Source: Faecalibacterium prausnitzii
GTDB taxonomy: Bacteria; Bacillota; Clostridia; Oscillospirales; Ruminococcaceae
Reading direction: 5' to 3'
NCBI RefSeq assembly: GCF_019967995.1
Contig: NZ_CP065377.1
Location: forward strand, 1,364,001 to 1,428,000
DNA length: 64,000 bases
Shown here: in pieces, positions 1 to 64,000 of the stretch
Position numbering within the stretch: position 1 is the first letter of the stretch
Layout: every line of letters begins with the position of its first letter
Notes under the pieces: model-generated
The model's input: only the letters and a program-made list of their open reading frames with translations
Database searches by the model: none
Told to the model about the DNA's origin: nothing
Translations under genes and position numbers: made by a program

Positions 1-2
1 TC

Positions 3-1700
3 CTCGTGGGCTTTCTGATGCTCTTCTCCATCGCCTACGACATCGTTTCGCCCCTTATCGTCGGCTCCATCGAAGAACTGGTCGTCGGCGAGTTTGAGCT
101 GAACGCCCTCTTTGCGGGAGTGGCCGTGTATGCGGGCGTGCTGGTCTTTTCCATGGCCAGCACCTATTTGCAGGCCGTGATCTTGCAGCGGGTGGGCCAG
201 CGCATCATTTCCGACCTGCGCGAGGACCTCTTCACCCACATCGAGTCCCTCTCCCATGAGCAGCTGAACGAGATCCCCGTGGGCAAGCTGGTCACTCGTG
301 TGACCAACGACACCAACGCCATCTCCATGATGTTCACCAACCTGCTGGTGCAGCTGACCAAGAACTGCTTCGTCATCCTGGGCATCCTCACCGCGATGAT
401 CTGCCTGAACTACGAGCTGACCCTGATGGTACTCTGCTTTGTGCCTTTCATCGTCATCTTCACGGTCATCTTCCGCAAATTCTCCCGCCGGGCCAACCGC
501 AAGCTCAAGGACGCCACCACCGACATCAACACCTATCTGTCCGAGAACCTGTCCGGCATCAAGGTGACGCAGATCTTTGGCCGGGAGGACGAGAAGATGG
601 AGACCTTCCGGAAAAAGAGCGAGACTCTTGCCAGAGCCAATCAGGAGCAGATCTTTGTCTTCAGCGTGTTCCGCCCGCTGGTCTACATGCTCTACATCGG
701 CTCCATCCTCTGCCTGTTCTATCTGGGCGGCATGGGCCACCTGAACAATGTCAGCTTTCTGGGGCAGACCCTTTCCGGCGGAACGGTCGTTGCCTTTTAT
801 ATGTACATCTCCAAGTTCTTCACCCCCATCCAGAATCTGGCCGAGCAGTTCAACTGGCTGCAGTCGGCGCTGGCCTCGTCGGAGAAGGTCTTCTCCATCA
901 TGGACTTGCAGCCGAAGATGGTGGATGCCCCCGATGCCATCGAGCTGGACGAGGTGAAGGGCGAGATCGAGTTCCGCGACGTCTGGTTCAGATATGTCCC
1001 CGGCGAGTGGGTGCTGCAGGGCGTCTCCTTTCACGTTGACCCCCGCGAGACGGTGGCTTTTGTTGGCTCTACCGGCTCCGGAAAAAGCACGATCCTGTCC
1101 CTCATCTGCCGCAACTACGAGTTCCAGAAGGGTGAGATCTTGATCGACGGCATCGACATCCGCAAGATCAAAATTTCCTCGCTGCGCCGCCACTTCGGCC
1201 AGATGCTGCAAGATGTGTTCCTCTTCTCCGGCACCATCCGCAGCAACATCGTCCTGCGGGAAGAGGGCATTTCGGACGACGAGATCCTGGAGGTCTGCCG
1301 CTACGTCAACGCCGACAAGTTCATCGCAAAGCTCGACCACGGCCTGGACGAGGAAGTCCGCGAGCGCGGCAACAACTTCTCGGCCGGTCAGCGCCAGCTG
1401 CTCAGCTTTGCCCGCACCATCATCCACAAGCCCAGCGTGATGATCCTGGACGAGGCCACCGCCAACATCGACACCGAGACCGAGCTGCTCATCCAGGACT
1501 CGCTGGAAAAGATGCGCACCGTCGGCACCATGCTCATCGTGGCGCACCGCCTGTCCACCATCCAGCATGCGGACAACATCATCGTCCTCTCCCACGGCAA
1601 GATTCTGGAGCAGGGCACCCATCAGCAGCTTCTGGCCAACCACGGTCGGTACTATCAGCTCTATACGCTGCAGTACCACAAAGAGCAGCTGAGCCAGTGA
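3..1700 (+). CDS. ABC exporter subunit, permease fused to ATPase (5' partial)
   Basis: This is a type I ABC exporter half-transporter, with membrane helices in the first half and a nucleotide-binding domain in the second. Walker A is GSTGSGKST, the signature is FSAGQ (the usual LSGGQ is altered), Walker B is VMILDEAT, and AHRLST carries the switch histidine. The reading frame stays open to the left edge, and the first visible residues already lie in the first membrane helix, so some 20-30 N-terminal residues are probably outside the window. A GTG at position 6 is unlikely to be the true start. Such proteins usually act as heterodimers, and the partner would be upstream, outside the window. 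The substrate cannot be inferred. Confidence 0.93.
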   Translation, partial: LVGFLMLFSIAYDIVSPLIVGSIEELVVGEFELNALFAGVAVYAGVLVFSMASTYLQAVILQRVGQRIISDLREDLFTHIESLSHEQLNEIPVGKLVTRVTNDTNAISMMFTNLLVQLTKNCFVILGILTAMICLNYELTLMVLCFVPFIVIFTVIFRKFSRRANRKLKDATTDINTYLSENLSGIKVTQIFGREDEKMETFRKKSETLARANQEQIFVFSVFRPLVYMLYIGSILCLFYLGGMGHLNNVSFLGQTLSGGTVVAFYMYISKFFTPIQNLAEQFNWLQSALASSEKVFSIMDLQPKMVDAPDAIELDEVKGEIEFRDVWFRYVPGEWVLQGVSFHVDPRETVAFVGSTGSGKSTILSLICRNYEFQKGEILIDGIDIRKIKISSLRRHFGQMLQDVFLFSGTIRSNIVLREEGISDDEILEVCRYVNADKFIAKLDHGLDEEVRERGNNFSAGQRQLLSFARTIIHKPSVMILDEATANIDTETELLIQDSLEKMRTVGTMLIVAHRLSTIQHADNIIVLSHGKILEQGTHQQLLANHGRYYQLYTLQYHKEQLSQ

Positions 1701-1739
1701 CCACCGCCCCTGCCCGGCAGAGGCTCTGAACAAAACAGG

Positions 1740-1782
1740 AACCCCCTCTTCTGCGTTTTCGGCAGAAGAGGGGGTTCGTTTC
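1740..1782. terminator. Bidirectional intrinsic terminator
   Basis: Perfect 15-bp inverted repeat with arms 1740-1754 and 1762-1776 and a 7-base loop. A-rich sequence lies on one side and GTTTC on the other. It lies between the convergent ABC gene and HD-GYP gene and probably serves both. Confidence 0.85.
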
Positions 1783-2914
1783 ATTGCAGCAGAGTTTTCA
1801 TTGCTTCGACACACACCGGGTCGAACTCCGTCCCGGCGCGGGCGGTGAGTGTCGCGGCGATCTCGGCGTCCGTCTCGTCCCAGCGGCGGTGGCGGTCGGT
1901 GAAGTCCGCCACGGCAAGGATGCGGGCCAGCAGGGGAATCTCCTCGCCCCGCAGGCCGGTGCAGTAGCCGGTGCCGTCGTACCACTCCCGGTGGAAGCGT
2001 ACCGTCTCGGCCACCCGGTCTACGATCTGAAGCTGCAAAATGATGGCATAGCCCCGCTCTACATAGGTCTGGTAAAGCTGGAACTGCTCCTCGGTCAGCT
2101 GCCGGTTCTGCAGCACAGCGTCCGGCAGGCCGACGGCCCCCACCTCATGCAGCAGGCCCGCATAGTAGCCGTCCCGGCAGGCCGTTTCGTCCAGACCCAT
2201 CCGACGGGCAAGCTCCTGCGTCAGCGCGGCCACCTGTTCGCAGTGCAGGTCCACTTCCGGCACTTTGGAGCTGAGGGCGCTGTACATGGCCGTGATGACC
2301 TTGAGCGACATCTCCGAGAGCCTGGCCCGCTCGGCATCCATGCGCGCCTGCAGAATGACATGCTGCTGCAGCTTTTCCACCCAGTAGCGCTGGATGAAGA
2401 AGGTGATGATGTAGGCGATGCCCAGAATGCAGAGGAACAGGAAGGGCAGGCGGGGCACAAAATCCGCCCCATAGCGGGCGGCGGGGTCTGCCACAAGGAC
2501 ACCCCGCAGGCAGAGCATGACGCCCGTCAGCCCCAGCAGACTGAAGGGAGCACTGCCCGCGATGCCCAGGATGAACACGTTGCAGAACAGGTAGATGAGC
2601 AGGAAAAAGACGCTGAAATACCCGATGGAAGCCTTCCAGAATAGCACAAAACAGCAGACGAGCATCACGGCAGAGGTGACGTAATCGTCCGCGCGGCTGT
2701 GTTGGCGGGGGAAAGGGACCAGATCGACGCCGATGGCCAACAGCATGGCTCCAAGCAGGGCGTAGACCTGGGCCGGAGCTCCATACCACAGCGCCACCGG
2801 CAGCTGCACCAGCCAGAGCAGCCCCAAGACCCCTTTGGTATAGAGTGCCAGCTCCGGGTCCTGGTAGTGGATGCGGATGGTCTGGAGAAAAAAGGGAAAA
2901 AACGAGCGTTTCAT
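1781..2914 (-). CDS. Membrane HD-GYP-family protein with degenerate HD motif
   Basis: A 377-residue protein. Several hydrophobic segments fill roughly residues 30-180 and are followed by an HD-GYP-like domain from about residue 215. The family degrades cyclic di-GMP with a metal centre built from an HD pair, HHE and GYP motifs. Here the expected HDIGK is HEVGA, and HHE plus GTGYP are reduced to FHREW and GTGYC. Metal binding and catalysis are therefore doubtful, and a sensor or regulatory role is possible. The start is supported by GGAGGAA about 7 bases upstream. It lies just downstream of a canonical HD-GYP gene on the same strand, probably in one transcript. Family confidence is high and activity is uncertain. 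Confidence 0.8.
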   Translation of the reverse strand: MKRSFFPFFLQTIRIHYQDPELALYTKGVLGLLWLVQLPVALWYGAPAQVYALLGAMLLAIGVDLVPFPRQHSRADDYVTSAVMLVCCFVLFWKASIGYFSVFFLLIYLFCNVFILGIAGSAPFSLLGLTGVMLCLRGVLVADPAARYGADFVPRLPFLFLCILGIAYIITFFIQRYWVEKLQQHVILQARMDAERARLSEMSLKVITAMYSALSSKVPEVDLHCEQVAALTQELARRMGLDETACRDGYYAGLLHEVGAVGLPDAVLQNRQLTEEQFQLYQTYVERGYAIILQLQIVDRVAETVRFHREWYDGTGYCTGLRGEEIPLLARILAVADFTDRHRRWDETDAEIAATLTARAGTEFDPVCVEAMKTLLQ

Positions 2915-2932
2915 AGGCAGTTCCTCCGGGGG

Positions 2933-4117
2933 TCAGGCCAGCGGGATGCCGCCGGTCTTCAGCAGGTCGATGACCGCATCGGCCACTTCGGGCGAAAACT
3001 GGGTGCCGCGGCCCCGTTCAAATTCAGAGAGGATGTAGTCGAGGTCGCAGCGCTTGCGGTAGCAGCGATTGGAGCTCATGGCGTCCAGTGCGTCGGCTGC
3101 GGCGATGACCCACACCATGCGGGGCAGATCTTCGCCCATCAGCCCGGCGGGGTAGCCGGTGCCGTCGTACCGCTCGTGGTGGTAGCTGGCCCCCAGGTCG
3201 GCCTGGGGCAGAAATTCCAGCCCGGCCAGTATTTTTTTGCCCCACAGGGTATGCTGCCGCATCACATCGGCCTCCGCATCCGTCAGGCGGCTGGATTTGT
3301 TGAGGATGGCATCCGGCACGGCGATCTTGCCGATGTCGTGGAGCAGGGCGCTCCGGTAAAGCCGCTCCAACTCCTCTTCGGAGAGAGTGGGGTCCAGATG
3401 CTTTGCAATGATGCGGGAATACTGCGCCACCCGGCGGGAGTGTTCGGAGGTGTAGTGGTCCTTTTCGTCGATCATCTGGTTGATGGCGGCCACCGAGCTG
3501 AGGATCAGCTTTTGTGCCTTGCCCATGGTGGCCTGCACTTCGGCCTCCATCTCCTGCTCGGTCTGCTCCCGGCGGATGCGGTAGGATTTATAAAACAGGT
3601 CGGCCACCACCATGGCCAGCAGGAACTCCCAGTAGAAGACCGGGTAGTAGATGCGGTAATCCTTGGGGTAGGCGTTGGCCAGCCGCTCCGGGGAGCCCCA
3701 GAGCAGTACCATGGCGCACAGCCCATAGGCCGAGCAGATCGGCACCGCCTGCTTCAGGCCCAGCTGGATGAGCAGGATGGCGGGCAGCAGGAAGAGCCAC
3801 AGGGTCTGGAAGCCGTTGTTTTCGTTCGAGACAAGGCAGCCCAGACCCATCAGAACGATGAGAACGGCCCCCGCAAGGACGGTGCGCTTCGGGTGCCGCA
3901 CATGGGAGAGCAGCAGCGATACCCCGCACAGCGTCAGGCAGATAAACACGGTGGAGACAAAGACGATGGGGCGGTCAAAGCTGTTGCAGCTCAGGTTCAG
4001 CATCACCAGCACCACCGCAGACCAGAGCAGGATGCAGCGCATACAGACACTGTTGATGGGGGCCGTTTCTTCGTAGCGGCAGACATCGGCGACCAGATCG
4101 CGGATTCGTTGGAACAT
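2933..4117 (-). CDS. Membrane HD-GYP domain phosphodiesterase (probable c-di-GMP hydrolase)
   Basis: A 394-residue protein with a hydrophobic N-terminal half (several membrane segments) and a C-terminal HD-GYP domain. The motifs LLHDIGK, HHERYDGTGYP and AAADALDAM are intact, so hydrolysis of cyclic di-GMP or a related cyclic dinucleotide is the likely activity. The ATG at 4117 is chosen because AGGAGG sits 6 bases upstream. An in-frame ATG at 4144, overlapping the preceding stop, lacks such a site. It is flanked by the membrane glycerophosphodiesterase gene upstream and the degenerate HD-GYP gene downstream, suggesting a three-gene transcript ending at the 1740-1782 terminator. The signal sensed by the membrane part is unknown. 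Confidence 0.88.
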   Translation of the reverse strand: MFQRIRDLVADVCRYEETAPINSVCMRCILLWSAVVLVMLNLSCNSFDRPIVFVSTVFICLTLCGVSLLLSHVRHPKRTVLAGAVLIVLMGLGCLVSNENNGFQTLWLFLLPAILLIQLGLKQAVPICSAYGLCAMVLLWGSPERLANAYPKDYRIYYPVFYWEFLLAMVVADLFYKSYRIRREQTEQEMEAEVQATMGKAQKLILSSVAAINQMIDEKDHYTSEHSRRVAQYSRIIAKHLDPTLSEEELERLYRSALLHDIGKIAVPDAILNKSSRLTDAEADVMRQHTLWGKKILAGLEFLPQADLGASYHHERYDGTGYPAGLMGEDLPRMVWVIAAADALDAMSSNRCYRKRCDLDYILSEFERGRGTQFSPEVADAVIDLLKTGGIPLA

Positions 4118-4140
4118 GGCGGGCCTCCTTTTGGCGGGGA

Positions 4141-6093
4141 TCATGCGGCATCCAGGAACTCTTCCGGGTCCTCGATGACATCTTCGATGACATCCTCCGC
4201 CTCGTCCGAAACTTCTTCGTCCGGGGCGGGGAAGAACCAGCCCTGGATCGCATCGCGGAGCGAGAGCAGGGTGGTATCCATCTCGGCATTCTGGCGCAGC
4301 AGCTCATGCACCAGGTCGGGCTTGTCGGTGATGAGGTCGTCTGCGCCCAGCTCCATCATGTGGCGGGCATCGTCCTCCTGGGCGATGGTCCAGGCCGAGA
4401 TGGTCTTGCCGCGCAGGTGGATCTGATTGACCATGCCGGAGGTGATGAACGTATGCTCCACGCTGAAAAAGTCGGCATCCGGCAGGTCGTAGTAGTTGCC
4501 GACGCCCAGCGCCAGAATGTAGCCGGTGGGGATATCCGGGGCCAGCTCCTTGACTTTGTGCAGCGTCTCATAGCTCTGCGAGGTGATGACGCAGTGCCCC
4601 TCGAAACCGTACGCCCGAAGCAGGCGGACGGTCTCGGCTTCCAGCGTCGGGGTGGCGGCGCTGGGCTTGATCTCCACGTTCAGGTCGATGCGGCCCTGAC
4701 AGAGCTGCAGCACTTCCTCAAACGAGGGGATGCGCGTCCCGGCAAAGCGGGCGCTGAACCAGCGGCCCGCGTCCAGCGCTTCGATCTCCGCAAAGGTCAG
4801 ATCGTACACCTTGGCGTTTTTGCCGGTGCAGCGCTTCAGGCTGGTGTCGTGGGTCACGACCACCACGCCGTCCCGGCTCATCTGGACATCCAGCTCGATG
4901 CGGTCGCCGCCCTTCCGGATGGCAGACCGGAAAGCGGGGATGGTGTTTTCCGGGGCAATGGAGCAGTCGCCGCGGTGGTAGGTGACAAGGGGCGTCACAC
5001 CGCCCACCGCCGAGAGCAGCGCGTCGTCCTGGGGCAGGCTGAGCAGATAGACCGTGGCGGCGCAGCTCGCGAGGGTGACGCCTGCCACAAGAGCCGTCAG
5101 CAGCAGACGGCCGCTGCGGCGGGCGGGCTTATTATCCGGCGGCACGTCCGGCTGGGGCGAGTCCTGTATCCGGAAGTAAAGCAGACCAAGGATGGTGCAC
5201 TGGGCCACAGTGACCCGGCAGTCCAGCAGAAAGCCGAAGAAGGGCAGCTCCACCAGCTGCAGTGCGCGGGAGAGCAGCAGCATGGCGCGGGTGCTTTCCA
5301 GCCCCACCAGCGCCGCGATGCCGTACAGCAGGGCAGCGGCCAGCGCAAAGAGCAGGCCGGTGCGCAGCAGCACGCCGATGTTCCACCGGGCCAGCGCAGT
5401 CAGGACTTCGCAGAACCGCTGCTTCACACAGCGGCAGCTCTCTTTTACGGCGGAGCCAAACGATTTGCGTTCCAGCATGAACAGGGGCAGCACCAGAGCA
5501 AAGAAGACGGTCAGCAGCACAACGGCCAGAATGCCTGCCCCATACAGCGCCAGAATGCCCGGCTTTGCCCGGATGACGCCCAGGATATATTCGGGCACGG
5601 CCAGCTGGGTGATGTAGCTGGCGGTGACGTACATGTCCGTGAATGGGATGAGGAGCACACAGTAGAGCAGGATGGGCCAGTTTTTCGGGTGCAGCACGTG
5701 GCGGATGTCCGCGAGGGAGACCCGGAACAGGGCGGGCAGACCGGAAGGCTCCCCCCGGCGGGCCCGGTCCAGCCCGTGCAGCACGATGGAAAATTCATAC
5801 AGGTTCCAGAGCGCCACCAGAATGGCGATGAGCGCGATGCCGCCCAGGATGCTGGGGGCCGTAAAGATCTGGTGCGCGTTGGTGTTCGTCAGGTAGTTCA
5901 CCGGCGAAACGCGGAGCGTCAGGCTCCAGATGCCCCGCATGGCGGGGAGGAACACAAGCTCGGTGAGGAGCTTATACAGTATGATGGCGGTGATGAGGGC
6001 AGTTTCGGCCCGCCGGACGAGGGCCTGTGTTTCCTGCCGAAGCGCCCGGTAAGCGGCATTTGCCTGCCGCAGGGTGCGGTTGGAACGGCTCAA
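4141..6093 (-). CDS. Membrane-anchored glycerophosphodiester phosphodiesterase
   Basis: A 650-residue protein. About 350 N-terminal residues form a multi-pass membrane domain, as in the membrane GDPD families of Firmicutes. A GDPD catalytic domain covers roughly residues 365-620, with HRG, ENT, ELDV and the VEIKPS strand. It should hydrolyse glycerophosphodiesters, or perhaps glycerol-phosphate polymers such as lipoteichoic acid, to glycerol-3-phosphate; the substrate is inference. The start is TTG, with AGGTGA 7 bases upstream. The acidic C-terminal tail contains the repeated element DVIED, and its function is unknown. It is followed after 23 bases by the HD-GYP gene. Confidence 0.87.
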   Translation of the reverse strand: MSRSNRTLRQANAAYRALRQETQALVRRAETALITAIILYKLLTELVFLPAMRGIWSLTLRVSPVNYLTNTNAHQIFTAPSILGGIALIAILVALWNLYEFSIVLHGLDRARRGEPSGLPALFRVSLADIRHVLHPKNWPILLYCVLLIPFTDMYVTASYITQLAVPEYILGVIRAKPGILALYGAGILAVVLLTVFFALVLPLFMLERKSFGSAVKESCRCVKQRFCEVLTALARWNIGVLLRTGLLFALAAALLYGIAALVGLESTRAMLLLSRALQLVELPFFGFLLDCRVTVAQCTILGLLYFRIQDSPQPDVPPDNKPARRSGRLLLTALVAGVTLASCAATVYLLSLPQDDALLSAVGGVTPLVTYHRGDCSIAPENTIPAFRSAIRKGGDRIELDVQMSRDGVVVVTHDTSLKRCTGKNAKVYDLTFAEIEALDAGRWFSARFAGTRIPSFEEVLQLCQGRIDLNVEIKPSAATPTLEAETVRLLRAYGFEGHCVITSQSYETLHKVKELAPDIPTGYILALGVGNYYDLPDADFFSVEHTFITSGMVNQIHLRGKTISAWTIAQEDDARHMMELGADDLITDKPDLVHELLRQNAEMDTTLLSLRDAIQGWFFPAPDEEVSDEAEDVIEDVIEDPEEFLDAA

Positions 6094-6150
6094 TAAGATC
6101 TCACCTCGGTTGAAAGATCCGTTTTTTCAGAACGTTATATATTTATAAGT

Positions 6151-6156
6151 AGTATA
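6151..6156 (-). promoter_or_regulatory. Extended -10 promoter for the GDPD gene
   Basis: On the minus strand TATACT is preceded by TGG, forming an extended -10 element. The -35 region (TTTTCT at 17 bp) is weak. It lies about 58 bases upstream of the TTG start. Confidence 0.45.
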
Positions 6157-6230
6157 CCACAAAAAACGGCAAAAGAAAACGACTCTTCCCGACCGTTTCG
6201 CCCAAAATCTGAGGCGATTTTTCTGGCATC

Positions 6231-6259
6231 TTTTCAGCGGAGCGGAATCATGATACAAT
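6231..6259 (+). promoter_or_regulatory. Sigma-A-type promoter for the DUF1653-fdhD transcript
   Basis: TTTTCA at 6231-6236 and TACAAT at 6254-6259, separated by 17 bp and located 30 bases upstream of the DUF1653 start codon. Confidence 0.6.
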
Positions 6260-6288
6260 AAGAAAAACATCAGCAGGAGGAAAATGGG

Positions 6289-6513
6289 ATGGAATTCCAT
6301 TATGAGATCAGGCCCGGCCGCTACCGGCATTTCAAGGGCCGGGAATACGAAGTGCTGGGCATGGCACACCACAGCGAGACCGAAGAAGAACTGGTGGTCT
6401 ACCGCACTCTCTATGGAGACCACGACCTCTGGGTGCGCCCGGCGGCCATGTGGTGCGAGACCGTGGAGCGGGACGGCAGAGTCCAACCCCGCTTTGCCTA
6501 CATCGGGGAGTGA
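6289..6513 (+). CDS. DUF1653 domain protein
   Basis: A small protein of 74 residues matching the DUF1653 pattern: YRHFKGREYEVLG near the N-terminus, the EELVVYRTLYGD core, then LWVRP. The molecular function of the family is not established. AGGAGG lies 8 bases before the ATG, and the next start codon (fdhD) is only 4 bases after its stop, so the two are likely co-transcribed and coupled. Such proteins occur beside many different genes, so the neighbourhood of fdhD is not by itself a clue to function. No signal peptide or membrane segment is present. Confidence 0.8.
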   Translation: MEFHYEIRPGRYRHFKGREYEVLGMAHHSETEEELVVYRTLYGDHDLWVRPAAMWCETVERDGRVQPRFAYIGE

Positions 6514-6517
6514 GCGG

Positions 6518-7276
6518 ATGAAGATCGTAGACCGTTTTGGGAGCCGGCCGGGGGCCGAGCTGGTCCGCCTGCCGCAGGGCGGGGAACGGCAGCTGGCCGT
6601 TGAACACGCCGCAGCCCTCCTCGTCAACGAGCAGACGGCGTTCCGGGTGGTGTGCACCCCGGAGCTTCTGCCGCAGCTGGCGCTGGGCCGCCTGCTGACC
6701 GAAGGGTGGATCGCCGCCGCCGACGAGGTCGAGCAGGTGGCCGTCTGCGCCGAGGGGCTCAAGGTCAGCGTCCACCTGACCCACCCGCTGGCCGCGGTCT
6801 CCGCCGCCGGGCAGGAGGTGCCGAGCTGCTGCACCGACAACCTGACCGTGGCCTCTCCGGTGGTACTCCGCCCGCTGGCCCCGGTGCCGCAGCTGGAAGT
6901 GCCGGAGGCCTGGGTCGGGACGCTGGCCGCAGCCATGGGCGGGGAACTGCCGCTTTACCGCGCCACCCGCGCCGTGCACAGCTGTTTTCTGCTGCGGGCG
7001 GGCCGCATCCTGTACCAGTGCGAGGATCTGGGCCGCCATAATGCGCTCGACAAAGCCGTCGGCTGCGCACTGGCGGACGGAGTGCCGCTGGGGGAGTGCG
7101 TCCTTTACACCAGCGGCCGGGTGCCGGTGGATATGGTGCGCAAGGCCATCCGCGCCGGTGTTCCCGCCCTCGTCAGCAAGACGATGCCCACCGTTCAGTC
7201 GGTGGAGCTGGCGGAAGAATACGGATTGAGGCTGCTCATCCAAAAGAAGAACGAATTTCACGCAAGAATTTCGTGA
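6518..7276 (+). CDS. fdhD: FdhD-family sulfurtransferase for molybdo/tungstoenzyme activation
   Basis: A 252-residue FdhD homologue. In E. coli, FdhD passes sulfur from IscS to the bis-MGD cofactor before insertion into formate dehydrogenase. The conserved C-terminal part is clear: ATRAVHSCFLL, CEDLGRHNALDKAVG and TSGRVPVDMVRKA. The cysteine region expected around residue 105 reads SCCTDN rather than the CxxC of the E. coli protein. No formate dehydrogenase gene is visible in the window. The nearest cofactor enzyme is the AOR-family gene about 1.8 kb downstream, so this FdhD may serve that enzyme (inference) or a formate dehydrogenase elsewhere. The ATG at 6518 follows DUF1653 by 4 bases. Longer in-frame upstream codons would overlap DUF1653 and lack a binding site. 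Confidence 0.88.
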   Translation: MKIVDRFGSRPGAELVRLPQGGERQLAVEHAAALLVNEQTAFRVVCTPELLPQLALGRLLTEGWIAAADEVEQVAVCAEGLKVSVHLTHPLAAVSAAGQEVPSCCTDNLTVASPVVLRPLAPVPQLEVPEAWVGTLAAAMGGELPLYRATRAVHSCFLLRAGRILYQCEDLGRHNALDKAVGCALADGVPLGECVLYTSGRVPVDMVRKAIRAGVPALVSKTMPTVQSVELAEEYGLRLLIQKKNEFHARIS

Positions 7277-7314
7277 AGGTTCCATAAAAATCTGGAAAAT
7301 CAAGCGGGTATACG

Positions 7315-7343
7315 TTGACTAACCTATGCGGATGATGTTATTC
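7315..7343 (+). promoter_or_regulatory. Possible promoter upstream of the FMN-binding protein gene
   Basis: TTGACT at 7315-7320 and a weak -10 TTATTC at 7338-7343, with 17 bp spacing. The -10 coincides with the left arm of the 7339/7425 inverted repeat, so either this promoter or an RNA helix uses those bases. Confidence 0.35.
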
Positions 7344-7433
7344 TTATAACGAAGATACCGTTCGGCACTGTTGCAGCAGGCTGAGCGGCTGTTTTTCGTG
7401 CATGGAAGCTCTCCGTGCATGACGATAAGAATA
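7339..7433 (+). promoter_or_regulatory. Structured leader or operator before the FMN-binding protein gene
   Basis: A perfect 9-bp inverted repeat (7339-7347 with 7425-7433) encloses a second hairpin of 10 bp (7397-7406 with 7412-7421, loop AGCTC, one G-T pair). The ribosome binding site and ATG follow directly after the outer repeat. This is the shape of a translation-controlling leader RNA. It could equally be a pair of protein-binding sites. No known riboswitch consensus was recognised. Confidence 0.4.
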
Positions 7434-7446
7434 GGCAGGTGAAACA

Positions 7447-8355
7447 ATGAAGCAGGCAAATCATGCGCCGCAGCCGTTGTGGCGCAGACGGCTGCCGGGC
7501 TATGCCGCCATGGGCGCGGCCACACTGGCAATGGCGCTGGGTCTGCATGGGTTGATGAGTGCCCGCACCACGGTGGCAGGCACCCTTCTGCCCCTGGCAG
7601 ATGCCGACGCCGCTACCTATGGCATCCGCGCGGTGTACCAGCTGGACGAGAACACCTATTATGTGGTGGGCGCCCAGAAGGGCTTCCAGAGCGACGTAGA
7701 GGCAGGCGTGACCCTTGACAGCACGGGCAATGTGCAGAGCGTTGCCATCCTGGCGCAGGGCGAGACCGACAACCTCGGTGGCCAGTGCGTAGACCCGGAG
7801 TTCACGTCCCAGTACCAGGGCGCAGCTCCTTTCGCGCTGGCAGGCAAGGCTTACACGGTGACCGACCCGGCCACCGGCACGAGCTATGCCGCCGCAGGCA
7901 GCAGCGAAACAGAAGCCCCCGCAGAGGATTTTGACCCGGCCAACTGGCGGGTCAGCGATGCTTCTCCGGAGGCCGAGGCCACCCGTAAGATGTACGAGGC
8001 GGGCCTCACGCTCTCGGCTCTGAACGGCCAGCCGCTGGACGACGAGCTGGCACCTCCGCTGGATTCCAGCGCTGAGGCTGTGGCACGCCGCAAGCTCTAT
8101 GCGGCAGGCCTGAGCAAGAGCGCACAGGACGGCGAGGACCAGGCATCGCCCTTTGCAGACTGGTCGGCAGAAAAACAGGCGGCCTACCGTCTGGAACAGG
8201 CCGAACTGACGACTTCCGGTGAGGACGCCGGTGCCGCCAGCGCCGACCTGACCGAGGTGGATGCACTGACGGGTGCAACGATCACCTCGACCGCCGTGAC
8301 GAACATCGTCAACAACAGTTATTTCTATGTGACCGAAGTGCTCAGCGCAGAGTAA
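7447..8355 (+). CDS. Membrane-anchored FMN-binding (RnfG/NqrC-like) flavoprotein
   Basis: A 302-residue protein with one N-terminal membrane segment (about residues 17-37) and an FMN_bind core. The core includes GETDNLGG (about residues 103-110) and a flavinylation motif DALTGAT, whose Thr278 would carry FMN attached by an ApbE-type transferase. The rest should face outside the cell. About 90 residues between core and motif form an insert with three degenerate repeats starting near Asp171, Asp206 and Asp238, each like D-x-S-x-E-A-x-x-x-R-K-x-Y-x-A-G-L. Such proteins relay electrons at the membrane. Its place just before the ferredoxin and AOR genes suggests it is their electron partner (inference). 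The start is the ATG at 7447, with AGGTG just upstream. Confidence 0.82.
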   Translation: MKQANHAPQPLWRRRLPGYAAMGAATLAMALGLHGLMSARTTVAGTLLPLADADAATYGIRAVYQLDENTYYVVGAQKGFQSDVEAGVTLDSTGNVQSVAILAQGETDNLGGQCVDPEFTSQYQGAAPFALAGKAYTVTDPATGTSYAAAGSSETEAPAEDFDPANWRVSDASPEAEATRKMYEAGLTLSALNGQPLDDELAPPLDSSAEAVARRKLYAAGLSKSAQDGEDQASPFADWSAEKQAAYRLEQAELTTSGEDAGAASADLTEVDALTGATITSTAVTNIVNNSYFYVTEVLSAE

Positions 8356-8376
8356 CTTCACGGAGGAATGGAACCT

Positions 8377-9021
8377 ATGGCAAAAACCGATTTCCTGACA
8401 GCGGATATGACCCGCCGTCAATTCATGAAAATTTCGGGCAAAAGCCTTGCAGGGCTGAGCCTTTCCGCATCCATGCTGTCGCTGTTCGGCTGCTCGCAGC
8501 AGCAGGTCGATGCCGGCGCAGTGGCGACCTGGGCGCTGCCCCAGGGCCTGCTGGTCGTCAACGCAGACCTGTGCACCGGCTGCCAGCGCTGCGAGATCAA
8601 CTGCACCCTGACCAACGATGGCGTCTGCTCTTCCTACATCAGCCGCGTCAAGATCCAGCGCCGCCTCAATCTGGATGGCGCCGGCAATGGCCTGCTCTCC
8701 GGCACGGACAACTGCTGGGTCTACTTCCCGGACACCTGCCGCCAGTGTGAGGACCCTGCCTGCGGCAACGCCTGCCCGCAGAAGGCCATCACCACCAACG
8801 AGCAGGGCATCCGCGTCGTGGATACCGACAAGTGCATCGGCTGCGGTGCCTGCCACGAGGCCTGCCCCTGGCACATGCCCACCGTCAACCCGGAGACCGG
8901 CAAGTCGTCCAAGTGCATCGCCTGCGGTGCCTGCGTCGCAGGCTGCCCGTCCGGCGCTCTGTCCATCGTGGATTGGGACGCCGTCACCAGCGCAGCACAG
9001 GCTGCCTACATGGACCTGTAA
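8377..9021 (+). CDS. Tat/lipoprotein-type four-cluster ferredoxin, YdhY-like electron-transfer subunit
   Basis: A 214-residue iron-sulfur protein. The N-terminus has RRQFMK followed by a hydrophobic stretch ending in LSLFGC, which looks like a twin-arginine signal with a lipobox. Four cysteine groups follow: CTGCQRCEINC, CRQCEDPACGNAC, CIGCGACHEAC and CIACGACVAGC, enough for four [4Fe-4S] clusters, as in DmsB/NrfC/YdhY proteins. It probably takes electrons from the AOR-family subunit encoded 12 bases downstream. The ATG at 8377 is preferred over 8368 because GGAGGA ends immediately before 8368 but sits 9 bases before 8377. Export would require TatAC, which is not in this window. Confidence 0.87.
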   Translation: MAKTDFLTADMTRRQFMKISGKSLAGLSLSASMLSLFGCSQQQVDAGAVATWALPQGLLVVNADLCTGCQRCEINCTLTNDGVCSSYISRVKIQRRLNLDGAGNGLLSGTDNCWVYFPDTCRQCEDPACGNACPQKAITTNEQGIRVVDTDKCIGCGACHEACPWHMPTVNPETGKSSKCIACGACVAGCPSGALSIVDWDAVTSAAQAAYMDL

Positions 9022-9033
9022 GGAGGAAAAACA

Positions 9034-11190
9034 ATGGCTGAATCTTATGGCTGGGCAGGCAAGCTCCTGCGTGTCAATCTGACCACCGGCGAGATCACGA
9101 CGGAGGATGACACCCAATACCATAAATACATCGGCGGTATGGGCATGGCCTACCGCATCATGTACGACGAGGCTCCCATGGACCTCGACCCCTATGACGA
9201 AAAGGCACTGGTCATCTTCGGTGTCGGCCCCCTGACCGGCTCCGGTGTGCCCTGCTCCGGCCGCATGAACGTGACCTTCCGTTCCACCTGGTCCAAGGGC
9301 AAGTCCATCATTGACGGCCACATGGGCGGCCACATCGGCCCCATGCTGAAGTATGCCGGCTACGATGGCATCATCATCAGCGGCATCTCCGAAAAGCCCG
9401 TCTACCTGCGCATCGAGGACGGCGACGTCTCTCTGGAGGATGCCAGCGCGATCTGGGGCAAGGGCACCTTTGCCTCCAACAAGTGGCTGATCGAGCAGAA
9501 CGGCCGCGAGTTCGAGTCCGCCTCCATCGGCCCTGCCGGTGAGAACCTGGTGGACTACTCCACCCTGAACACCAGCTTCGGCAACTCTGCCGGTGCGGGT
9601 CTGGGCGCTGCGCTGGGCAACAAGAAGCTCAAGGGCCTGGTCATCCGCGGCACCGGCAGCGTCAAGGTCGCAGACCCCAAGAAGGTGCTGGAACTGTCCA
9701 ACTATATGATGGGCAACCTGATCGGCGGCAACAACAACCACAACGTGCCCGCACAGCCCCAGAGCTGGGCGGAGTACAGCGCCACCTCCGGCAAGAACCG
9801 CTGGTCCGGCGCACCCGGCCGCATGTGGAAAAAGGCCCCCGGCGGCCCCGTGGACACCGGCGAGCAGCCCTACAACGACATCAACAAGGTGGCGCTGCGC
9901 TGCTTCAAGGGCTACTTTGACTTCGGCGCACCGGCTGCGGAGTACACCGTGAAGAACGGCGGCTGCTCTTCCTGCCCCATCCGCTGCTACACCGAGTACG
10001 ATGTGGACCCGCTGGCCGATTACGACCTGCCCACCCACAACTCCAACACCTGCATGCCCGTGCTGTACGGCACCCGCGTGTACCCGGACGGCGTCCATGA
10101 CTTCAAGTACGAGGGCGACGGCACCATGGTCATCAATCTGGCATGGGCTCACGCTGTGGACGATATGGGCCTGTGGGACAACTACGGCAACCTGAACCGC
10201 GATCTGCTGTGGATCCTGCGGATGCCCCGCGAGGAGGCCACCCAGTACATCAGCGAGGAAGAGTACGATTCGCTGCCCTGGTCCTGGGAAAAGGCTGGTG
10301 ACCCCCGCTGGGAGGTCGAGCTCATCCGCCGCATGGCCTACGGCGAGGGCGATCTGTCGGTCATCGCTAAGGGTACGCTGGCTATGATGGAAAAGTTCGG
10401 CCTGCCCAAGAGCTGGCTGGACCGCGACGATGGTGCAACCAACTCCAACCTGATCTACAACGGCTTCCCCAACCACCACGGCCCTGCTGAGGCATGGCAG
10501 GTTGGTATGCTGTACAACCTCGTTTACAACCGTGACTGCATGATCCACGAGATCGTCTGCGAGACCGGTTCCGGCGCTCCGTATGAAGTGACCAAGAAGG
10601 TCATGGAAGACTTCTTCGGCGAGGGCTGCTACGACAAGGCCAAGAGCTACACCCCCATCAACGAGAACAAGGCAAAGCTGGCGGCTTACTGCGTCAACGA
10701 TAAGAACTTCCACGACTCTGCTACTCTCTGCAACTGGATGTGGCCCATGACCCAGTCTCCCTCCAAGGAGCGTGAGTACCACGGCGACCTGGATCTGCAG
10801 GCAGACTTTATGACTGCTGTTACCGGCGAGACCTACACCCAGGCAGGCCTGCAGGAGGCTGGCGAGCGCATCACCCAGATGCTCCGCGCCATGACCGCCA
10901 TCAGCTTCCAGAACAACTGCGGCAGTGCAAACCTGCGCCAGGAGCATGATGCGATCTGCGACTGGGTCTTCGACAAGGAGCCGGATTTCAAGGCATTCGA
11001 GGCCGGCACCACCAAGCTGGATCGCGCGGATATGGAAAAGGCCAAGGATCTGTTCTACAATGTCTTTGGCTGGGATCTGACCACCGGTGTGCCCACCCGC
11101 GAGACGCTGGAGAAGTTCGACCTGGCCGATATGGCCGACGACCTCGAAAAGCGCGGCATTTATGCCCAGACCACCGAGGCCGCTGAGTAA
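9034..11190 (+). CDS. Aldehyde:ferredoxin oxidoreductase family catalytic subunit (YdhV-like)
   Basis: A 718-residue member of the AOR family, which carries a bis-molybdopterin tungsten or molybdenum centre plus one [4Fe-4S] cluster. N-terminal features typical of the cofactor-binding fold include GGMGMAYRI and GPLTGSGVPCSGR. Cys311, Cys314 and Cys318 (CSSCPIRC) with Cys642 (HDAIC) fit the cluster ligands. Length and the order ferredoxin-AOR-next gene resemble E. coli YdhY-YdhV-YdhW; YdhV has been reported to bind bis-Mo-MPT. The physiological substrate of this branch is unknown, so aldehyde oxidation is only a family-level guess. It has no signal peptide of its own. If it works with the Tat-type ferredoxin it would either be co-exported or act at the inner face. 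AGGAGG precedes the ATG. Confidence 0.93.
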   Translation: MAESYGWAGKLLRVNLTTGEITTEDDTQYHKYIGGMGMAYRIMYDEAPMDLDPYDEKALVIFGVGPLTGSGVPCSGRMNVTFRSTWSKGKSIIDGHMGGHIGPMLKYAGYDGIIISGISEKPVYLRIEDGDVSLEDASAIWGKGTFASNKWLIEQNGREFESASIGPAGENLVDYSTLNTSFGNSAGAGLGAALGNKKLKGLVIRGTGSVKVADPKKVLELSNYMMGNLIGGNNNHNVPAQPQSWAEYSATSGKNRWSGAPGRMWKKAPGGPVDTGEQPYNDINKVALRCFKGYFDFGAPAAEYTVKNGGCSSCPIRCYTEYDVDPLADYDLPTHNSNTCMPVLYGTRVYPDGVHDFKYEGDGTMVINLAWAHAVDDMGLWDNYGNLNRDLLWILRMPREEATQYISEEEYDSLPWSWEKAGDPRWEVELIRRMAYGEGDLSVIAKGTLAMMEKFGLPKSWLDRDDGATNSNLIYNGFPNHHGPAEAWQVGMLYNLVYNRDCMIHEIVCETGSGAPYEVTKKVMEDFFGEGCYDKAKSYTPINENKAKLAAYCVNDKNFHDSATLCNWMWPMTQSPSKEREYHGDLDLQADFMTAVTGETYTQAGLQEAGERITQMLRAMTAISFQNNCGSANLRQEHDAICDWVFDKEPDFKAFEAGTTKLDRADMEKAKDLFYNVFGWDLTTGVPTRETLEKFDLADMADDLEKRGIYAQTTEAAE

Positions 11191-11217
11191 AATCCCACAG
11201 AAACGAGGAAATTTGCC

Positions 11218-12156
11218 ATGTTGTTTGGCAGACGCAAACCCGGCTATACCACCACTGTGGATGGTGCAGCCGACCCCGAACAGGTCGTGCTGGATCTGCA
11301 GAAGGCGGAGATGGCCGCAAAGAAAAAGCCCAAGGCGGAGGTGTTCAGCATCGACGCCGCCAGCGAGACCGCCCGCCGCCTGAAAGAGACGGGCAGCACC
11401 TTCGATGGCAGCGCCGCCAAGGCGGGCGAGGACGTGATGGCTGTGGTGGAGCGCGAGACCAGCGAGCTGGCTGCAAAGCAGCAGGCCGCCGGAGCCGCGC
11501 CCGAAGCTGCTGAGGCCCCCGCTGTGCCGGAAGGCACCGACGCGGCCGACGCCAAGCCGGAGCTGCTGGACTTTCTGGCTGCTGCCCCCGATGCGGAGAA
11601 CGACCCCTACGCAGACCAGCCCACCAAAACGGCTCCGGAACTGCCGGAGCTGACCCCGGCGCAGCAGCTGGCAGGGTTCATCCGCTCCCGCTCGGCGGCC
11701 GCTCTGGTCACGGCACATGCCCAGCTGGTCTCGGAGGTGGAAAACGCCGACGAGCTGCTGGCTCAAATGCCGCAGGACCCCCAGTGTGAGGATATCGTCT
11801 CCCGCACTGGTGCCAAGGACACCTACTACTATTCCAGCGCCAACATGAGCGACAATTACGCGATGATCGCGCAGCTCATCGAGGACCGGGACCTGTGTGT
11901 GATGTTCGCGGAGATGGTGCGGTTCAATGCCCGCATCTACCCCAGCGCCACCCCGCTGCGCTACTTCCAGCGCTCCCCCTACGGCCTTGCGCCGGACGAG
12001 ATCGAGCAGACCTGGAAGACCATGCAGGGCAGGCCGGAGTTTGCGGACATTGAGGAGCTGACCAACAACCAGAACGAGCGGTTCCTCTTTTCCACCCAGT
12101 ATCTCACCCGCCGCTACGCCAAAGCCATCAGCGACGTGGATGAGTTCTGCGATTAA
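11218..12156 (+). CDS. YdhW-like protein of unknown function
   Basis: A 312-residue protein, cytoplasmic by sequence. Residues 1-155 are low complexity, rich in Ala, Glu and Pro, and probably flexible. The C-terminal half from about residue 150 is well ordered, with YYYSSANMSDNYAMIA, FNARIYPSATPLRYF and FLFSTQYLTRRYA. The C-terminal pattern and its position straight after the AOR gene point to the E. coli YdhW group, an uncharacterised partner of YdhV. A chaperone or assembly role is a guess. It starts 27 bases after the AOR stop and is probably the last gene of that operon, because a long structured non-coding stretch follows. Confidence 0.6.
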   Translation: MLFGRRKPGYTTTVDGAADPEQVVLDLQKAEMAAKKKPKAEVFSIDAASETARRLKETGSTFDGSAAKAGEDVMAVVERETSELAAKQQAAGAAPEAAEAPAVPEGTDAADAKPELLDFLAAAPDAENDPYADQPTKTAPELPELTPAQQLAGFIRSRSAAALVTAHAQLVSEVENADELLAQMPQDPQCEDIVSRTGAKDTYYYSSANMSDNYAMIAQLIEDRDLCVMFAEMVRFNARIYPSATPLRYFQRSPYGLAPDEIEQTWKTMQGRPEFADIEELTNNQNERFLFSTQYLTRRYAKAISDVDEFCD

Positions 12157-12604
12157 ACATTCCAGAGCAAAACTGAATAGGGTATAAGAGCTTCTTTGAG
12201 CAAAGGCGTCTAAACCCGCAGGGCACTGACGCCGCGCCGCAATGCTAAGGGCCTGCACCGCAGACCGGCATTCAAGGGTGGCAGGGGAAACCCGGCCGCC
12301 TTCCCGCAGAAGAAACGCTGCAATTTGAAAAAAAGAACTCCTCCCATCGACCCGACACCGGGGCCTGCCCTGTGCATGGCTGCTGCAACAGCCCGCGCGG
12401 AGCGAGTCCCGCCCGGCACAGCTGTCTGCAAACAGCCGCGCGGGGTGTGCGTCGTGTTTTCTGCGGGGGCGTTTTGATTTTCGGTCAAGACGTCCCCGCA
12501 TTTTTTACCTGCCGTTTGAAAACGATGGAACCCACAAGGGGGCATGCTGTCCGGGCCATAGCGGACGGCGGCTCTCTGCGGGATAAAATGGAGGATATTT
12601 TTCG
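12157..12604 (+). other. 448-base non-coding region: structured leader and terminator before moeA
   Basis: No credible gene on either strand. A weak promoter (TTCCAG, 17 bp, TATAAG at about 12183) could start a leader RNA. Two similar hairpins occur, GGCTG/CAGCC near 12378 and GCTGT/ACAGC near 12421, both with the loop CTGCAA and followed by CGCGCGG. CTGTGC (12370-12375) can pair with GCACAG (12416-12421), while GCACA (12416-12420) can instead pair with TGTGC (12445-12449), so two alternative folds are possible just before the terminator at 12463. This is the layout of an attenuating riboswitch, perhaps for molybdenum cofactor given the gene it precedes. The known Moco motif was not identified by eye. 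Confidence 0.45.
12463..12506 (+). terminator. Intrinsic terminator upstream of moeA
   Basis: A 15-bp stem, arms 12463-12477 and 12485-12499 with two G-T pairs, followed by A and six T. It ends either the AOR operon or a leader RNA. It lies 98 bases before moeA, so it could regulate entry into the cofactor operon. Confidence 0.85.
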
Positions 12605-13843
12605 ATGAAACAGCCTTTTTGTGCGCCTGCCGAGGCGCTGCGCCGTGTGCTGGATGCCGCGGCGGCACTGCCCCGGCCTGCGGTCGAGAATGTCGGGCTG
12701 GACGAGGCCTGCGGACGGATCGCCGCTGCGCCGCTCTGCGCCCGGATGGACCAGCCTCCCTTTGACCGGAGCCCGCTGGACGGCTATGCGCTGCACAGCG
12801 CCGACACCGCCGGGGCCGGGGAGATGACCCCCAAAGCCCTGCCGGTGGTGATGAAGCTCTATGCCGGGGATGCCCCCACGGCAGAGCTGCCTGTCGGCTG
12901 CGCGGCCCGCATCATGACCGGTGCGCCGCTGCCCGCCGGGGCCGACTGCGTCCTGATGCAGGAGCAGACCGACGGCGGGGAAGAGACCGTGCGCATCTAC
13001 GCCGAACTTTCCCACAACGCGAACGTGGTCTTCCGGGGCGAGGACATCGCCGCCGGAGCGCTGGTCGCCGAAGCGGGCACGGTGCTCACGCCTGCCCACC
13101 TCGGTGTGCTGGCCGGGCAGGGTTATGCTGAAGTGCCGGTGTACAAGCCGCTCACCATCGGTGTGCTGGCCACCGGCAGCGAGCTTCTGGCCCCCGGAGA
13201 GTCTTGGGCGCCCGGCAAGATCTACGACGCCAACGGCATCCAGAATGCGGCCCGCCTGCGCCAGCTGGGATTCGCCGTCCGCCGCCGCCACTGCTCGGAC
13301 GACCCGGCCCGCATCGCCGCCGAGCTGGAAGAATTGCTCACCGGGTGCGATGCCGTCATCACCAGCGGCGGCGTGTCGGTCGGGCAGAAGGATTATCTGC
13401 CCATAGTGCTGGAAATGCTGGGTGCCCGGAGCATTTTTGCGGGGGTCGCCCAGAAGCCCGGCAGCCCGATGCTGGCCGCAGAGGTCGAGGGAAAACTCGT
13501 GTTCTGCCTGTCGGGCAACCCCTTTGCCGCCGCAGCCACTCTGGAACAATACGCCGTCCCGGCCCTGCTGCGGGCCGCCGGGCGGCAGGAGGAAGCCTGC
13601 ATCCTGCCCCGCACCCGCCGCACCCTGACCACCGGCTTTTCCAAGCCCAGCAAGGGGAACCGCTACCTGCGGGCCAGAGCATCGGGCGGCACCGTTGCCA
13701 TCCCCGGCGAGGGCAACACCGAGGCCCATTCGTCCGGCAGCCTGTCGGCCATGATCGGCTGCAATTCTTTGGTGGAGCTGCCTGCTGGCAGCGGCCCGGT
13801 GGAGCCGGGCGAGGAAGTGGAGGTGCTTTCCTTTGTATACTGA
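12605..13843 (+). CDS. moeA: MoeA, molybdopterin molybdotransferase
   Basis: A 412-residue MoeA, which inserts molybdate into adenylylated molybdopterin, the last step of Mo-MPT formation. The N-terminal domain shows FDRSPLDGYA and RIMTGAPLPAGAD. The molybdopterin-binding domain has ITSGGVSVGQKDY and VFCLSGNPFAA. The domain order and the C-terminal beta-barrel (about residues 330-412) are standard. GGAGG lies 11 bases upstream of the ATG. It opens the cofactor-synthesis operon, and the downstream mobB start overlaps its 3' end by 11 bases. Expression may depend on read-through of the 12463 terminator. Confidence 0.94.
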   Translation: MKQPFCAPAEALRRVLDAAAALPRPAVENVGLDEACGRIAAAPLCARMDQPPFDRSPLDGYALHSADTAGAGEMTPKALPVVMKLYAGDAPTAELPVGCAARIMTGAPLPAGADCVLMQEQTDGGEETVRIYAELSHNANVVFRGEDIAAGALVAEAGTVLTPAHLGVLAGQGYAEVPVYKPLTIGVLATGSELLAPGESWAPGKIYDANGIQNAARLRQLGFAVRRRHCSDDPARIAAELEELLTGCDAVITSGGVSVGQKDYLPIVLEMLGARSIFAGVAQKPGSPMLAAEVEGKLVFCLSGNPFAAAATLEQYAVPALLRAAGRQEEACILPRTRRTLTTGFSKPSKGNRYLRARASGGTVAIPGEGNTEAHSSGSLSAMIGCNSLVELPAGSGPVEPGEEVEVLSFVY

Positions 13844-14351
13844 ACGCAAAGAGGCTCTGGCCGCAGAGCTGAGCCTGAAACACCCGGCGGTGCTTGCCGT
13901 CAGCGGGGTGCACAACAGCGGCAAGACCACCCTTTTGGAAAAGCTCATCCCGCTGCTGCGGGCGCGGGGGCTGAAGGTGGGCGTCATCAAGCACGACGGC
14001 CACGATTTCACCCCCGATGTCCCCGGCACCGACAGCTTCCGCCTGCGCGAAGCCGGAGCCGAGGGCGTGGCCGTCTTTTCCGGGCAGCGCTATCTGCTCA
14101 CGGAAGCGTTCCGCCTCACCGAGCAGGATCTGCTGGCCCTGTTCGAGCGCCATGGCTATGATCTGGTGCTGATGGAGGGCTTCAAGGAGAGCGGCTGGCC
14201 CAAGATCGAAGTCGTGCGCAGCGCCATCTCCAATGAGCCGGCCTCCTTTGAGCCGCTGGCCGTCGTGGGCGATGTGCCGGGCGCGGATTTTGCACTGGAT
14301 GAGCCGGAGGCACTGGCCGACTGGATCGCAGCCCAGATGCCCGCGCTGTGA
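13833..14351 (+). CDS. mobB: MobB, molybdopterin-guanine dinucleotide biosynthesis adapter
   Basis: A 172-residue P-loop protein with HNSGKTTLLEKL as Walker A, VGVIKHDGHDF and LVLMEGFKES, the typical MobB signature. MobB assists MobA in attaching GMP to the cofactor, but no mobA is present in this window. The start is a TTG overlapping the end of moeA, supported by GGAGG 9 bases upstream, so it is translationally coupled. Its presence suggests the organism makes a guanine dinucleotide form of the cofactor, for example for an FdhD-dependent enzyme, besides whatever form the AOR uses (inference). Confidence 0.9.
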   Translation: MYTERKEALAAELSLKHPAVLAVSGVHNSGKTTLLEKLIPLLRARGLKVGVIKHDGHDFTPDVPGTDSFRLREAGAEGVAVFSGQRYLLTEAFRLTEQDLLALFERHGYDLVLMEGFKESGWPKIEVVRSAISNEPASFEPLAVVGDVPGADFALDEPEALADWIAAQMPAL

Positions 14352-14370
14352 GGAAGAGAGGAAAGCGATT

Positions 14371-15390
14371 ATGAAACTGATCCGTACCGAAGACGCCGCA
14401 GGGCAGGTGCTCTGCCACGATATCACCCAGATCCTTCCGGGCGAGTTCAAAGGCCCCCGCTTCCGCAAGGGCCACATCGTCCAGCCGGAGGATATCCCGG
14501 TGCTGCTGAGCATCGGCAAGGAGAACCTGTACGTCTGGGAAAAGACGCCCGGCATCCTCCACGAGGACGAAGCCGCCGCGCTGCTCTATCGGGCCGCTGC
14601 GGGCAGGAACATCCACGGCACCGAGCCGAAGGAGGGCAAGATCGAGCTGATCGCCGACTGCGACGGCCTGCTCAAGATCGACCGCGCCGCTTTGCTGGCC
14701 GTCAACCGCACCCCGCAGATGATGATCGCCACCATCCACGGCGACATGCCGGTGAAAAAAGGAGCCAAACTGGCCGGTACCCGCATCATCCCGCTGGTCA
14801 TCGAGCAGGAAAAGATGGACGCCATGCAGAAAGCAGCGGGGGACAAGCCCATCCTGAACGTCCTGCCCTTCCACCAGAAGAAGTTTGCGGTCATCACCAC
14901 GGGCAGCGAGGTCTTCAAGGGCCGCATCGAGGATAAATTCACCCCCATCCTGGAACGCAAGCTGGCGGAATACGGCTGCGAGATGGTCTTCCACAAGGTC
15001 TGCGACGACGACCCGGCGGGCATCACAGCGGCCATTCTGGAAGCAAAGGTGGCGGGCTGCGAGCTGATCTTCACCACCGGCGGCATGAGCGTGGACCCCG
15101 ACGACCGCACCCCGCTGGCCATCCGAAACACCGGGGCTGACATCATCAGCTACGGTGCGCCGGTGCTGCCCGGTGCCATGTTCCTGGTCAGCTATCTGGA
15201 CGGTGTGCCTGTCTGCGGCCTGCCGGGCTGCGTGATGTACGCCAAGCGGACCATTTTCGATCTGCTGCTGCCCCGTCTGCTGGCCGATGACCCCATCACC
15301 GCCGAGGATATCGCCCGCCTGGGGGAGGGCGGCCTCTGCCTGGGCTGCGGCACCTGCACCTGGCCCAACTGCGGGTTCGGGCACTGCTGA
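14371..15390 (+). CDS. Second MoeA-like molybdopterin-binding protein with C-terminal cysteine motif
   Basis: A 339-residue protein whose central part (about residues 165-310) is a MoeA/MogA-type molybdopterin-binding domain, with ITTGSEVFKGRI and FTTGGMSVDPDD. It lacks the complete four-domain MoeA architecture. The last 20 residues contain five cysteines, in CLGCGTCTWPNCGFGHC, which could bind metal or an Fe-S cluster. Proteins of this type occur in Clostridia near molybdo- or tungstoenzymes. Selection of the metal or insertion of a specific cofactor form is a reasonable guess, not shown. It starts 19 bases after mobB behind a GA-rich binding site and is clearly in the operon. Confidence 0.8.
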   Translation: MKLIRTEDAAGQVLCHDITQILPGEFKGPRFRKGHIVQPEDIPVLLSIGKENLYVWEKTPGILHEDEAAALLYRAAAGRNIHGTEPKEGKIELIADCDGLLKIDRAALLAVNRTPQMMIATIHGDMPVKKGAKLAGTRIIPLVIEQEKMDAMQKAAGDKPILNVLPFHQKKFAVITTGSEVFKGRIEDKFTPILERKLAEYGCEMVFHKVCDDDPAGITAAILEAKVAGCELIFTTGGMSVDPDDRTPLAIRNTGADIISYGAPVLPGAMFLVSYLDGVPVCGLPGCVMYAKRTIFDLLLPRLLADDPITAEDIARLGEGGLCLGCGTCTWPNCGFGHC

Positions 15391-15435
15391 ACGAGCTCCG
15401 TTGTGAAAGGCTACACGAAGGATAACGTGAATTTT

Positions 15436-15939
15436 ATGAATACAACAGAAAATAAACTGACCCATTTCGATGCCGAGGGCAATGCGGTGATGGTGGACGT
15501 GAGCGGCAAGCCTGTCACCTCCCGCGAGGCCACGGCCCACGGCATCATTACCATGAACGAAGACGCCTTTGCCGCCGTGCAGAACGGCACGGTGAAGAAA
15601 GGCGATGTGCTGGGCGTAGCCCGCGTGGCCGGCATCATGGCCACCAAGCGCACCAGCGAGCTGATCCCGCTGTGCCATCCGCTGCCGCTGACCAAGGTGC
15701 AGATCGAGTTCGAACTGCTGCCGGAGCGCCGGGCGGTGGAGGCCCGCTGCACCGTCAAGACCAGCGGCGTCACCGGCGTGGAGATGGAGGCCCTGACCGG
15801 TGTTTCCACCGCGCTGCTGACCATCTACGATATGTGCAAGGCCGTGGATAAGGGGATGGAACTGGGCGAGATCCATCTGGAAAAGAAGAGCGGCGGCAAG
15901 AGCGGCCTGTACATCCGGGCGGAGGGCGGCTATGTTTGA
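15436..15939 (+). CDS. moaC: MoaC, cyclic pyranopterin monophosphate synthase
   Basis: A 167-residue MoaC, which converts the MoaA product to cyclic pyranopterin monophosphate. Hallmarks seen are [23 protein letters not shown], the [11 protein letters not shown] active-site segment and the closing EKKSGGKSG. The length is normal for the family. The ATG at 15436 matches the usual N-terminus of MoaC. In-frame GTG codons at 15403 and 15427 are possible but have no better binding site. The 3' end overlaps moaA by 8 bases, so the two consecutive enzymes of the first pathway step are coupled. Confidence 0.94.
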
Positions 15940-16912
15940 TGCAAAAGGCCGCACGATCCACTATCTGCGCCTCTCGGTCACCGACCTGTGCAACCTGCGC
16001 TGCCGCTACTGTATGCCGGACGGTGTGGAGAAACTGGAACGGGAAGATATCCTGACGTACGAAGAATTTCTCCGCCTTGCCGCACAGTTTGCGCAGTGCG
16101 GGGTGGATACGGTCCGCGTCACCGGCGGCGAGCCGCTGGTGCGCAAAGGCGTGGATCATCTGGTGGCGCAGCTGAAAGCCATCCCCGGCATCCGCCGTGT
16201 CACCATGACCACCAATGGGGTGCTGCTGGCGCAGCAGCTGCCCGCCCTGCTTGCCGCCGGGCTGGACAGCGTGAACATCAGCCTGGACACCCTTTCACCG
16301 GAAGTGTTCGCCCGCATCACCGCGCGGGACGCCTTTGCGGACGTGATGGCGGGCATCCGGGCCGCGCTGGAAAGCGGCCTGCCCGTCAAGCTGAACTGCG
16401 TGCCGCAGGTGGGCGTCAACGAGGGAGAGCTGGAAGCGCTGGCCGCTCTGGCGGAGACAAAGCCTTTGCAGGTGCGCTTCATCGAGATGATGCCCATCGG
16501 CTATGGGGCTGCAATGCCCTGCATCTCAGGGCCGGACCTGCTGGCCCGCTTCCGGAAGCGCTGGCCGGAGCTGGCCCCGCTTTCCCGTCAGGAAACGGCA
16601 GACATCGGCGACGGCCCGGCAGTCTACTACACCGCGCCGGGCTGGCAGGGGAGCGTGGGCTTCATTGCGGCCGTGCACGGCAAGTTCTGCGCTTCCTGCA
16701 ACCGGGTCCGGCTCACGAGTCAGGGTTTTCTGCGGCCCTGCCTTGCCAGCGAGGCGGGCTGCGACCTGAAAATGCTCCTGCGCAGCGGCGCGTCGGACGA
16801 AGCGCTGCTCAGCGCCATCCGCACCACCATCTGGGAAAAGCCCCAGGAGCACCACTTTGAATTGAAACAGGATGTCCCGGCTACGCGCGGGATGTATCGG
16901 ATCGGAGGATAA
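15932..16912 (+). CDS. moaA: MoaA, GTP 3',8-cyclase
   Basis: A 326-residue radical-SAM enzyme that, with MoaC, turns GTP into cyclic pyranopterin monophosphate. The N-terminal cluster motif is CNLRCRYC. The SAM-binding GGEPL is present. The C-terminal second cluster is supplied by CASCNRVRL plus the Cys in FLRPCL. The protein ends in GG, as expected for the activating C-terminal tail of MoaA. It overlaps moaC by 8 bases and has GGAGGG just before its ATG. All residues expected for activity appear intact. Confidence 0.95.
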
Positions 16913-16913
16913 T

Positions 16914-17846
16914 ATGGGAAAGATCCTGGCCATTTGCACCAGCCCGAAGCGCGGCACCGTCAAGACCGAGGTGCCCGAAGCCACCCTGACCCCGGAATGG
17001 GGCATTGAGACCGACGCCCACGGCGGAAACTGGCACCGTCAGGTCAGCCTGCTCAGCGCCGAGAAGATCGAGAACTTCCGCAAGAAGATCTGGGTCGATT
17101 ACGGTGCCTTTGGCGAAAACCTCGTTGTGGAGGGGTTCGATTTCCGCAATCTGCCCGTCACCAGCCGCTTTCAGGTCGGTGAGGTCGTGCTGGAGATGAC
17201 CCAGATCGGCAAGGAATGCCACAACGACTGCGTCATCAAACAGCAGACCGGCGAGTGCATCATGCCCCACGAGGGCGTGTTCGCCCGTGTGCTCCACGGC
17301 GGCACGCTCCATGTGGGCGATGAAATGATCCTGCTGCCCCCGGAAGAAGACCCGCCGCTGCGCGCAGCCGTCATCACCCTGTCGGACAAAGGCGCCCGCG
17401 GCGAGCGGGAGGACAAGAGCGGCCCGCTCATCGTGGAGATGCTGACCGCCGCCGGGTACAAAGTGGAAGAGACCATGATCCTACCCGATGAGGCCAAGGC
17501 GCTGAAGGCCCAGCTCATCCGGCTGGCCGACGGCCGACAGGTGAACCTGATCTTGACCACCGGCGGCACCGGCTTCTCCCCGCGCGATATCACCCCAGAG
17601 GTCACCTATGCCGTGGCCACCCGCAGCGCCCCCGGCATCGCCGAGGCCATGCGGTACCACAGCCTGAGCATCACCCCGCGTGGGATGCTCAGCCGCGCAG
17701 CCAGCGTCCTGCGCGGCAAGACCCTCATCGTCAATCTGCCGGGCAGCCCCAAGGCCGTGCAGGAGAATCTGGAGTACATCCTGCCCAGCCTCGAACACGG
17801 CATCCGCATCGCTGCCGGGCTGGACGGCGAGTGTGCCCGGAAGTAA
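16914..17846 (+). CDS. MOSC domain fused to MogA/MoaB molybdopterin adenylyltransferase
   Basis: A 310-residue fusion. Residues 1-145 form a MOSC domain (AHGGNWHRQVSLLS, FGENLVVEGFD, GKECHNDCVI), a fold associated with sulfur or metal transfer on molybdenum cofactor. Residues about 155-305 are a MogA/MoaB domain (VITLSDKGARGEREDKSG, TTGGTGFSPRDITPEVT, LPGSPKAVQENL), which adenylylates molybdopterin before MoeA inserts the metal. Coupling adenylylation to a MOSC domain fits its place between moaA and modA. The ATG at 16914 has GGAGG 5 bases before it, and the longer upstream reading overlaps moaA without a site. Confidence 0.9.
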   Translation: MGKILAICTSPKRGTVKTEVPEATLTPEWGIETDAHGGNWHRQVSLLSAEKIENFRKKIWVDYGAFGENLVVEGFDFRNLPVTSRFQVGEVVLEMTQIGKECHNDCVIKQQTGECIMPHEGVFARVLHGGTLHVGDEMILLPPEEDPPLRAAVITLSDKGARGEREDKSGPLIVEMLTAAGYKVEETMILPDEAKALKAQLIRLADGRQVNLILTTGGTGFSPRDITPEVTYAVATRSAPGIAEAMRYHSLSITPRGMLSRAASVLRGKTLIVNLPGSPKAVQENLEYILPSLEHGIRIAAGLDGECARK

Positions 17847-17853
17847 TGCGGCC

Positions 17854-17886
17854 TTTACAGCCCCGCCCTGCGGGAGACGCTGTAAA
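17854..17886 (+). promoter_or_regulatory. Strong hairpin or operator before modA
   Basis: TTTACAGC at 17854-17861 and GCTGTAAA at 17879-17886 are perfect inverted copies. Inside them CCCGC (17862-17866) can pair with GCGGG (17870-17874), leaving an AGAC bulge. No T-run follows, so it is not a typical terminator. It may process or regulate the switch from cofactor genes to transporter genes, or bind a regulator. Confidence 0.4.
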
Positions 17887-17923
17887 CGATAACTCTATGG
17901 GAACAACAGAAGGAGAAATGACC

Positions 17924-18808
17924 ATGAATGCCCAGATCTCCCGCCGCGGCTTCCTGTGCGCTGCCGGCATCGCGTCCGCATCTGCTGCCCTGACCGCCTG
18001 CGGCGGCTCCAGCAGCTCCGTTTCCTCCGTGGCAGGCTCTGCCGCCGCCTCTTCGGAGGCTGCTTCGGGCGAGTCCGTCGAGCTGATCGTCTTCGCTGCA
18101 GCGTCCCTGACCGAGACGCTGAACGCCATCGCCGAGACCTATTCGGCGGAGAACTCCGGCGTGACCTTCCGCTTCAACTTCGACTCTTCCGGCACCCTGA
18201 AGACCCAGATCCAGGAGGGCGCAGACTGCGACCTGTTCCTTTCGGCAGGTCAGAAGCAGATGAACCAGCTGGACAGCACCGCTTCCGCTGAGGTGAACAC
18301 CGAGGGTCTGGATTTCGTGGACAGCGATTCCCGCGTGGATCTGCTGGAAAATAAGGTCGTCCTGTGCGTCCCCGAAAATGCCGACAAGGGCATCGACAGC
18401 TTCGATTCTCTGGCCGAGCACCTGAAGGCTGAGGACATTCTGTTCTGCATGGGCAACAGCGATGTGCCGGTGGGGCAGTACACCCAGAAGATCCTGGCCT
18501 ACTACGAGCTGGACGAAGCCGCTCTGGCTGCGGCCGGTGTCATCACCTACGGCTCCAACGTCAAGGAAGTCACCACTCAGGTCAGCGAGGCCAGCGTGGA
18601 TGCCGGTGTCGTCTACTGCACCGATGCCTTCAGCGCCGGTCTGAAGGTCGTGGATGAGGCCACGAAGGAGATGTGCGGTCAGGTCATCTACCCGGCTGCC
18701 GTCCTGAAGGCTTCCCCCAACGCCGTTGCTGCCCGGAAATTCCTGGAGTATCTGCAGACCTCTGCGGCAGGCGAAGTGTTCGAGAGCGTCGGCTTCACCG
18801 CACTGTAA
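17924..18808 (+). CDS. modA: ModA, molybdate ABC transporter substrate-binding lipoprotein
   Basis: A 294-residue periplasmic-binding-type protein. The N-terminus SRRGFLCAAGIASASAALTAC resembles a twin-arginine signal ending in a lipobox, with mature Cys near residue 25, followed by a Ser/Ala-rich linker. The ModA core begins with VFAAASLTETLNAIAE and continues with FNFDSSGTLKTQI, CDLFLSAGQKQM, GNSDVPVGQYTQ and DAGVVYCTDA, matching molybdate binders rather than tungstate-type TupA by pattern. AGGAG lies 8 bases before the ATG at 17924. An ATG at 17918 is too close. It is followed by modB after a 144-base gap containing a palindrome. Confidence 0.92.
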   Translation: MNAQISRRGFLCAAGIASASAALTACGGSSSSVSSVAGSAAASSEAASGESVELIVFAAASLTETLNAIAETYSAENSGVTFRFNFDSSGTLKTQIQEGADCDLFLSAGQKQMNQLDSTASAEVNTEGLDFVDSDSRVDLLENKVVLCVPENADKGIDSFDSLAEHLKAEDILFCMGNSDVPVGQYTQKILAYYELDEAALAAAGVITYGSNVKEVTTQVSEASVDAGVVYCTDAFSAGLKVVDEATKEMCGQVIYPAAVLKASPNAVAARKFLEYLQTSAAGEVFESVGFTAL

Positions 18809-18825
18809 ACCGCTCAATCTCGCAT

Positions 18826-18896
18826 TGGCTCGCCAGCTCCCCTGATAGGGGAGCCCTTGGCAGGCCGGGCAGGCTGTGACTGGCCGAAGGAGGTCC
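18826..18896. repeat. Palindromic intergenic repeat between modA and modB
   Basis: GCTCCCCT and AGGGGAGC flank a three-base centre at about 18837-18855, followed by a second GC-rich arm pair around GGCCGGGCAGG. It resembles short GC-rich interspersed palindromes common in these genomes. Transcription must pass through it to reach modB. Confidence 0.4.
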
Positions 18897-18952
18897 CGGA
18901 CGCCGGAAACAGCAGGGCCCTGCTGTGAGACGAAATAGGGAGGTGAAAGCAA

Positions 18953-19627
18953 GTGGACTGGTATCCTTTATGGAACAGCCTGCGCATTGCGCTCATCAGC
19001 TGCGCAGCGGTGTTCTTCCTCGGCATTTTTGCCGCCTATTATATCGCAAAGCTGCCCCGTGTGCTCAAAGGTGTGCTGGACGTGGTGCTCACCCTGCCCA
19101 TGGTCCTGCCGCCCACGGTCGTGGGTTATTTCCTGCTGCTGCTGTTCGGTGCCAAGCGGCCGCTGGGCCTCTTCTTTCTGGAGCATTTCGGCGTCAAGCT
19201 GGTCATGAACTGGTACAGCGCCATCTTTGCCTCCATCGTGGTGGCCTTCCCGCTGATGTACCGCACGGCCCGCGGCGCGTTCGAGAGCTTCGACGAGACG
19301 CTGGCCTGGTCTGCGCAGACGCTGGGACTTTCCAACACCTGGATCTTCTGGCGGGTGCGGATGCCCTATTGCCGTCAGGGCATCCTGGCCGGAACGGTGC
19401 TGGCCTTTGCCCGCGCGCTGGGCGAGTACGGCGCGACCAGCATGATCGCAGGCTACACTCCCGGCAAAACGGCCACCATCGCCACCACGGTGTATCAGCT
19501 CTGGCGCACCAACGATGAGAGGGGGGCGATGCAGTGGGTGCTGGTGGACATCGTCATCTCGGCAGTGGTGCTGTTGGCGGTCAACCTGCTGGAACGCAAA
19601 CAGAAGCAGGGAGGGAAGCGCACATGA
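18953..19627 (+). CDS. modB: ModB, molybdate ABC transporter permease
   Basis: A 224-residue inner-membrane permease with about five hydrophobic segments. It carries the EAA-loop signature of ABC importers, seen as TLGLSNTWIFWRVRMPYC followed by GTVLAFARALGEYGAT, which is characteristic of ModB/CysT permeases. It forms the membrane channel with ModA and ModC. The start is GTG, with GGGAGGTG 7-8 bases upstream. Its stop overlaps the modC start in an ATGA arrangement. Confidence 0.93.
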   Translation: MDWYPLWNSLRIALISCAAVFFLGIFAAYYIAKLPRVLKGVLDVVLTLPMVLPPTVVGYFLLLLFGAKRPLGLFFLEHFGVKLVMNWYSAIFASIVVAFPLMYRTARGAFESFDETLAWSAQTLGLSNTWIFWRVRMPYCRQGILAGTVLAFARALGEYGATSMIAGYTPGKTATIATTVYQLWRTNDERGAMQWVLVDIVISAVVLLAVNLLERKQKQGGKRT

Positions 19628-20670
19628 GTTTGGACGTCAAGATCACCAAACGGTTCGACGGCTTCACCCTTCGCACGGAGTTCACAGCGGGCAATACCAC
19701 CGCCGCCATCCTCGGCGCATCCGGCTGCGGCAAAAGCATGACCCTGCGCTGCATTGCGGGCATCGTCAGACCCGACAGCGGCCGCATCGTGCTGGACGGC
19801 CGTGTCCTGTTCGACAGCGAACAGGGCATCGACCTGCCCCCGCAGCAGAGGAACGTGGGCCTGCTGTTCCAGAACTACGCGCTGTTCCCGAATATGACGG
19901 TGGAGCAGAACATCCTCTGCGCGCTGAAAAAGGAGAAGGACCCCGCCGCCCGCAAGGCGGCCTGTGCGGAGGCCCTGCGCGCCATGCGGCTGGAGAAACT
20001 GGCCCACCGCCTGCCCAGTGAGCTTTCGGGCGGGCAGCAGCAGCGCGCTGCGCTGGCCCGCATCCTGGCAGGCAAGCCCCGTATCCTGATGCTGGACGAG
20101 CCGTTCAGCGCACTGGACAGCTACCTCCGCGAGGAAGTGGAGGGCGAAGTGGGCAGCCTGCTGGCCGGGTTTGACGGCACGGCCCTGCTCGTGACCCACA
20201 ACCGCGACGAGGCCTACCGTCTCTGCCGCGAGATGATCGTCATGGACGGCGGCGAGGTGCTGCGGGCCGGCACGACCAGAGAGGTCTTTGCAGACCCCCG
20301 CCGCCTGACCGCCGCCCGCCTGACCGGCTGCAAGAACATCCTGCCCTGCGTCCGGGTGGACGCGCACCGGGTGCATCTCACCGGCTGGGAGCAGGAGCTT
20401 GCCGTGGCGCTCCCGGTGCCGGAAAACTGCACCGCCGTGGGCATCCGTGCCCATGACCTCGTGCCCGCCGCAGCGGACAGCGACAACCGGCTGCCGGTGC
20501 GTGTGGGCGCTTCGAGCGAGAATCCGTTCGACTGGAATGTCATCTGCACCTCGGTGGATGGCAGCGCAAAGTTGTGGTGGAAGGTCTCCAAAACGACGCT
20601 TTCTTCACCCCTGCCGGAGACCCCGGCCTTCCTCCGGGCGGCGCCGGAAAACATCATGCCGCTGGTATAA
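19624..20670 (+). CDS. modC: ModC, molybdate ABC transporter ATP-binding protein
   Basis: A 348-residue ATPase of the molybdate importer. Walker A is GASGCGKS (about residues 31-38), the Q-loop FQNYALF, the signature LSGGQQQR, Walker B ILMLDEP, and the switch VTHNRDEAYR. A C-terminal extension of roughly 110 residues corresponds to the regulatory (TOBE/MOP-like) part, though the typical MOP sequence is only loosely recognisable. It overlaps modB by four bases. The gene ends just before a strong bidirectional terminator that closes the whole molybdenum island. Confidence 0.92.
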   Translation: MSLDVKITKRFDGFTLRTEFTAGNTTAAILGASGCGKSMTLRCIAGIVRPDSGRIVLDGRVLFDSEQGIDLPPQQRNVGLLFQNYALFPNMTVEQNILCALKKEKDPAARKAACAEALRAMRLEKLAHRLPSELSGGQQQRAALARILAGKPRILMLDEPFSALDSYLREEVEGEVGSLLAGFDGTALLVTHNRDEAYRLCREMIVMDGGEVLRAGTTREVFADPRRLTAARLTGCKNILPCVRVDAHRVHLTGWEQELAVALPVPENCTAVGIRAHDLVPAAADSDNRLPVRVGASSENPFDWNVICTSVDGSAKLWWKVSKTTLSSPLPETPAFLRAAPENIMPLV

Positions 20671-20679
20671 TGGAAAACA

Positions 20680-20722
20680 AAAAAGGAACCGCTGTGCGTT
20701 CGAAACACAGCGGTTCCTTTTT
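20680..20722. terminator. Bidirectional intrinsic terminator after modC
   Basis: Perfect 17-bp stem (20680-20696 with 20706-20722), A-run on the left and T-run on the right, between convergent modC and the efflux-carrier gene. Confidence 0.93.
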
Positions 20723-20732
20723 GTATCGCGTG

Positions 20733-21665
20733 TTACATCAGCGCCGTCAGCACCAGTGCGCACAGGGGCAGGGTGACGATGCTGAGCAGGGTGGTGAGGA
20801 CCACGCATCCGGCAGCGAACTGCTCATCGTGGCCGAACTGAACGGCGAACACCGAGGTGATCGCGGCGGCAGGGCAGCACTCCAACAGCAGCACCACCTG
20901 TGCGCTCATGCCGAAGCGCAGCAGACCCAGCGCCGCAAAGGCCGCCAGACACACTGCCGGGATGACCAGCATCCGCAGTCCGGCCAGTTTCCAGATGTGT
21001 CGGTCGCAGACAATCTGCTTCAGGTCGCCTGTGGCGATGAGGATGCCGGTGATGAGCATGGAAAGCGGGGTGTTCATGTTGCTCAGCAGTTCCAGCGGCT
21101 GGGCGATGAGGGCGGGCACCGGGATCTGCAGCAGGTAGACGGCGAGGCCCACCACCATCGCATACAGCACCGGGGTGCGCAGCAGGCTGCGGGCCACTTC
21201 CTTCGGGCTGGAACTGCCGCTGACCATGCCGTAGCCCATGGTCCAGAGCAGGATATTGAACACGGTCACGTAGGCGCTGGCGTAGAGCAGCCCCTCCGAC
21301 CCAAACAGCGCCGAAATGAGCGGGAAGCCCATATAGGCTGCGTTGGAGAAGACCGATGCGAACCGGAAGATGGGGGCCCGGCGGTCTTTCTGCCGGGCGG
21401 TCAGGGCCAGCGTCAGCACAGTGCCGATGAGGATGGCCAGAACGCTCAGCCCGAACGCGGCCAGCAGGTTGTGCAGGATCTCCTCGCTGAAGTCCATCAT
21501 ATAGGAGTGGACGATCATGGCCGGAACGACCAGGTAGACCAGCAGGTTCGAGAGAGTCTGCCGCCCTTCCGGCTTCAGCACACCGGTCTTGATGGCGGCC
21601 GCGCCTGCCCCGATGAGCAAAAACAACACGATGACCTGCTGTGCGCAGATAAGTGCCAGTTCCAT
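20733..21665 (-). CDS. AEC (auxin efflux carrier) family transporter
   Basis: A 310-residue membrane protein with about ten hydrophobic segments arranged as two inverted halves, the fold of the AEC family. The N-terminal IGAGAAAIKTGVL and VVPAMIVHSY, the central FSNAAYMGFPL, and the C-terminal LECCPAAAITSVFA are typical. Bacterial members export or import small organic acids such as malate; the substrate here is unknown. The ATG at 21665 has a CCTCC-complement binding site about 9 bases upstream. The longer reading frame runs into a repeat and is rejected. It is probably monocistronic. Confidence 0.88.
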   Translation of the reverse strand: MELALICAQQVIVLFLLIGAGAAAIKTGVLKPEGRQTLSNLLVYLVVPAMIVHSYMMDFSEEILHNLLAAFGLSVLAILIGTVLTLALTARQKDRRAPIFRFASVFSNAAYMGFPLISALFGSEGLLYASAYVTVFNILLWTMGYGMVSGSSSPKEVARSLLRTPVLYAMVVGLAVYLLQIPVPALIAQPLELLSNMNTPLSMLITGILIATGDLKQIVCDRHIWKLAGLRMLVIPAVCLAAFAALGLLRFGMSAQVVLLLECCPAAAITSVFAVQFGHDEQFAAGCVVLTTLLSIVTLPLCALVLTALM

Positions 21666-21751
21666 TTTCAAATTCCTCCCAGCTTCATAAATACAAGCAT
21701 GAATACAAGAAAGATATAGCACAAAACAGGGGATTTGGCAAGAGAAAAAAT

Positions 21752-21838
21752 GAAACCCTCGCCGGTTCGCTTTTGCTCGCGACCTCGCCCCTTGGGAGAG
21801 GTGGCATTGCAAAGCAATGACGGAGAGGGTCTCTTTCA
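21752..21838. repeat. Interspersed palindromic repeat, copy B
   Basis: CCTCGCC-type arms, then GGGAGAGGTGGCATT, GCAAAG and CAATGACGGAGAGG. The right half shares GGAGAGGTGkCA and ATGACGGA with the element at 24448-24530. It lies directly 3' of the nucleoid-protein gene and overlaps its stop region. Confidence 0.55.
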
Positions 21839-22825
21839 CAAAATCACATTCTTGATGAGCAGCGAGACGCTGCCGTCGGGGTCATGGAGGAACTCCACTT
21901 CCGACTCGGAGGACAGGATCTCGGTGGGGATCTTCACCTCGATGCCGCTGGCGGTGTGGATGCTGCGGCTCTCCATCCGGCGGATGCGGGCGGGCGTCAC
22001 GGTGACAGGCTGCTCGAACTGCTCGATGACATCGCTCTTCTCCACGTAGTCGTCAAAGGGGACAGCGGCCAGCGGGTATTCCTCGGCCAGCTGGCGGCGC
22101 ACCTGCTCCACCGAGACCTGGTTGTCGTTGTCGGCGGCCTGGTTCGCAATGAGCATGGCGACCTGTGCCTCGGCGTGGGGTTCGTCCTGGTAGGCGTCCA
22201 TCACGGCCTGCGCAGCGGCTTCCTGGATGGCTTTCAGCTTTTTCTTTTCCGGTTCGGCCTGAGTGTACTGGAACACGACCGTAGAAAGGTAAAATTCCTT
22301 GTGGCCGTCGATGTCGTACTTCTTTTCCAGCAGGCGCATGGAGTAGTCCTGCAGGTTGACGAGCGCACCCTCTTCCACCTTGCCGCTCTGGGTCGGCAGG
22401 CAGGCCCGCTGCTGGATGATGGAGTTGACCGGGGCACCCTCCACAGTCTCGGTGTAGTGGGTGTAGCCGTTCTTGTAGTTCAGCTTGAGGATGCCCAGCC
22501 ACGGGGTACCGTCGCGGGTGAAATCCACCACGGCCAGGTCGGCACCGGGGATGGTGGTGTGGGCGTGCATGTAATCGAACAGCACCCCCGCGATGCGGCA
22601 GGACAGGTCCACGAAGTCCTGGTTGTGCTCCAGCTCGTTTTTGAAGGCCGAGTCCGGCAGGGGGCGGCACTGACGGATGTCGTCACTGGCCAGCAGCTTT
22701 TCGATGTGGTTCTGCAAATAGGCCGTTTTTTCGGCGGTAGGCTCCATGCAGCTGCCGCTGAGCACCGGGGCGTCGAGGGTGGTGTCCAGCACATGCAGGA
22801 TGGCCTGATGAATGATGATCTCCAT
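21836..22825 (-). CDS. Nucleoid-associated protein, NdpA/YejK-like
   Basis: A 329-residue protein of the 37-kDa nucleoid-associated family (PF04245). Matching features are the N-terminal IIHQAILHVLD, ADLAVVDFTRDGTPWLGILKLNYKNGYTH and a charged C-terminal half with EYPLAAVPFDDYVEKS. The family binds nucleoid DNA, but its exact task is not established. The ATG at 22825 is chosen because GAGGTA lies 7 bases upstream and the protein then begins at the conserved strand. It is flanked by an extended -10 promoter and followed by an interspersed repeat. Confidence 0.8.
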   Translation of the reverse strand: MEIIIHQAILHVLDTTLDAPVLSGSCMEPTAEKTAYLQNHIEKLLASDDIRQCRPLPDSAFKNELEHNQDFVDLSCRIAGVLFDYMHAHTTIPGADLAVVDFTRDGTPWLGILKLNYKNGYTHYTETVEGAPVNSIIQQRACLPTQSGKVEEGALVNLQDYSMRLLEKKYDIDGHKEFYLSTVVFQYTQAEPEKKKLKAIQEAAAQAVMDAYQDEPHAEAQVAMLIANQAADNDNQVSVEQVRRQLAEEYPLAAVPFDDYVEKSDVIEQFEQPVTVTPARIRRMESRSIHTASGIEVKIPTEILSSESEVEFLHDPDGSVSLLIKNVIL

Positions 22826-22867
22826 GGGGATACCTCGTTTCAAAGGATGATTTCCGGATTCTGCTCC

Positions 22868-22873
22868 AGTATA
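22868..22873 (-). promoter_or_regulatory. Extended -10 promoter of the nucleoid-protein gene
   Basis: Minus-strand TGGTATACT, an extended -10 element. No clear -35. It lies about 45 bases upstream of the start codon. Confidence 0.5.
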
Positions 22874-22928
22874 CCACAACCCACCCCGGATTGCGAGAGG
22901 AAAACCTGCTTGTCTCATGGAAACCAAT

Positions 22929-22957
22929 TTTACAAAAAGAGCCGTAAGTGGTATTAT
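22929..22957 (+). promoter_or_regulatory. Promoter of the pentapeptide-repeat gene
   Basis: TTTACA at 22929-22934 and TATTAT at 22952-22957, 17 bp apart. Each differs from consensus at one base. It leaves a leader of about 125 bases with a small ATGGGG/CCCCAT hairpin. Confidence 0.75.
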
Positions 22958-23088
22958 AAATAAATCACACCCGCCGCTACGGCGATGGGGCAGCCCCATG
23001 GTACACCGGGAATCTTGAAGCCACCTGGCGGGATGTGCTGGAGGGCTGTACATCCTTGCTGGAAGAACTGCGCGGATAGGAGAATTTC

Positions 23089-23676
23089 ATGAAAGAACGT
23101 TATTGTGAGGGGGAGCGGTTTGCCGACCTGTCGTTTGTCGAGGAGACTTTTGAGGACTGCGATTTTACCGACTGCGTATTTGTGGACTGCGTGTTTACAA
23201 AGTGCGAACTGGACCACACCACACTGAACGAGTGCAAATTTGTGCGGTGTGAGATCACGGGGCTGCGCAGCACCCATTCCTCAGTGCAGTCGCTGGATTT
23301 TGAGGACTGCCGCCTGAATGAGATCGAGTGGGCACCCCTGATGTCCAATGGCGCGTTCCCGGACCCCATCCACACGCTGAAGGGATGCAGCCTGAAATAT
23401 AACACCTTTACGGAGATGAATTTCAACCGCTTCAACTTTTCGGACGGGAACGAGATCGTCGGCTCGATGTTTGCCAAATGTGAGATGCAGCTGGTCAAGT
23501 TCAAGGGCACAGAGCTTCACGAAACGGAGTTTTACCAGTGCGACCTGCGCAAGGCGGATTTCCGGGATGCCATCGGATATAAGGTGGATATTCTGGGCAG
23601 CCGCCTGAAAGATGCAAGATTTTCACTGCCGGAAGCCGTGAATCTGCTGGCTGACCTGAAGATCAAGCTGTCCTGA
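23089..23676 (+). CDS. Pentapeptide-repeat protein
   Basis: A 195-residue protein built from A(D/N)LxF-like five-residue repeats. Examples are FEDCDFTDCVFVDCVFTKC near residues 20-38 and CDLRKADFRDA near 150-160, with Phe or Leu at every fifth position predicting a right-handed beta-helix. It has no signal peptide or membrane segment. Size and repeat layout are loosely like the Qnr/MfpA group that mimics DNA and protects gyrase, but many pentapeptide proteins have other or unknown roles, so no resistance function is claimed. It is preceded by its own near-consensus promoter and TAGGAGA binding site, and is monocistronic. Confidence 0.82.
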   Translation: MKERYCEGERFADLSFVEETFEDCDFTDCVFVDCVFTKCELDHTTLNECKFVRCEITGLRSTHSSVQSLDFEDCRLNEIEWAPLMSNGAFPDPIHTLKGCSLKYNTFTEMNFNRFNFSDGNEIVGSMFAKCEMQLVKFKGTELHETEFYQCDLRKADFRDAIGYKVDILGSRLKDARFSLPEAVNLLADLKIKLS

Positions 23677-23783
23677 ACAGGGGCGGGCAAGGGGCAATTA
23701 CCGCTGTCTCGATTTGCGGCTTCTGTACAGATGCTGTAAATCTTGAAAGCGGAGCGCTTCTGTTCATAGGGGAAACAAAGAAA

Positions 23784-23819
23784 AAAAGAACCAGCCGAAC
23801 ATGTTCGGCTGGTTCTTTT
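23784..23819 (-). terminator. Terminator after tRNA-Gln
   Basis: Perfect palindrome AAAAGAACCAGCCGAACA with its complement, 36 bases. On the minus strand it is followed by a T-rich run, ending the tRNA transcript directly after CCA. Confidence 0.88.
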
Positions 23820-23892
23820 GGTTGGGGATGAGAGAATCGAACTCCCACAAGTAGAGTCAGAGTCTACCGCACTACCACTATGCAAATCCCCA
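23819..23892 (-). tRNA. tRNA-Gln (anticodon CUG)
   Basis: On the minus strand a 74-nt cloverleaf can be drawn. The acceptor is TGGGGAT with ATCCCCA, the discriminator A, and CCA is encoded. The D arm is GCAT/GTGC, the anticodon stem GTAGA/TCTAC with loop CTCTGAC, giving anticodon CTG for CAG codons. The T arm is GGGAG/CTCTC with loop TTCGATT. The weak first pair U1-A72 is typical of tRNA-Gln. A consensus promoter lies about 45 bases upstream and a terminator follows immediately, so it is a single-gene unit. Confidence 0.92.
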
Positions 23893-23936
23893 AGATTTGC
23901 TTTGTTGTTTGGCTCGTGAGCCGCTCAACGTGTGCT

Positions 23937-23965
23937 ATTATACGGGAAAAACCCGGAGTTGTCAA
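23937..23965 (-). promoter_or_regulatory. Perfect consensus promoter of tRNA-Gln
   Basis: On the minus strand TTGACA (23960-23965), 17 bp, TATAAT (23937-23942). Both hexamers are exact. Confidence 0.95.
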
Positions 23966-24168
23966 GCACTTTTTCAAACTTTTTTGCAAAATCTTGAAAA
24001 AAGACGGTCTTTCGCGGAACATTTTGAAACGTCAGAGCAATGGGGCAGAGTCGTCGGGGAGGTAGACGATTTTTTATGGCGGGACTCCATCAACCGTCAT
24101 CCTTCTCACTTTCTTTGCATATACTGGAAATCAGTAGAAGCAAAGATGCACAAAGAGGAGGAACCACG

Positions 24169-24453
24169 ATGGCACAGTCTGCGCAAAAAGAAAAAACCTT
24201 GTTGTCCGACCGCATCCCGCGGGATACGGAACATGAACGCTACCACCCGGAACTGGAAGAGGAACTGAAAGAGTGCCTGTTCTGCCTGCGCCAGAACGAG
24301 ATGATGTTTGACCTGGAGGTGGACACCGACCTCATCGAACAGCACATCTACGAGCGGCAGGCTCTGCTGTGCCGCTACCGCTATCTGCTGGCTCAGGCGC
24401 GGGAGCTTGGCCTGCATACTATTTTGCAGAAATATCAGCCGATGGGAGGATGA
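24169..24453 (+). CDS. DUF2508 family (YaaL-like) protein
   Basis: A 94-residue, charged, probably helical protein. The pattern LKECLFCLRQNEMMFDLEVD, then DLIEQHIYERQALLCRYRYLLAQARELGL, fits DUF2508, a Firmicute family that includes B. subtilis YaaL and has no known function. It starts at an ATG preceded by GAGGAGGAA about 5 bases upstream. Longer in-frame upstream ATGs exist but have no binding site. It stands alone between tRNA-Gln and a repeat element; recR, often nearby in other species, is not here. Confidence 0.72.
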   Translation: MAQSAQKEKTLLSDRIPRDTEHERYHPELEEELKECLFCLRQNEMMFDLEVDTDLIEQHIYERQALLCRYRYLLAQARELGLHTILQKYQPMGG

Positions 24454-24530
24454 ACCCTCTCCCGAAGAGGCGAAGTCTGTGGAATGCCAAAGCCTCTCCT
24501 ACAAGGAGAGGTGTCACCGAAGATGACGGA
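24448..24530. repeat. Interspersed palindromic repeat, copy C
   Basis: CCTCTCC-TACAA-GGAGAGG palindrome followed by TGTCACCGAAGATGACGGACAGG. The segment aligns with copy B at 21752-21838 (shared GGAGAGGTGkCA and ATGACGGA). Flanked by non-coding DNA. Confidence 0.55.
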
Positions 24531-24545
24531 CAGGTTGTACGAAGA

Positions 24546-24572
24546 ACAGCCTATCCTCCAAGAATAGGCTGT
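24546..24572 (-). terminator. Hairpin at the end of the RmlD-like gene
   Basis: ACAGCCTAT (24546-24554) pairs with ATAGGCTGT (24564-24572) with a 9-base loop. On the minus strand it begins within the stop codon and is followed by TTCTTCG, a poor T-run, so termination may be partial. Confidence 0.5.
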
Positions 24573-25426
24573 CATCGTGGCCCGCCTGAGAGGTTATACT
24601 CCCTCAGGCACCGCGCAAACCCCTCCTGCGTGGAGCAGAAGGTGATGCCCTGCGCGGCGGCTTTGCAGCCATCCATCCGCAGGTTGCGGTGCCAGTCGGT
24701 GATCTCGATGGCAACGGAAATGCCCAGCAATTCCGCGAACTGCCGTGCGGTCTCGACCATGTTGCGGTCGTTGCTGCTGCCAAAGTTGTACACACCGCCG
24801 GGCAGGGAGAACGCCGGGTACAGGTTCTCGATAACCTCCCGCACAAAGCTGATGCCCCGCCAGTCGTGGGCAGAAAACTGCACCGGCGTCCCACGCAGAG
24901 CGGCCCGCAGCAGGTTCAGCGGCAGATTGCCCCGGATGGGCAGCTGATAGCCGGGCAGGTCGTACATCCAGGGTGCCCGCAGAAACACGGCGTCCGGCAG
25001 GACTTCCAGCACCCGCTGCTCGGCTTCCAGCTTGTGCTGCCCGTAAATGTTGGAAGGGGAAAGGGAAAGCGTTTCGGGCAGGGGGCCTTCCTGCGCTGCC
25101 CCGGAATAAACCTGGTCGGAGCTGAACACCACGAGTTTCGCGCCGGTCTCGGCCGCGGCCCGCGCCATCCAGAGCGGCACGTCCACATTGGCGCGGCGGG
25201 AGTCCTCCGGGTGCTGCTGGCAGTAGCCGGTGTCAGAGAGCGCGGCCAGATGCAGTACAACGTCCGGCTGCACCTGTGCAGCAAAACGGCAGAGGTCTTC
25301 CTGCGTGGCCGCCGCCAGAAACCCGCGCGGAAACGCAAGAAGCTCTGCTTTTTCACGCCATTGCTGCATCACACGGGCCCCGACAAAGCCGCCCGCACCG
25401 GAAACAAGGATCTTCTGCATCTTCAT
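24572..25426 (-). CDS. RmlD-like NAD(P)-dependent sugar-nucleotide reductase/epimerase
   Basis: A 284-residue extended short-chain dehydrogenase. The cofactor motif is GAGGFVGARV near the N-terminus, and the catalytic pair appears as YGQHK (Tyr and Lys), with SSDQVYSG before it, as in dTDP-4-dehydrorhamnose reductase (RmlD) and relatives. No rhamnose genes adjoin it, so the exact substrate is open. The ATG at 25426 overlaps the azlD stop by one base (TGATG); the next ATG at 25420 is also possible. It is the last gene of the azlC-azlD group on the minus strand, an unexpected partner for amino-acid exporters. Confidence 0.78.
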   Translation of the reverse strand: MKMQKILVSGAGGFVGARVMQQWREKAELLAFPRGFLAAATQEDLCRFAAQVQPDVVLHLAALSDTGYCQQHPEDSRRANVDVPLWMARAAAETGAKLVVFSSDQVYSGAAQEGPLPETLSLSPSNIYGQHKLEAEQRVLEVLPDAVFLRAPWMYDLPGYQLPIRGNLPLNLLRAALRGTPVQFSAHDWRGISFVREVIENLYPAFSLPGGVYNFGSSNDRNMVETARQFAELLGISVAIEITDWHRNLRMDGCKAAAQGITFCSTQEGFARCLREYNLSGGPR

Positions 25427-25737
25427 CACCGTACCAAAAACAATTCCAGAACAAACACCACGGCGCAGCAGGCGACCGACACCTGGAACAGGCTGGCCCC
25501 GAACCAGGCAGCGGCGATGCCCACCACCAGCGCCGCCGCACCGGCCAGAGGGCTCTGGGTGGCGTTGACGATGGCCGGAAAGGTCATCACAGCCAGCGTC
25601 ACATAGGGCACATAGAACAGGAACGACTGGATGAACCGGTTCTGGATGGGCTTGCGGATGAGTGTCAGCGGCAGAACGCGGATGGCGTAGGAGACCGCCG
25701 CCATCACGGCGATGTAGACCCAATTGTTGTATGTCAT
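25426..25737 (-). CDS. azlD: AzlD-family branched-chain amino acid export subunit
   Basis: A 103-residue membrane protein with three to four hydrophobic helices and the AzlD pattern YAIRVLPLTLIRKPI near the N-terminus, then SFLFYVPYVTLAVMTFPAI. AzlD works with AzlC to export branched-chain amino acids or analogues. It overlaps azlC by four bases (ATGA) and the RmlD-like gene by one. Confidence 0.9.
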   Translation of the reverse strand: MTYNNWVYIAVMAAVSYAIRVLPLTLIRKPIQNRFIQSFLFYVPYVTLAVMTFPAIVNATQSPLAGAAALVVGIAAAWFGASLFQVSVACCAVVFVLELFLVR

Positions 25738-26477
25738 TGTTCGGCCTCCTCAGCTTGCGTTGGAACCGGGAACAGCACCGCCGCCCCGCAGGAGATGAGC
25801 ACCGTGAGCAGGATGGTGCGGGTGCCGTCGGAGAGCGATGCGATGCCCGGCAGGTAATTGCAGACAAAGCTGAGGGCGAAGCTCAGCGCCACCAGAACCG
25901 CCACGACCTTGTTCTTGCGGGCCGGGGGGATGATGATGGCAAGGAACATGCCGTAGAGCGCGACGCTCAGAGCGCTGACGGCCCGCAGGGGCAGCAGGTT
26001 GCCCGCCACGATGCCCAGCGCGGTGCCCATGGCCCAGGCCGGTGCCGCCAGTGCGATGGCACCGTAGGTGTAAAACGGGTTCAGGTAGCCGGGCCGTGCG
26101 ATGGTGATGCCGAACAACTCATCGGTGACATCGTAGCCGATGATGAGCCGGTGGAAGAAGGGTGTGCCGGGGGCAAACCGCTGGGCCAGCGCGCAGCTCA
26201 TCAGCAGATACCGCGCGTTGGCAATGAGGGTGATGATGGCCACTTCCACATAGGTAGCCCCGGCGGCAATGAGCGAGAACGCCGCATATTCTCCGGCGGA
26301 AGCATTGTTGAACAGGCTGGCAACAAACCCCTGGATGGGGGTCAGGCCCGCGTTTCGGGCCGCAATGCCCAGCGAAAAAGAGACGGCAAAATACCCCAGT
26401 GCGATGGGCACACCGTCCCGCATCCCTTCGCAGAACACCTTCCGGCTGAATGCGTAGGGCTTGACTGCAGTTTCCAT
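25734..26477 (-). CDS. azlC: AzlC-family branched-chain amino acid exporter
   Basis: A 247-residue membrane protein with about seven hydrophobic segments. The AzlC signature is seen in GMRDGVPIALGYFAVSFSLGI, the segment FNNASAGEYAA, and NARYLLMSCALAQRF. It forms the large subunit of the AzlCD exporter. The transcript starts at an extended -10 promoter about 45 bases upstream, and the binding site is GGAAAGGAG. First gene of a three-gene coupled operon. Confidence 0.92.
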   Translation of the reverse strand: METAVKPYAFSRKVFCEGMRDGVPIALGYFAVSFSLGIAARNAGLTPIQGFVASLFNNASAGEYAAFSLIAAGATYVEVAIITLIANARYLLMSCALAQRFAPGTPFFHRLIIGYDVTDELFGITIARPGYLNPFYTYGAIALAAPAWAMGTALGIVAGNLLPLRAVSALSVALYGMFLAIIIPPARKNKVVAVLVALSFALSFVCNYLPGIASLSDGTRTILLTVLISCGAAVLFPVPTQAEEAEQ

Positions 26478-26517
26478 TGAGTTCCAGACTCCTTTCCTAC
26501 TTCAAGACACGAAAATA

Positions 26518-26546
26518 ATTATAGCACATCCGCCCGGCAAAGACAA
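26518..26546 (-). promoter_or_regulatory. Promoter of azlC operon
   Basis: Minus-strand TTGTCT (26541-26546), 17 bp, TATAAT (26518-26523) with TG extension. The -35 abuts the terminator of the ABC operon. Confidence 0.78.
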
Positions 26547-26548
26547 AA

Positions 26549-26588
26549 GAAAATGCCTCAGCTTTTGGAAGGAAAGCTGAGGCATTTT
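26549..26588 (-). terminator. Terminator of the MarR-ABC exporter operon
   Basis: Stem AAAATGCCTCAGCTTT with its complement around a short loop. On the minus strand it is followed by CTTTTG. It sits directly against the azlC -35 element. Confidence 0.85.
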
Positions 26589-26609
26589 CACAGAGAAGGG
26601 AGCTGTGGC

Positions 26610-28421
26610 TTATTCCACAACGTCTTCGAACTGGCTGTTGTACAGGTCTGCGTAGAAGCCGCCCTTTTCGATGAGCTGGTCATGGGTGCCCTGCTCGACG
26701 ATGTCGCCGTCCCGCATCACAAGGATGAGGTCTGCGTCCCGGATGGTGGACAGGCGGTGGGCGATGACGAAGCTGGTGCGGCCGCGCATCAGGTTGTCCA
26801 TTGCGGTCTGGATGCGCTGTTCGGTGCGGGTATCCACGCTGCTGGTGGCCTCATCCAGGATCAGGATGCGGTTGTCGGCCAGGATGGCGCGGGCAATGGT
26901 CAGCAGCTGCTTCTGGCCCTGGCTGACGTTGGAGGCGTCCTCGTTCAGCTCCATCTGGTAGCCGCCGGGCAGGGTGCGGATGAAGTGGTCTGCGTTGGCA
27001 GCCTTGGCTGCGGCGATGACTTCTTCGTCGGTGGCGTCGAGGCGGCCGTACCGGATGTTCTCCATGATGGTGCCCTTGAACAGCCAGGTGTCCTGCAGCA
27101 CCATGCCGAAGCCCTCGCGCAGAGCGCTGCGGTCAAAGTCGCGCACATCGTGGCCGTTCAGGGTGATGGAACCGGAATCCACATCGTAGAACCGCATCAG
27201 CAGCTTGACCATGGTGGTCTTGCCCGCGCCGGTGGGGCCTACGATGGCGACCTTCTCGCCGGGGTTCACGGTGCAGCTGAAATCGTGGATGATGGTCTTT
27301 TCGGGCACATAGCCGAACCGGACGTGGTCAAAGGTGACCTGACCGTCGATGCAGGCGGGGTCTGCCCGGCGGGCCGGGTCGGCGAGCTGCGCTTCTTCCG
27401 GCTCGTTCAGGAACTCGAAGACGCGCTCCGCCGCAGCGGCCATGCTCTGCAGCATGTTCGACACCTGCGCGAGCTGCTGGATGGGCTGGGTGAAGTTCTT
27501 GACATACTGGATGAAGGCCTGAATGTCGCCGATGGTGATGACGCCGTTGGCGGCAAACACGCTGCCGACGATGGCCACGGCCACATAGCCCAGATTGCCC
27601 ACAAAGTTCATGATGGGCTGCATCAGGCCGGAGAGAAACTGACTCTTCCAGGCGGATTCGAACAGCTTGTCGTTTGCGGTGTTGAAGTCGGCCAGCACAG
27701 CGGCTTCGCGGTTGAATGCCTTGATGACGCTGTGGCCGGAGTAGACTTCCTCCACCTGGCCGTTCACGACGCCCAGAGTGGCCTGCTGGGCCTTGAAGTA
27801 TTTCTGGCTGAATTTGACCACCAGCAGCACAAGCGCCAGCGAAACGGGCAGGATGAGCAGGGCGATGAGGGTCATTCTGGGGCTGATGGAGAGCATCATG
27901 AGGAGCACACCGATCATGGTGGTCACACTGGTGATGAGCTGGGTGACGCTCTGGTTCAGGCTCTGGCCCAGAGTATCGACGTCGTTGGTGATGCGGGAGA
28001 GCACCTCACCGACGGTGCGCTTCTCAAAGTAGGCGAGGGGCAGGCGGTCGATCTTCTCGCTGATCTGGCGGCGGAAGTCGTAGCACACCTTCTGCGAAAG
28101 GCCGGTCATCAGCCAGCCCTGAACGAAGCTGAATGCAGCCGAGCAGAGGTACATGGCCAGCAGGATGAGCAGAATTTTGCCGATGTAGCCAAAGTCGATG
28201 CTGCCAACGCCGCGCAGTCTGGCGATCCAGCCGGTGGCAAGGGCCGTGGTGGCCTTGGCCAGGATCTTCGGGCCTGCGATGTTGAAGATGGTGGAGAGGA
28301 TGGCGAAAACGATGACGACGATGAGGGAGATCTTATATGCGCCCATGGTCTTGAGCAGCTGCAGCAGCGTGCCCTTGAAATCCTTGGCGCGTTCCGTCGT
28401 CTGGCGTCCGGGTCTCGGCAT
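26610..28421 (-). CDS. ABC exporter half-transporter, second subunit
   Basis: A 603-residue type I ABC exporter subunit. Six membrane helices lie in the first 330 residues and an ATPase domain follows: Walker A GPTGAGKTT, signature VSQGQ, Walker B ILILDEATSSVD, switch AHRLST. Length and pairing with the next-door 777-residue subunit indicate a heterodimeric multidrug- or lipid-type exporter of the BmrCD/LmrCD group. The substrate is not known. GGAGGAG precedes the ATG, and only one base separates it from the upstream stop. It is last in the operon and is followed by a strong terminator. Confidence 0.93.
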   Translation of the reverse strand: MPRPGRQTTERAKDFKGTLLQLLKTMGAYKISLIVVIVFAILSTIFNIAGPKILAKATTALATGWIARLRGVGSIDFGYIGKILLILLAMYLCSAAFSFVQGWLMTGLSQKVCYDFRRQISEKIDRLPLAYFEKRTVGEVLSRITNDVDTLGQSLNQSVTQLITSVTTMIGVLLMMLSISPRMTLIALLILPVSLALVLLVVKFSQKYFKAQQATLGVVNGQVEEVYSGHSVIKAFNREAAVLADFNTANDKLFESAWKSQFLSGLMQPIMNFVGNLGYVAVAIVGSVFAANGVITIGDIQAFIQYVKNFTQPIQQLAQVSNMLQSMAAAAERVFEFLNEPEEAQLADPARRADPACIDGQVTFDHVRFGYVPEKTIIHDFSCTVNPGEKVAIVGPTGAGKTTMVKLLMRFYDVDSGSITLNGHDVRDFDRSALREGFGMVLQDTWLFKGTIMENIRYGRLDATDEEVIAAAKAANADHFIRTLPGGYQMELNEDASNVSQGQKQLLTIARAILADNRILILDEATSSVDTRTEQRIQTAMDNLMRGRTSFVIAHRLSTIRDADLILVMRDGDIVEQGTHDQLIEKGGFYADLYNSQFEDVVE

Positions 28422-28422
28422 G

Positions 28423-30756
28423 TTACTTCTCCTCCTTTCCGGTGTTCAGGTCTTTCAGGTCCAGCTCTTTCTGGCTCAGCTGGCTCCGCGCGATCTCCTG
28501 ATATTCGGGGCAGGAGGCCATCAGCTGGGCGTGGGTGCCCCGGCCCACCAGACGGCCCTCATCAAGGACCAGGATCTGGTTGGCGTGGAGCACCGTGGAG
28601 ATGCGCTGTGCCACGATGATGACGGTGGCGTCGCCGGTCTCCGCCTTCAGGGCACGGCGCAGGGTCACGTCGGTCTTGTAGTCCAGGGCGGAGAAGCTGT
28701 CGTCAAACAGATAGATGCGCGGCGCTTTTGCAATGGCGCGCGCAATGGAAAGGCGCTGCTTCTGCCCGCCGGAGACATTGGAGCCGCCCTGCGCGATGGG
28801 GCTGTCGTAGCCTTCGGGCTTGGCGTCGATGAACTCTGTGGCCTGTGCGATGGCAGCTGCTTTCTTCATGTCGGCGTCGGTGATCTGTTCGCCGCCGAAC
28901 TTCAGGTTGCTCGCAATGCTGCCGCTGAACAGGATACCCTTCTGGGGCACATAGCCCAGCAGGCTGTGCAGCGTCTCCTGCGGCATGTCGCGGACGTCGA
29001 TCCCGTCCACGGTCACTTTGCCGCTGGTCACATCGTAAAAGCGGGGGATGAGGTTCAGCAGGGTGGATTTGCCGCAGCCGGTGGAACCGATGATGGCGGT
29101 CGTCTGGCCCGGCTCAGCGGTAAAGCTGATGTGCTCCAGCGCGTCGCTGTCGGCACCGGGGAAGCGGAAGCTCACATCCTCGAACCGCACCACACCGTTC
29201 CAGTGGCTGCGCTCCCGCGCAGGCTGGGCGGCGGCTTCGTCGGGGTCGTGGATGGAAGCGGTGGTGCGGCACACTTCGTCGATGCGGTCTGCGGCCACAC
29301 CGGCGCGGGGCAGCATCACGGCCACCATCGCCAGCATCAGGAAGGACATGACGATCTGCATCGTGTAGGTGATGAAGGCGATCATCTCGCCCACCTGCAT
29401 GTTGCCGGCATCCATGGCCTTGCCGCCGAACCAGACGATGAGCAGGCTGGTGCCGTTCATGATAAGGGTCATAAAGGGCATCATGGCGACCATGGCGCGG
29501 TTGGTGAACAGCTGGGTGCCCATCAACTCCTTGCTGGCCTTGTCAAAGCGCTCTTCCTCGAAGGTCTCACGGCTGAACGCGCGCACCGGCATCACGCCGG
29601 TCAAAATTTCGCGGCTGACGAGGTTCAGCTTGTCCACAAGGGTCTGCATGATCTTGAATTTCGGCATCGCGATGTTCATCAGGAACACGATGAGGCAGAG
29701 CAGCAGGACCACGTCCAGCACGATGATCCAGGCAAGGCCGGTGTTGCCCTGCACGACATGGAGCACACCGCCGATGCCCAGGATGGGCGCATAGGCCACC
29801 ATGCGCAGCAGGATGACGCAGACGAACTGCACCTGCTGGATGTCGTTGGTGGTGCGGGTGATGAGGGAAGCAGTGGAGAAATTCTCGATCTCTGCATTGG
29901 AGAAATGGATGACAGAGGAGAAGGTCTGCCGACGCAGGTCACGGCCGATGGCAGCCGACACGCGGGAAGCGATGAGGCCCACCAGAATGGCGACCGCCAC
30001 CATCAGCAGCGTCAGGCCCAGCATCTGCCCGCCCACTCGGAAGAGATACTGCATCTGGACGTCGTGCGCGACGCCCTGCGCCTCGTATTCCAGGCTGACC
30101 AGCAGGGTGGCCTGGCTGGCCATGCTGGAAAGGGTCGTTTCGTCGATCTGTGCCATTGCGCTGGCAAGCTGCTGCTGGATCATCTCGCGGGAGAAGCCCG
30201 GCATCTGCGCCATGGCCGCAAACTGGGCGCACACGGCGTCCAGATCGGCAGCAGTGGGGGCGATGGTCTCCGCTGCGGTATCCTCGGCACTTTCCGAGGG
30301 GGCTGTGCTCTCAGCGGCCCCGCTGGAAGCAGCCGGATATTCCGAAAGGGGAGCCATGCCCTGCGCGGGCATCCCGGTGCCATTGGCAGCCTGCGAAGCA
30401 GCCATATACAGCACGATGTCCGGCATGGTGACGATCTCTTCCAGAGAAGCACGCTCCTCGGCGGTCAGGTCAGCGCGGAGCTTCAGAACGCCGTCGTCCT
30501 GAATGTAATATCCGTAGGCGTTCCGGAAGGTCTCTGCGTCCTCTTCGCTCATCAAAAGCGACAGCGCATCCCGCGTGGAGGAGCGCAGGGTCTGGGGCAG
30601 GGGGCTTTCGATGCCGCCCTGCTGGATGCCGGTATCCACGATCTTGCTCGTGTAGTCCGGCAGGGAAAGGTCGCAGTACGCCTGCACGAACAGCAGGCCG
30701 ATCACGACCAGGCAGGCGGCCCAGTGGCGGGCCAGCTGCTTGAAGATCTTACCCAT
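28423..30756 (-). CDS. ABC exporter half-transporter with large extracytoplasmic insert
   Basis: A 777-residue subunit, longer than usual because about 150 extra residues (roughly 60-230) separate the first two membrane helices. This insert includes a low-complexity Ser/Ala/Glu/Pro stretch and should face outside. The ATPase domain has GSTGCGKST, VSGGQ, YLFDDSFSALD in place of the usual LDEATS, and AQRIST. A Walker B glutamate replaced by Asp-Ser (FDDSFS) suggests this is the degenerate nucleotide site of a heterodimer, with the 603-residue partner providing the active one. Its start overlaps the marR gene by 8 bases. Confidence 0.92.
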   Translation of the reverse strand: MGKIFKQLARHWAACLVVIGLLFVQAYCDLSLPDYTSKIVDTGIQQGGIESPLPQTLRSSTRDALSLLMSEEDAETFRNAYGYYIQDDGVLKLRADLTAEERASLEEIVTMPDIVLYMAASQAANGTGMPAQGMAPLSEYPAASSGAAESTAPSESAEDTAAETIAPTAADLDAVCAQFAAMAQMPGFSREMIQQQLASAMAQIDETTLSSMASQATLLVSLEYEAQGVAHDVQMQYLFRVGGQMLGLTLLMVAVAILVGLIASRVSAAIGRDLRRQTFSSVIHFSNAEIENFSTASLITRTTNDIQQVQFVCVILLRMVAYAPILGIGGVLHVVQGNTGLAWIIVLDVVLLLCLIVFLMNIAMPKFKIMQTLVDKLNLVSREILTGVMPVRAFSRETFEEERFDKASKELMGTQLFTNRAMVAMMPFMTLIMNGTSLLIVWFGGKAMDAGNMQVGEMIAFITYTMQIVMSFLMLAMVAVMLPRAGVAADRIDEVCRTTASIHDPDEAAAQPARERSHWNGVVRFEDVSFRFPGADSDALEHISFTAEPGQTTAIIGSTGCGKSTLLNLIPRFYDVTSGKVTVDGIDVRDMPQETLHSLLGYVPQKGILFSGSIASNLKFGGEQITDADMKKAAAIAQATEFIDAKPEGYDSPIAQGGSNVSGGQKQRLSIARAIAKAPRIYLFDDSFSALDYKTDVTLRRALKAETGDATVIIVAQRISTVLHANQILVLDEGRLVGRGTHAQLMASCPEYQEIARSQLSQKELDLKDLNTGKEEK

Positions 30757-31246
30757 TTTGATTGTCTCCCTTCAATTTTTGGTTCTGTTCCGCATTTTCT
30801 GCTTCAATGGCCGCCAGCAGAATGTCCTTCAACTCAAAAAACTGCTGCCGCTGTTCCGGGGTCAGGCGGTGGGCAATGCCGGAAAAATACCGCACCAGCG
30901 CTTCTTCCCCGGCGGCGCTGGCGGCGCGGCCCTGCGGGGTGATGCGCACCAGCGTTTTCCGACGGTCGTTGGGGTCGGTGATGCGCTCAATGAGGCCCTC
31001 CTGCTCCAATGTCCGCAGCCCCCGCGAAATGACCGGCATGGCCTGCCGGGAAGCTTCGGCCAGCTGGGAAACATAGATGGTGCCCTCGTGGCCGTGCTTG
31101 GCAATGAGGGTGGACAGGGTCTCCAACATGGCAAAATGGCACTTGGGGCAGCTGGACAACGCCGCGCTCATGCCCCGCTTGGTCTCGTCATGAAGCCGGA
31201 AAATGTAGTGGAACAATCCCGCAAGGTCTGTGATCACAGGCTGCAT
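30749..31246 (-). CDS. MarR-family transcriptional regulator
   Basis: A 165-residue winged-helix regulator. The DNA-binding part shows ISQLAEASRQAMPVISRGLRTLEQEGLI-like spacing (VSQLAEA, SRGLRTLEQEGLI) and the wing DPNDRRKTLVRITPQG, typical of MarR. It should repress its own operon with the two ABC exporter genes and release DNA on binding a ligand, often the exported compound (family knowledge). The ATG at 31246 has GAGGAGGAA 5-6 bases upstream; the longer in-frame ATG at 31276 has no such site. Two inverted repeats near the promoter are candidate operators. Confidence 0.9.
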   Translation of the reverse strand: MQPVITDLAGLFHYIFRLHDETKRGMSAALSSCPKCHFAMLETLSTLIAKHGHEGTIYVSQLAEASRQAMPVISRGLRTLEQEGLIERITDPNDRRKTLVRITPQGRAASAAGEEALVRYFSGIAHRLTPEQRQQFFELKDILLAAIEAENAEQNQKLKGDNQNG

Positions 31247-31275
31247 AGCTTCCTCCTCGTTTGTTGATGAATGCA

Positions 31276-31344
31276 AATAATTAACACTTGATAACTATTC
31301 ACGATTGAAATAATATACCCGCCTGCACTGGAATGCAAGCGGGT
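31276..31344 (-). promoter_or_regulatory. MarR operon promoter with two inverted-repeat operator candidates
   Basis: Minus-strand -35 TTGCAT (31333-31338), 17 bp, -10 TATTAT (31310-31315). One inverted repeat with 11-base arms and a single mismatch (31317-31344) covers the spacer and -35. A second, AT-rich one (AATAATTAAC, 4-base gap, GATAACTATT, 8 of 10 matching, 31276-31299) lies between promoter and start codon. Confidence 0.6.
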
Positions 31345-31397
31345 AAAGATGAACTTTTTGAAAACTCTGAAAAAATGATGTTCCAAAGGGAAAATGG

Positions 31398-31904
31398 TCA
31401 CTCGTGGAGCGCGCGCTCTTCTTCCAAGGTGTCCTGCTTGCCACGGATGCGCCCCAGCCCGTAGGCAAGGAGTGTGGCGCAGAGAAGGTTCATCCACGAA
31501 AAGGAAGCCCCATTGAAGGTGTTGCAGATGCCGATGACAAGGTTTGCAAGGCAGAGAAGTTTCACGTCGTTCCCGATTTTATTCAAATGAGCGATGCGGG
31601 AATCCATATCCGAAAACATATCGAACGGGCCCTGTTCAGCGGAGCGGCGGTAGTACCCCCAGCAGAAGCAGCGGCCAACGGACTCGGCCCCAAGCTCCCC
31701 CATGAAATTTTCAAAATCAGAAGAGTTGTCCAGTGTTTCTACCCGGATGATGTATTCGCCCGGTTCGGTCTTTTCGAAAACAAAGGTGCAGAAGCTGGCT
31801 TTCTTCAAAGCCCAGCCTTCCTGCGCCATCTCGTTGAGCCATCGTTCTTCTTTTTCGTATTCCCAGACCCAGAATACCTTGTGGAGTTTCTTTGTCTCGC
31901 TCAT
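31398..31904 (-). CDS. DUF2812 domain membrane protein
   Basis: A 168-residue protein. The N-terminal KVFWVWEYEKEERWLNEMAQ and GWALKKASFCTFVFEK match DUF2812, in which a soluble domain is followed by membrane helices. Here hydrophobic segments lie at about residues 115-150. Such proteins are commonly encoded right after a PadR-type regulator, as here, and probably act with it in sensing or membrane stress; the mechanism is unknown. The ATG at 31904 lies 8 bases after AGGAG and overlaps the PadR gene's stop. The ATG at 31910 is too near that site. Confidence 0.8.
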   Translation of the reverse strand: MSETKKLHKVFWVWEYEKEERWLNEMAQEGWALKKASFCTFVFEKTEPGEYIIRVETLDNSSDFENFMGELGAESVGRCFCWGYYRRSAEQGPFDMFSDMDSRIAHLNKIGNDVKLLCLANLVIGICNTFNGASFSWMNLLCATLLAYGLGRIRGKQDTLEEERALHE

Positions 31905-31906
31905 GC

Positions 31907-32218
31907 TCATTTCTCCTGTAAAATATTGCGGCCATTGGTCAGCAGTTCTTCCAGCCGGGCCAGCTCTCGCTTGAGTACCTCAAACCCGGAAGGGGTCAAT
32001 TGATATTCTTTTTTCCGGCTCCCGCTTTCCATGGGCAGGGGAGCGATCCACCCTTTTTCGCACAGTGCGTTCAAAGCACCGTACAAGGTCCCGGCGGCCA
32101 GCCGCACTCGTCCTCCGGAAAGCTGTTCGGTCTGCTGCATGATGCCGTAACCGTGTTGTGGGTGGTAGAGAGAAAGCAGGATGTAGTAAGTGGATTCCGT
32201 TAACGCCAGATTTTCCAT
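31907..32218 (-). CDS. PadR-family transcriptional regulator
   Basis: A 103-residue PadR regulator with the winged-helix signature YYILLSLYHPQHGYGI near the N-terminus and RLAAGTLYGALNALCEKGWI as recognition region, then SRKKEYQLTPSG as wing. It lacks a long C-terminal helix pair, as in the short subfamily 2. It is expected to repress its own gene and the DUF2812 partner. The promoter is exactly consensus and is overlaid by palindromes. The gene overlaps the downstream DUF2812 start. Confidence 0.92.
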   Translation of the reverse strand: MENLALTESTYYILLSLYHPQHGYGIMQQTEQLSGGRVRLAAGTLYGALNALCEKGWIAPLPMESGSRKKEYQLTPSGFEVLKRELARLEELLTNGRNILQEK

Positions 32219-32244
32219 TGTATCGCCTCACTTTGTATCGACAC

Positions 32245-32291
32245 ACGATATATCGTAATTGCATTATATCGCGCGGCGATACATCTGTCAA
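32245..32291 (-). promoter_or_regulatory. Consensus promoter with PadR operator palindromes
   Basis: Minus-strand TTGACA (32286-32291), 17 bp, TATAAT (32263-32268), both perfect. TATCGC-GCG-GCGATA (32267-32281) fills the spacer, and ACGATATATCGT (32245-32256) is a perfect palindrome just downstream. The shared TATCG/CGATA half-sites suggest PadR autorepression. Confidence 0.75.
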
Positions 32292-32308
32292 GAGCTTTTT
32301 GGCAGGAA

Positions 32309-32346
32309 ACCCTCTCAGTCACGCTTTGCGCGCCTGAGAGGGTATC
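32309..32346 (-). terminator. Hairpin terminator or repeat after the GlsB-like gene
   Basis: ACCCTCTCAG and CTGAGAGGGT arms around a GC-rich loop. The tail on the minus strand is TTTCC. It also resembles the CCTCTC-type interspersed repeats. Confidence 0.5.
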
Positions 32347-32676
32347 TTACTTTCTCAAAAACTTATTGTCCACCCAGATGCAGACGCAGGCACCGAGGAT
32401 GGAGATGACAAAGGAACTGAAGCTCCCGGTCGCGTGGATGCCGACCAGGCCGAACAGAAACTCGCCGACAAAGCTGCCCAGTACACCCAGAACGGCATTG
32501 CGGGCGAACGATGTCTCGGTGCCCATAAAGCGGCCTGCGATGTACCCGGCCAGGGCACCCACCAGTACGCCGATGACCAGCGAGGCCAGCAGCCCCACAA
32601 GGGAGAACAGGCCCATCAGGCAGCCGACCAAAGCGCAGATGAGCGCGATGACGATCAGAATCGAGAGTGTGATCAT
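32347..32676 (-). CDS. GlsB/YeaQ/YmgE family small membrane protein
   Basis: A 109-residue protein with three to four hydrophobic helices rich in Gly. It has the family pattern GVLVGALAGYIAGRFMG followed by NAVLGVLGSFVGEFLF. These transglycosylase-associated-type proteins are linked to stress in several bacteria, but their biochemical role is unknown. The ATG at 32676 has AGGAGG 7 bases upstream; that site overlaps the nth stop codon, so translation is coupled to nth. It is somewhat longer than the common 80-90 residues, with an extra N-terminal helix. Confidence 0.8.
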   Translation of the reverse strand: MITLSILIVIALICALVGCLMGLFSLVGLLASLVIGVLVGALAGYIAGRFMGTETSFARNAVLGVLGSFVGEFLFGLVGIHATGSFSSFVISILGACVCIWVDNKFLRK

Positions 32677-32687
32677 AATGAGACCTC

Positions 32688-33371
32688 CTATTTGGTTTGT
32701 GCAGCTGCCTGCTCTGCTGCATACCGGCAGACATCCTTCAGGCAGCACCGTTCACATTCGGGTTTGCGGGCATTGCAGACGGCCCGGCCGTGCATGACGA
32801 ACCGATGGCACAGGTCGCTGCCCTCTTCGGGCGGGATGATCTTCCACAGCGCCATTTCCACCTTCTGCGGTTCTTTGATGCCGTCCACCAGACCGATCTT
32901 ATTGCACAGCCGGATGCAGTGGGTGTCCGTCACGATGGCAGGCTTGCCGAACACATCGCCCATGATAAGATTCGCGCTCTTCCGGCCCACGCCGGGCAGC
33001 GCCAGCAGCTCTTCAAAGGTGGTGGGCACCTTGCAGTCGTACCGGTCACGCAGCATCCGCATACAGGCCGAGATATCCCGCGCCTTGCTGCGGCCCAGCC
33101 CGCACGGCTTGACGATGGCTTCGATGTCCTCCGGTTCGGCAGCGGCCAGCGACGCCACATCGGGGTACTTTGCAAACAGGTCCTGCACGACGATGTTCAC
33201 CCGTGCATCGGTGCACTGTGCGGCCAGCCGCACACTGACCAGCAGCTGCCAGGCGTGGTCGTAGTCCAGTGTGCAGCCTGCATCCGGGTATTCCTGTTTC
33301 AACCGGTCAATGACCGTGCACGCCAGCGCCTTTTTGGCGGAAAGGTCTTCCGCCGGGGAAGCTTTGCGCAT
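32688..33371 (-). CDS. nth: Endonuclease III
   Basis: A 227-residue base-excision-repair DNA glycosylase/AP lyase for oxidised pyrimidines. The helix-hairpin-helix LPGVGRKSANLIM contains the catalytic Lys. The catalytic Asp lies in TDTHCIRLCNKIGL. The C-terminal [4Fe-4S] ligands follow C-x6-C-x2-C-x5-C (CNARKPECERCCLKDVC). The ATG at 33371 with GAGGCGA upstream gives the usual family length. It is transcribed divergently from rarA by its own promoter. Confidence 0.94.
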   Translation of the reverse strand: MRKASPAEDLSAKKALACTVIDRLKQEYPDAGCTLDYDHAWQLLVSVRLAAQCTDARVNIVVQDLFAKYPDVASLAAAEPEDIEAIVKPCGLGRSKARDISACMRMLRDRYDCKVPTTFEELLALPGVGRKSANLIMGDVFGKPAIVTDTHCIRLCNKIGLVDGIKEPQKVEMALWKIIPPEEGSDLCHRFVMHGRAVCNARKPECERCCLKDVCRYAAEQAAAQTK

Positions 33372-33403
33372 GAGATCGCCTCGTTTCACATAAGGATAGC
33401 CTG

Positions 33404-33432
33404 ATGATACCATGTTTCGACGAGTTTGTAAA
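33404..33432 (-). promoter_or_regulatory. Promoter of nth
   Basis: Minus-strand TTTACA (33427-33432), 17 bp, TATCAT (33404-33409) preceded by TGG. Confidence 0.75.
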
Positions 33433-33474
33433 TGAATTTTGCGATATCGGGGCAGGCCCCTGCCAAAGAAGCGC

Positions 33475-33503
33475 TTGTCCTCAGCGGGGAAATGCGGTAT
33501 ACT
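33475..33503 (+). promoter_or_regulatory. Promoter of rarA
   Basis: TTGTCC (33475-33480), 17 bp, TATACT (33498-33503), 48 bases before the start codon. Confidence 0.75.
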
Positions 33504-33551
33504 AAGATAAACAGGAAATTGTCTCAGATGAGCAAAGAGGAGGAACGACCG

Positions 33552-34826
33552 ATGAACGAACCGCTGGCGCAGCGTCTGCGCCCCAAAACACTGGCCGAGG
33601 TCTGTGGGCAGCAGCATCTGCTGGCACCGGGGCGGGTGTTCCGCCGCACCATCGAGAGCGGAAAGATCCCCAACATGATCTTCTACGGCCCCTCCGGCAC
33701 CGGCAAGACCACCGTGGCCCGCATCATTGCCGAAAACAGCGGGATGACCCTCCACAAGCTCAACGGCACCTCCTGCGGCACCGGCGACATCAAGGCGGTC
33801 CTCAAGGACATCGGCACACTGGCCGGGGCAGGGGGCATCCTGCTCTACCTCGACGAGATCCAGTACCTGAACAAAAAGCAGCAGCAGAGCCTGTTGGAGT
33901 GCATTGAGGACGGCAGCGTCACCCTCATCGCCTCCACCACCGAAAACCCCTACTTCTACATCTATAATGCGCTGCTGTCCCGCTGCACGGTGTTCGAGTT
34001 CCGGTCACTGGCGGCGGCGGATGTGGAGCAGGGCCTGCACAACGCGCTGGAAAAGCTCTCGGAATCGGAGGGCGTCCCGGTTACAATGGACCCGGACGCC
34101 TGCACGTACCTTGCCGAGAGTGCCGGCGGCGACCTGCGCAAGGCGCTGGGCTGCCTCGATTTTGCCGTTACCGCCGCACCGCAGGACGAGCAAGGCAAGC
34201 ATATTTCCCTGGAAATGATCCGGCAGGTCACCCGCCGCACCGCCATGCGGTACGACCGGGACGGCGATGACCATTACGACATCGTCTCTGCCTACCAGAA
34301 ATCCATGCGCGGCTCCGACCCGGACGCAGCGCTCCACTATCTGGCCCGCCTGCTGGAAGCAGGGGACCTGCCCTCGGCCTGCCGCCGCCTGATGGTCTGT
34401 GCCTGCGAGGATGTGGGCCTTGCCTACCCGCAGATCATCCCCATCGTCAAGGCGGCCATCGACGCGGCCAACATGGTGGGCCTGCCGGAAGCCCGGCTCC
34501 CACTGGCGGATGCGGTCATTCTGGTGGCCACCAGCCCCAAATCCAACAGCGCCCACGATGCGATCAATGCCGCCATCGCGGATGTGCAGGCCGGGCGCAC
34601 CGGGCCGATCCCGCGCCAGCTGCAGAACAAGCACTTTGACGGCGAGGATGCCCTCGTCAAGGGGCAGAACTACAAATACGCCCACGACTACCCGAACCAC
34701 TGGGTCGAGCAGCAATACCTGCCCGATGTGCTCAGGGATGTCCGGTACTACACCTTTGGAGAAAACAAAAACGAACAGGCGACCCGCGCCTACTGGGTCC
34801 GCATCAAGGGCGAAGACAAAGTATAA
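33552..34826 (+). CDS. rarA: RarA/MgsA replication-associated recombination ATPase
   Basis: A 424-residue AAA+ ATPase acting at stalled replication forks. Walker A is GPSGTGKTT, Walker B LYLDEIQYLNKKQQ, sensor ASTTENP; the C-terminal tetramerisation region has GLPEARLPLADAVILVATSPKSN, all characteristic of RarA. The N-terminal PLAQRLRPKTLAEVCGQQHLL also fits. The ATG at 33552 is preceded by GAGGAGG with about 8-base spacing. The start lies upstream of a Fur-family gene on the same strand after 21 bases, so co-transcription is possible. Confidence 0.94.
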   Translation: MNEPLAQRLRPKTLAEVCGQQHLLAPGRVFRRTIESGKIPNMIFYGPSGTGKTTVARIIAENSGMTLHKLNGTSCGTGDIKAVLKDIGTLAGAGGILLYLDEIQYLNKKQQQSLLECIEDGSVTLIASTTENPYFYIYNALLSRCTVFEFRSLAAADVEQGLHNALEKLSESEGVPVTMDPDACTYLAESAGGDLRKALGCLDFAVTAAPQDEQGKHISLEMIRQVTRRTAMRYDRDGDDHYDIVSAYQKSMRGSDPDAALHYLARLLEAGDLPSACRRLMVCACEDVGLAYPQIIPIVKAAIDAANMVGLPEARLPLADAVILVATSPKSNSAHDAINAAIADVQAGRTGPIPRQLQNKHFDGEDALVKGQNYKYAHDYPNHWVEQQYLPDVLRDVRYYTFGENKNEQATRAYWVRIKGEDKV

Positions 34827-34847
34827 AAACCACAACAGGAGGAACTT

Positions 34848-35237
34848 ATGCGTTATTCCAAGCAGCGTGAGCTGGTTTTGCGGAAGGTGGAAGAACTCTG
34901 CGACCACCCCACCGCGGAAGAGATTTTTGACAAAGCTGCACCGGAGTGCCCCGGCCTGAGCCTCGGCACGGTCTACCGCAACCTGAACAGTCTGGTGGAG
35001 GCGGGCCGGGTGCGCCGCGTCTCCATCCCCGGCAAGGCCGACCGATTCGACCACACCCTGTGCTGGCACAGCCATCTCTACTGCAACGCCTGCGGCCGCG
35101 TCGTGGACGCCGATGTGGACGAAAAGCAGGTGATGAAGCTGGTCCGCAGCCAGAAGGGCGTCGTGCAGGACTGCGCGGTGGTCCTGTTCGGCCTGTGCGA
35201 GGCCTGCGCCCAAAAGCAGGCCGAAGCCTCCGTCTGA
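34848..35237 (+). CDS. Fur-family metalloregulator (PerR/Zur type)
   Basis: A 129-residue regulator with the Fur winged helix (TAEEIFDKAAPECPGLSLGT, then VYRNLNSLVEAG) and a C-terminal metal domain, DHTLCWHSHLYCNACGRVVDAD. Two CxxC pairs, CNACG and CEACA, fit the structural zinc site of PerR-like proteins. DHTLCWHSHLYC provides regulatory-site histidines. Whether it senses peroxide, iron or zinc cannot be decided from sequence alone; PerR is favoured slightly. AGGAGGAA precedes the ATG. Confidence 0.88.
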   Translation: MRYSKQRELVLRKVEELCDHPTAEEIFDKAAPECPGLSLGTVYRNLNSLVEAGRVRRVSIPGKADRFDHTLCWHSHLYCNACGRVVDADVDEKQVMKLVRSQKGVVQDCAVVLFGLCEACAQKQAEASV

Positions 35238-35260
35238 ACCGAAAAATTCGCACTTCCTAC

Positions 35261-35289
35261 TTGCCCTGCGGCGCAAAACAGGGTATACT
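35261..35289 (+). promoter_or_regulatory. Promoter of miaB
   Basis: TTGCCC (35261-35266), 17 bp, TATACT (35284-35289). The same GGGTATACT core is seen at other promoters here. Confidence 0.7.
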
Positions 35290-35334
35290 AAAAAGAGCTT
35301 TCTGAAAATATCGAACCGAAGGATGGTTTCATCA

Positions 35335-36717
35335 TTGGAGTACATTGCATTTGAACACAACGCCACCGCCGCCGAGCTGGTGCGCAAGACATACGACACC
35401 CCGCCGCTGGCCTTCGTCCACAGCTACGGCTGCCAGCAGAACGTCAACGACGGCGAGCGCATCAAGGGTGTGCTGGTGGATATCGGCTACGGCCTGTGCG
35501 ACAAGCCCGAAGACGCCGACCTCATCCTCTTTAACACCTGCGCCGTCCGCGAGCACGCCGAGCAGCGCGTTTTCGGCAATGTGGGCGCGCTCAAGGGCCT
35601 GAAGGAGAAAAAGCCCGGCCTGATGATCGGCCTGTGCGGCTGCATGGCCAACCAGAAGCATGTGGTGGAAAAGCTGCGCCAGAGCTATCCGTATGTGGAC
35701 CTCGTCTTCGGCGTGGACGGCATCGACACCCTGCCGCAGCTCATTGCGCAGAAGCTGCAAAAGCACAAGCGGGTCCTTCTGGAGCCTGCCCAGCGCCCCG
35801 TCATTGTGGAGAACATCCCCATCCGGCGCGAGAGCGAGTTCCGCGCCTGGCTGCCCATCATGTACGGCTGCGACAACTTCTGCACCTACTGCATCGTGCC
35901 CTATGTCCGCGGCCGCGAAAAGAGCCGCAAGCCCGGCGATATCCTGGCCGAATTCCGGGGCCTTGTGGAAGCGGGCTACAAGGAAATCACCCTGCTGGGC
36001 CAAAATGTCAACAGCTACGGCAAGGGCCTGGAAGAGAAGGTGGATTTTTCCGACCTGCTCAACCTGCTCTGCTCGGTGCCCGGCGATTATCAGATCCGCT
36101 TCATGACCAGCCACCCGAAGGACGCCAGCCATAAGCTCATTGACACCATTGCCGCGCAGCCGCACCTGTGCAAGCACCTGCATCTGCCGGTGCAGTGCGG
36201 CTCGGACCGAATGCTGGCCCAGATGAACCGCCATTACACCGTTGCGCAGTACCTCGAACTCATCGAGTACGCCCGCAGGACTGTGCCCGGCATCACCTTC
36301 TCCAGCGACATCATCATCGGCTTCCCCGGTGAGACGGAGGAGGATTTCCAGGGCACCCTCGACCTGATCCGGAAGGTCGGTTACATGCAGCTGTTCACCT
36401 TCATCTACTCCAAGCGCACCGGGACCAAGGCGGCAGAAATGCCTGACCCCACCCCCCGCAAGGAAAAGACCGACCGGATGAGCCGCCTGCTGAAGATCCA
36501 GGACGAGATCGCCATGGGCCTCGTCAAAGCACAGGTGGGCCAGACCGTCCGCGTCCTCGTGGAGAGCTTTGGCCGCAGCGAGGGTACCCTCTCCGGCCGG
36601 TTGGACAACAACCTGACCGTCGAGTTCGCCGCCGACCCCGGCTGGATGGGCCGGTATGCCAATGTGCACCTCACCGGTGCCCGCGCCACCGTCCTGTTGG
36701 GCGAGCTGGCAGATTGA
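35335..36717 (+). CDS. miaB: MiaB, tRNA-2-methylthio-N6-dimethylallyladenosine synthase
   Basis: A 460-residue radical-SAM methylthiotransferase that modifies A37 of tRNAs reading UNN codons. The N-terminal auxiliary cluster cysteines are in SYGCQQN, NTCAVRE and GLCGCM. The radical-SAM motif is CDNFCTYC. A TRAM domain closes the protein (GQTVRVLVESFGR). Two starts are possible: ATG at 35323, whose AAGGA overlaps it, and TTG at 35335, which has AAGGA 11 bases upstream. The TTG is preferred for that reason. Its partner miaA, making the prenyl group first, is about 5.5 kb downstream. Confidence 0.95.
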   Translation: MEYIAFEHNATAAELVRKTYDTPPLAFVHSYGCQQNVNDGERIKGVLVDIGYGLCDKPEDADLILFNTCAVREHAEQRVFGNVGALKGLKEKKPGLMIGLCGCMANQKHVVEKLRQSYPYVDLVFGVDGIDTLPQLIAQKLQKHKRVLLEPAQRPVIVENIPIRRESEFRAWLPIMYGCDNFCTYCIVPYVRGREKSRKPGDILAEFRGLVEAGYKEITLLGQNVNSYGKGLEEKVDFSDLLNLLCSVPGDYQIRFMTSHPKDASHKLIDTIAAQPHLCKHLHLPVQCGSDRMLAQMNRHYTVAQYLELIEYARRTVPGITFSSDIIIGFPGETEEDFQGTLDLIRKVGYMQLFTFIYSKRTGTKAAEMPDPTPRKEKTDRMSRLLKIQDEIAMGLVKAQVGQTVRVLVESFGRSEGTLSGRLDNNLTVEFAADPGWMGRYANVHLTGARATVLLGELAD

Positions 36718-36780
36718 CCAGGATTTCCCGGAGCGGAACGGCTCCATCAAATGAAAAGAACATTAAAGGAGACTATTCTT

Positions 36781-37188
36781 ATGGATTGCATCGACCTCTT
36801 TAAGCGTGCCGCCATGGCACTGCAGACCGACCCCCGCTATCTGGCCCTCGACCAGGCCCGCAAGCTCAACGACAACGATGAGGAGCTGCAGAACATGATC
36901 GGCGAGTTCAACCTTGCCCGCATGGACCTGAACAACGAGATCGGCAAGAGCGAGCGCAGCGATGCGCGCATCTCCGAGCTGAACGAGAAGGTCAACGACC
37001 TGTACGGCAAGATCATGGCCGATGAGGGCATGGTGGCCTACAACGAGGCCAAGAAGGACTGCGAGAACCTCGTTAACTACATCGACGCCATCATCAACAC
37101 CGCGATGAACGGCGGCGACCCCATGACCGTGCAGGAACCCAGCGCGTCCTGCACCGGCAGCTGCTCCACCTGCGGCGGCTGCCACTGA
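36781..37188 (+). CDS. RicA/YlbF-family protein with C-terminal cysteine tail
   Basis: A 135-residue, mostly helical protein of the YlbF/YmcA family. The core covers AAMALQTDPRYLALDQARKL to ENLVNYIDAIINTAMNGGD. The tail SCTGSCSTCGGCH holds four cysteines and a histidine. In B. subtilis ymcA (ricA) sits next to miaB (ymcB), and the RicAFT complex binds Fe-S clusters through family cysteines and influences mRNA maturation. The conserved neighbourhood and Cys tail support a similar role here. The ATG at 36781 has AGGAG 10 bases upstream. Confidence 0.82.
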   Translation: MDCIDLFKRAAMALQTDPRYLALDQARKLNDNDEELQNMIGEFNLARMDLNNEIGKSERSDARISELNEKVNDLYGKIMADEGMVAYNEAKKDCENLVNYIDAIINTAMNGGDPMTVQEPSASCTGSCSTCGGCH

Positions 37189-37201
37189 GCACATGTGAAA
37201 C

Positions 37202-37237
37202 GGAAAACGCGGCTGCGCTTTGCAGGCCGCGTTTTCC
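37202..37237 (+). terminator. Terminator-like hairpin after the RicA-like gene
   Basis: GGAAAACGCGGC (37202-37213) pairs with GCCGCGTTTTCC (37226-37237). The T-run lies within the stem end and continues only as TT. Confidence 0.65.
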
Positions 37238-37361
37238 TTGCAAAAGCGGTTACTCCCTGCAAACCAGAGCAGAAGGCCTCTCGCACACAGGCCGGTCTGC
37301 CCGGCATGATGTTTCAAAACTGCGCTCAAACAGGGATTCAATGCAAGAAAGGTGGACTACC

Positions 37362-39977
37362 ATGGCGGAACTGTCGCCCATGATGCAGCAATATCTGGAG
37401 ATCAAAAAAAAACACAAGGACGAGATTCTGTTCTACCGCATCGGCGACTTTTACGAGATGTTCTTCGACGATGCCCGGACGGCCTCGCGGGAGCTGGACC
37501 TGACGCTGACCGGAAAGCAGTGCGGTCAGGAGGAGCGCGCCCCCATGTGCGGAGTGCCCTTCCACAGCTACGAAGGCTATGTGGCCCGGCTCATCGCCAA
37601 AGGCTACAAGGTCGCCATCTGTGAGCAGGTGGAAGACCCCGCCAAGGCCAAAGGCCTCGTCAAGCGGGATATCATCCGTGTGGTCACGCCCGGCACCATC
37701 ATCGAGAGCAGTATGCTCCAAGATGATAAAAACAACTACATCGCGAGCATTTTCATCAAGGGGAACACGGCGGGCCTCTGCTTTGCCGACGTTTCCACCG
37801 GCACGGCCCACATCACGGAACTCCGGCAGGAAAAGGTCGTCCCGGCTGTCATCACCGAGCTGTGCCGCTACCACCCCAGTGAGGTGCTGATGAACCCCAA
37901 CACCCTCGACTGCCGGGAGCTGACCACCTACCTGAAGAAAAATATGCAGTGCTCCGTTGAACTTGTCGAAGAGGAGCGCTATGCGCCGGGCCTTGTGGCC
38001 ATCGCGCTGGAAAATCAGTTCGGCCGCGACTGGCCCGCGAAGACCGGCATCGACGAAAAGGGCAACGTCCGCTTTGCCATGGCGGCGTTGCTGGAATATC
38101 TGCACGATACCCAGATCAAGGGCGTCGAACGCCTGAAGACCGTCGTCAGCTACAACAAGGCGCAGTTCATGCGGCTGTCGCCGGTCACGCGGGCCAATCT
38201 GGAACTGACCGAGACGCTGCGCGGCCGCGAGAAGCGGGGCACCCTGCTCTGGGTGCTGGACAAGACCAGCACCGCCATGGGCAAGCGGATGCTCCGCAGC
38301 TGGATCGAACAGCCGCTCGTTTCCAGCGGCATCATCAACCGCCGCCTGAACGAGGTGGAAAGTCTGGTCAATCAGACCGTCCAGCGCGGCGACCTCATGG
38401 AAGAGCTGCACTACATCTCCGATCTGGAGCGGATGATGACCCGCACCGTCTACGGCTCGGCCACGCCGAAGGAGATCTACGCTATGGCCCAGACCTGCGA
38501 CCGCCTGCCGGGGCTGCGTCGGCAGGCCGAAAGCTGCAATTGCCCGGAGCTGGCCGAACTGGCGGCGCAGATCGACCCGCTGACCGACATCAAGGAAAAG
38601 ATCTACGCGGCGGTCAGCCCGGACGCACCGTCCACCTTAAAGGACGGCGGTGTCATCGCCAAGGGCTACCACACCGAGGTGGACGAGCTGCGTTCCATCC
38701 GCGATAACACCAAGGGCATCCTGGCCCAGCTGGAGACCCGCCTGCGGCAGGAGACCGGCATCCCCAAGCTGAAGATCGGCTACAACCACGTCTTTGGCTA
38801 CTTTATCGAGGTCAGCAACAGCTACAAAAATCTGGTGCCGGAGACCTACATCCGCAAGCAGACGCTCACCAGCGGCGAGCGCTACATCACCCAGGAACTC
38901 AAAGAGCTGGAGAGCAAGATCCTCGGTGCCCACGAGCGCCTCATCGCGCTGGAACACCGCCTTTTTGCGGAGCTGCTGGAGACCATCAGCGCCCAGCTGG
39001 ACCGCATCCAGCGGACGGCCAATGCCGTCGCCGAGCTGGATGTGCTGGCGGCGCTGGCTCAGGTGGCGGCCGAGAACAACTACTGCCGCCCCGTTGTGGA
39101 CGACGGCGACGAGCTGACCATTGTGGAGGGCCGTCATCCGGTGGTCGAGCAGATGCTCAAGGGCAGCCTGTTCGTGCCCAATGATACCACCCTCAACTGC
39201 TCCACCGACCGCTGCCTCATCATCACCGGCCCCAACATGGCCGGTAAATCGACCTACATGCGTCAAAATGCCCTCATCGCGCTGATGGCGCAGATCGGCT
39301 CCTTCGTCCCGGCCAAAGAATGCCATGTGGGCGTTGTGGACGCCATCTTCACCCGCATCGGTGCATCGGACGATCTGTCGGCCGGGCAGTCCACCTTCAT
39401 GGTGGAAATGACCGAGGTGGCCGAGATCCTGAAGAACGCCACCACAAAGAGTCTGGTCATTCTGGATGAGATCGGCCGCGGCACGTCCACATTTGACGGC
39501 ATGAGCATTGCCCGCGCTGTGGTCGAGCACATCTCCGACCCGGCCAAAGGGCTTGGCTGCAAGACGCTGTTCGCCACCCACTACCACGAGCTGACCGACC
39601 TCGAAGGCATTCTGGAGGGCGTGAAGAACTACAACATCGCGGTCAAAAAGCGCGGCGAAGATATCACGTTCCTTCGCCGGATCGTCCGCGGCCCGGCCGA
39701 TGACAGCTACGGCATCGAGGTGGCAAAGCTGGCCGGTCTGCCCGGCACCGTGACCCGCCGTGCCCACGAGGTGCTGCGGGCACTGGAAGCCAGCGCCCCC
39801 AAGAACAACGTCGAACAGATGGATTTCGATGCCCTGCAGGAGTACAATTCTCCGGCCGTGCCCAGCGAAGTGCTGGAAAAGCTGGAAGCCCTCGATGTGG
39901 AGACGCTGACCCCCATTGAAGCGCTGAACTTCCTGTACGAGCTCAAAAAGACCCTGAAGGGCAGCCTGAACGGCTGA
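37362..39977 (+). CDS. mutS: MutS, DNA mismatch recognition ATPase
   Basis: An 871-residue MutS1. The mismatch-probing motif is GDFYEMF near residue 27. Walker A is GPNMAGKST (about residue 623), followed by IGASDDLSAGQSTFMVEM, Walker B LVILDEIGRGTST and the signature ATHYHELTDL. It recognises mismatches and recruits MutL, encoded 36 bases downstream. The ATG at 37362 has AAGGTGG 8 bases before it; an upstream ATG at 37341 has no site. The length is that of the DNA-repair MutS, not of MutS2. Confidence 0.97.
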   Translation: MAELSPMMQQYLEIKKKHKDEILFYRIGDFYEMFFDDARTASRELDLTLTGKQCGQEERAPMCGVPFHSYEGYVARLIAKGYKVAICEQVEDPAKAKGLVKRDIIRVVTPGTIIESSMLQDDKNNYIASIFIKGNTAGLCFADVSTGTAHITELRQEKVVPAVITELCRYHPSEVLMNPNTLDCRELTTYLKKNMQCSVELVEEERYAPGLVAIALENQFGRDWPAKTGIDEKGNVRFAMAALLEYLHDTQIKGVERLKTVVSYNKAQFMRLSPVTRANLELTETLRGREKRGTLLWVLDKTSTAMGKRMLRSWIEQPLVSSGIINRRLNEVESLVNQTVQRGDLMEELHYISDLERMMTRTVYGSATPKEIYAMAQTCDRLPGLRRQAESCNCPELAELAAQIDPLTDIKEKIYAAVSPDAPSTLKDGGVIAKGYHTEVDELRSIRDNTKGILAQLETRLRQETGIPKLKIGYNHVFGYFIEVSNSYKNLVPETYIRKQTLTSGERYITQELKELESKILGAHERLIALEHRLFAELLETISAQLDRIQRTANAVAELDVLAALAQVAAENNYCRPVVDDGDELTIVEGRHPVVEQMLKGSLFVPNDTTLNCSTDRCLIITGPNMAGKSTYMRQNALIALMAQIGSFVPAKECHVGVVDAIFTRIGASDDLSAGQSTFMVEMTEVAEILKNATTKSLVILDEIGRGTSTFDGMSIARAVVEHISDPAKGLGCKTLFATHYHELTDLEGILEGVKNYNIAVKKRGEDITFLRRIVRGPADDSYGIEVAKLAGLPGTVTRRAHEVLRALEASAPKNNVEQMDFDALQEYNSPAVPSEVLEKLEALDVETLTPIEALNFLYELKKTLKGSLNG

Positions 39978-40013
39978 AACTGACGCAATGCCAACGAAAA
40001 GGGGAGGGAACTT

Positions 40014-42203
40014 ATGGCAGTCATCCATGTTTTGGACAAACACACCGCAGAGCTGATCGCCGCCGGTGAGGTCGTCGAGCGGCCGGCTTCGGTGGTCAAA
40101 GAACTGCTCGAAAACGCCATCGACGCCGGTGCCGCCCAGATCACGGTGAGCATCGAGTCCGGCGGCGTCAAGTTGATCGAGATCAGCGACAACGGCACCG
40201 GCATCGAAGCCGCCTACATCCCCACGGCGTTCATCCGCCATGCCACCAGCAAGATCCAGACCGAGGAGGACCTGAACCATATCCACACCCTCGGCTTCCG
40301 GGGCGAAGCACTGGCCTCCATTGCCAGTGTGGCGCGGGTGGAGGTGCTGACCCGGACCGAAGCGGACGAATGCGCCTCGGTCTACCGCATCGAGGGCGGG
40401 GAAGCCTATCCCATCGAACCCGGTGCCCGCAGCGTGGGAACCACCATCCGGGTGAAGGACCTGTTCTACAACACGCCCGCCCGAATGAAGTTCCTGAAAA
40501 AGGATTCCAGCGAGGGCACCTTTGTGGCGGACACCGTCGCCCATGTGGCCCTGAGCCACCCGGAGGTCAGCTTCAAGTTCATCCGTGAGGGAAAATTGCA
40601 GTACGTCACCCCCGGCGACGGTCAGCTGCGCAGTGCAGCATATGCCGTGCTGGGCCGGGAGTTCAGCCGGGACCTCATCGAGCTGGACAACCGCGAGGGT
40701 GTCTACCGGGTGTGGGGCCTCATCACCCAGCCCAGAAGCTGCCGTGCCAGCCGGAGTATGCAGTATTTCTATATCAATGGGCGCTATGTCCGCAACCGCA
40801 CCATGATGGCGGGCATGGAAATGGCGTTCAAGGGCACCACGATGCAGGGCAAGTTCCCTGGAGGAATCTTGCTTCTGGAAATGCCGTCAGACCTGGTGGA
40901 CGTCAACGTGCACCCGGCCAAAACGGAAGTCCGCTTCGCCCGCGAGAATGATATTTTCGACCTCGTGTACCACGCCACCAAGCTGGCGCTGGCTCAACCG
41001 GGCACCGGCGAGCGGCTGTTCGCTTTCGAGGAACCCAAAAACGAGAAGAATAACGAAAAATCCAACAGTTCAGAAAAAGACGAAATTCCGAGTCAAAATA
41101 CTGTAAAGAAAAATAACTTTACAGCACTTTCTGCCGTTATTCCGGGGCAGGCAGAGCCGGGCACGTTGGAACAGCACCCCACAACTGCCCCTTCCGTGGC
41201 ACCCGCTGCACCGGCGGTCCTGGCTCCGGCTATGCCCACCCGGCCAGTCCGCCCGGCAGCGGCGGAAGCGGACATCCTGCCGGGGCCGTCTACGGCATCC
41301 CCCAATGAGCACAGCTGGACAACGGTTGCACCTTCGGCTCCCCTGAATCCGGATGTCAGCCTGCACAGCCCGAAGCGGCCGGAAGAGGAGGCAGACCTTG
41401 CCGAACCGGTTGCGCCGCGTTTCCGTGCAGCGTCCAGCGAGGCCCAGCTCGACATCGAGCCAGATGCAGACGACCTGCCCGGAGCACAGGACCGCATGGC
41501 GGCATGGGACCCGGCCCCGCAGCCCAAAACGACAGGACCGGAACCCGCTGCGGCCGGACCCGCCGAAACGGAAGGAGCGTCGGCCCCCGCCGGGACGCCC
41601 GAACAGATGGGCTTTGATCTTCAGGAGGGGCCGGAGCCGCTCCGCTATGTGGGCGAACTTTTCCGCACCTACATCCTCGCGGAGCGGGGGGACGAGGTGT
41701 GCATCATTGATAAACACGCGGCCCACGAGCGCCAGCTCTTTGAAAAGCTGGCCGCGTCCTACGGCGATGTGCCCAGCCAGCTGCTGCTGGAACCGGTGGT
41801 GGTGGAGCTTTCGGCCGAGGAGAAGACGGCACTGCTGGCCAACATCGACCTGCTGGAACGTGCCGGGCTGGAGATCGACGACTTTGGCGGCAATTCGGTC
41901 TTTCTGCGCGCGGTCCCTGCCGATGTGGAGCAGAGCAGCGCCGAAGACCTTCTCGTGGAGCTGGCGGCGAAGCTGGCCCACGGCAGCCGCGACGCCTTGA
42001 GCGAAAAGACCGAGTGGGTGCTCCACTCCATCTCCTGCCGTGCAGCCATCAAGGCAGGGGACCACACCTCCCCGCAGGAGCTTATGGCGCTGGCCGAGAA
42101 GATCCTGTCCGGCGAAGTGCCGCCCTTCTGCCCGCATGGCCGCCCCTGCGTCCTCAAATTGACCCGAAAGGAGCTGGAAAAGCAGTTTGGCCGAATCGTT
42201 TGA
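40014..42203 (+). CDS. mutL: MutL, mismatch repair endonuclease
   Basis: A 729-residue MutL with the GHKL ATPase domain in about residues 1-330 (ENAIDAGA, DNGTGI, LGFRGEALASI). A long Pro/Ala-rich linker covers about 345-540, and a C-terminal dimerisation/endonuclease domain follows. Nuclease motifs are present: DKHAAHERQLFE near residue 566 (variant of DQHA(x)2E(x)4E), SCRAAIKAGD and CPHGRP near 705. It therefore belongs to the nicking type found in bacteria without MutH. The linker includes an A/T-rich patch around 41030-41130 with an inverted repeat. GGGAGGG precedes the ATG, and the end overlaps miaA by 17 bases. Confidence 0.96.
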   Translation: MAVIHVLDKHTAELIAAGEVVERPASVVKELLENAIDAGAAQITVSIESGGVKLIEISDNGTGIEAAYIPTAFIRHATSKIQTEEDLNHIHTLGFRGEALASIASVARVEVLTRTEADECASVYRIEGGEAYPIEPGARSVGTTIRVKDLFYNTPARMKFLKKDSSEGTFVADTVAHVALSHPEVSFKFIREGKLQYVTPGDGQLRSAAYAVLGREFSRDLIELDNREGVYRVWGLITQPRSCRASRSMQYFYINGRYVRNRTMMAGMEMAFKGTTMQGKFPGGILLLEMPSDLVDVNVHPAKTEVRFARENDIFDLVYHATKLALAQPGTGERLFAFEEPKNEKNNEKSNSSEKDEIPSQNTVKKNNFTALSAVIPGQAEPGTLEQHPTTAPSVAPAAPAVLAPAMPTRPVRPAAAEADILPGPSTASPNEHSWTTVAPSAPLNPDVSLHSPKRPEEEADLAEPVAPRFRAASSEAQLDIEPDADDLPGAQDRMAAWDPAPQPKTTGPEPAAAGPAETEGASAPAGTPEQMGFDLQEGPEPLRYVGELFRTYILAERGDEVCIIDKHAAHERQLFEKLAASYGDVPSQLLLEPVVVELSAEEKTALLANIDLLERAGLEIDDFGGNSVFLRAVPADVEQSSAEDLLVELAAKLAHGSRDALSEKTEWVLHSISCRAAIKAGDHTSPQELMALAEKILSGEVPPFCPHGRPCVLKLTRKELEKQFGRIV

Positions 42204-43137
42204 GAAAAAACACCCGGTCCTCGCTGTGGTCGGCCCGACCGCGACCGGCAAGACCGCGCTGGGCGTTGCGCTGGCCGAGCAGTTCGGCGGCGAGATCATC
42301 AGTGCGGATTCGATGCAGATCTATAAAGGCCTCGATATCGGCACCGCCAAGGTGACGCCGGAAGAGACCCACGGCATCCCACACCATGCTGTCGATCTTC
42401 TGGAGCCGGACCAGACCTTCAGCGTGGCGGATTTCACTACGCTGGCCGGAACACTGGAAGCCGACCTCTCCGCCTGCGGAAAGCTGCCCATCCTGGTGGG
42501 CGGCACTGGGCTGTACGTTCAGAGCTTCCTCTACGGCGTCCGCTTCACGGCCGAAAAAGCCCCGGACGGCCTGCGGGAGAAGCTGGCGGCAGAGCTGGTC
42601 GAAAAAGGCCCGGCTGCCCTGTACGAAGAGCTGAAACAGGTGGACCCCGAAGCCGCTGCCGCCATCCACCCGAACAATCAGGTGCGGGTGCTGCGGGCGC
42701 TGGAGCACTACCGCGCCACCGGCCGACGCCTCAGTGAACAGAAGGCGGCTTCGCTCCCGCCGGAGCGGCCCTACCGCGCACTGGTGCTGGGGCTGGACTT
42801 CCCGGAGCGCGCCCAGCTCTACCGCCGCATCGACCTGCGGGTGGACCGGATGATGGACGCGGGCCTTCTGGCCGAAGCCGAAACCGTGTTTGCAAACCGG
42901 ACCCGCTTCAAAACGGCAGCGCAGGCCATTGGCTATAAGGAATTCTTTCCCTACTTTATGGGGGAGTCGGAACTGACGCCCTGCGTGGAGAAGCTCAAGC
43001 AGGCTTCCCGCAACTACGCCAAGCGTCAGCTGACCTGGTTCCGCCACATGGACGGTGTGGTCTGGCTGGACGCAGCGGCACCAGACCTCCAGGCCCGCGC
43101 CGCCGCACTGACGCAGGAATTTATCACGAAAGGATGA
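42187..43137 (+). CDS. miaA: MiaA, tRNA dimethylallyltransferase
   Basis: A 316-residue enzyme that puts a dimethylallyl group on A37 of tRNAs, the substrate of MiaB. The P-loop is GPTATGKTA, followed by ISADSMQIYKGLDIGTAK, the substrate motif VGGTGLYVQ, and the C-terminal AIGYKEF and KQASRNYAKRQLTWFR. The start is TTG at 42187 inside the end of mutL, with AAAGGAG about 13 bases upstream. No ATG allows inclusion of the P-loop. Translational coupling with mutL is likely. Confidence 0.94.
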   Translation: MAESFEKKHPVLAVVGPTATGKTALGVALAEQFGGEIISADSMQIYKGLDIGTAKVTPEETHGIPHHAVDLLEPDQTFSVADFTTLAGTLEADLSACGKLPILVGGTGLYVQSFLYGVRFTAEKAPDGLREKLAAELVEKGPAALYEELKQVDPEAAAAIHPNNQVRVLRALEHYRATGRRLSEQKAASLPPERPYRALVLGLDFPERAQLYRRIDLRVDRMMDAGLLAEAETVFANRTRFKTAAQAIGYKEFFPYFMGESELTPCVEKLKQASRNYAKRQLTWFRHMDGVVWLDAAAPDLQARAAALTQEFITKG

Positions 43138-43142
43138 GCAGA

Positions 43143-44453
43143 ATGCAGGAAGAGAAGGAAAAACGTGAGCTGCCCGGCGCACTGAAGACGCTGGCAGGCG
43201 TTGCCATCGTCTTTTTGCTGCTGGCGGCCGTGTATGTCTTCTATCAGGCCATGCAGGTGCTGTTCCCGCCCAACACCTACGAAACGGCCCTTCTGGCTAC
43301 GGTGGAAGACACGGTGGATGCCGAGGGCGTACTGCTGTTCAACGAAAGCTACGTGGCCGGGGACGGCACGCTGGGCTACCTTGTGGCCGATGGCGAGCGC
43401 GTCTCGGCGGGCACTGCGGTGGCGGAAGTCTACAGCGATGCTTCCCAGGCCGGTCTGCGCCAGCAGCTGACCCAGATCAACGACCAGATCGACCTGCTGC
43501 AAAAATCACAGAACACCACCTCGGCGCAGATGGAATCCCTGCGCAAAGACCGCTCGGCGGCGCTGTATGATCTGATGGATGCGCTGGATGCCTCCGACTA
43601 CGAGGATACCGACGCCCAGACGGAGGACTATCTGCTGGCCCAGAACAAGCTCTGGATCATCACCGGTGAGGTCTCCACCTTCTCGGACCAGATCGCCGCG
43701 CTGGTGCAGCAGGCGTCCAATGTGCAGGCCCAGCTGGGCAGTCCCACCCAGATCACCGCCCCGCAGACGGGCTATTTCATCCGTTCGGCCAGTTCCGGGC
43801 GGCTCAATGCCGGCATGGAGGACATCCTTGCGCTGGGTGCTGCGGACCTGAAAGCCTACATCGAGTCCTCCCCGGAGATCAAACTGGACGGCTGCGCGGG
43901 CAAGATCGTCTCCGGCTTCACCTGGTACTACGCGGGCATCTGCTCGGCCAAACAGGGCGAAAAGCTGCTGGGCTCGGACGGAAAACCGCGGAAGACCTCG
44001 GTGGAGATCCGTTTCCCCGGCCAGGCGGAAACGCCCCTCAAGGCCACCGTGCAGGAAGTGAACATCGACACTGAGAACGACATGACCCGCTTCGTCCTCT
44101 CGTGCGAGGTCATCAACGGCGACGTGCTGCGGCTGAACCGGGCCAATGCGCAGGTCATCGTGGGGCAGAGCACCGGTCTGCGGGTGCCGCAGGCGGCGGT
44201 CCATTACCTCAAGGAGGACGGCTCCGAGGCCGAGGGTCAGGGCGAGAACTACATCCCCGGCGTCTATGTCAAGTACGGCAACCTGGCCCGTTTCTGCAAG
44301 ATCGACCCCGTGGACGACCAGCACCCCCAGGTGCTGGATGGCGATTATCTCATCGTTTTGCCCAGCGGAACGGCCGGTTCGGTCAGTCAGGTTCGCCTTT
44401 ATGACGAGATTATCGTCTCCGGACAAAATTTGTATGACGGAAAACTTTTGTAG
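43143..44453 (+). CDS. HlyD-like membrane-anchored protein in the division cluster
   Basis: A 436-residue protein with one N-terminal membrane helix (about residues 15-38) and an extracytoplasmic remainder. A lipoyl-like half (GTLGYLVADGERVSAGTAVAEVYSD) is followed by a helical hairpin and a second beta region (ITAPQTGYFI), the pattern of HlyD/RND adaptor proteins. No transporter genes adjoin it. It lies between miaA and sepF, so a link with cell envelope or division is possible, though unproven. The ATG at 43143 is preceded by GAAAGG at about 9 bases; an ATG at 43134 overlapping miaA has the site too close. Confidence 0.75.
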   Translation: MQEEKEKRELPGALKTLAGVAIVFLLLAAVYVFYQAMQVLFPPNTYETALLATVEDTVDAEGVLLFNESYVAGDGTLGYLVADGERVSAGTAVAEVYSDASQAGLRQQLTQINDQIDLLQKSQNTTSAQMESLRKDRSAALYDLMDALDASDYEDTDAQTEDYLLAQNKLWIITGEVSTFSDQIAALVQQASNVQAQLGSPTQITAPQTGYFIRSASSGRLNAGMEDILALGAADLKAYIESSPEIKLDGCAGKIVSGFTWYYAGICSAKQGEKLLGSDGKPRKTSVEIRFPGQAETPLKATVQEVNIDTENDMTRFVLSCEVINGDVLRLNRANAQVIVGQSTGLRVPQAAVHYLKEDGSEAEGQGENYIPGVYVKYGNLARFCKIDPVDDQHPQVLDGDYLIVLPSGTAGSVSQVRLYDEIIVSGQNLYDGKLL

Positions 44454-44456
44454 TTA

Positions 44457-44485
44457 TTGACATCTGCGGCAAAAAATCCGATAAT
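44457..44485 (+). promoter_or_regulatory. Promoter of sepF cluster
   Basis: TTGACA (44457-44462), 17 bp, GATAAT (44480-44485), 75 bases before sepF. Confidence 0.78.
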
Positions 44486-44559
44486 AGTAGAAGCTATTTG
44501 CATCTCTTTGCAAAATCAGCCAGGCAGCGCAAGCCGCCCGAATGAAAGGAGCAGTTTCT

Positions 44560-45024
44560 ATGTCTTTTGTGGATAGTCTGAAGAAGGGGCTTTTCGGCAG
44601 CGAGGACGAGTACGACGATCAGTACATCGACGACGGCCCCCAGATGGTGAACAACAACAACGGTCTGGGCGTCGGGGCAGACGAAGAGGATGAGGAGCCC
44701 GCAGAGGGCACCCCCAGAAAGAACAAGGTGGTCAACATCCATGCGACCACCCAGCTCAAGGTCGTTCTGGTCAAGCCGGAGCGCTTTGAGGATGCCAGCA
44801 CCATCGCCGACCACCTGAACAACAAGCGCACCGTGGTCCTGAACCTGGAGTCTACCAACAAGGAAGTTTCCCGCCGCCTGGTCGATTTCCTCTCCGGCGT
44901 CGCCTACGCCAACAACGGCCAGATCAAGCGCGTGGCAAACAGCACCTTCATCATCACCCCCTACAACGTGGATATCATGGGTGATCTGCTGGACGAGCTG
45001 GAGAACAATGGCGCGTTCTATTAA
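44560..45024 (+). CDS. sepF: SepF, FtsZ-associated division protein
   Basis: A 154-residue SepF. An N-terminal amphipathic segment (SFVDSLKKGLFG) binds membrane. An acidic linker of about 50 residues follows, then the globular domain with LKVVLVKPERFEDA, VVLNLESTNKEVSRRLVDFLSG and SNSTFIITP-like strand (ANSTFIITP). It tethers FtsZ to the membrane and aligns the septum. AAGGAG lies 8 bases before the ATG at 44560. It overlaps ylmH by 17 bases and has its own near-consensus promoter. Confidence 0.94.
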   Translation: MSFVDSLKKGLFGSEDEYDDQYIDDGPQMVNNNNGLGVGADEEDEEPAEGTPRKNKVVNIHATTQLKVVLVKPERFEDASTIADHLNNKRTVVLNLESTNKEVSRRLVDFLSGVAYANNGQIKRVANSTFIITPYNVDIMGDLLDELENNGAFY

Positions 45025-45829
45025 TCCTGCCCCCAAAGCCGTGCGGGGCTTCGTCCCCGCCCGCAGCGATGAAGAGCGCTATCTGATGCGGCACATCGAG
45101 GATCTGGCCCGCACGGCGGAGAGCCGCGGCATCCCGCGCTATTCCGCCTTTCTGAGTGACCGGGAGCAGGATCTTGCCAGAGCAGCGCTCAACCGCGCCG
45201 CCGTCCCGGAAAATGTGTATCACTTCGAGGGCGGCTGGCCCGGTGCAGAGCGTCGGCTCCTCTGCCTGGAACCGGAGGGCAGCTGGCCGGACAGCCCGCT
45301 GTGCTGTGTCCGGCTCACCTGCCGGGTGCAGGCCGGGGCTGCTCTTCCGGCGCACAAGGATTACCTCGGCAGCCTGATGGGGCTGGAATTGCGGCGGGAG
45401 GCGCTGGGCGACATCGTCCTGCCCTCCGATGCGCCGGGCACGGCCTATGTCTTTGCGCTGGAACCGGCGGCGCAGCTCATCTGTCAGGAACTGCTGCAGG
45501 CGGGCCGGGTGGAGGTCACGACCCGGCTTCTGCCGCTGGAGGAGCTTCCGGAGTTCCCGCAGGCGGAGCGGACGCTGCAAACGGCGACCGTTTCTTCCCT
45601 GCGGTTGGATGCGGTGCTGGCAGCCATGCTCCACTGCAGCCGCAGCATGGCAGCGGAGCTCATCACGGCAGGCCGGGTGGAGATCAACCACCTTCCTGTG
45701 GAGAGCGTCCACGCCCCGGTGTATGAGGGCGATGTCTTCACCGTGCGGGGCAAGGGCCGCTTTGGTCTGACGGCACTGCCCGGAAAAAGCAGAAAAGACC
45801 GGGCGATCATCGAGTTTTTTCAATATTAA
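45008..45829 (+). CDS. YlmH-like S4-domain RNA-binding protein
   Basis: A 273-residue protein of the YlmH family, always found in the sepF-divIVA neighbourhood of Firmicutes. Its C-terminal S4 RNA-binding domain shows SSLRLDAVLAAMLHCSRSMA, then ELITAGRVEINH. The N-terminal part matches the YlmH fold, with LSDREQDLARAAL. YlmH has been linked to ribosome quality control and tRNA-nascent-chain handling. The ATG at 45008 lies within sepF's end with GGAG upstream, so it is coupled. Confidence 0.85.
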   Translation: MARSINPAPKAVRGFVPARSDEERYLMRHIEDLARTAESRGIPRYSAFLSDREQDLARAALNRAAVPENVYHFEGGWPGAERRLLCLEPEGSWPDSPLCCVRLTCRVQAGAALPAHKDYLGSLMGLELRREALGDIVLPSDAPGTAYVFALEPAAQLICQELLQAGRVEVTTRLLPLEELPEFPQAERTLQTATVSSLRLDAVLAAMLHCSRSMAAELITAGRVEINHLPVESVHAPVYEGDVFTVRGKGRFGLTALPGKSRKDRAIIEFFQY

Positions 45830-45851
45830 ATGAATTTGGGAGGAAACTACT

Positions 45852-46658
45852 ATGCTGACCTCGCAGGACGTGCGCAGCGTTCAATTTGAAAAAAACCTCC
45901 GCGGCTATCGCACCGAAGAGGTGGACCGTTTCCTGGATAAGGTCGAAGAGCAGCTCCGGCAGGACGATGCCCTGGCCGAGGAGCTGCGCAAGCAGATCGC
46001 AGACCTGACAGCGGAAAACCAGCGTCTCCACGAAGAGATGAAGAACTACGAGGCGGACGGCGACATGCTCAAGAGTGCGCTCATCAATGCACAGCGCATG
46101 GGCGAGAACGTCATCCGCGAAGCAAACCAGAAGTCGGAAGAGATCCTGCACCGTGCAAATCTGCGCGGGGATGATATTATCCGCGATGCCAATGAGCTGC
46201 TCCAGAAGGCCAGTGACCGCGCGGATGAGATCATCAACGAAGCAAACGATAAAAAGCTGGCAGAGGAGCGCGAGTATGACCGCGTCCGTCTGGAAGTCAC
46301 CCGTTTCAAGTCCGATGTGCTCAACCTGTACCGCAGCCATGTCGAGTCTCTGAGCCGCCTGCCGGAGTTCCAGAAGGAGGAGCCGGAGGCTGCCGAGCCC
46401 GCTGTGGAGGAAAAAGCAGAGGAGACCACTGCTGCAGCTCTGACCGAGGAGATCGAGCAGGCACAGCCGGAGACCGATGCAGCCCCTGCGGACGAGGAAA
46501 CCGCAGAGGACGACAAGAGCGAGGATTTCTGGTCCAAGGATGAGAGCCAGCTCAAGATCAAGCTGGACCCGTCTCAGGCACCCGTTGGCGCAGAGGAAGA
46601 GGAAGAACCGGCAGAGCCGGATTATGCCGCTTTCAAGGGCGTCAAATTCAGCGAGTGA
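45852..46658 (+). CDS. divIVA: DivIVA-domain protein
   Basis: A 268-residue DivIVA. The conserved N-terminal membrane-curvature domain is MLTSQDVRSVQFEKNLRGYR followed by TEEVDRFLDKVEEQL, then long coiled coils to about residue 170. A C-terminal tail of 90 residues is Ala/Glu-rich and acidic, longer than in B. subtilis DivIVA. It localises to septa and poles and recruits division or envelope factors. GGGAGGAAA precedes the ATG. It ends 37 bases before ileS. Confidence 0.92.
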   Translation: MLTSQDVRSVQFEKNLRGYRTEEVDRFLDKVEEQLRQDDALAEELRKQIADLTAENQRLHEEMKNYEADGDMLKSALINAQRMGENVIREANQKSEEILHRANLRGDDIIRDANELLQKASDRADEIINEANDKKLAEEREYDRVRLEVTRFKSDVLNLYRSHVESLSRLPEFQKEEPEAAEPAVEEKAEETTAAALTEEIEQAQPETDAAPADEETAEDDKSEDFWSKDESQLKIKLDPSQAPVGAEEEEEPAEPDYAAFKGVKFSE

Positions 46659-46695
46659 CCGGAGCGTTTCAATAAATTAGAGGAGTGTGTAACCA

Positions 46696-49491
46696 TTGGC
46701 TAAGAATAAGTCTCAGTACGACAGTACGTTGAATCTGCCCAAGACGCTGTTCGAGATGCGCGCAGGCCTGCCCAAAAAGGAGCCTGTCATGCTCAAGGAC
46801 TGGGAAGACAACGACCTGTACAATCAGCTCATCAAGCACAACGACGGCAAGCCCAAGTTCGTTCTGCACGACGGCCCTCCGTATGCAAACGGCAACATCC
46901 ACATGGGCACCGCGCTGAACAAGATCATCAAGGATATCATCATCCGCGACAAGAACATGGAGGGCTTCCAGGCTCCCTATGTGCCCGGCTTTGATACCCA
47001 CGGCCTGCCCATTGAGCTGAAGGCGCTGTCCTCCGTCGGCGAGAAGAAGAAGGACATCTCCAAGCTGGAGCTGCGCCAGATCTGCGAAAAGTTCGCCACC
47101 GAGCACATCGACATCATGAGCGACCAGTTCAAGCGTCTGGGCGTCATCGGCGACTTTGAGCACCCCTACCTGACCCTGAAGCCGGAGTTTGAGGCCCGCC
47201 AGATCGAGATCTTCGGTGAGATGGCCAAGAAGGGCTATATCTACAAGGGCCTGAAGCCCGTTTACTGGTGCCCTGACTGCCGCACCGCTCTGGCTGAGGC
47301 CGAGATCGAGTACGGCGAGGATGACTGCGATTCCATCTTCGTCCGCTTCCATGTCACCCAGGACCCCAACGGTGTGCTGGCAAAGCATGGCATCCCGATG
47401 GACAAGACCTACTTCGTGATCTGGACCACCACCACCTGGACTCTGCCCGCCAACGAGGCCATCTGCCTGAACGGCCAGTTCGAGTATTCCTTCGTCAAGA
47501 TCGGCGAGGAGTACCACATCATGGCCACCGAGCTGGTCAAGAGCGTCATGGATGCCTGCCACATCACCGACTATGAGGTCGTGGGCGAGCCGGTCAGCGG
47601 CGCAGAGTTCGAGCTCATGCGCTACCAGCACGTCTACCTGCCCAAGGAGGGCTGGGTCATCCTGGGCGACCACGTCACGCTGGAGAGCGGCTCCGGCTGC
47701 GTCCACACCGCAGGCGGCCACGGCGTCGATGACTTCAACGTCTGCCAGAAGTATCCGCAGGTGCCCATCACCGTCCCCGTGGACGACGGCGGCTATCTGA
47801 CCGACCTGGCTGGCAAGTACGCAGGCCAGCGCGTCTGGGCAGCCAATAAGACCATTCTGGCCGACCTCACCGCGTCCGGTGCCGTCATGGGTCAGGTGCA
47901 CATCAAGCATCAGTACCCGCACTGCTGGCGTTGCCATCACCCCATCATCTTCCGCGCCACCGAGCAGTGGTTCTGCTCGGTCGCAAAGTTCCGTGAGGAT
48001 GTCTACAAGGCCATCGACACTGTGCAGTGGATGCCTGACTGGGGCCACGACCGCATGAAGGGCATGGTCCGCGACCGCAACGACTGGTGCATCAGCCGTC
48101 AGCGCACCTGGGGCGTGCCCATCCCGGCCTTCTACTGCAAGAAGTGCGGTGCTTACCACATCACCGATGCCACCATCAAGGCCGTCAGCGAGCTGTTCCG
48201 CAAGGAAGGCTCCGATGCCTGGTACAAGTACGAAGCCGAGCAGATCATCCCCGCAGGCGAAGTCTGCGAGAAGTGCGGCGCTTCCGAGTGGACCAAGGAC
48301 ACCGACATCATGGACGTCTGGTTCGATTCCGGCTCCACCCATGCAGCCGTTCTGGAAGAGCGCCCGGAGCTGCACTTCCCGGCTGACATGTATATGGAGG
48401 GCGGCGACCAGTTCCGCGGCTGGTTCCAGTCCAGCCTGCTGACCAGCGTTGCAAGCAAGGGCTGCGCCCCCTACAAGTCCGTTCTGTGCCACGGCTGGGT
48501 CGTGGACGAGCAGGGCAAGCAGATGCACAAGAGCGCAGGCAACGGCGTGGAGCCCAGCGAGATCATCAAGGACTACGGTGCCGATATCATCCGCCTGTGG
48601 GTCGCTTCTTCCGACTACACCGTCGATGTACGCGCCGGTAAGAACATCTTCAAGCAGCTGAGCGAGGCTTACCGCAAGATCCGCAACACCGCCCGCTTCA
48701 TCCTGGGCAACTTGGACGGCTTCGATCCCAACACCGACTGCGTCACCGACGACCAGCTGCAGGAGATCGACCGCTGGGCACTGGCTGCGCTGGATGACCT
48801 GATCGTCAACGCACACGCCGGTTATGCGGTCTACGACTTCAACAAGGTCTACCACGCAGTCTACAACTTCTGCGTCGTGGCCATGTCCAACTTCTATCTG
48901 GATGTCACCAAGGATCGTCTCTACTGCACCAACGGCGCAGCCCGCCGCGCAGCACAGACCACCATGTACAAGATCCTGGTCGCACTGGATAAGATCATCG
49001 CCCCCATCCTCTGCTTCACCAGCCAGGAGATCTGGGACTTCATGCCCAAGACCGAGGGCATGAACAAGTACGTCGTCTTCGAGGATATGCCCAAAGCGGG
49101 CCAGTATGCCGCCGACGATGCCTTCAAGGCCAAGTGGGCACAGCTCATCGCTGTCCGCGACGAGGTCAAGAAGGTGCTGGAGCAGGCCCGTGCCGAGAAG
49201 ACCATCGGTGCTTCGCTGGAAGCTGCCGTCACCCTGTACTGCAACGATGCCGTCTATGACCTGCTGAACAGCATCCCCATGGACGAGCTGGCTGACCTGA
49301 TGATCGTCTCCCAGGTGGAGCTGGTCAAGGGCGAGGGCGGCGCTGCCTCTGCGGTCGAGGGTCTGGGCGTGGCTGCGGCTCACGCCACCGGCGACAAGTG
49401 CGAGCGCTGCTGGAAGTATTCCGCAGACATCGGCACCCATCCGGCTCACCCCACCCTCTGCGCCCGCTGCGCAAGCGTGGTGGAAGGCTAA
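46696..49491 (+). CDS. ileS: Isoleucyl-tRNA synthetase
   Basis: A 931-residue class I aminoacyl-tRNA synthetase. The HIGH motif appears as HMGT near residue 70 after DGPPYANGNI, and KMSKS as KQMHKS near residue 607. The editing (CP1) domain has TTTWTLPANEA. A C-terminal zinc ribbon is CERCW...CARC near residues 902-926. The start is TTG with GAGGAG 10 bases upstream. There is no room for a T-box leader before it, so control is likely through the division operon. The codon choice looks more uniform than that of its neighbours, in keeping with high expression. Confidence 0.96.
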   Translation: MAKNKSQYDSTLNLPKTLFEMRAGLPKKEPVMLKDWEDNDLYNQLIKHNDGKPKFVLHDGPPYANGNIHMGTALNKIIKDIIIRDKNMEGFQAPYVPGFDTHGLPIELKALSSVGEKKKDISKLELRQICEKFATEHIDIMSDQFKRLGVIGDFEHPYLTLKPEFEARQIEIFGEMAKKGYIYKGLKPVYWCPDCRTALAEAEIEYGEDDCDSIFVRFHVTQDPNGVLAKHGIPMDKTYFVIWTTTTWTLPANEAICLNGQFEYSFVKIGEEYHIMATELVKSVMDACHITDYEVVGEPVSGAEFELMRYQHVYLPKEGWVILGDHVTLESGSGCVHTAGGHGVDDFNVCQKYPQVPITVPVDDGGYLTDLAGKYAGQRVWAANKTILADLTASGAVMGQVHIKHQYPHCWRCHHPIIFRATEQWFCSVAKFREDVYKAIDTVQWMPDWGHDRMKGMVRDRNDWCISRQRTWGVPIPAFYCKKCGAYHITDATIKAVSELFRKEGSDAWYKYEAEQIIPAGEVCEKCGASEWTKDTDIMDVWFDSGSTHAAVLEERPELHFPADMYMEGGDQFRGWFQSSLLTSVASKGCAPYKSVLCHGWVVDEQGKQMHKSAGNGVEPSEIIKDYGADIIRLWVASSDYTVDVRAGKNIFKQLSEAYRKIRNTARFILGNLDGFDPNTDCVTDDQLQEIDRWALAALDDLIVNAHAGYAVYDFNKVYHAVYNFCVVAMSNFYLDVTKDRLYCTNGAARRAAQTTMYKILVALDKIIAPILCFTSQEIWDFMPKTEGMNKYVVFEDMPKAGQYAADDAFKAKWAQLIAVRDEVKKVLEQARAEKTIGASLEAAVTLYCNDAVYDLLNSIPMDELADLMIVSQVELVKGEGGAASAVEGLGVAAAHATGDKCERCWKYSADIGTHPAHPTLCARCASVVEG

Positions 49492-49512
49492 GGCTTTTTC
49501 CGTTTGAACGCT

Positions 49513-49548
49513 GCGGCGCTCCTTTCGAGCAGGGGAGCGCCGCTTTTT
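49513..49548 (+). terminator. Terminator between ileS and lspA
   Basis: GCGGCGCTCC (49513-49522) with GGAGCGCCGC (49534-49543), then TTTTT. Confidence 0.85.
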
Positions 49549-49596
49549 GATATCAGAAGACCGGCGGGTCCGGCCCGCTGTTGGGAGTATTTCGTT

Positions 49597-50073
49597 ATGG
49601 CTTATGTGATCTTTAACCTGCTGTGTGTGGCAGTGCTCATCGGCATCGACCAGGGCATCAAGTTCTGGGCGGTGCATGTGCTGATGCCCGTGGGCACTCT
49701 GCCGCTCATCCCCCATGTGGTGGAGCTACGGTTCGTGCTCAACCAGGGCATGGCATTCAGCCTGCTCAGCGGCAGGCAGCTGTTTTTGATCGTGGCCACC
49801 AGCGCTGCGCTGATCCTTGTCGCATACTGGCTGTTTTTTCGCAGCCGGAACGATCGCCTGCAGCAGGCGGCGCTGATCCTTGTGCTGGGCGGCGGCATCG
49901 GCAACCTCATCGACCGTGTGCTAAACGGCGAGGTCGTGGACTACATCAACCTGCTGTTCATGCGGTTCGCCGTCTTCAACTTTGCGGACATCTGCGTCTG
50001 TGTGGGGGTGGCGCTCTGGGTGCTGGTCATCTTTTTGGAGGAGCTGCACTCCGGTGACGCAAAGGAGCCGTGA
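49597..50073 (+). CDS. lspA: Lipoprotein signal peptidase
   Basis: A 158-residue type II signal peptidase with four membrane helices. It removes lipoprotein signal peptides such as those of ModA and the ferredoxin encoded here. Aspartic-protease residues are visible in GGGIGNLIDRVLNGEVVDYI and FNFADICV. LNQGMAFSLLSG fits the conserved NxGxAF. The ATG at 49597 has GGGAG upstream. It is followed by the rluD-like gene after 3 bases. Confidence 0.93.
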   Translation: MAYVIFNLLCVAVLIGIDQGIKFWAVHVLMPVGTLPLIPHVVELRFVLNQGMAFSLLSGRQLFLIVATSAALILVAYWLFFRSRNDRLQQAALILVLGGGIGNLIDRVLNGEVVDYINLLFMRFAVFNFADICVCVGVALWVLVIFLEELHSGDAKEP

Positions 50074-50076
50074 CCC

Positions 50077-51021
50077 ATGGAACAGCGTGAATTTATCGTG
50101 GAAGCGGAGGGCGCAGGCCAGCGCATCGACCGCTTTTTGAGCGGGGAGGATACCGGCCTTTCCCGCAGTGCGCTGCAGGCGCTGGTGGCAGATGGCCATG
50201 TGCTGTGCAACGGCAAGGCCCCGGTTAAAAGCCTGAAGCTCAAGGCCGGCGACATCATCCTGCTGGAGATCCCGGACGCCCGGCCCATTGAGGCCGTGCC
50301 GCAGGAGATCCCGCTGGACATCGTGTTTGAGGATGCGCACCTGCTGGTGGTCAACAAGCCCAAGGGCATGGTGGTACACCCGGCCCCCGGCAACCCGGAC
50401 GGCACATTGGTCAATGCGCTGCTGTGGCACTGCAAGGGCAGCCTTTCCGGCATCGGCGGCGAGATCCGCCCCGGCATCGTCCACCGCATTGATAAGGACA
50501 CCAGCGGCCTTCTCGTCGTCGCCAAGGACGACGCCACCCACATCGGCCTGTCCCAGCAGATGGCGGTCCACAGCGTGGAGCGGGCTTACCATACCATCGT
50601 CTACGGCGGCTTTGCACAGGACGAGGGCTTTGTGGAGTCCCATCTGGGCCGCTCGAAGACCGACCGCAAGAAGATGGCCGTCTACCCGTCCACCGAACCC
50701 CACACCAAGTATGCCTACACCGGCTACCGGGTGCTGGAACGCCTGGGCGAGTTCACGATGCTGGAATGCCGCCTGAAAACAGGCCGCACCCACCAGATCC
50801 GCGTTCACATGGCGTCCATCCATCACCCGGTGGCAGGGGACCCGGTCTATGGCCCGCACAACTGCATCACCAGCCTCCACGGCCAGTGTCTTCATGCCAA
50901 AACACTGGGCTTCGTCCACCCCATCACGGGCGAGCATCTGCGGTTCGACTCCGAACTGCCGGATTACTTCACCCGCTTTCTGACCACGCTCCGTCAGCGC
51001 ACAGGAGGAAACAACGAATGA
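50077..51021 (+). CDS. rluD: RluD-family 23S rRNA pseudouridine synthase
   Basis: A 314-residue pseudouridine synthase. An N-terminal S4 domain (GQRIDRFLSGEDTGLSRSAL) is followed by the catalytic domain with HRIDKDTSGLLVVAK, in which Asp139 is the nucleophile. The YlyB/RluD group modifies the large-subunit rRNA. AAGGAG precedes the ATG, three bases after lspA, the usual Firmicute pair. Its stop overlaps the HAD gene start (ATGA). Confidence 0.92.
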   Translation: MEQREFIVEAEGAGQRIDRFLSGEDTGLSRSALQALVADGHVLCNGKAPVKSLKLKAGDIILLEIPDARPIEAVPQEIPLDIVFEDAHLLVVNKPKGMVVHPAPGNPDGTLVNALLWHCKGSLSGIGGEIRPGIVHRIDKDTSGLLVVAKDDATHIGLSQQMAVHSVERAYHTIVYGGFAQDEGFVESHLGRSKTDRKKMAVYPSTEPHTKYAYTGYRVLERLGEFTMLECRLKTGRTHQIRVHMASIHHPVAGDPVYGPHNCITSLHGQCLHAKTLGFVHPITGEHLRFDSELPDYFTRFLTTLRQRTGGNNE

Positions 51022-51851
51022 GCAATTCCATCGAAAATACGCTGGTCCTCTGCGATCTCGACAACCTTCTTCTGAACGCAGAGGGCAGCCTGCCCCAGCT
51101 CCACCGCGATGTGCTGCAGCTGTTTGCCAGCCGCGGCGGCAAGCTGACCATCTACTCCCAGCGGTCGCCCAAGGTGGTGCGTTCTCTGCTGGGCGGGGTA
51201 CGGCTCAGCGCACCCGCGCTGGTCTGCGGCGGTGTGCTGGCCTACAACTTTGCCGAGGGCACGGGCACGGCCCTGTGCAGCTTTGCCGGGATGGAGGAAT
51301 CCGTCCTCCGGGTGCTGCCCGGTGTGCCGGGCGTCGGCATCGCCTTGCAGATGAAGAACGGCTCCACCCGTGTGCTGCGGATGAGCGAGTCTCTGGAAGC
51401 CCACCTGCGGCAGGAGTGGACCACCTTTGTGCTGAGCAATGCGGCGGACGTCCGGGGAGAGGATGTGCTGCGCATCCTGTTCTATCAGGACAACAAGCAG
51501 GTCCCCCTGACGGCGCTGCTGGAAAAGGCGCTGGGCGAGGCCACCGTGACCCTCCGCGCCGAGCGGATGGGTCCGGATGTGCTGGCGCTTCTGCCGGGCA
51601 GTGTGTCCGGCAGTGCGATGGTCCAGGCCATCTGCTCCCCGGCAGGCTATTCTGCCGAGCAGCTGACCGTTCTGGCCGACTGCACCCAGATGGCAGAGCT
51701 GGTCCATCTGGCGGGGAACAGCGTCGTCCCCGCCGATGCCCCGGCTGAGCTGCGCCTTGCCGCCAGGCAGACCACCCTCACCGATCACGATGCCGGTGCT
51801 GCGGCGGAGCTGCTCTATGGCATGGTGCGCTCTGCGGAAACGTCTGCGTAA
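51018..51851 (+). CDS. HAD-superfamily hydrolase, Cof-like
   Basis: A 277-residue protein with motif I as LCDLDNLLLN, motif II YSQRSP (usually S/T) and a late GxSxGxAMxQ-like segment in GSVSGSAMVQAIC. The C2-cap arrangement is like that of Cof-type sugar or nucleotide phosphatases. Motif III/IV residues are less clear, and SVSGSAMVQAI departs from the usual GVSKGxAL, so activity is uncertain. It is coupled to rluD by a four-base overlap, with GGAGG ahead of the ATG. Confidence 0.7.
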   Translation: MSNSIENTLVLCDLDNLLLNAEGSLPQLHRDVLQLFASRGGKLTIYSQRSPKVVRSLLGGVRLSAPALVCGGVLAYNFAEGTGTALCSFAGMEESVLRVLPGVPGVGIALQMKNGSTRVLRMSESLEAHLRQEWTTFVLSNAADVRGEDVLRILFYQDNKQVPLTALLEKALGEATVTLRAERMGPDVLALLPGSVSGSAMVQAICSPAGYSAEQLTVLADCTQMAELVHLAGNSVVPADAPAELRLAARQTTLTDHDAGAAAELLYGMVRSAETSA

Positions 51852-51917
51852 ACGTTGTGTAAAGTCTCCTGTATTTTTCGTGCAGGGGGCTTTCTTTTTG
51901 GAGGAAAGTCGGGTACA

Positions 51918-52271
51918 ATGAAGGAAACCGGTTCTCAGGCATCTGCCCGGCGGCACGAGCGGCTGTTTTTGCTGTGTGCGGCAGCGGCGGCTGCGGTCTG
52001 CATCCTACTGGCGGCTGCCCTTGCGCCGCCCAGGCTGACGCCAAAGGCAGCATCCGAAACGCCCATGGTCCAGCTCATCCGGGTGGACCTCAACACAGCA
52101 GACCTCGAAACGCTCTGCGTCCTGCCAAACGTCGGCGAAAAGCGGGCGCAGGCAATCCTGGAATACCGCGGCACACACGGTCCGTTCCGGCATGTTGCGG
52201 ATGCGGCCGAGGTGCCCGGCCTCAGCGAGAGCATTGTGGCTTCCTGGGACGGACTGGCCTATGTGAGCTGA
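51918..52271 (+). CDS. ComEA-like helix-hairpin-helix protein
   Basis: A 117-residue protein with one N-terminal membrane helix (about residues 18-38) and a C-terminal double helix-hairpin-helix (VDLNTADLETLCVLPNVGEK, then RAQAILEYR and VPGLSE). This is the layout of ComEA, the DNA receptor for transformation, but it is shorter and lacks the SLBB domain found in many ComEA proteins. No other competence gene adjoins it. A role in DNA uptake is possible. The ATG at 51918 lies behind GGAGGAAAG. Confidence 0.75.
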   Translation: MKETGSQASARRHERLFLLCAAAAAAVCILLAAALAPPRLTPKAASETPMVQLIRVDLNTADLETLCVLPNVGEKRAQAILEYRGTHGPFRHVADAAEVPGLSESIVASWDGLAYVS

Positions 52272-52296
52272 ACAAACCCAGAAAAGGGGAGTAATT

Positions 52297-54660
52297 ATGA
52301 AAGAGGATACCATTTTCATCAACCGCGAACTGAGCTGGCTGGATTTCAACCGCCGGGTGCTCGTGCTGGGCAAGGATAAAAATGTCCCGCTGGCCGAGCA
52401 GGTCAAGTTCCTGGCCATTTACGGCTCCAACCTCGATGAGTTCTTCATGGTGCGCGTGGGTTCGCTGCAGGAGCGGGCCAGCCTGATGCACGCCAAAAAG
52501 GAGCGGGACAAGCGCGAGAACAAGACGAACATGACCGCCGAAGAGCAGCTGACCGCCATCATGCCCAAGGTGGCGCATTTGCAGGAAGACTGTGATAAAT
52601 ATTACGAGAAGGCGCTGGAAAGTCTGGCAGGATGCGGTTATAAGAAGGTGGACTTCAACGCGCTTTCCAAAGAGGAGGAGCACTTCTGGAAAAAATACTT
52701 CCAAAGCGAGCTGTTCCCCATCCTCAGCCCGCAGATCGTGGACAGCCGCCATCCGTTCCCCTTCCTGCGGAACAAGGAGATCTATCTCGGCGTCCTGCTC
52801 AAGGAAAAAGGGGAGCAGAGCCTCGGCATGGTCCCCATTTCCAGCCAGATGGAGCGGATGCAGGTCATCCGCCGGGACGGCCGCACCGAGTTTGCCCTGA
52901 CCGAGGAGCTGGTGCTCCATTATGCGTCCCTCATCTTCGGCAAGGATGCCGTGCAGGAGACCTGCCTCTTCCGCGTCACCCGCAACGCCGACATCGACGT
53001 CAAAGAGGGGATGATGGACCACGATATCGACTACCGCGAGATCATGGCCGACCTGCTCAAGCGCCGCCGCAAGCTGGCGGCAGTCCGCCTGCAGGTCACG
53101 CCCACGGCCCCGCAGGAGATCGTCCGCATCCTCTGCGAGAAGCTGGAACTGACCCACAAGCGGGTGTTTGCGCAGAAAAGCCCGCTGGACCTGAGCTTCT
53201 TCTACAAACTCACTTCCAGGATGGAAGCCGACGGCCACCCGGAGCTGTTCTACCCTGCAGCCCGGCCCATGCTGCCGCCGCCGGACTATGACCTCGCGGC
53301 CGAGGTGGAAAAGCACGACGTCCTCCTCAGCTATCCGTACCAGTCCATCCGGCCCTTCATCGCCATGCTGAAAAAGGCCGCGCAGGACCCGGCAGTCATC
53401 TCCATCAAGATGACCCTCTACCGGATGGCGCGGGAGTCCCAGATCGTGCAGGCACTGATGGAGGCCGCCGAAAACGGCAAGGAAGTCGTAGCGCTGGTGG
53501 AGCTGCGCGCCCGTTTTGACGAGCAGAACAACATCGACTGGTCCAAGCAGCTGGAAGAGGCCGGGTGCACCGTCCTCTACGGCTTTGAAGATTACAAGGT
53601 CCACTCCAAGCTGACCCTCATCACCAAGAAAGGCCCGCAGGGCTACAGCTATATCACCCAGATCGGCACCGGCAACTACAACGAGAAGACCAGCGAGCTT
53701 TACACCGATTATTCCTTCATCACGGCAGACCTCGGCATCGGCGAGGAGGCTTCCAACGTCTTCCAGAATCTCGCCGTCCAGAAGCTGACGGAGACCAGTG
53801 AAAAGATGCTGGTGGCTCCGCTGCGCTTCAAGAGCGTTCTGCTGGATGAGATGGACCGCGTCATCAATGCCGCCCGCCTGGGCCGCCCGGCGTCGATGAT
53901 CCTGAAAAACAACTCCATCTCGGACCGCGACATCATCCTCAAGCTGGAAGAAGCCAGCTGCGCCGGGGTCCGCATTGATATGATCGTCCGCGGCATCTGC
54001 TGCGTCCGCGCCGAGGTGCCGGGCAAGACCGAGAACCTGCACATCCGCAGCCTGGTGGGCCGCTATCTGGAGCATGGCCGCATCTACAGCTTCTACGATG
54101 GCACCACCACCCGCATCTACATTGCCTCCGGCGACTTCCTCACCCGCAACACCGAGTGCCGCGTGGAGGTGGGCGTCCGGGTGGAAGACCCCGTTCTCAT
54201 CCGGAAGCTCAGCGAGATCCTGCAGCTTCAGCTGCGGGATAACGTCAATGCCCGCGAGATGAAGGCGGACGGCAGCTACCAGAAGGTCAAAGCCGCCCCG
54301 GACGAAGCACTCGTCAACGGCCAGATGGGGATGTACGACCTGCTGAAAAATGACTGGACGGCCCGCGATGACGTTCCGGAGGAAACACCCGCCCGACCGG
54401 AACCGGTTCGTGCCGCTGCCCCGGTGGAAACGCCTGCACCGGCTGCGGAAGCACCCAAAGCCCCTTCGGAGCCGACGCCGCTGCCGGCGGCAGAGCCACC
54501 GAAGCCAGTCGTGGTGCCCGAAACCGCCCCGCAGGCGGAACAGACGGTGCACCATCCGGTCGCGGTCGCACATCCCGCCCCGCACACCCCGGCCAAGCCT
54601 CGCGGCGGTCTGATGGACCTTTTTGAACAGTTCCACCGCTGGCTCCGCCCCAAGCGCTGA
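52297..54660 (+). CDS. ppk1: Polyphosphate kinase 1 with Pro/Ala-rich C-terminal extension
   Basis: A 787-residue Ppk1, which makes polyphosphate from ATP. The N-terminal domain begins FINRELSWLDFNRRVLVLG. The phosphorylated His is His436 in YKVHSKL, and GNYNEKTSELYTD follows. A second conserved region is DFLTRNTECRVEV. The core ends at about residue 695. The remaining 90 residues are Pro, Ala and Glu-rich, ending RGGLMDLFEQFHRWLRP, which is unusual for the family and may tether or localise the enzyme. It starts 25 bases after the ComEA-like gene, and a strong terminator follows. Confidence 0.95.
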   Translation: MKEDTIFINRELSWLDFNRRVLVLGKDKNVPLAEQVKFLAIYGSNLDEFFMVRVGSLQERASLMHAKKERDKRENKTNMTAEEQLTAIMPKVAHLQEDCDKYYEKALESLAGCGYKKVDFNALSKEEEHFWKKYFQSELFPILSPQIVDSRHPFPFLRNKEIYLGVLLKEKGEQSLGMVPISSQMERMQVIRRDGRTEFALTEELVLHYASLIFGKDAVQETCLFRVTRNADIDVKEGMMDHDIDYREIMADLLKRRRKLAAVRLQVTPTAPQEIVRILCEKLELTHKRVFAQKSPLDLSFFYKLTSRMEADGHPELFYPAARPMLPPPDYDLAAEVEKHDVLLSYPYQSIRPFIAMLKKAAQDPAVISIKMTLYRMARESQIVQALMEAAENGKEVVALVELRARFDEQNNIDWSKQLEEAGCTVLYGFEDYKVHSKLTLITKKGPQGYSYITQIGTGNYNEKTSELYTDYSFITADLGIGEEASNVFQNLAVQKLTETSEKMLVAPLRFKSVLLDEMDRVINAARLGRPASMILKNNSISDRDIILKLEEASCAGVRIDMIVRGICCVRAEVPGKTENLHIRSLVGRYLEHGRIYSFYDGTTTRIYIASGDFLTRNTECRVEVGVRVEDPVLIRKLSEILQLQLRDNVNAREMKADGSYQKVKAAPDEALVNGQMGMYDLLKNDWTARDDVPEETPARPEPVRAAAPVETPAPAAEAPKAPSEPTPLPAAEPPKPVVVPETAPQAEQTVHHPVAVAHPAPHTPAKPRGGLMDLFEQFHRWLRPKR

Positions 54661-54664
54661 GACC

Positions 54665-54704
54665 ACGCCCTCACAGAGAACGATGCTCTGTGGGGGCGTT
54701 TTTG
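54665..54704 (+). terminator. Terminator after ppk1
   Basis: ACGCCCTCACAGAG (54665-54678) pairs with CTCTGTGGGGGCGT (54686-54699), followed by TTTTG. Confidence 0.85.
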
Positions 54705-54755
54705 TTCTCCGAACGGGATGACCGGCATAAAATACCCCCAAGGGAGGAATGTGGG

Positions 54756-55331
54756 ATGCGGGCAGAAATGGGACGAGCAGGTAGAAAGAAGATCCTCAGG
54801 CGGGCAACGGCGACCGGGGTGCTGGCGGCGCTGTTGCTGGGACTGGTGGCAGGCGTCGTGCTCCCGGCACGGGCTAAAAGTGCAGAACGGGCGGCCCCGG
54901 TGGGTGCGTTGCTGGAACCGGCAAAGCCGAGCAAAGCGCTCTGCTTTCCGCTGGGGACCACGGCATTCCGCGTTTCGGACGCCTATGGCTGGCGGGCAGA
55001 CCCCTTCACCGGGGCAGAAGCCTTTCACCGTGGAGTAGACCTTGCCTGCGCAGAGGGGACGCCTGTTCTGGCGGCGCTGGGCGGCACCGTGACCGCCGCC
55101 CGCCGCAGCGGGACCTACGGCAACTACCTGCGCATCTCGCACCCCGGCGGGCAGGAGACGGTCTATGCCCACATGCAGTATCTTTATGTCCGGGCAGGGG
55201 AGGTGGTGTCTGCGGGCCAGTGCCTGGGGACCGCCGGGCAGACGGGCCGGTCTACCGGTGCCCACCTGCACTTTGAATTTCTGACACAGGGCATCCGGTA
55301 CGACCCGGCCAAGGCGCTGGGCCTGCCATGA
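54756..55331 (+). CDS. M23-domain membrane protein, SpoIVFA-like
   Basis: A 191-residue protein with an N-terminal membrane helix (about residues 20-40) and a LytM/M23 domain. The domain has FHRGVDLACAEGTPV (His and Asp ligands) and GAHLHFEF (HxH). It directly precedes a SpoIVFB-like M50 protease with a 4-base overlap, as in the spoIVFA-spoIVFB pair where SpoIVFA anchors and inhibits SpoIVFB. Zinc ligands appear kept, so it could also cut peptidoglycan. AGGGAGG lies 8 bases before the ATG at 54756. Confidence 0.8.
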   Translation: MRAEMGRAGRKKILRRATATGVLAALLLGLVAGVVLPARAKSAERAAPVGALLEPAKPSKALCFPLGTTAFRVSDAYGWRADPFTGAEAFHRGVDLACAEGTPVLAALGGTVTAARRSGTYGNYLRISHPGGQETVYAHMQYLYVRAGEVVSAGQCLGTAGQTGRSTGAHLHFEFLTQGIRYDPAKALGLP

Positions 55332-55855
55332 AGCGGGCGCTGCACATCGGGCCGCTCGTCTTCCGGGACCCGGTCCTGCTCTGCGGAGCTCTCTATGTGC
55401 TGCTCTGGTTCGACGCCAGCGGCTTTCTGCGGCTGGGGCTGTGCGCGGCCTTCCTCCACGAGTGGGGGCATATTCTGGTCTACTGGGCGATGTTCCGCAC
55501 ATTCCCGACCATCGAAGTGACCCTGACCGGCTTCTGTATGCGCACACGGGGCCGCAGCATGACGCCGCAGCAGACGTTTTGGCTGGCCGCAGCCGGGCCG
55601 CTGACGAACGTTCTGCTGGCGGCTCTCTGGGCCGTCCGGCTCGAACAGGAGGCCACCATCCGGGGCAGCGCGTTCTGGGCGGCCAATCTCCTGACCGGGG
55701 CGTTCAACCTCCTGCCCATCCCGCCGCTGGATGGGGCGCAGATGGGCCTTGCCCTCTGGGAGGCGCTGCGGCAGCGAAATCAAGGATTGCAATTCCCCCG
55801 GAAATCGGGTAAAATAAAACGAATGAAGAAACGTTCTGTCAATGGAGGAACTTGA
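55328..55855 (+). CDS. Site-2 protease family M50, SpoIVFB-like
   Basis: A 175-residue intramembrane zinc protease. HEWGH (near residue 44) is the HExxH active site, and NLLPIPPLDGAQ supplies the third metal ligand. About four hydrophobic segments are present, and the CBS domain of B. subtilis SpoIVFB is missing. With the M23 partner it forms the module that activates pro-sigma-K in sporulating relatives; in a non-sporulating lineage it may cut another membrane factor. The C-terminal tail is basic and crosses into the next gene's start (TGATG). Confidence 0.82.
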   Translation: MKRALHIGPLVFRDPVLLCGALYVLLWFDASGFLRLGLCAAFLHEWGHILVYWAMFRTFPTIEVTLTGFCMRTRGRSMTPQQTFWLAAAGPLTNVLLAALWAVRLEQEATIRGSAFWAANLLTGAFNLLPIPPLDGAQMGLALWEALRQRNQGLQFPRKSGKIKRMKKRSVNGGT

Positions 55856-57720
55856 TGTTTGACCCGAAACTGAAAGAAGCGCTGGGCCGGGTGCAGAAGC
55901 CGGGCCGCTATACCGGCGGCGAGCCGGGCAGCGTGTACAAAGACAAAGAGAAGATGGATGTCCGGTTTGCGTTCTGCTTCCCGGATACGTATGAGGTGGG
56001 CATGTCCTTCCTCGGTGAGAAGATTTTGTACGAGCTGCTCAACAGCCACGCGAACTGGTGGTGCGAGCGCGCGTTCATGCCCTGGCTGGATATGAAGGCG
56101 GAGATGGAGCGGCTGGGCCTGCCCCTTTACACCATGGAGAGCAAGGACCCGCTGACCGCCTTCGATGCCGTGGGCTTTACCCTGCAATATGAGCTTTCCT
56201 ATACCAACATCCTGGCCATGCTGGATCTGGCGCACATCCCGTTCTATGCCAAAGACCGCGACGAGAGCTGGCCGCTCATCGTGGCGGGCGGCCCCTGCGC
56301 CTGCAACTCCGAGCCCATCGCGGATTTCTTTGATGTCATCCAGCTGGGCGAGGGCGAGAACCAGCTGCCCGGCATCTGCGCCGAGATCGAAAAGGCCAAA
56401 AAAGAAGGCGGCGTCTCCAAAAAGGAACTGCTCCGCCGCATTGCCAAGATCCCCGGCATCTACATTCCGGCTTTCTACGATGTGGCGTATCAGGAAGACG
56501 GCCGTGTGAAGTCCATTACGCCCAACGAGCCGGACATCCCGGCCGTCATCACCAAGGCCATCATCAAGGACCTGAACGAGTTTGCACCCCCGACGAACTT
56601 CGTGGTGCCCATGGTGGGTGCCATCCAGGACCGCGCCAGCATTGAGGTGCTGCGCGGCTGTGTGCGCGGCTGCCGCTTCTGTCAGGCGGGCTTTTTGTAC
56701 CGCCCCATGCGTCAGCGCGACGCGGGTCTGCTGAACCGGGCAGCAAAGGACCTCTGCGCCAACACCGGCTACGAGGAACTGAGCCTGTCCAGCCTGTCCA
56801 CCTCCGACCACAGCCAGCTCGAAGAGCTGCTGGACGACCTGAACGAGTGGGCACCGCAGGAGCACGTCAGCCTGTCGCTGCCGTCTCTGCGCATGGACAA
56901 CTTCTCCCAGAGCCTCATCGAAAAGACCACCAAGGTGCGCAAGAGCGGCCTGACCTTTGCGGCCGAGGCCGGAACCCAGCGCCTGCGCGATGTCATCAAT
57001 AAGAACGTCACATGGGACGAGATCGAAAAGACCTGCTCCATCGCGTTTGCCAACGGCTATTCCTCGGTCAAGCTCTACTTCATGATGGGCCTGCCCACCG
57101 AGACGATGGAGGACATCGAGGGCATCGCCGAGACGGCCCAGAAGGTCGTGGACCTCTACTATAATACACCCCATGCCAAGGGCCGCGGGGTGCAGGTGAC
57201 CATCAGCTGTTCCTGCTTTGTCCCCAAGCCCCACACGCCCTTCCAGTTCGTCCCCATGGATACGGAGGAGATGCTGCGCGAGAAGCAGAAGCATCTGGTG
57301 GAGTGTGCTCGTGCCCGCAGCCGGAAGATCCGGGTCAACTACCACGACAGCAAGACCAGCTTCCTGGAAGGCGTATTCGCCAAGGGCGACCGCCGTCTGG
57401 CCCCGGTCATCCTGGAAGCCTACAAGCGCGGCTGCTTCTTTGACGGCTGGGACGAGTGCTTCCGGTACGACACCTGGATGCAGACCTTCGCCGACCTCGG
57501 CGTGGACCCGTTCTTCTACTGCCAGCGCCCCATCGGCCTGGACGAGGTGACCCCGTGGAGCCACATGGATTACGGCGTCACCCACGAATATCTGGTGCGG
57601 GAGTACCAGAAGGCCCTTGCGGCCCAGACCACCCAGCCCTGCAACCGTGCCTGCCACGGCTGCGGTGCCAACCATCTGTTAGGAGGACCCTGCTTTGATT
57701 ACAGTCAGAATCTCGTTTGA
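55855..57720 (+). CDS. TIGR03960 family B12-binding-like radical SAM protein
   Basis: A 621-residue radical-SAM protein with an N-terminal Rossmann/B12-binding-like region (FAFCFPDTYEVGMSFLG), the radical motif CVRGCRFCQ near residue 270, and a C-terminal cysteine group CNRACHGCG. The architecture and the companion gene (TIGR03936) downstream identify the TIGR03960 family. These two are conserved next to rng/rplU in many Firmicutes. The reaction is unknown. The ATG at 55855 follows GGAGGAA, overlapping the protease stop. The end overlaps the partner by 26 bases. Confidence 0.9.
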   Translation: MFDPKLKEALGRVQKPGRYTGGEPGSVYKDKEKMDVRFAFCFPDTYEVGMSFLGEKILYELLNSHANWWCERAFMPWLDMKAEMERLGLPLYTMESKDPLTAFDAVGFTLQYELSYTNILAMLDLAHIPFYAKDRDESWPLIVAGGPCACNSEPIADFFDVIQLGEGENQLPGICAEIEKAKKEGGVSKKELLRRIAKIPGIYIPAFYDVAYQEDGRVKSITPNEPDIPAVITKAIIKDLNEFAPPTNFVVPMVGAIQDRASIEVLRGCVRGCRFCQAGFLYRPMRQRDAGLLNRAAKDLCANTGYEELSLSSLSTSDHSQLEELLDDLNEWAPQEHVSLSLPSLRMDNFSQSLIEKTTKVRKSGLTFAAEAGTQRLRDVINKNVTWDEIEKTCSIAFANGYSSVKLYFMMGLPTETMEDIEGIAETAQKVVDLYYNTPHAKGRGVQVTISCSCFVPKPHTPFQFVPMDTEEMLREKQKHLVECARARSRKIRVNYHDSKTSFLEGVFAKGDRRLAPVILEAYKRGCFFDGWDECFRYDTWMQTFADLGVDPFFYCQRPIGLDEVTPWSHMDYGVTHEYLVREYQKALAAQTTQPCNRACHGCGANHLLGGPCFDYSQNLV

Positions 57721-58339
57721 AAAGAAAAATGAGGCCTCCTACATCTCGCTGCTGGACATGCAGCGGGTGATGCAGCGGGTGCTCAAGCGCAGCAGCCTGC
57801 CGGTGTGGCATACGCTGGGCTTCAACCCCCATATCTACATGACCTTTGCCTGCCCGTTGTCGCTGGGGCAGGAGAGCGCGTGTGAGTGCGTGGACGTCAA
57901 GACCGAGGCCGAAGCCCCGGATTTTGAGCAGTGGAAGACGGCCCTGAATGCCATCATGCCCGCCGGTATCGTGGTCACGAAGGTGGCCCCCGTCGAGATG
58001 AAGGCCGACCTCATCGCCTATGCCTGCTACGAGGTCCGTTATCCGGCTGCGCGAAAGGCTGCACTGGAAGCGTACAATGCGCTGGAAAGCGTCCCGGTGG
58101 AGAAAAAGAGCAAGCGCAAGGTCAAGACGGTGGAGATGAAGGAGTTTGTGCCTTCGCTGGACCTGACGGAAGAAGGGGAGCAGGTGCGTTTTTCCATCTG
58201 CCTGCCCGCTTCGCAGGAGCTCACCCTGAACCCTGCCCTGCTCACGGCGGCGCTGGAAGAGACCTTCGGCGTCCCGGCGGCGGAGGCCAGCATCCTGCGC
58301 ACCCATTTCCTGACGGCAGAAAAGACGCTGTTCGCCTGA
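57695..58339 (+). CDS. TIGR03936 family (DUF2344) protein
   Basis: A 214-residue partner of the radical-SAM protein. The N-terminus MITVRISFEKKNEASYISLL and LPVWHTLGFNPHIYMTFACP are family hallmarks. The two are regularly encoded together and may form an RNA- or protein-modifying complex; function unknown. The start is TTG, 8 bases after AGGAGG and inside the upstream gene, so translation is coupled. An RNase G gene often follows; here it does not, and rplS comes next. Confidence 0.88.
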   Translation: MITVRISFEKKNEASYISLLDMQRVMQRVLKRSSLPVWHTLGFNPHIYMTFACPLSLGQESACECVDVKTEAEAPDFEQWKTALNAIMPAGIVVTKVAPVEMKADLIAYACYEVRYPAARKAALEAYNALESVPVEKKSKRKVKTVEMKEFVPSLDLTEEGEQVRFSICLPASQELTLNPALLTAALEETFGVPAAEASILRTHFLTAEKTLFA

Positions 58340-58395
58340 GAAGAATGTCTTTTGGGCAGAACAGAAAATTTTTGGGATTATTTTGGACGAATCGC

Positions 58396-58424
58396 TTGCA
58401 TTTGCGGGCGATTTGTGCTATCCT
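58396..58424 (+). promoter_or_regulatory. Promoter of rplS
   Basis: TTGCAT (58396-58401), 17 bp, TATCCT (58419-58424) with TGC extension. Confidence 0.7.
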
Positions 58425-58431
58425 ATTAAGG

Positions 58432-58530
58432 CGTTAGTGTCCGCTGAAACCACAGCGGGGTTAATGACACGATATCATTAAACGGGCGGTCCTCTGGCGG
58501 CGGCGAGCCGTGCATGAACGTCTAAAAACA
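58432..58530 (+). promoter_or_regulatory. Hairpin leader of rplS, candidate L19 autoregulatory RNA
   Basis: Between promoter and start codon lie CCGCTG/CAGCGG (58441-58446 with 58453-58458) and TTAATGA/TCATTAA (58461-58467 with 58475-58481), then a GC-rich stretch. L19 leaders with hairpins exist in other Firmicutes; whether this one matches their consensus was not verified. Confidence 0.45.
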
Positions 58531-58546
58531 AATGGAGGATTCAAAA

Positions 58547-58888
58547 ATGGACGCACTGAAGATTATTTCTGAAGGCAGCATCAAGGCTGAAAAGCCTCAG
58601 TTCAACGTTGGCGACACTGTCCGCGTTGATGTTCGTATCAAGGACGGCGATCGTGAGCGTATCCAGGCTTTCGAGGGCACTGTCATCGCAAAGAAGCACG
58701 GTGGTGTTGCTGAGACCTTCACCGTTCGCCGCGTTTCTTACGGCGTTGGTGTCGAGCGTGTCTTCCCCATCAACAGCCCCTTCGTTGAGAAGGTCACGGT
58801 TGTCCGCAAGGGCAAGGTCCGCCGCGCAAAGCTGTTCTACCTGCGTGGCCGTACTGGCAAGGCTGCCAAGGTCAAGAGCGATATTTGA
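58547..58888 (+). CDS. rplS: Ribosomal protein L19
   Basis: A 113-residue L19, a 50S protein at the subunit interface. The conserved [51 protein letters not shown] and [15 protein letters not shown] are present. AT-lean but otherwise highly biased codons fit strong expression. The ATG at 58547 has GGAGG 9 bases upstream. It stands alone rather than after rpsP-rimM-trmD, with its own promoter, leader and terminator. Confidence 0.97.
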
Positions 58889-58908
58889 TGATCCCCGCGT
58901 AAAACGGG

Positions 58909-58938
58909 AAAAAAGGGACAACTTGTTGTCCCTTTTTT
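58909..58938 (+). terminator. Terminator after rplS
   Basis: AAAAAAGGGACAA with its complement TTGTCCCTTTTTT around a four-base centre; long T-run. Confidence 0.92.
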
Positions 58939-58990
58939 CTTTATTTGTCGGGTATTGCCCGGCAAACTGGATTGAGAGGTGCATCGGGAA

Positions 58991-59545
58991 ATGGAAAAAC
59001 AGACGGCACAGCAGCCAAAAACTGCAAAAGGCCAGGGCGCATTTGAATGGTACGAGGCGCTGATCTCGGCGGCTCTGGTGCTGGTGCTCATCTTTTCGTT
59101 CTTTTTCCGGATCATTCAGGTGGATGGCGAGTCCATGGTGCCCACCCTGCAAAACGGTGAAAAGCTCATCGTCTGGGGTGCCGGGTACGAGCCTCAGCGC
59201 GGAGATGTGGTCATCGTGGACAGCTACACGCCCTATGGCAAACCGCTGGTCAAGCGGGTCATCGCCAAAGGCGGCGACACGATCTGCATCGACTACGAGA
59301 CCGGCACCGTCGCTGTGAACGGCGAAGTGCTGCAGGAGGATTACATTGCTGAGCCGACCTATCTCGGCTATGATGTGGAGTTCCCGTACACCGTGCCGGA
59401 AGGCACCGTTTTCGTCATGGGCGACAACCGCAACAATTCGCTGGACAGCCGCTCGTCCTACGTGGGCTGCATTGATGAACGTGATATTCTGGGCAAGGTG
59501 CTGCTCTGCTTTTTGCCCGTTTCGGATTTTGGAGTGGTAAAATGA
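58991..59545 (+). CDS. lepB: Signal peptidase I
   Basis: A 184-residue type I signal peptidase with one N-terminal membrane anchor (about residues 22-42). The catalytic Ser48 lies in GESMVPTL and Lys88 in LVKRVIAKGGD. VFVMGDNRNNSLDSR is the family box. It removes signal peptides of exported proteins. The ATG at 58991 has GAGGTG 9 bases upstream; an in-frame GTG at 58979 is less likely. It overlaps rbgA by four bases. Confidence 0.94.
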   Translation: MEKQTAQQPKTAKGQGAFEWYEALISAALVLVLIFSFFFRIIQVDGESMVPTLQNGEKLIVWGAGYEPQRGDVVIVDSYTPYGKPLVKRVIAKGGDTICIDYETGTVAVNGEVLQEDYIAEPTYLGYDVEFPYTVPEGTVFVMGDNRNNSLDSRSSYVGCIDERDILGKVLLCFLPVSDFGVVK

Positions 59546-60465
59546 ACAATCAGGATACCCGGTTCGCAAACCAATATAACATCCAGTGGTTCCCCGGCCA
59601 TATGACCAAGACGCTGCGGATGATGGAGCAGGAGATCCAGCATGTGGACGCAAGCCTCGTGCTGCTGGATGCCCGCATCCCGCTCTCCAGCCTGAACCCG
59701 GAAGTCGAGCGGATCACGGCCCGGAAGCCCAAGCTCTATGTGCTGAACAAGGCCGACCTGGCTGACCCCGTTGTGACAGAGGCGTGGATCCGATACTTCC
59801 GTGCCGCCGATGCCGGCTGTGTGGCCATCAGCGCCAAGCAGAAGGGCGGGGCCAAGGCGGTCCAGGCAGCCATCGAAAAAGAACTGGCCGGTCTGCTGGC
59901 GCGCCGTCAGGTGCGCGGCATGGGCGGTGCCAAGACGCAGGTGATGCTCTGCGGCATCCCCAATGTGGGCAAATCGACCTTTATCAACACGTTTGCAGGT
60001 TCGGCCCGCGCCAAAGCTGCCGACCGCCCCGGCGTGACCAAGGGCAAGCAGTGGGTCAGCACCGAGAAGTTCGACCTGCTGGACATGCCCGGTGTGCTCT
60101 GGAAAAAGTTTGATTCCAAGACCATCGCCTCCAATCTGGCCTTCATCGGCTCCATCAAGGACGACATCCTGGATGTGGAGGAGCTGGCGATGAACCTGCT
60201 GGACGAGGTGCGCCGCAATTACCCCAACCTCGTGGCCCAGCGCTACAAGCTGGACGCTGAGACGATGGCGCTGCCGCCCTATGAGCTGATGGAAGCCATC
60301 GGCCGCAAGCGCGGCCTGCTGGTGCGCGGCGGCGAGGTCAACACCGAGCGCTGTGCCATCATGCTGGTGGACGAGTTCCGCGCCTGCAAGTGGGGCCGGA
60401 TCTCGCTGGAGTGCCCGCCCCAGCGGGACGACCTTGCGGATTTTGCACAGGAGGACGACGAATGA
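59542..60465 (+). CDS. rbgA: RbgA (YlqF) ribosome biogenesis GTPase
   Basis: A 307-residue circularly permuted GTPase needed for 50S maturation. The order of motifs is G4 NKADL first, then G1 [13 protein letters not shown]3 DMPG. The N-terminal [12 protein letters not shown] is the RbgA hallmark. The C-terminal ANTAR-like region follows. It sits between lepB and rnhB with four-base overlaps on both sides, so the group is translated in a chain. Confidence 0.95.
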
Positions 60466-61106
60466 AACGGCGTTCCGACGAAGAGATCTCCGCACCGCTT
60501 TATGCGTATGACACGGCCATCCGGGCAGAATACGGCTGCTTTGCCGGGGTGGACGAAGCCGGGCGCGGCCCGCTCTGCGGCCCCGTCTGCGTGGCTGCCT
60601 GCATCCTGGACCCGGAACACCCGGTCTACGGCATCAACGACTCTAAAAAGCTGACCGAGAAAAAGCGGGAAGCCCTGTTTGACGAGATCATCGAAAAAGC
60701 GCTGGCTTACAAGATCGTTTTCGTGGGGCCGGAGATCATCGACCGCGACAACATCCTCAACGCCACCATGGGCGGGATGCGGCAGGCCGTGGAAGAATTG
60801 GACATCGTGCCGAACCTTGTCCTCATCGACGGCAACCGCACCCCGGCCGGGCTGACCATGCCCGCACAGCCGGTGGTCAAGGGCGACGCGACCAGCGCCA
60901 GCATCGGCGCGGCCTCTGTGCTGGCCAAAGTCAGCCGGGACCGCTACATGCTGGAACTGGACCGCCAGTACCCGCAGTACCAGCTGGCCAAACACAAGGG
61001 CTACCCGACAAAGCTCCACTATGAGCTGATCGCACAATACGGCATCCAGCCGTTCTACCGCCGCAGCTTCCTCAAAAAACAGGGCTATTGGCCGGAGGGC
61101 AAGTGA
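60462..61106 (+). CDS. rnhB: Ribonuclease HII
   Basis: A 214-residue RNase HII that cuts RNA in RNA-DNA hybrids and excises single ribonucleotides. The active-site segments are [19 protein letters not shown], and IDGN, with [21 protein letters not shown]. The ATG at 60462 overlaps the rbgA stop. It ends with TGATG into yraN. Confidence 0.95.
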
Positions 61107-61468
61107 TGGATGCCGCCGAGACCGGCCGGAAAGGCGAGGCCGTCGCCGCGCGCTATTACCAGCAGCGGGGCTGCCTGCTGCTGGCCCACGATTACCGCAC
61201 CCGGATGGGGGAGATCGACCTCATCCTGCGGGAGCCGGACGGGACCATCGTGCTGTGTGAGGTCAAGACCCGCAGCCCGGACCCGCTGGCAAGCCCCGCT
61301 TCCGCCGTTACACCAGCCAAGCAGTGCAGACTCATCCGCGCCGCAAAGCAGTATCTTCAGCAGACCGGGCAGAGCGATGCACCCGCCCGATTTGACGTTG
61401 CCGAGGTGACCCCTCTTGACAGCGGGCGCTGGATGGTACATATTATAAAGGGTGCATTTACCGCGTGA
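61106..61468 (+). CDS. yraN: YraN/UPF0102 family putative nuclease-fold protein
   Basis: A 120-residue UPF0102 protein. The family's nuclease-like core is visible as GEIDLILREPDGTIVLCEVKTR, with E-x-D and E-V-K residues like those of Holliday-junction resolvases. The N-terminal GRKGEAVAARYYQQRG is typical. Activity is not established for the family. It starts one base into the rnhB stop codon with GGAGGG 6 bases upstream. Confidence 0.9.
   Translation: MDAAETGRKGEAVAARYYQQRGCLLLAHDYRTRMGEIDLILREPDGTIVLCEVKTRSPDPLASPASAVTPAKQCRLIRAAKQYLQQTGQSDAPARFDVAEVTPLDSGRWMVHIIKGAFTA
61416..61446 (+). promoter_or_regulatory. Possible thrC promoter within yraN
   Basis: TTGACA (61416-61421) and TATTAT (61441-61446), 19 bp apart, a long spacing. 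It lies 120 bases before thrC. Confidence 0.35.
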
Positions 61469-61565
61469 GCGGGGTGCACTGGTGGGAAAAAGGCAGAAAC
61501 CGGCGTTTGCCGCTGCCGACAAAAAAGGGTCATTGTGGACCCGCGGACGAAAAGGAGCGACGACA

Positions 61566-63026
61566 ATGCAGTTTTTCAGTACGAGAGACCGAAACCGTGT
61601 GGTAAATGCTTCGCAGGCCATTGCACAGGGCCTGTCGGACGAGGGCGGTCTGTTTGTTCCGCAGAGCTTTCCGAAAGTGGACGTTGCATCGATCTGTGCA
61701 CTCGATTACCCCGAAATGGCTGCGGTCATCGTGGGCCAGTACCTGACCGATTATTCTCAGCAGTTCCTCGCAGAGGCGGCAAAGACCACCTATGGCGAAG
61801 CATTTGACGGCAAGGCGGGCTATCTGGCCCACGTGTCGGACGAGGTCTATTCGCTGGAACTGTGGCACGGCCCGACCTGTGCATTCAAGGACTATGCCCT
61901 TCAGCTGATGCCGAAGCTCCTGGTGGAGGCCAAGAAGAATCTGGGCCGCACCGAGAAGACGCTGATCCTGGTGGCGACCAGCGGCGATACCGGCAAGGCC
62001 GCGCTGGATGGCTACCACGACATCCCCGGTGTCGAGATCGCCGTGTTCTTCCCTACGGGCGGCACCAGCGAGATCCAGCGCCTGCAGATGGCCACGCAGG
62101 AGGGCGATAATGTCGCCGTCTATGCAGTGCACGGCAACTTTGACGACGCCCAGACCGGCGTGAAGCGGGTCTTCGGCGACACGGCCATTGCTGCCGAGCT
62201 GGCAAAGCGAAACATCCGCCTGTCCAGCGCCAACTCCATCAACTGGGGCCGTCTGGTCCCGCAGATCGTCTATTATTTTGCCGCCTACGCTCAGCTTCTC
62301 AAGGCGGGGCAGATCGCGCTGGGCGACGCAGTGGATTTCTGCGTCCCCACCGGCAACTTCGGCGACATTCTGGCGGGCTATTACGCCAAGCAAATGGGCC
62401 TGCCCGTGGGCAAGCTGGTCTGCGCTTCCAACGAAAACAATGTTCTCACCGACTTCCTCACCACCGGCACTTACACGGCCCGGCGCGCGTTTTACAAGAC
62501 CACTTCGCCCAGCATGGACATCTTGGTCTCGTCGAACCTGGAACGCCTGCTGTACCATGTCACCGGCAGCGACACCGAAGTGGCTTCTCTGATGAAGCAG
62601 CTGAACGAGACGGGCAGCTACACCGTCCGCCCCGAAACGCTGGCCGCTATCCAGGAGAGCTTCGCCTGCGGCTGGAGCAGCGAAGCGCAGGTGGCAGAGG
62701 AGATCCGCGCCCGCTACGAGCGGGACCATTACCTCTGCGATACCCACACCGCCGTGGCGTTCCATGTGGCGTCTCAGCACAAGCGGGATGGGGTGCCGAT
62801 GGTGGTGCTCTCTACCGCATCGCCCTTCAAGTTCCCGCGCAGCGTGCTGGAAGCACTGGGCCATGCCGCCCCGGCCAACGATTTCGAGGCCATGCAGCAG
62901 CTGGAAGAGGCCACCGGCTGCACCGCTCCGGCCAGCCTGTCGGCACTGCGTCAGAAAGCGGAGCGCTTCCACACCGTCATCGACCCGGAGCAGATCGCAC
63001 AGGTGGCGCTGCGCTATCAGGCGTGA
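61566..63026 (+). CDS. thrC: Threonine synthase
   Basis: A 486-residue PLP enzyme that converts O-phosphohomoserine to threonine. The N-terminal FSTRDRNRVVNASQAIAQGL is the family start. Lys108 in GPTCAFKDYALQLMP should bind PLP. ATSGDTGKAALDG and SSANSINWGRLVPQIVYYF are conserved. It belongs to the longer bacterial type. The ATG at 61566 has AAAGGAG upstream; upstream in-frame ATGs lack support. No other threonine genes adjoin it. Confidence 0.95.
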   Translation: MQFFSTRDRNRVVNASQAIAQGLSDEGGLFVPQSFPKVDVASICALDYPEMAAVIVGQYLTDYSQQFLAEAAKTTYGEAFDGKAGYLAHVSDEVYSLELWHGPTCAFKDYALQLMPKLLVEAKKNLGRTEKTLILVATSGDTGKAALDGYHDIPGVEIAVFFPTGGTSEIQRLQMATQEGDNVAVYAVHGNFDDAQTGVKRVFGDTAIAAELAKRNIRLSSANSINWGRLVPQIVYYFAAYAQLLKAGQIALGDAVDFCVPTGNFGDILAGYYAKQMGLPVGKLVCASNENNVLTDFLTTGTYTARRAFYKTTSPSMDILVSSNLERLLYHVTGSDTEVASLMKQLNETGSYTVRPETLAAIQESFACGWSSEAQVAEEIRARYERDHYLCDTHTAVAFHVASQHKRDGVPMVVLSTASPFKFPRSVLEALGHAAPANDFEAMQQLEEATGCTAPASLSALRQKAERFHTVIDPEQIAQVALRYQA

Positions 63027-63051
63027 TCCGACCTAGAACAGGAGTAACAGA

Positions 63052-63735
63052 ATGGCACTTTATGTGCTTGGCGATACCCATCTTTCCCTCGGCGCATCCA
63101 AGCCCATGGATATTTTTCCGGGGTGGGACAATTACGTAGAGCGGCTGGAGCGCAGCTGGCGCAAGCTCATCACCCCGCAGGACACCATCGTGCTGGCGGG
63201 GGATATCAGCTGGGCCATGCGCCTGACCGATACCCGCAGAGATTTCGCGTTTTTGCAGCAGCTTCCAGGCCAGAAGCTCATCATGAAGGGCAACCACGAT
63301 TACTGGTGGAGCACGGCCAACAAAATGAACGCCTACCTGAAAGCGGAGGGCTTCGATACCCTGCACATCCTGCACAACAACTCCTACACGGTGGAGGGCT
63401 ACGCCCTCTGCGGCACACGGGGCTGGCTGTTCGATGTGGGGGAGCCGCATGACGAAAAGGTCATGAACCGCGAGATCGGGCGGCTGAAAATGAGCCTGGA
63501 CGCTGCGGAACCGGGGCTGGAAAAGCTCGTGTTCCTGCATTATCCGCCGGTCTACACCGGCACCAGCGCCCCGGAGATCGTGGCGACGCTGAAGGACTAC
63601 GGCATCCGGCGCTGCTTCTATGGCCATCTGCACGGAAATGCCATCCGCTATGCCGTGCAGGGCGATGTGGACGGCATCCGCTACAAGCTCGTCAGTGCCG
63701 ACGGCCTGCGTTTCTGCCCGTACCGCATCAATTAA
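63052..63735 (+). CDS. Metallophosphoesterase
   Basis: A 227-residue calcineurin-like phosphoesterase with GDTHLSL, LAGDISWAM, KGNHDYWW and GHLHG metal-binding motifs, all intact. It belongs to a family of uncharacterised cytosolic enzymes found in Clostridia. The substrate is unknown. It starts 25 bases after thrC behind an AGGAG site (ACAGGAGTAAC). Confidence 0.88.
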   Translation: MALYVLGDTHLSLGASKPMDIFPGWDNYVERLERSWRKLITPQDTIVLAGDISWAMRLTDTRRDFAFLQQLPGQKLIMKGNHDYWWSTANKMNAYLKAEGFDTLHILHNNSYTVEGYALCGTRGWLFDVGEPHDEKVMNREIGRLKMSLDAAEPGLEKLVFLHYPPVYTGTSAPEIVATLKDYGIRRCFYGHLHGNAIRYAVQGDVDGIRYKLVSADGLRFCPYRIN

Positions 63736-63803
63736 AGGCGGACAGAGTGGGCAAAAAGAACAAAAAGTCAAAATTTGGTCTGGCAATTGTGTCTGGAACG
63801 TGC

Positions 63804-63809
63804 TATAAT
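63804..63809 (+). promoter_or_regulatory. Extended -10 promoter of the last gene
   Basis: TGCTATAAT, an extended consensus -10. The -35 (TGGCAA) is weak. Confidence 0.65.
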
Positions 63810-63846
63810 AAGTTTTGACGCGATTGTTGCACCCAATTGAGCGCGC

Positions 63847-63916
63847 GCGTCCCCGCATTTCGCAAACAGCAAGGACGCGGTGCGCGGTTGCAGGGGAGGG
63901 GGAACACCCCGCTCCC
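63847..63916 (+). promoter_or_regulatory. Two-hairpin leader before the probable trigger factor gene
   Basis: GCGTCC (63847-63852) pairs with GGACGC (63873-63878). GGGAG plus GGGG (63894-63902) pairs with CCCC plus CTCCC (63907-63916) with one bulged G. Both lie in the 140-base leader, and neither has a T-run after it. Confidence 0.45.
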
Positions 63917-63950
63917 AACGCAATAGAATTTTTGAGTGGAGGATACACAA

Positions 63951-64000
63951 ATGAATTTCATCAAGTGCGAAAAGCTCGAAAAGAGCATGGCAGAGCTGCA
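63951..64000 (+). CDS. Probable trigger factor, 5' end only
   Basis: Only 16 codons are visible, starting at an ATG with GTGGAGGA upstream: MNFIKCEKLEKSMAEL. This resembles the N-terminus of the ribosome-associated chaperone trigger factor (pattern ...EKxxxELxxxV), but the piece is too short to be sure. Nothing is known of the rest. Confidence 0.45.
   Translation, partial: MNFIKCEKLEKSMAEL

Follow-up and report, generated by a model that had tools for sequence, protein, structure and literature searches.

A conserved Class V WOR/Ydh variant in Faecalibacterium prausnitzii: ydhYVW with an FMN-binding protein gene

Class II benzoyl-CoA reductase BamB has an AOR fold in which a cysteine (Cys322) is a metal ligand, and it is part of a multi-subunit bifurcating cytoplasmic complex. 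The metal-ligand role of Cys336 of E. coli YdhV, and a ligand cysteine common to YdhV and BamB, are described in PMC12096430; there the second-shell residues of AOR, i.e. the catalytic shell of the aldehyde oxidases, are reported to be missing from YdhV. In E. coli YdhV belongs to the YdhYVWXUT system, and PMC9103625 states that a chaperone binding Moco for YdhV has yet to be identified. The Class V WORs (clade 41; PMC13328260, June 2026) have a WorL subunit, a WorS subunit with a Tat signal and/or membrane segment and at least one further subunit. They are found in many gut genera, Faecalibacterium being listed, and according to that paper none of them has been given an activity or role. One sentence of that paper mentions a 'membrane-bound flavin-binding subunit' in gut Clostridia, and its available text notes tat genes for Cetobacterium somerae only. 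In organohalide respiration the membrane protein PceC/RdhC carries an outer domain with covalent FMN that is proposed to feed a reductase (PMC5928378).

The window, i.e. the whole stretch of 64,000 nucleotides of F. prausnitzii DNA that was analysed, contains four genes arranged head to tail on the + strand at 7447-12156. These encode an FMN-binding protein (FMNp), a YdhY-like ferredoxin, a YdhV-like AOR-family subunit and a YdhW-like protein. They are flanked by fdhD on one side and by cofactor and modABC genes on the other:

6518..7276, + strand: fdhD/narQ-type sulfurtransferase (Pfam FdhD-NarQ, 7.1e-49)
7447..8355, + strand: FMNp, putatively membrane-anchored FMN_bind protein, 302 aa (Pfam FMN_bind, 2e-12)
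8368..9021, + strand: YdhY/WorS-like ferredoxin, 217 aa, four 4Fe-4S motifs, predicted Tat lipoprotein signal (PRK09898)
9034..11190, + strand: YdhV/WorL-like bis-pyranopterin Mo/W subunit, 718 aa (Pfam AFOR_N/AFOR_C)
11218..12156, + strand: YdhW-like protein (PRK09947, 3e-36, below its cut-off)
12462..12500, + strand: terminator-like hairpin 3' of ydhW, 18 pairs then TTTTTT (consensus match only)
12605..17846, + strand: Mo/W cofactor genes moeA, mobB, a second moeA-like gene (MoCF_biosynth), moaC, moaA and a MOSC-mogA-like fusion (Pfam/NCBIfam)
17831..20670, + strand: modABC molybdate transporter (modA TIGR01256 and modB TIGR02141 above cut-off)

The gaps within the four-gene run are 12, 12 and 27 bp, and a purine-rich stretch lies ahead of each start. 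The fdhD frame is open from 6284, the start at 6518 being picked by eye, and its product scores 127.8 bits against TIGR00129, under the cut-off of 140.9; the modC-like ATPase is likewise under its model cut-off. Seven terminator-like sites were found against 5.4 expected from shuffles, i.e. the number is not above that of the shuffles.

A sequence-only reading had proposed that the last three genes of the run follow the order ydhY-ydhV-ydhW of E. coli, and that an RnfG-like FMN protein takes the place of YdhX, YdhU and YdhT. The order is borne out by ORF positions and homology. The ferredoxin is 47% identical to E. coli YdhY and scores 241.5 bits, over the cut-off of 213, against PRK09898, which we take to be the E. 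coli ydhY model. The AOR subunit (AFOR_N 2.3e-61, AFOR_C 6.7e-34) is 44% identical to E. coli YdhV over about 700 aa and reaches 848.7 bits against PRK09849, slightly below the 868 cut-off. The YdhW-like protein, which is 36% identical to its E. coli counterpart and extended by about 110 residues at the N-terminus, reaches 125 of the 203 bits needed for PRK09947. The replacement also held, since neighbourhood labelling found no relatives of ydhX, ydhU or ydhT in the first 20 kb of the window, and the FMN_bind gene lies upstream; these labels are best BLAST matches to a small reference set, curated models confirming selected genes only. The locus thus shares with E. coli the lipobox of YdhY and the five cofactor cysteines of YdhV, and differs in having an FMN_bind gene and fdhD upstream, two arginines in the Tat motif and adjoining moco and modABC genes.

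The 4Fe-4S cysteines of the AOR subunit are 311, 314, 318 and 566, while Cys340 aligns with the metal-ligand Cys336 of E. coli and by that route corresponds to Cys322 of BamB. All five are invariant in an alignment of 35 chosen rows. Alignment of the profile to 1aor is weak (10.7 bits) around the AOR second-shell residues Glu313, His448 and Tyr427 (P. furiosus numbering). Features of the Class V WORs found here are a large subunit homologous to E. coli YdhV over its full length, the cysteine ligand position, a small subunit whose sequence reads as having a Tat signal and lipobox, and FMNp and ydhW in the same run as putative further subunits. The BamC-I bifurcating subunits are not among the neighbouring genes scanned with domain models, and unlike BamB the enzyme would have a predicted exported ferredoxin and an FMN protein as partners. 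Because YdhV has the BamB-type cysteine and reportedly lacks the AOR shell (PMC12096430), the comparison favours a low-potential reductase supplied by FMNp, and electron flow inward to YdhV is more likely than flow out of it. In the opposite direction, which is that of the sequence-only reading (AOR to ferredoxin to covalent FMN), YdhV would oxidize an outside substrate and pass electrons through YdhY to FMNp, and on to Rnf or an acceptor outside the cell, for instance the flavin/thiol shuttle reported for F. prausnitzii. Aldehyde oxidation is indeed typical of most characterized AOR-family clades (PMC12096430), and extracellular electron transfer by F. prausnitzii is cited in PMC4257093. The same missing shell and BamB-type ligand argue against oxidation by YdhV, however, as does the C. 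somerae relative, of which the large subunit alone, partially purified, oxidized none of 46 aldehydes; we therefore regard this direction as rather improbable.

Judged by eye, FMNp contains a single hydrophobic stretch, at its N-terminus, corresponding to a helix at residues 21-37 of the structure model. Its profile relatives are RnfG (7zc6_G, 1.8e-18), 9eri_G and NqrC chains, and a Foldseek search with the model also placed RnfG/NqrC at the top (best E 2.3e-4); the model is of low confidence overall (mean pLDDT 57.5), with a core that reaches 75-80. FMNp resembles these proteins in its N-terminal anchor, FMN_bind fold and [S/T]GAT motif. It is distinguished from RnfG by its score against the rnfG model TIGR01947 (36.9 bits, the cut-off of 102 not being reached), by helical repeats inserted where the FMN-binding fold divides into its two halves, and by its location outside an rnf operon. 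Unlike PceC, with its several membrane segments and two CX3CP motifs (PMC5928378), FMNp has this one hydrophobic stretch and a single cysteine in its 302 residues, and no transmembrane redox path is visible within FMNp itself.

The flavinylation motif previously noticed, DALTGAT, is located at residues 272-278. A [S/T]GA[S/T] motif defines FMN_bind proteins that are flavinylated by ApbE (PMC8238504); FMNp has the domain and the motif, and apbE is present in the genome, so that flavinylation of FMNp is likely. Of 237 listed homologues 7 have DALAGAT where [S/T]GAT is otherwise seen, and one Faecalibacterium strain (L035, the same as L160) has DALSSAT; the homologue lists cover the best 120 of 1252 and the best 120 of 1274. 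Both apbE and tatA/tatC, on whose presence the sequence-only reading had relied, occur in the genome of the window, as does rnf: there is one apbE, a single tatC accompanied by tatA and a tatB-like gene, and an rnfC-D-G-E-A-B set apart from the FMNp locus, in which rnfG is assigned from its FMN_bind domain and position and rnfA falls marginally under cut-off. In all 17 genomes searched apbE was found, one match being a fragment. We note that Anaerocolumna aminovalerica has a second, longer relative of FMNp that adjoins apbE and is distant from ydhYVW.

Conservation of the FMN gene beside ydhY in relatives, which had also been anticipated, was found. FMNp is absent from 18 of the 31 Faecalibacterium genomes searched, one of which (G081) has an AOR at 47%; in the 13 that have it, the gene sits between fdhD and ydhY in every one. 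The order fdhD-FMNp-ydhY-AOR recurs in all 12 further Faecalibacterium loci fetched, and five other clostridial loci have the arrangement. Among the best 80 loci out of 482 relatives FMNp lies beside ydhYVW in 12, from four named genera and two MAGs. Such recurrence, in 12 of the 80 loci and in every one of the 13 Faecalibacterium genomes with FMNp, shows that the arrangement is not due to chance. Among the Class V WOR/Ydh enzymes FMNp-YdhYVW is a genuine and conserved variant. In an AOR tree of 81 of the 85 sources (those with an AOR frame of 640-760 aa, no outgroup clades being included) all 13 FMNp-bearing rows lie within one clade of 17 (SH-aLRT 100). The FMNp label changes three times on this tree against a shuffled mean of 12.4, and none of 500 shuffles was as low, near-copies contributing to this. 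More widely the genes are sparse for an analysis of co-occurrence, FMNp being found in 1 and AOR in 3 of 391 genomes of the class; within the family 7 of 148 genomes have an AOR match, full length in only 4 including that of the window.

The four remaining clade members (L040, L044, L047 and L048) lack FMNp at the locus, L044 being uncertain because its contig ends early. No full-length FMNp was found in the genomes of these four or of L050, with a partial or longer relative in two of the five. The ydhYVW enzyme can therefore dispense with FMNp. This bears on the idea that FMNp is not the electron partner of YdhYV, and is instead merely co-regulated with it, with a role in maturation, in sensing or in a flavin pathway of its own. 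L040 and L048, with ydhYVW and tat genes and no FMNp, fit that idea, as does the longer relative beside apbE in A. aminovalerica. It is nevertheless an unlikely one, given the adjacency in every FMNp-holding Faecalibacterium genome and the clade-wise distribution, and a role as extracytosolic electron carriers is established for FMN_bind proteins (PMC8238504).

The N-terminus of the ferredoxin, TRRQFMK...LSLFGC, contains a Tat motif followed by a lipobox, confirming what had been read before, and by eye its sixteen cysteines form four 4Fe-4S motifs. The AOR subunit has no signal peptide of its own. Read group by group (in preference to cruder earlier patterns, which gave RR in 46 and a lipobox in 60 of 84 YdhY), all 33 readable YdhY from the E. 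coli-type loci, those with ydhU, show a lipobox-like site but only one arginine instead of two, while all 44 readable YdhY of the remaining loci, the window included, have the twin arginine; the signal was unreadable in L047, L050, L053, L085 and L025, the last being on the same contig as L053. Tat signal and lipobox, as judged from these sequences, are a trait of the YdhY family and not of the FMNp hybrid alone. Of the 40 loci lacking both ydhU and a coriobacterial DMSOR-like partner, 24 have tatA/tatC near ydhYVW in the fetched stretch, against 0 of the 40 loci having either; none were found in the stretches from Faecalibacterium, and the identity of tatC was confirmed for L043 and the genome of the window. 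The 24 loci provide strong evidence for Tat export. YdhYV might instead be cytoplasmic, YdhY being attached to the inner face; PMC4257093 predicts such a location for the YdhV that occurs alone in Eggerthella and Gordonibacter. This would be in keeping with the lack of a signal on YdhV and the single arginine in the ydhU-bearing set. Against this stand the twin arginines elsewhere and the neighbouring tat genes, and we consider such a location highly improbable. Exclusive use of Tat by YdhY is ruled out, the DNA pattern for RRxF[LM]K giving 19 matches against 2 in a reversed control; 13 of the 19 are within the first 70 residues of an ORF, mostly of solute-binding lipoproteins by eye.

Overall, the genes probably encode a Tat-exported, lipid-anchored YdhYV oxidoreductase of Class V WOR type, with FMNp as its membrane-side electron partner and electrons flowing inward. 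YdhV would fold in the cytoplasm and take up a bis-pyranopterin Mo or W cofactor, served by FdhD and the adjoining moe, moa and mod genes and assisted in maturation by YdhW. It would leave the cell by means of the Tat signal of YdhY, which would end as a lipoprotein on the outer face. FMNp, anchored by its N-terminal helix with ApbE-attached FMN outside, would act in place of YdhX/U/T, receiving electrons that an Rnf-type complex takes from cytosolic ferredoxin or NADH and passing them to the YdhY clusters and on to YdhV, for the reduction of an extracytoplasmic substrate. In L051 a complete rnf operon lies upstream of FMNp with one gene intervening; this is the one case of rnf next to the FMNp locus in 80 loci.

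YdhW is a candidate maturation factor of YdhV. In 79 of 80 loci the gene is present in the stretch that was fetched, and two tandem winged-helix domains are predicted at about residues 145-310 of the protein, in which no signal peptide was seen. Sequence searches gave no PDB relatives (E 0.15 at best), 46 chosen members had no consistent Pfam family, and Foldseek gave no match below 0.001, only common winged-helix matches that indicate no function. A more specific proposal is that FMNp is a branch off the outer flavin of Rnf leading to a Tat-exported, cysteine-ligated bis-pyranopterin reductase, YdhW being a cofactor-insertion factor dedicated to the YdhV clade; this we put forward tentatively, as possible rather than probable.

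The Elen_2451-2454 cluster for glucocorticoid 21-dehydroxylation was compared as a possible instance of this system. Like the FMNp locus it includes FdhD and a ferredoxin, and it is sensitive to tungstate. Its published description nevertheless sets it apart: the catalytic gene is a molybdopterin oxidoreductase, accompanied by an SPFH/band 7 protein, and the available text names no FMN protein (PMC11835702, PMC12294831).

The electron outlet had been thought not to be described in detail, but the flavin subunit itself is already in that one sentence of PMC13328260. Its motif, its conservation, any rnf context and the route of electrons are not given in the available text, and beyond that sentence the FMNp variant was not found described in the literature searched, as far as its available text goes. 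With its small, apparently cytochrome-free electron feed, the Faecalibacterium version offers a simpler system for finding the donor and the reaction, and YdhW a concrete candidate for the missing Moco chaperone of YdhV. The locus connects flavinylation, and perhaps Rnf, with exported Mo/W enzymes. If true, the Rnf branch would be a putatively quinone- and cytochrome-free respiratory chain that leads from ferredoxin out of the cell, in a genus abundant in the human gut.

The four genes lie at the positions that the sequence-only reading gave them, all on the plus strand, separated by intergenic gaps of 12, 12 and 27 bp, in a genome of 2.94 Mb on a single contig. Features of the locus are:

upstream of the set: fdhD
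7315-7344: promoter-like site ahead of the FMN gene (consensus match only)
7447-12156, plus strand: FMN-binding protein (FMNp), YdhY-like ferredoxin, YdhV-like AOR-family subunit, YdhW-like protein
12462-12500: terminator-like hairpin of 18 pairs, 3′ of ydhW (consensus match only)
downstream of the set: six cofactor genes, then modABC

A gene for a DUF1653 protein of 74 aa (6289-6513; Pfam 6.9e-31) lies immediately 5′ of fdhD.

The adjacency of the FMN gene is conserved. In the best 80 of 482 related loci FMNp adjoins ydhYVW in 12, seven of them Faecalibacterium; the others are from a Hungatella MAG (L042), Anaerocolumna aminovalerica (L043), Oribacterium (L045) and clostridial MAGs (L046 and L051). 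In the AOR tree all 13 FMNp-bearing rows (window counted in) fall within one clade of 17, so on these sequences a single gain of FMNp with later losses would be the simplest history, though other histories may fit. FMNp is present in 13 of 31 Faecalibacterium genomes, and in 11 of the 22 of good quality. Twelve fetched Faecalibacterium loci have the order fdhD-FMNp-ydhY-AOR of the window, with identities to it of 95-98% for YdhY, 71-84% for FMNp and 91-93% for the AOR over the fetched part (about 270 aa).

The large subunit belongs to the AOR family and shares 44% identity with E. coli YdhV along its length. Cys311, 314, 318 and 566, which from comparison with P. furiosus AOR we expect to bind the 4Fe-4S cluster, are invariant in an alignment of 35 relatives, as is Cys340. 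The last is aligned to E. coli YdhV Cys336, described in a 2025 review (PMC12096430) as a metal ligand with Cys322 as its BamB counterpart; the review also states that YdhV and BamB both lack the AOR second-shell residues. Around those residues the window protein aligns weakly with AORs of known structure. The YdhY ferredoxin carries four 4Fe-4S motifs. Among proteins of known structure its sequence is closest to polyferredoxins and a DMSO-reductase-type subunit, and next to two AOR small subunits, 9mqx_E (8e-17) and 8c0z_C (1e-14).

Profile (7zc6_G, 1.8e-18) and fold both place FMNp with FMN_bind proteins of the RnfG/NqrC type, but it scores far under the rnfG cut-off. The FMN_bind domain is split into two halves by an insert whose helical units, built on SPEAxAxRKLYxAGL, number two or three by eye (low-confidence model). 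A homologue named F. prausnitzii is 85% identical to the window protein. Among the 237 homologues listed, the flavinylation motif is DALSGAT in 123, DALTGAT in 107 and DALAGAT in 7. In one F. prausnitzii strain (L035:6287-7321) the site reads DALSSAT, and from its sequence that FMNp may lack flavin. The apbE gene, sought elsewhere in the genome on the sequence-only reading, is indeed there, and also in all 17 other genomes searched. In three genomes (G541, G538 and G539) a longer or partial FMNp relative adjoins apbE away from ydhYVW. A. aminovalerica has a 450-aa relative whose insert is longer; its gene runs divergently from apbE, away from ydhYVW (L148:7524-10291).

The ydhYV core is found with different membrane partners, since sets with ydhU, coriobacterial sets and FMNp sets all occur. 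The E. coli-type ydhU is present in 34 of the best 80 of 482 loci. In six coriobacterial loci (L099, L106, L108, L111, L112 and L114) ydhV is divergent from ydhY together with genes for a molybdopterin oxidoreductase, a YdhX-like ferredoxin and an NrfD protein, all three families being confirmed in L106; these loci possibly combine two catalytic subunits within a single exported complement. Such exchange agrees with the 'Lego' principle of PMC4257093 and with PMC13328260. In Anaerosolibacter (L101:4050-5652) ydhYVW-fdhD-tatAC is preceded by apbE and a gene for a small FMN_bind protein (23.6 bits, cut-off 22), and the order is the same in L103; this is a second flavin link to the ydhYVW core.

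As predicted from the sequence, the window YdhY carries a twin Arg and a lipobox; YdhV has no signal of its own. Twin Arg is found in 44/44 readable YdhY outside ydhU-bearing loci (window counted in), and a single Arg with a lipobox-like site in 33/33 readable YdhY from ydhU-bearing loci (L052-L102 range). The fetched stretches (up to 18 kb) contain tatA or tatC in 24 of the 40 loci with neither ydhU nor the coriobacterial DMSOR-like gene, and in none of the 40 with either. Of the 16 whose stretch contains neither gene, eight carry the title Faecalibacterium and several run into the end of their contig. Genomes, at megabase size, usually have only one tat locus, and we therefore infer a proximity to ydhYVW far above chance. 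The window's own genome has tat genes away from ydhYVW; in L042, L043 and L046 tatC-tatA lies between FMNp and ydhY on the opposite strand.

FMNp itself contains no redox centre that spans the membrane, and so needs an electron donor. The sequence-only reading ran electrons outward, from the AOR via the ferredoxin to FMN. The own genome contains rnfC, D, G, E, A and B, and in a Eubacteriales MAG (L051) rnfCDGEAB (398-5474) immediately precedes a weakly MobB-like gene, FMNp, ydhYVW and moeA (5735-10957). Taken with the BamB-like Cys ligand, this one neighbourhood and the literature favour the inward route, in which Rnf would take electrons from ferredoxin and hand them to FMNp, from where they would reach YdhV by way of YdhY. 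Downstream in L051 are a protein with C_GCAxxG_C_C and FMN_bind domains, and tatA-tatC.

Two other loci of the own genome are candidate donors to FMNp. One, at about 2780470-2782802 of the contig (L029:2471-4802), is a further set of rnfD-, rnfE- and rnfA-like genes that score below their family cut-offs, with no rnfB, rnfC or rnfG seen beside it. The other, at about 2452542-2455030 (L027:7543-10030), has consecutive genes for a two-domain FMN_bind protein, a single-domain FMN_bind protein and a membrane Fer4_5 protein; this operon is a possible extracytoplasmic flavin relay, and perhaps corresponds to the cyf genes of PMC4257093.

PMC13328260 gives the flavin-binding subunit a single sentence and lists Faecalibacterium as one of the holders of Class V WOR, the clade containing Ydh enzymes; we found no further description in the open-licence literature, judged mostly by title and the start of the abstract. 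The FMNp-ydhYVW set is a real, conserved variant, for which the electron route is a proposal.
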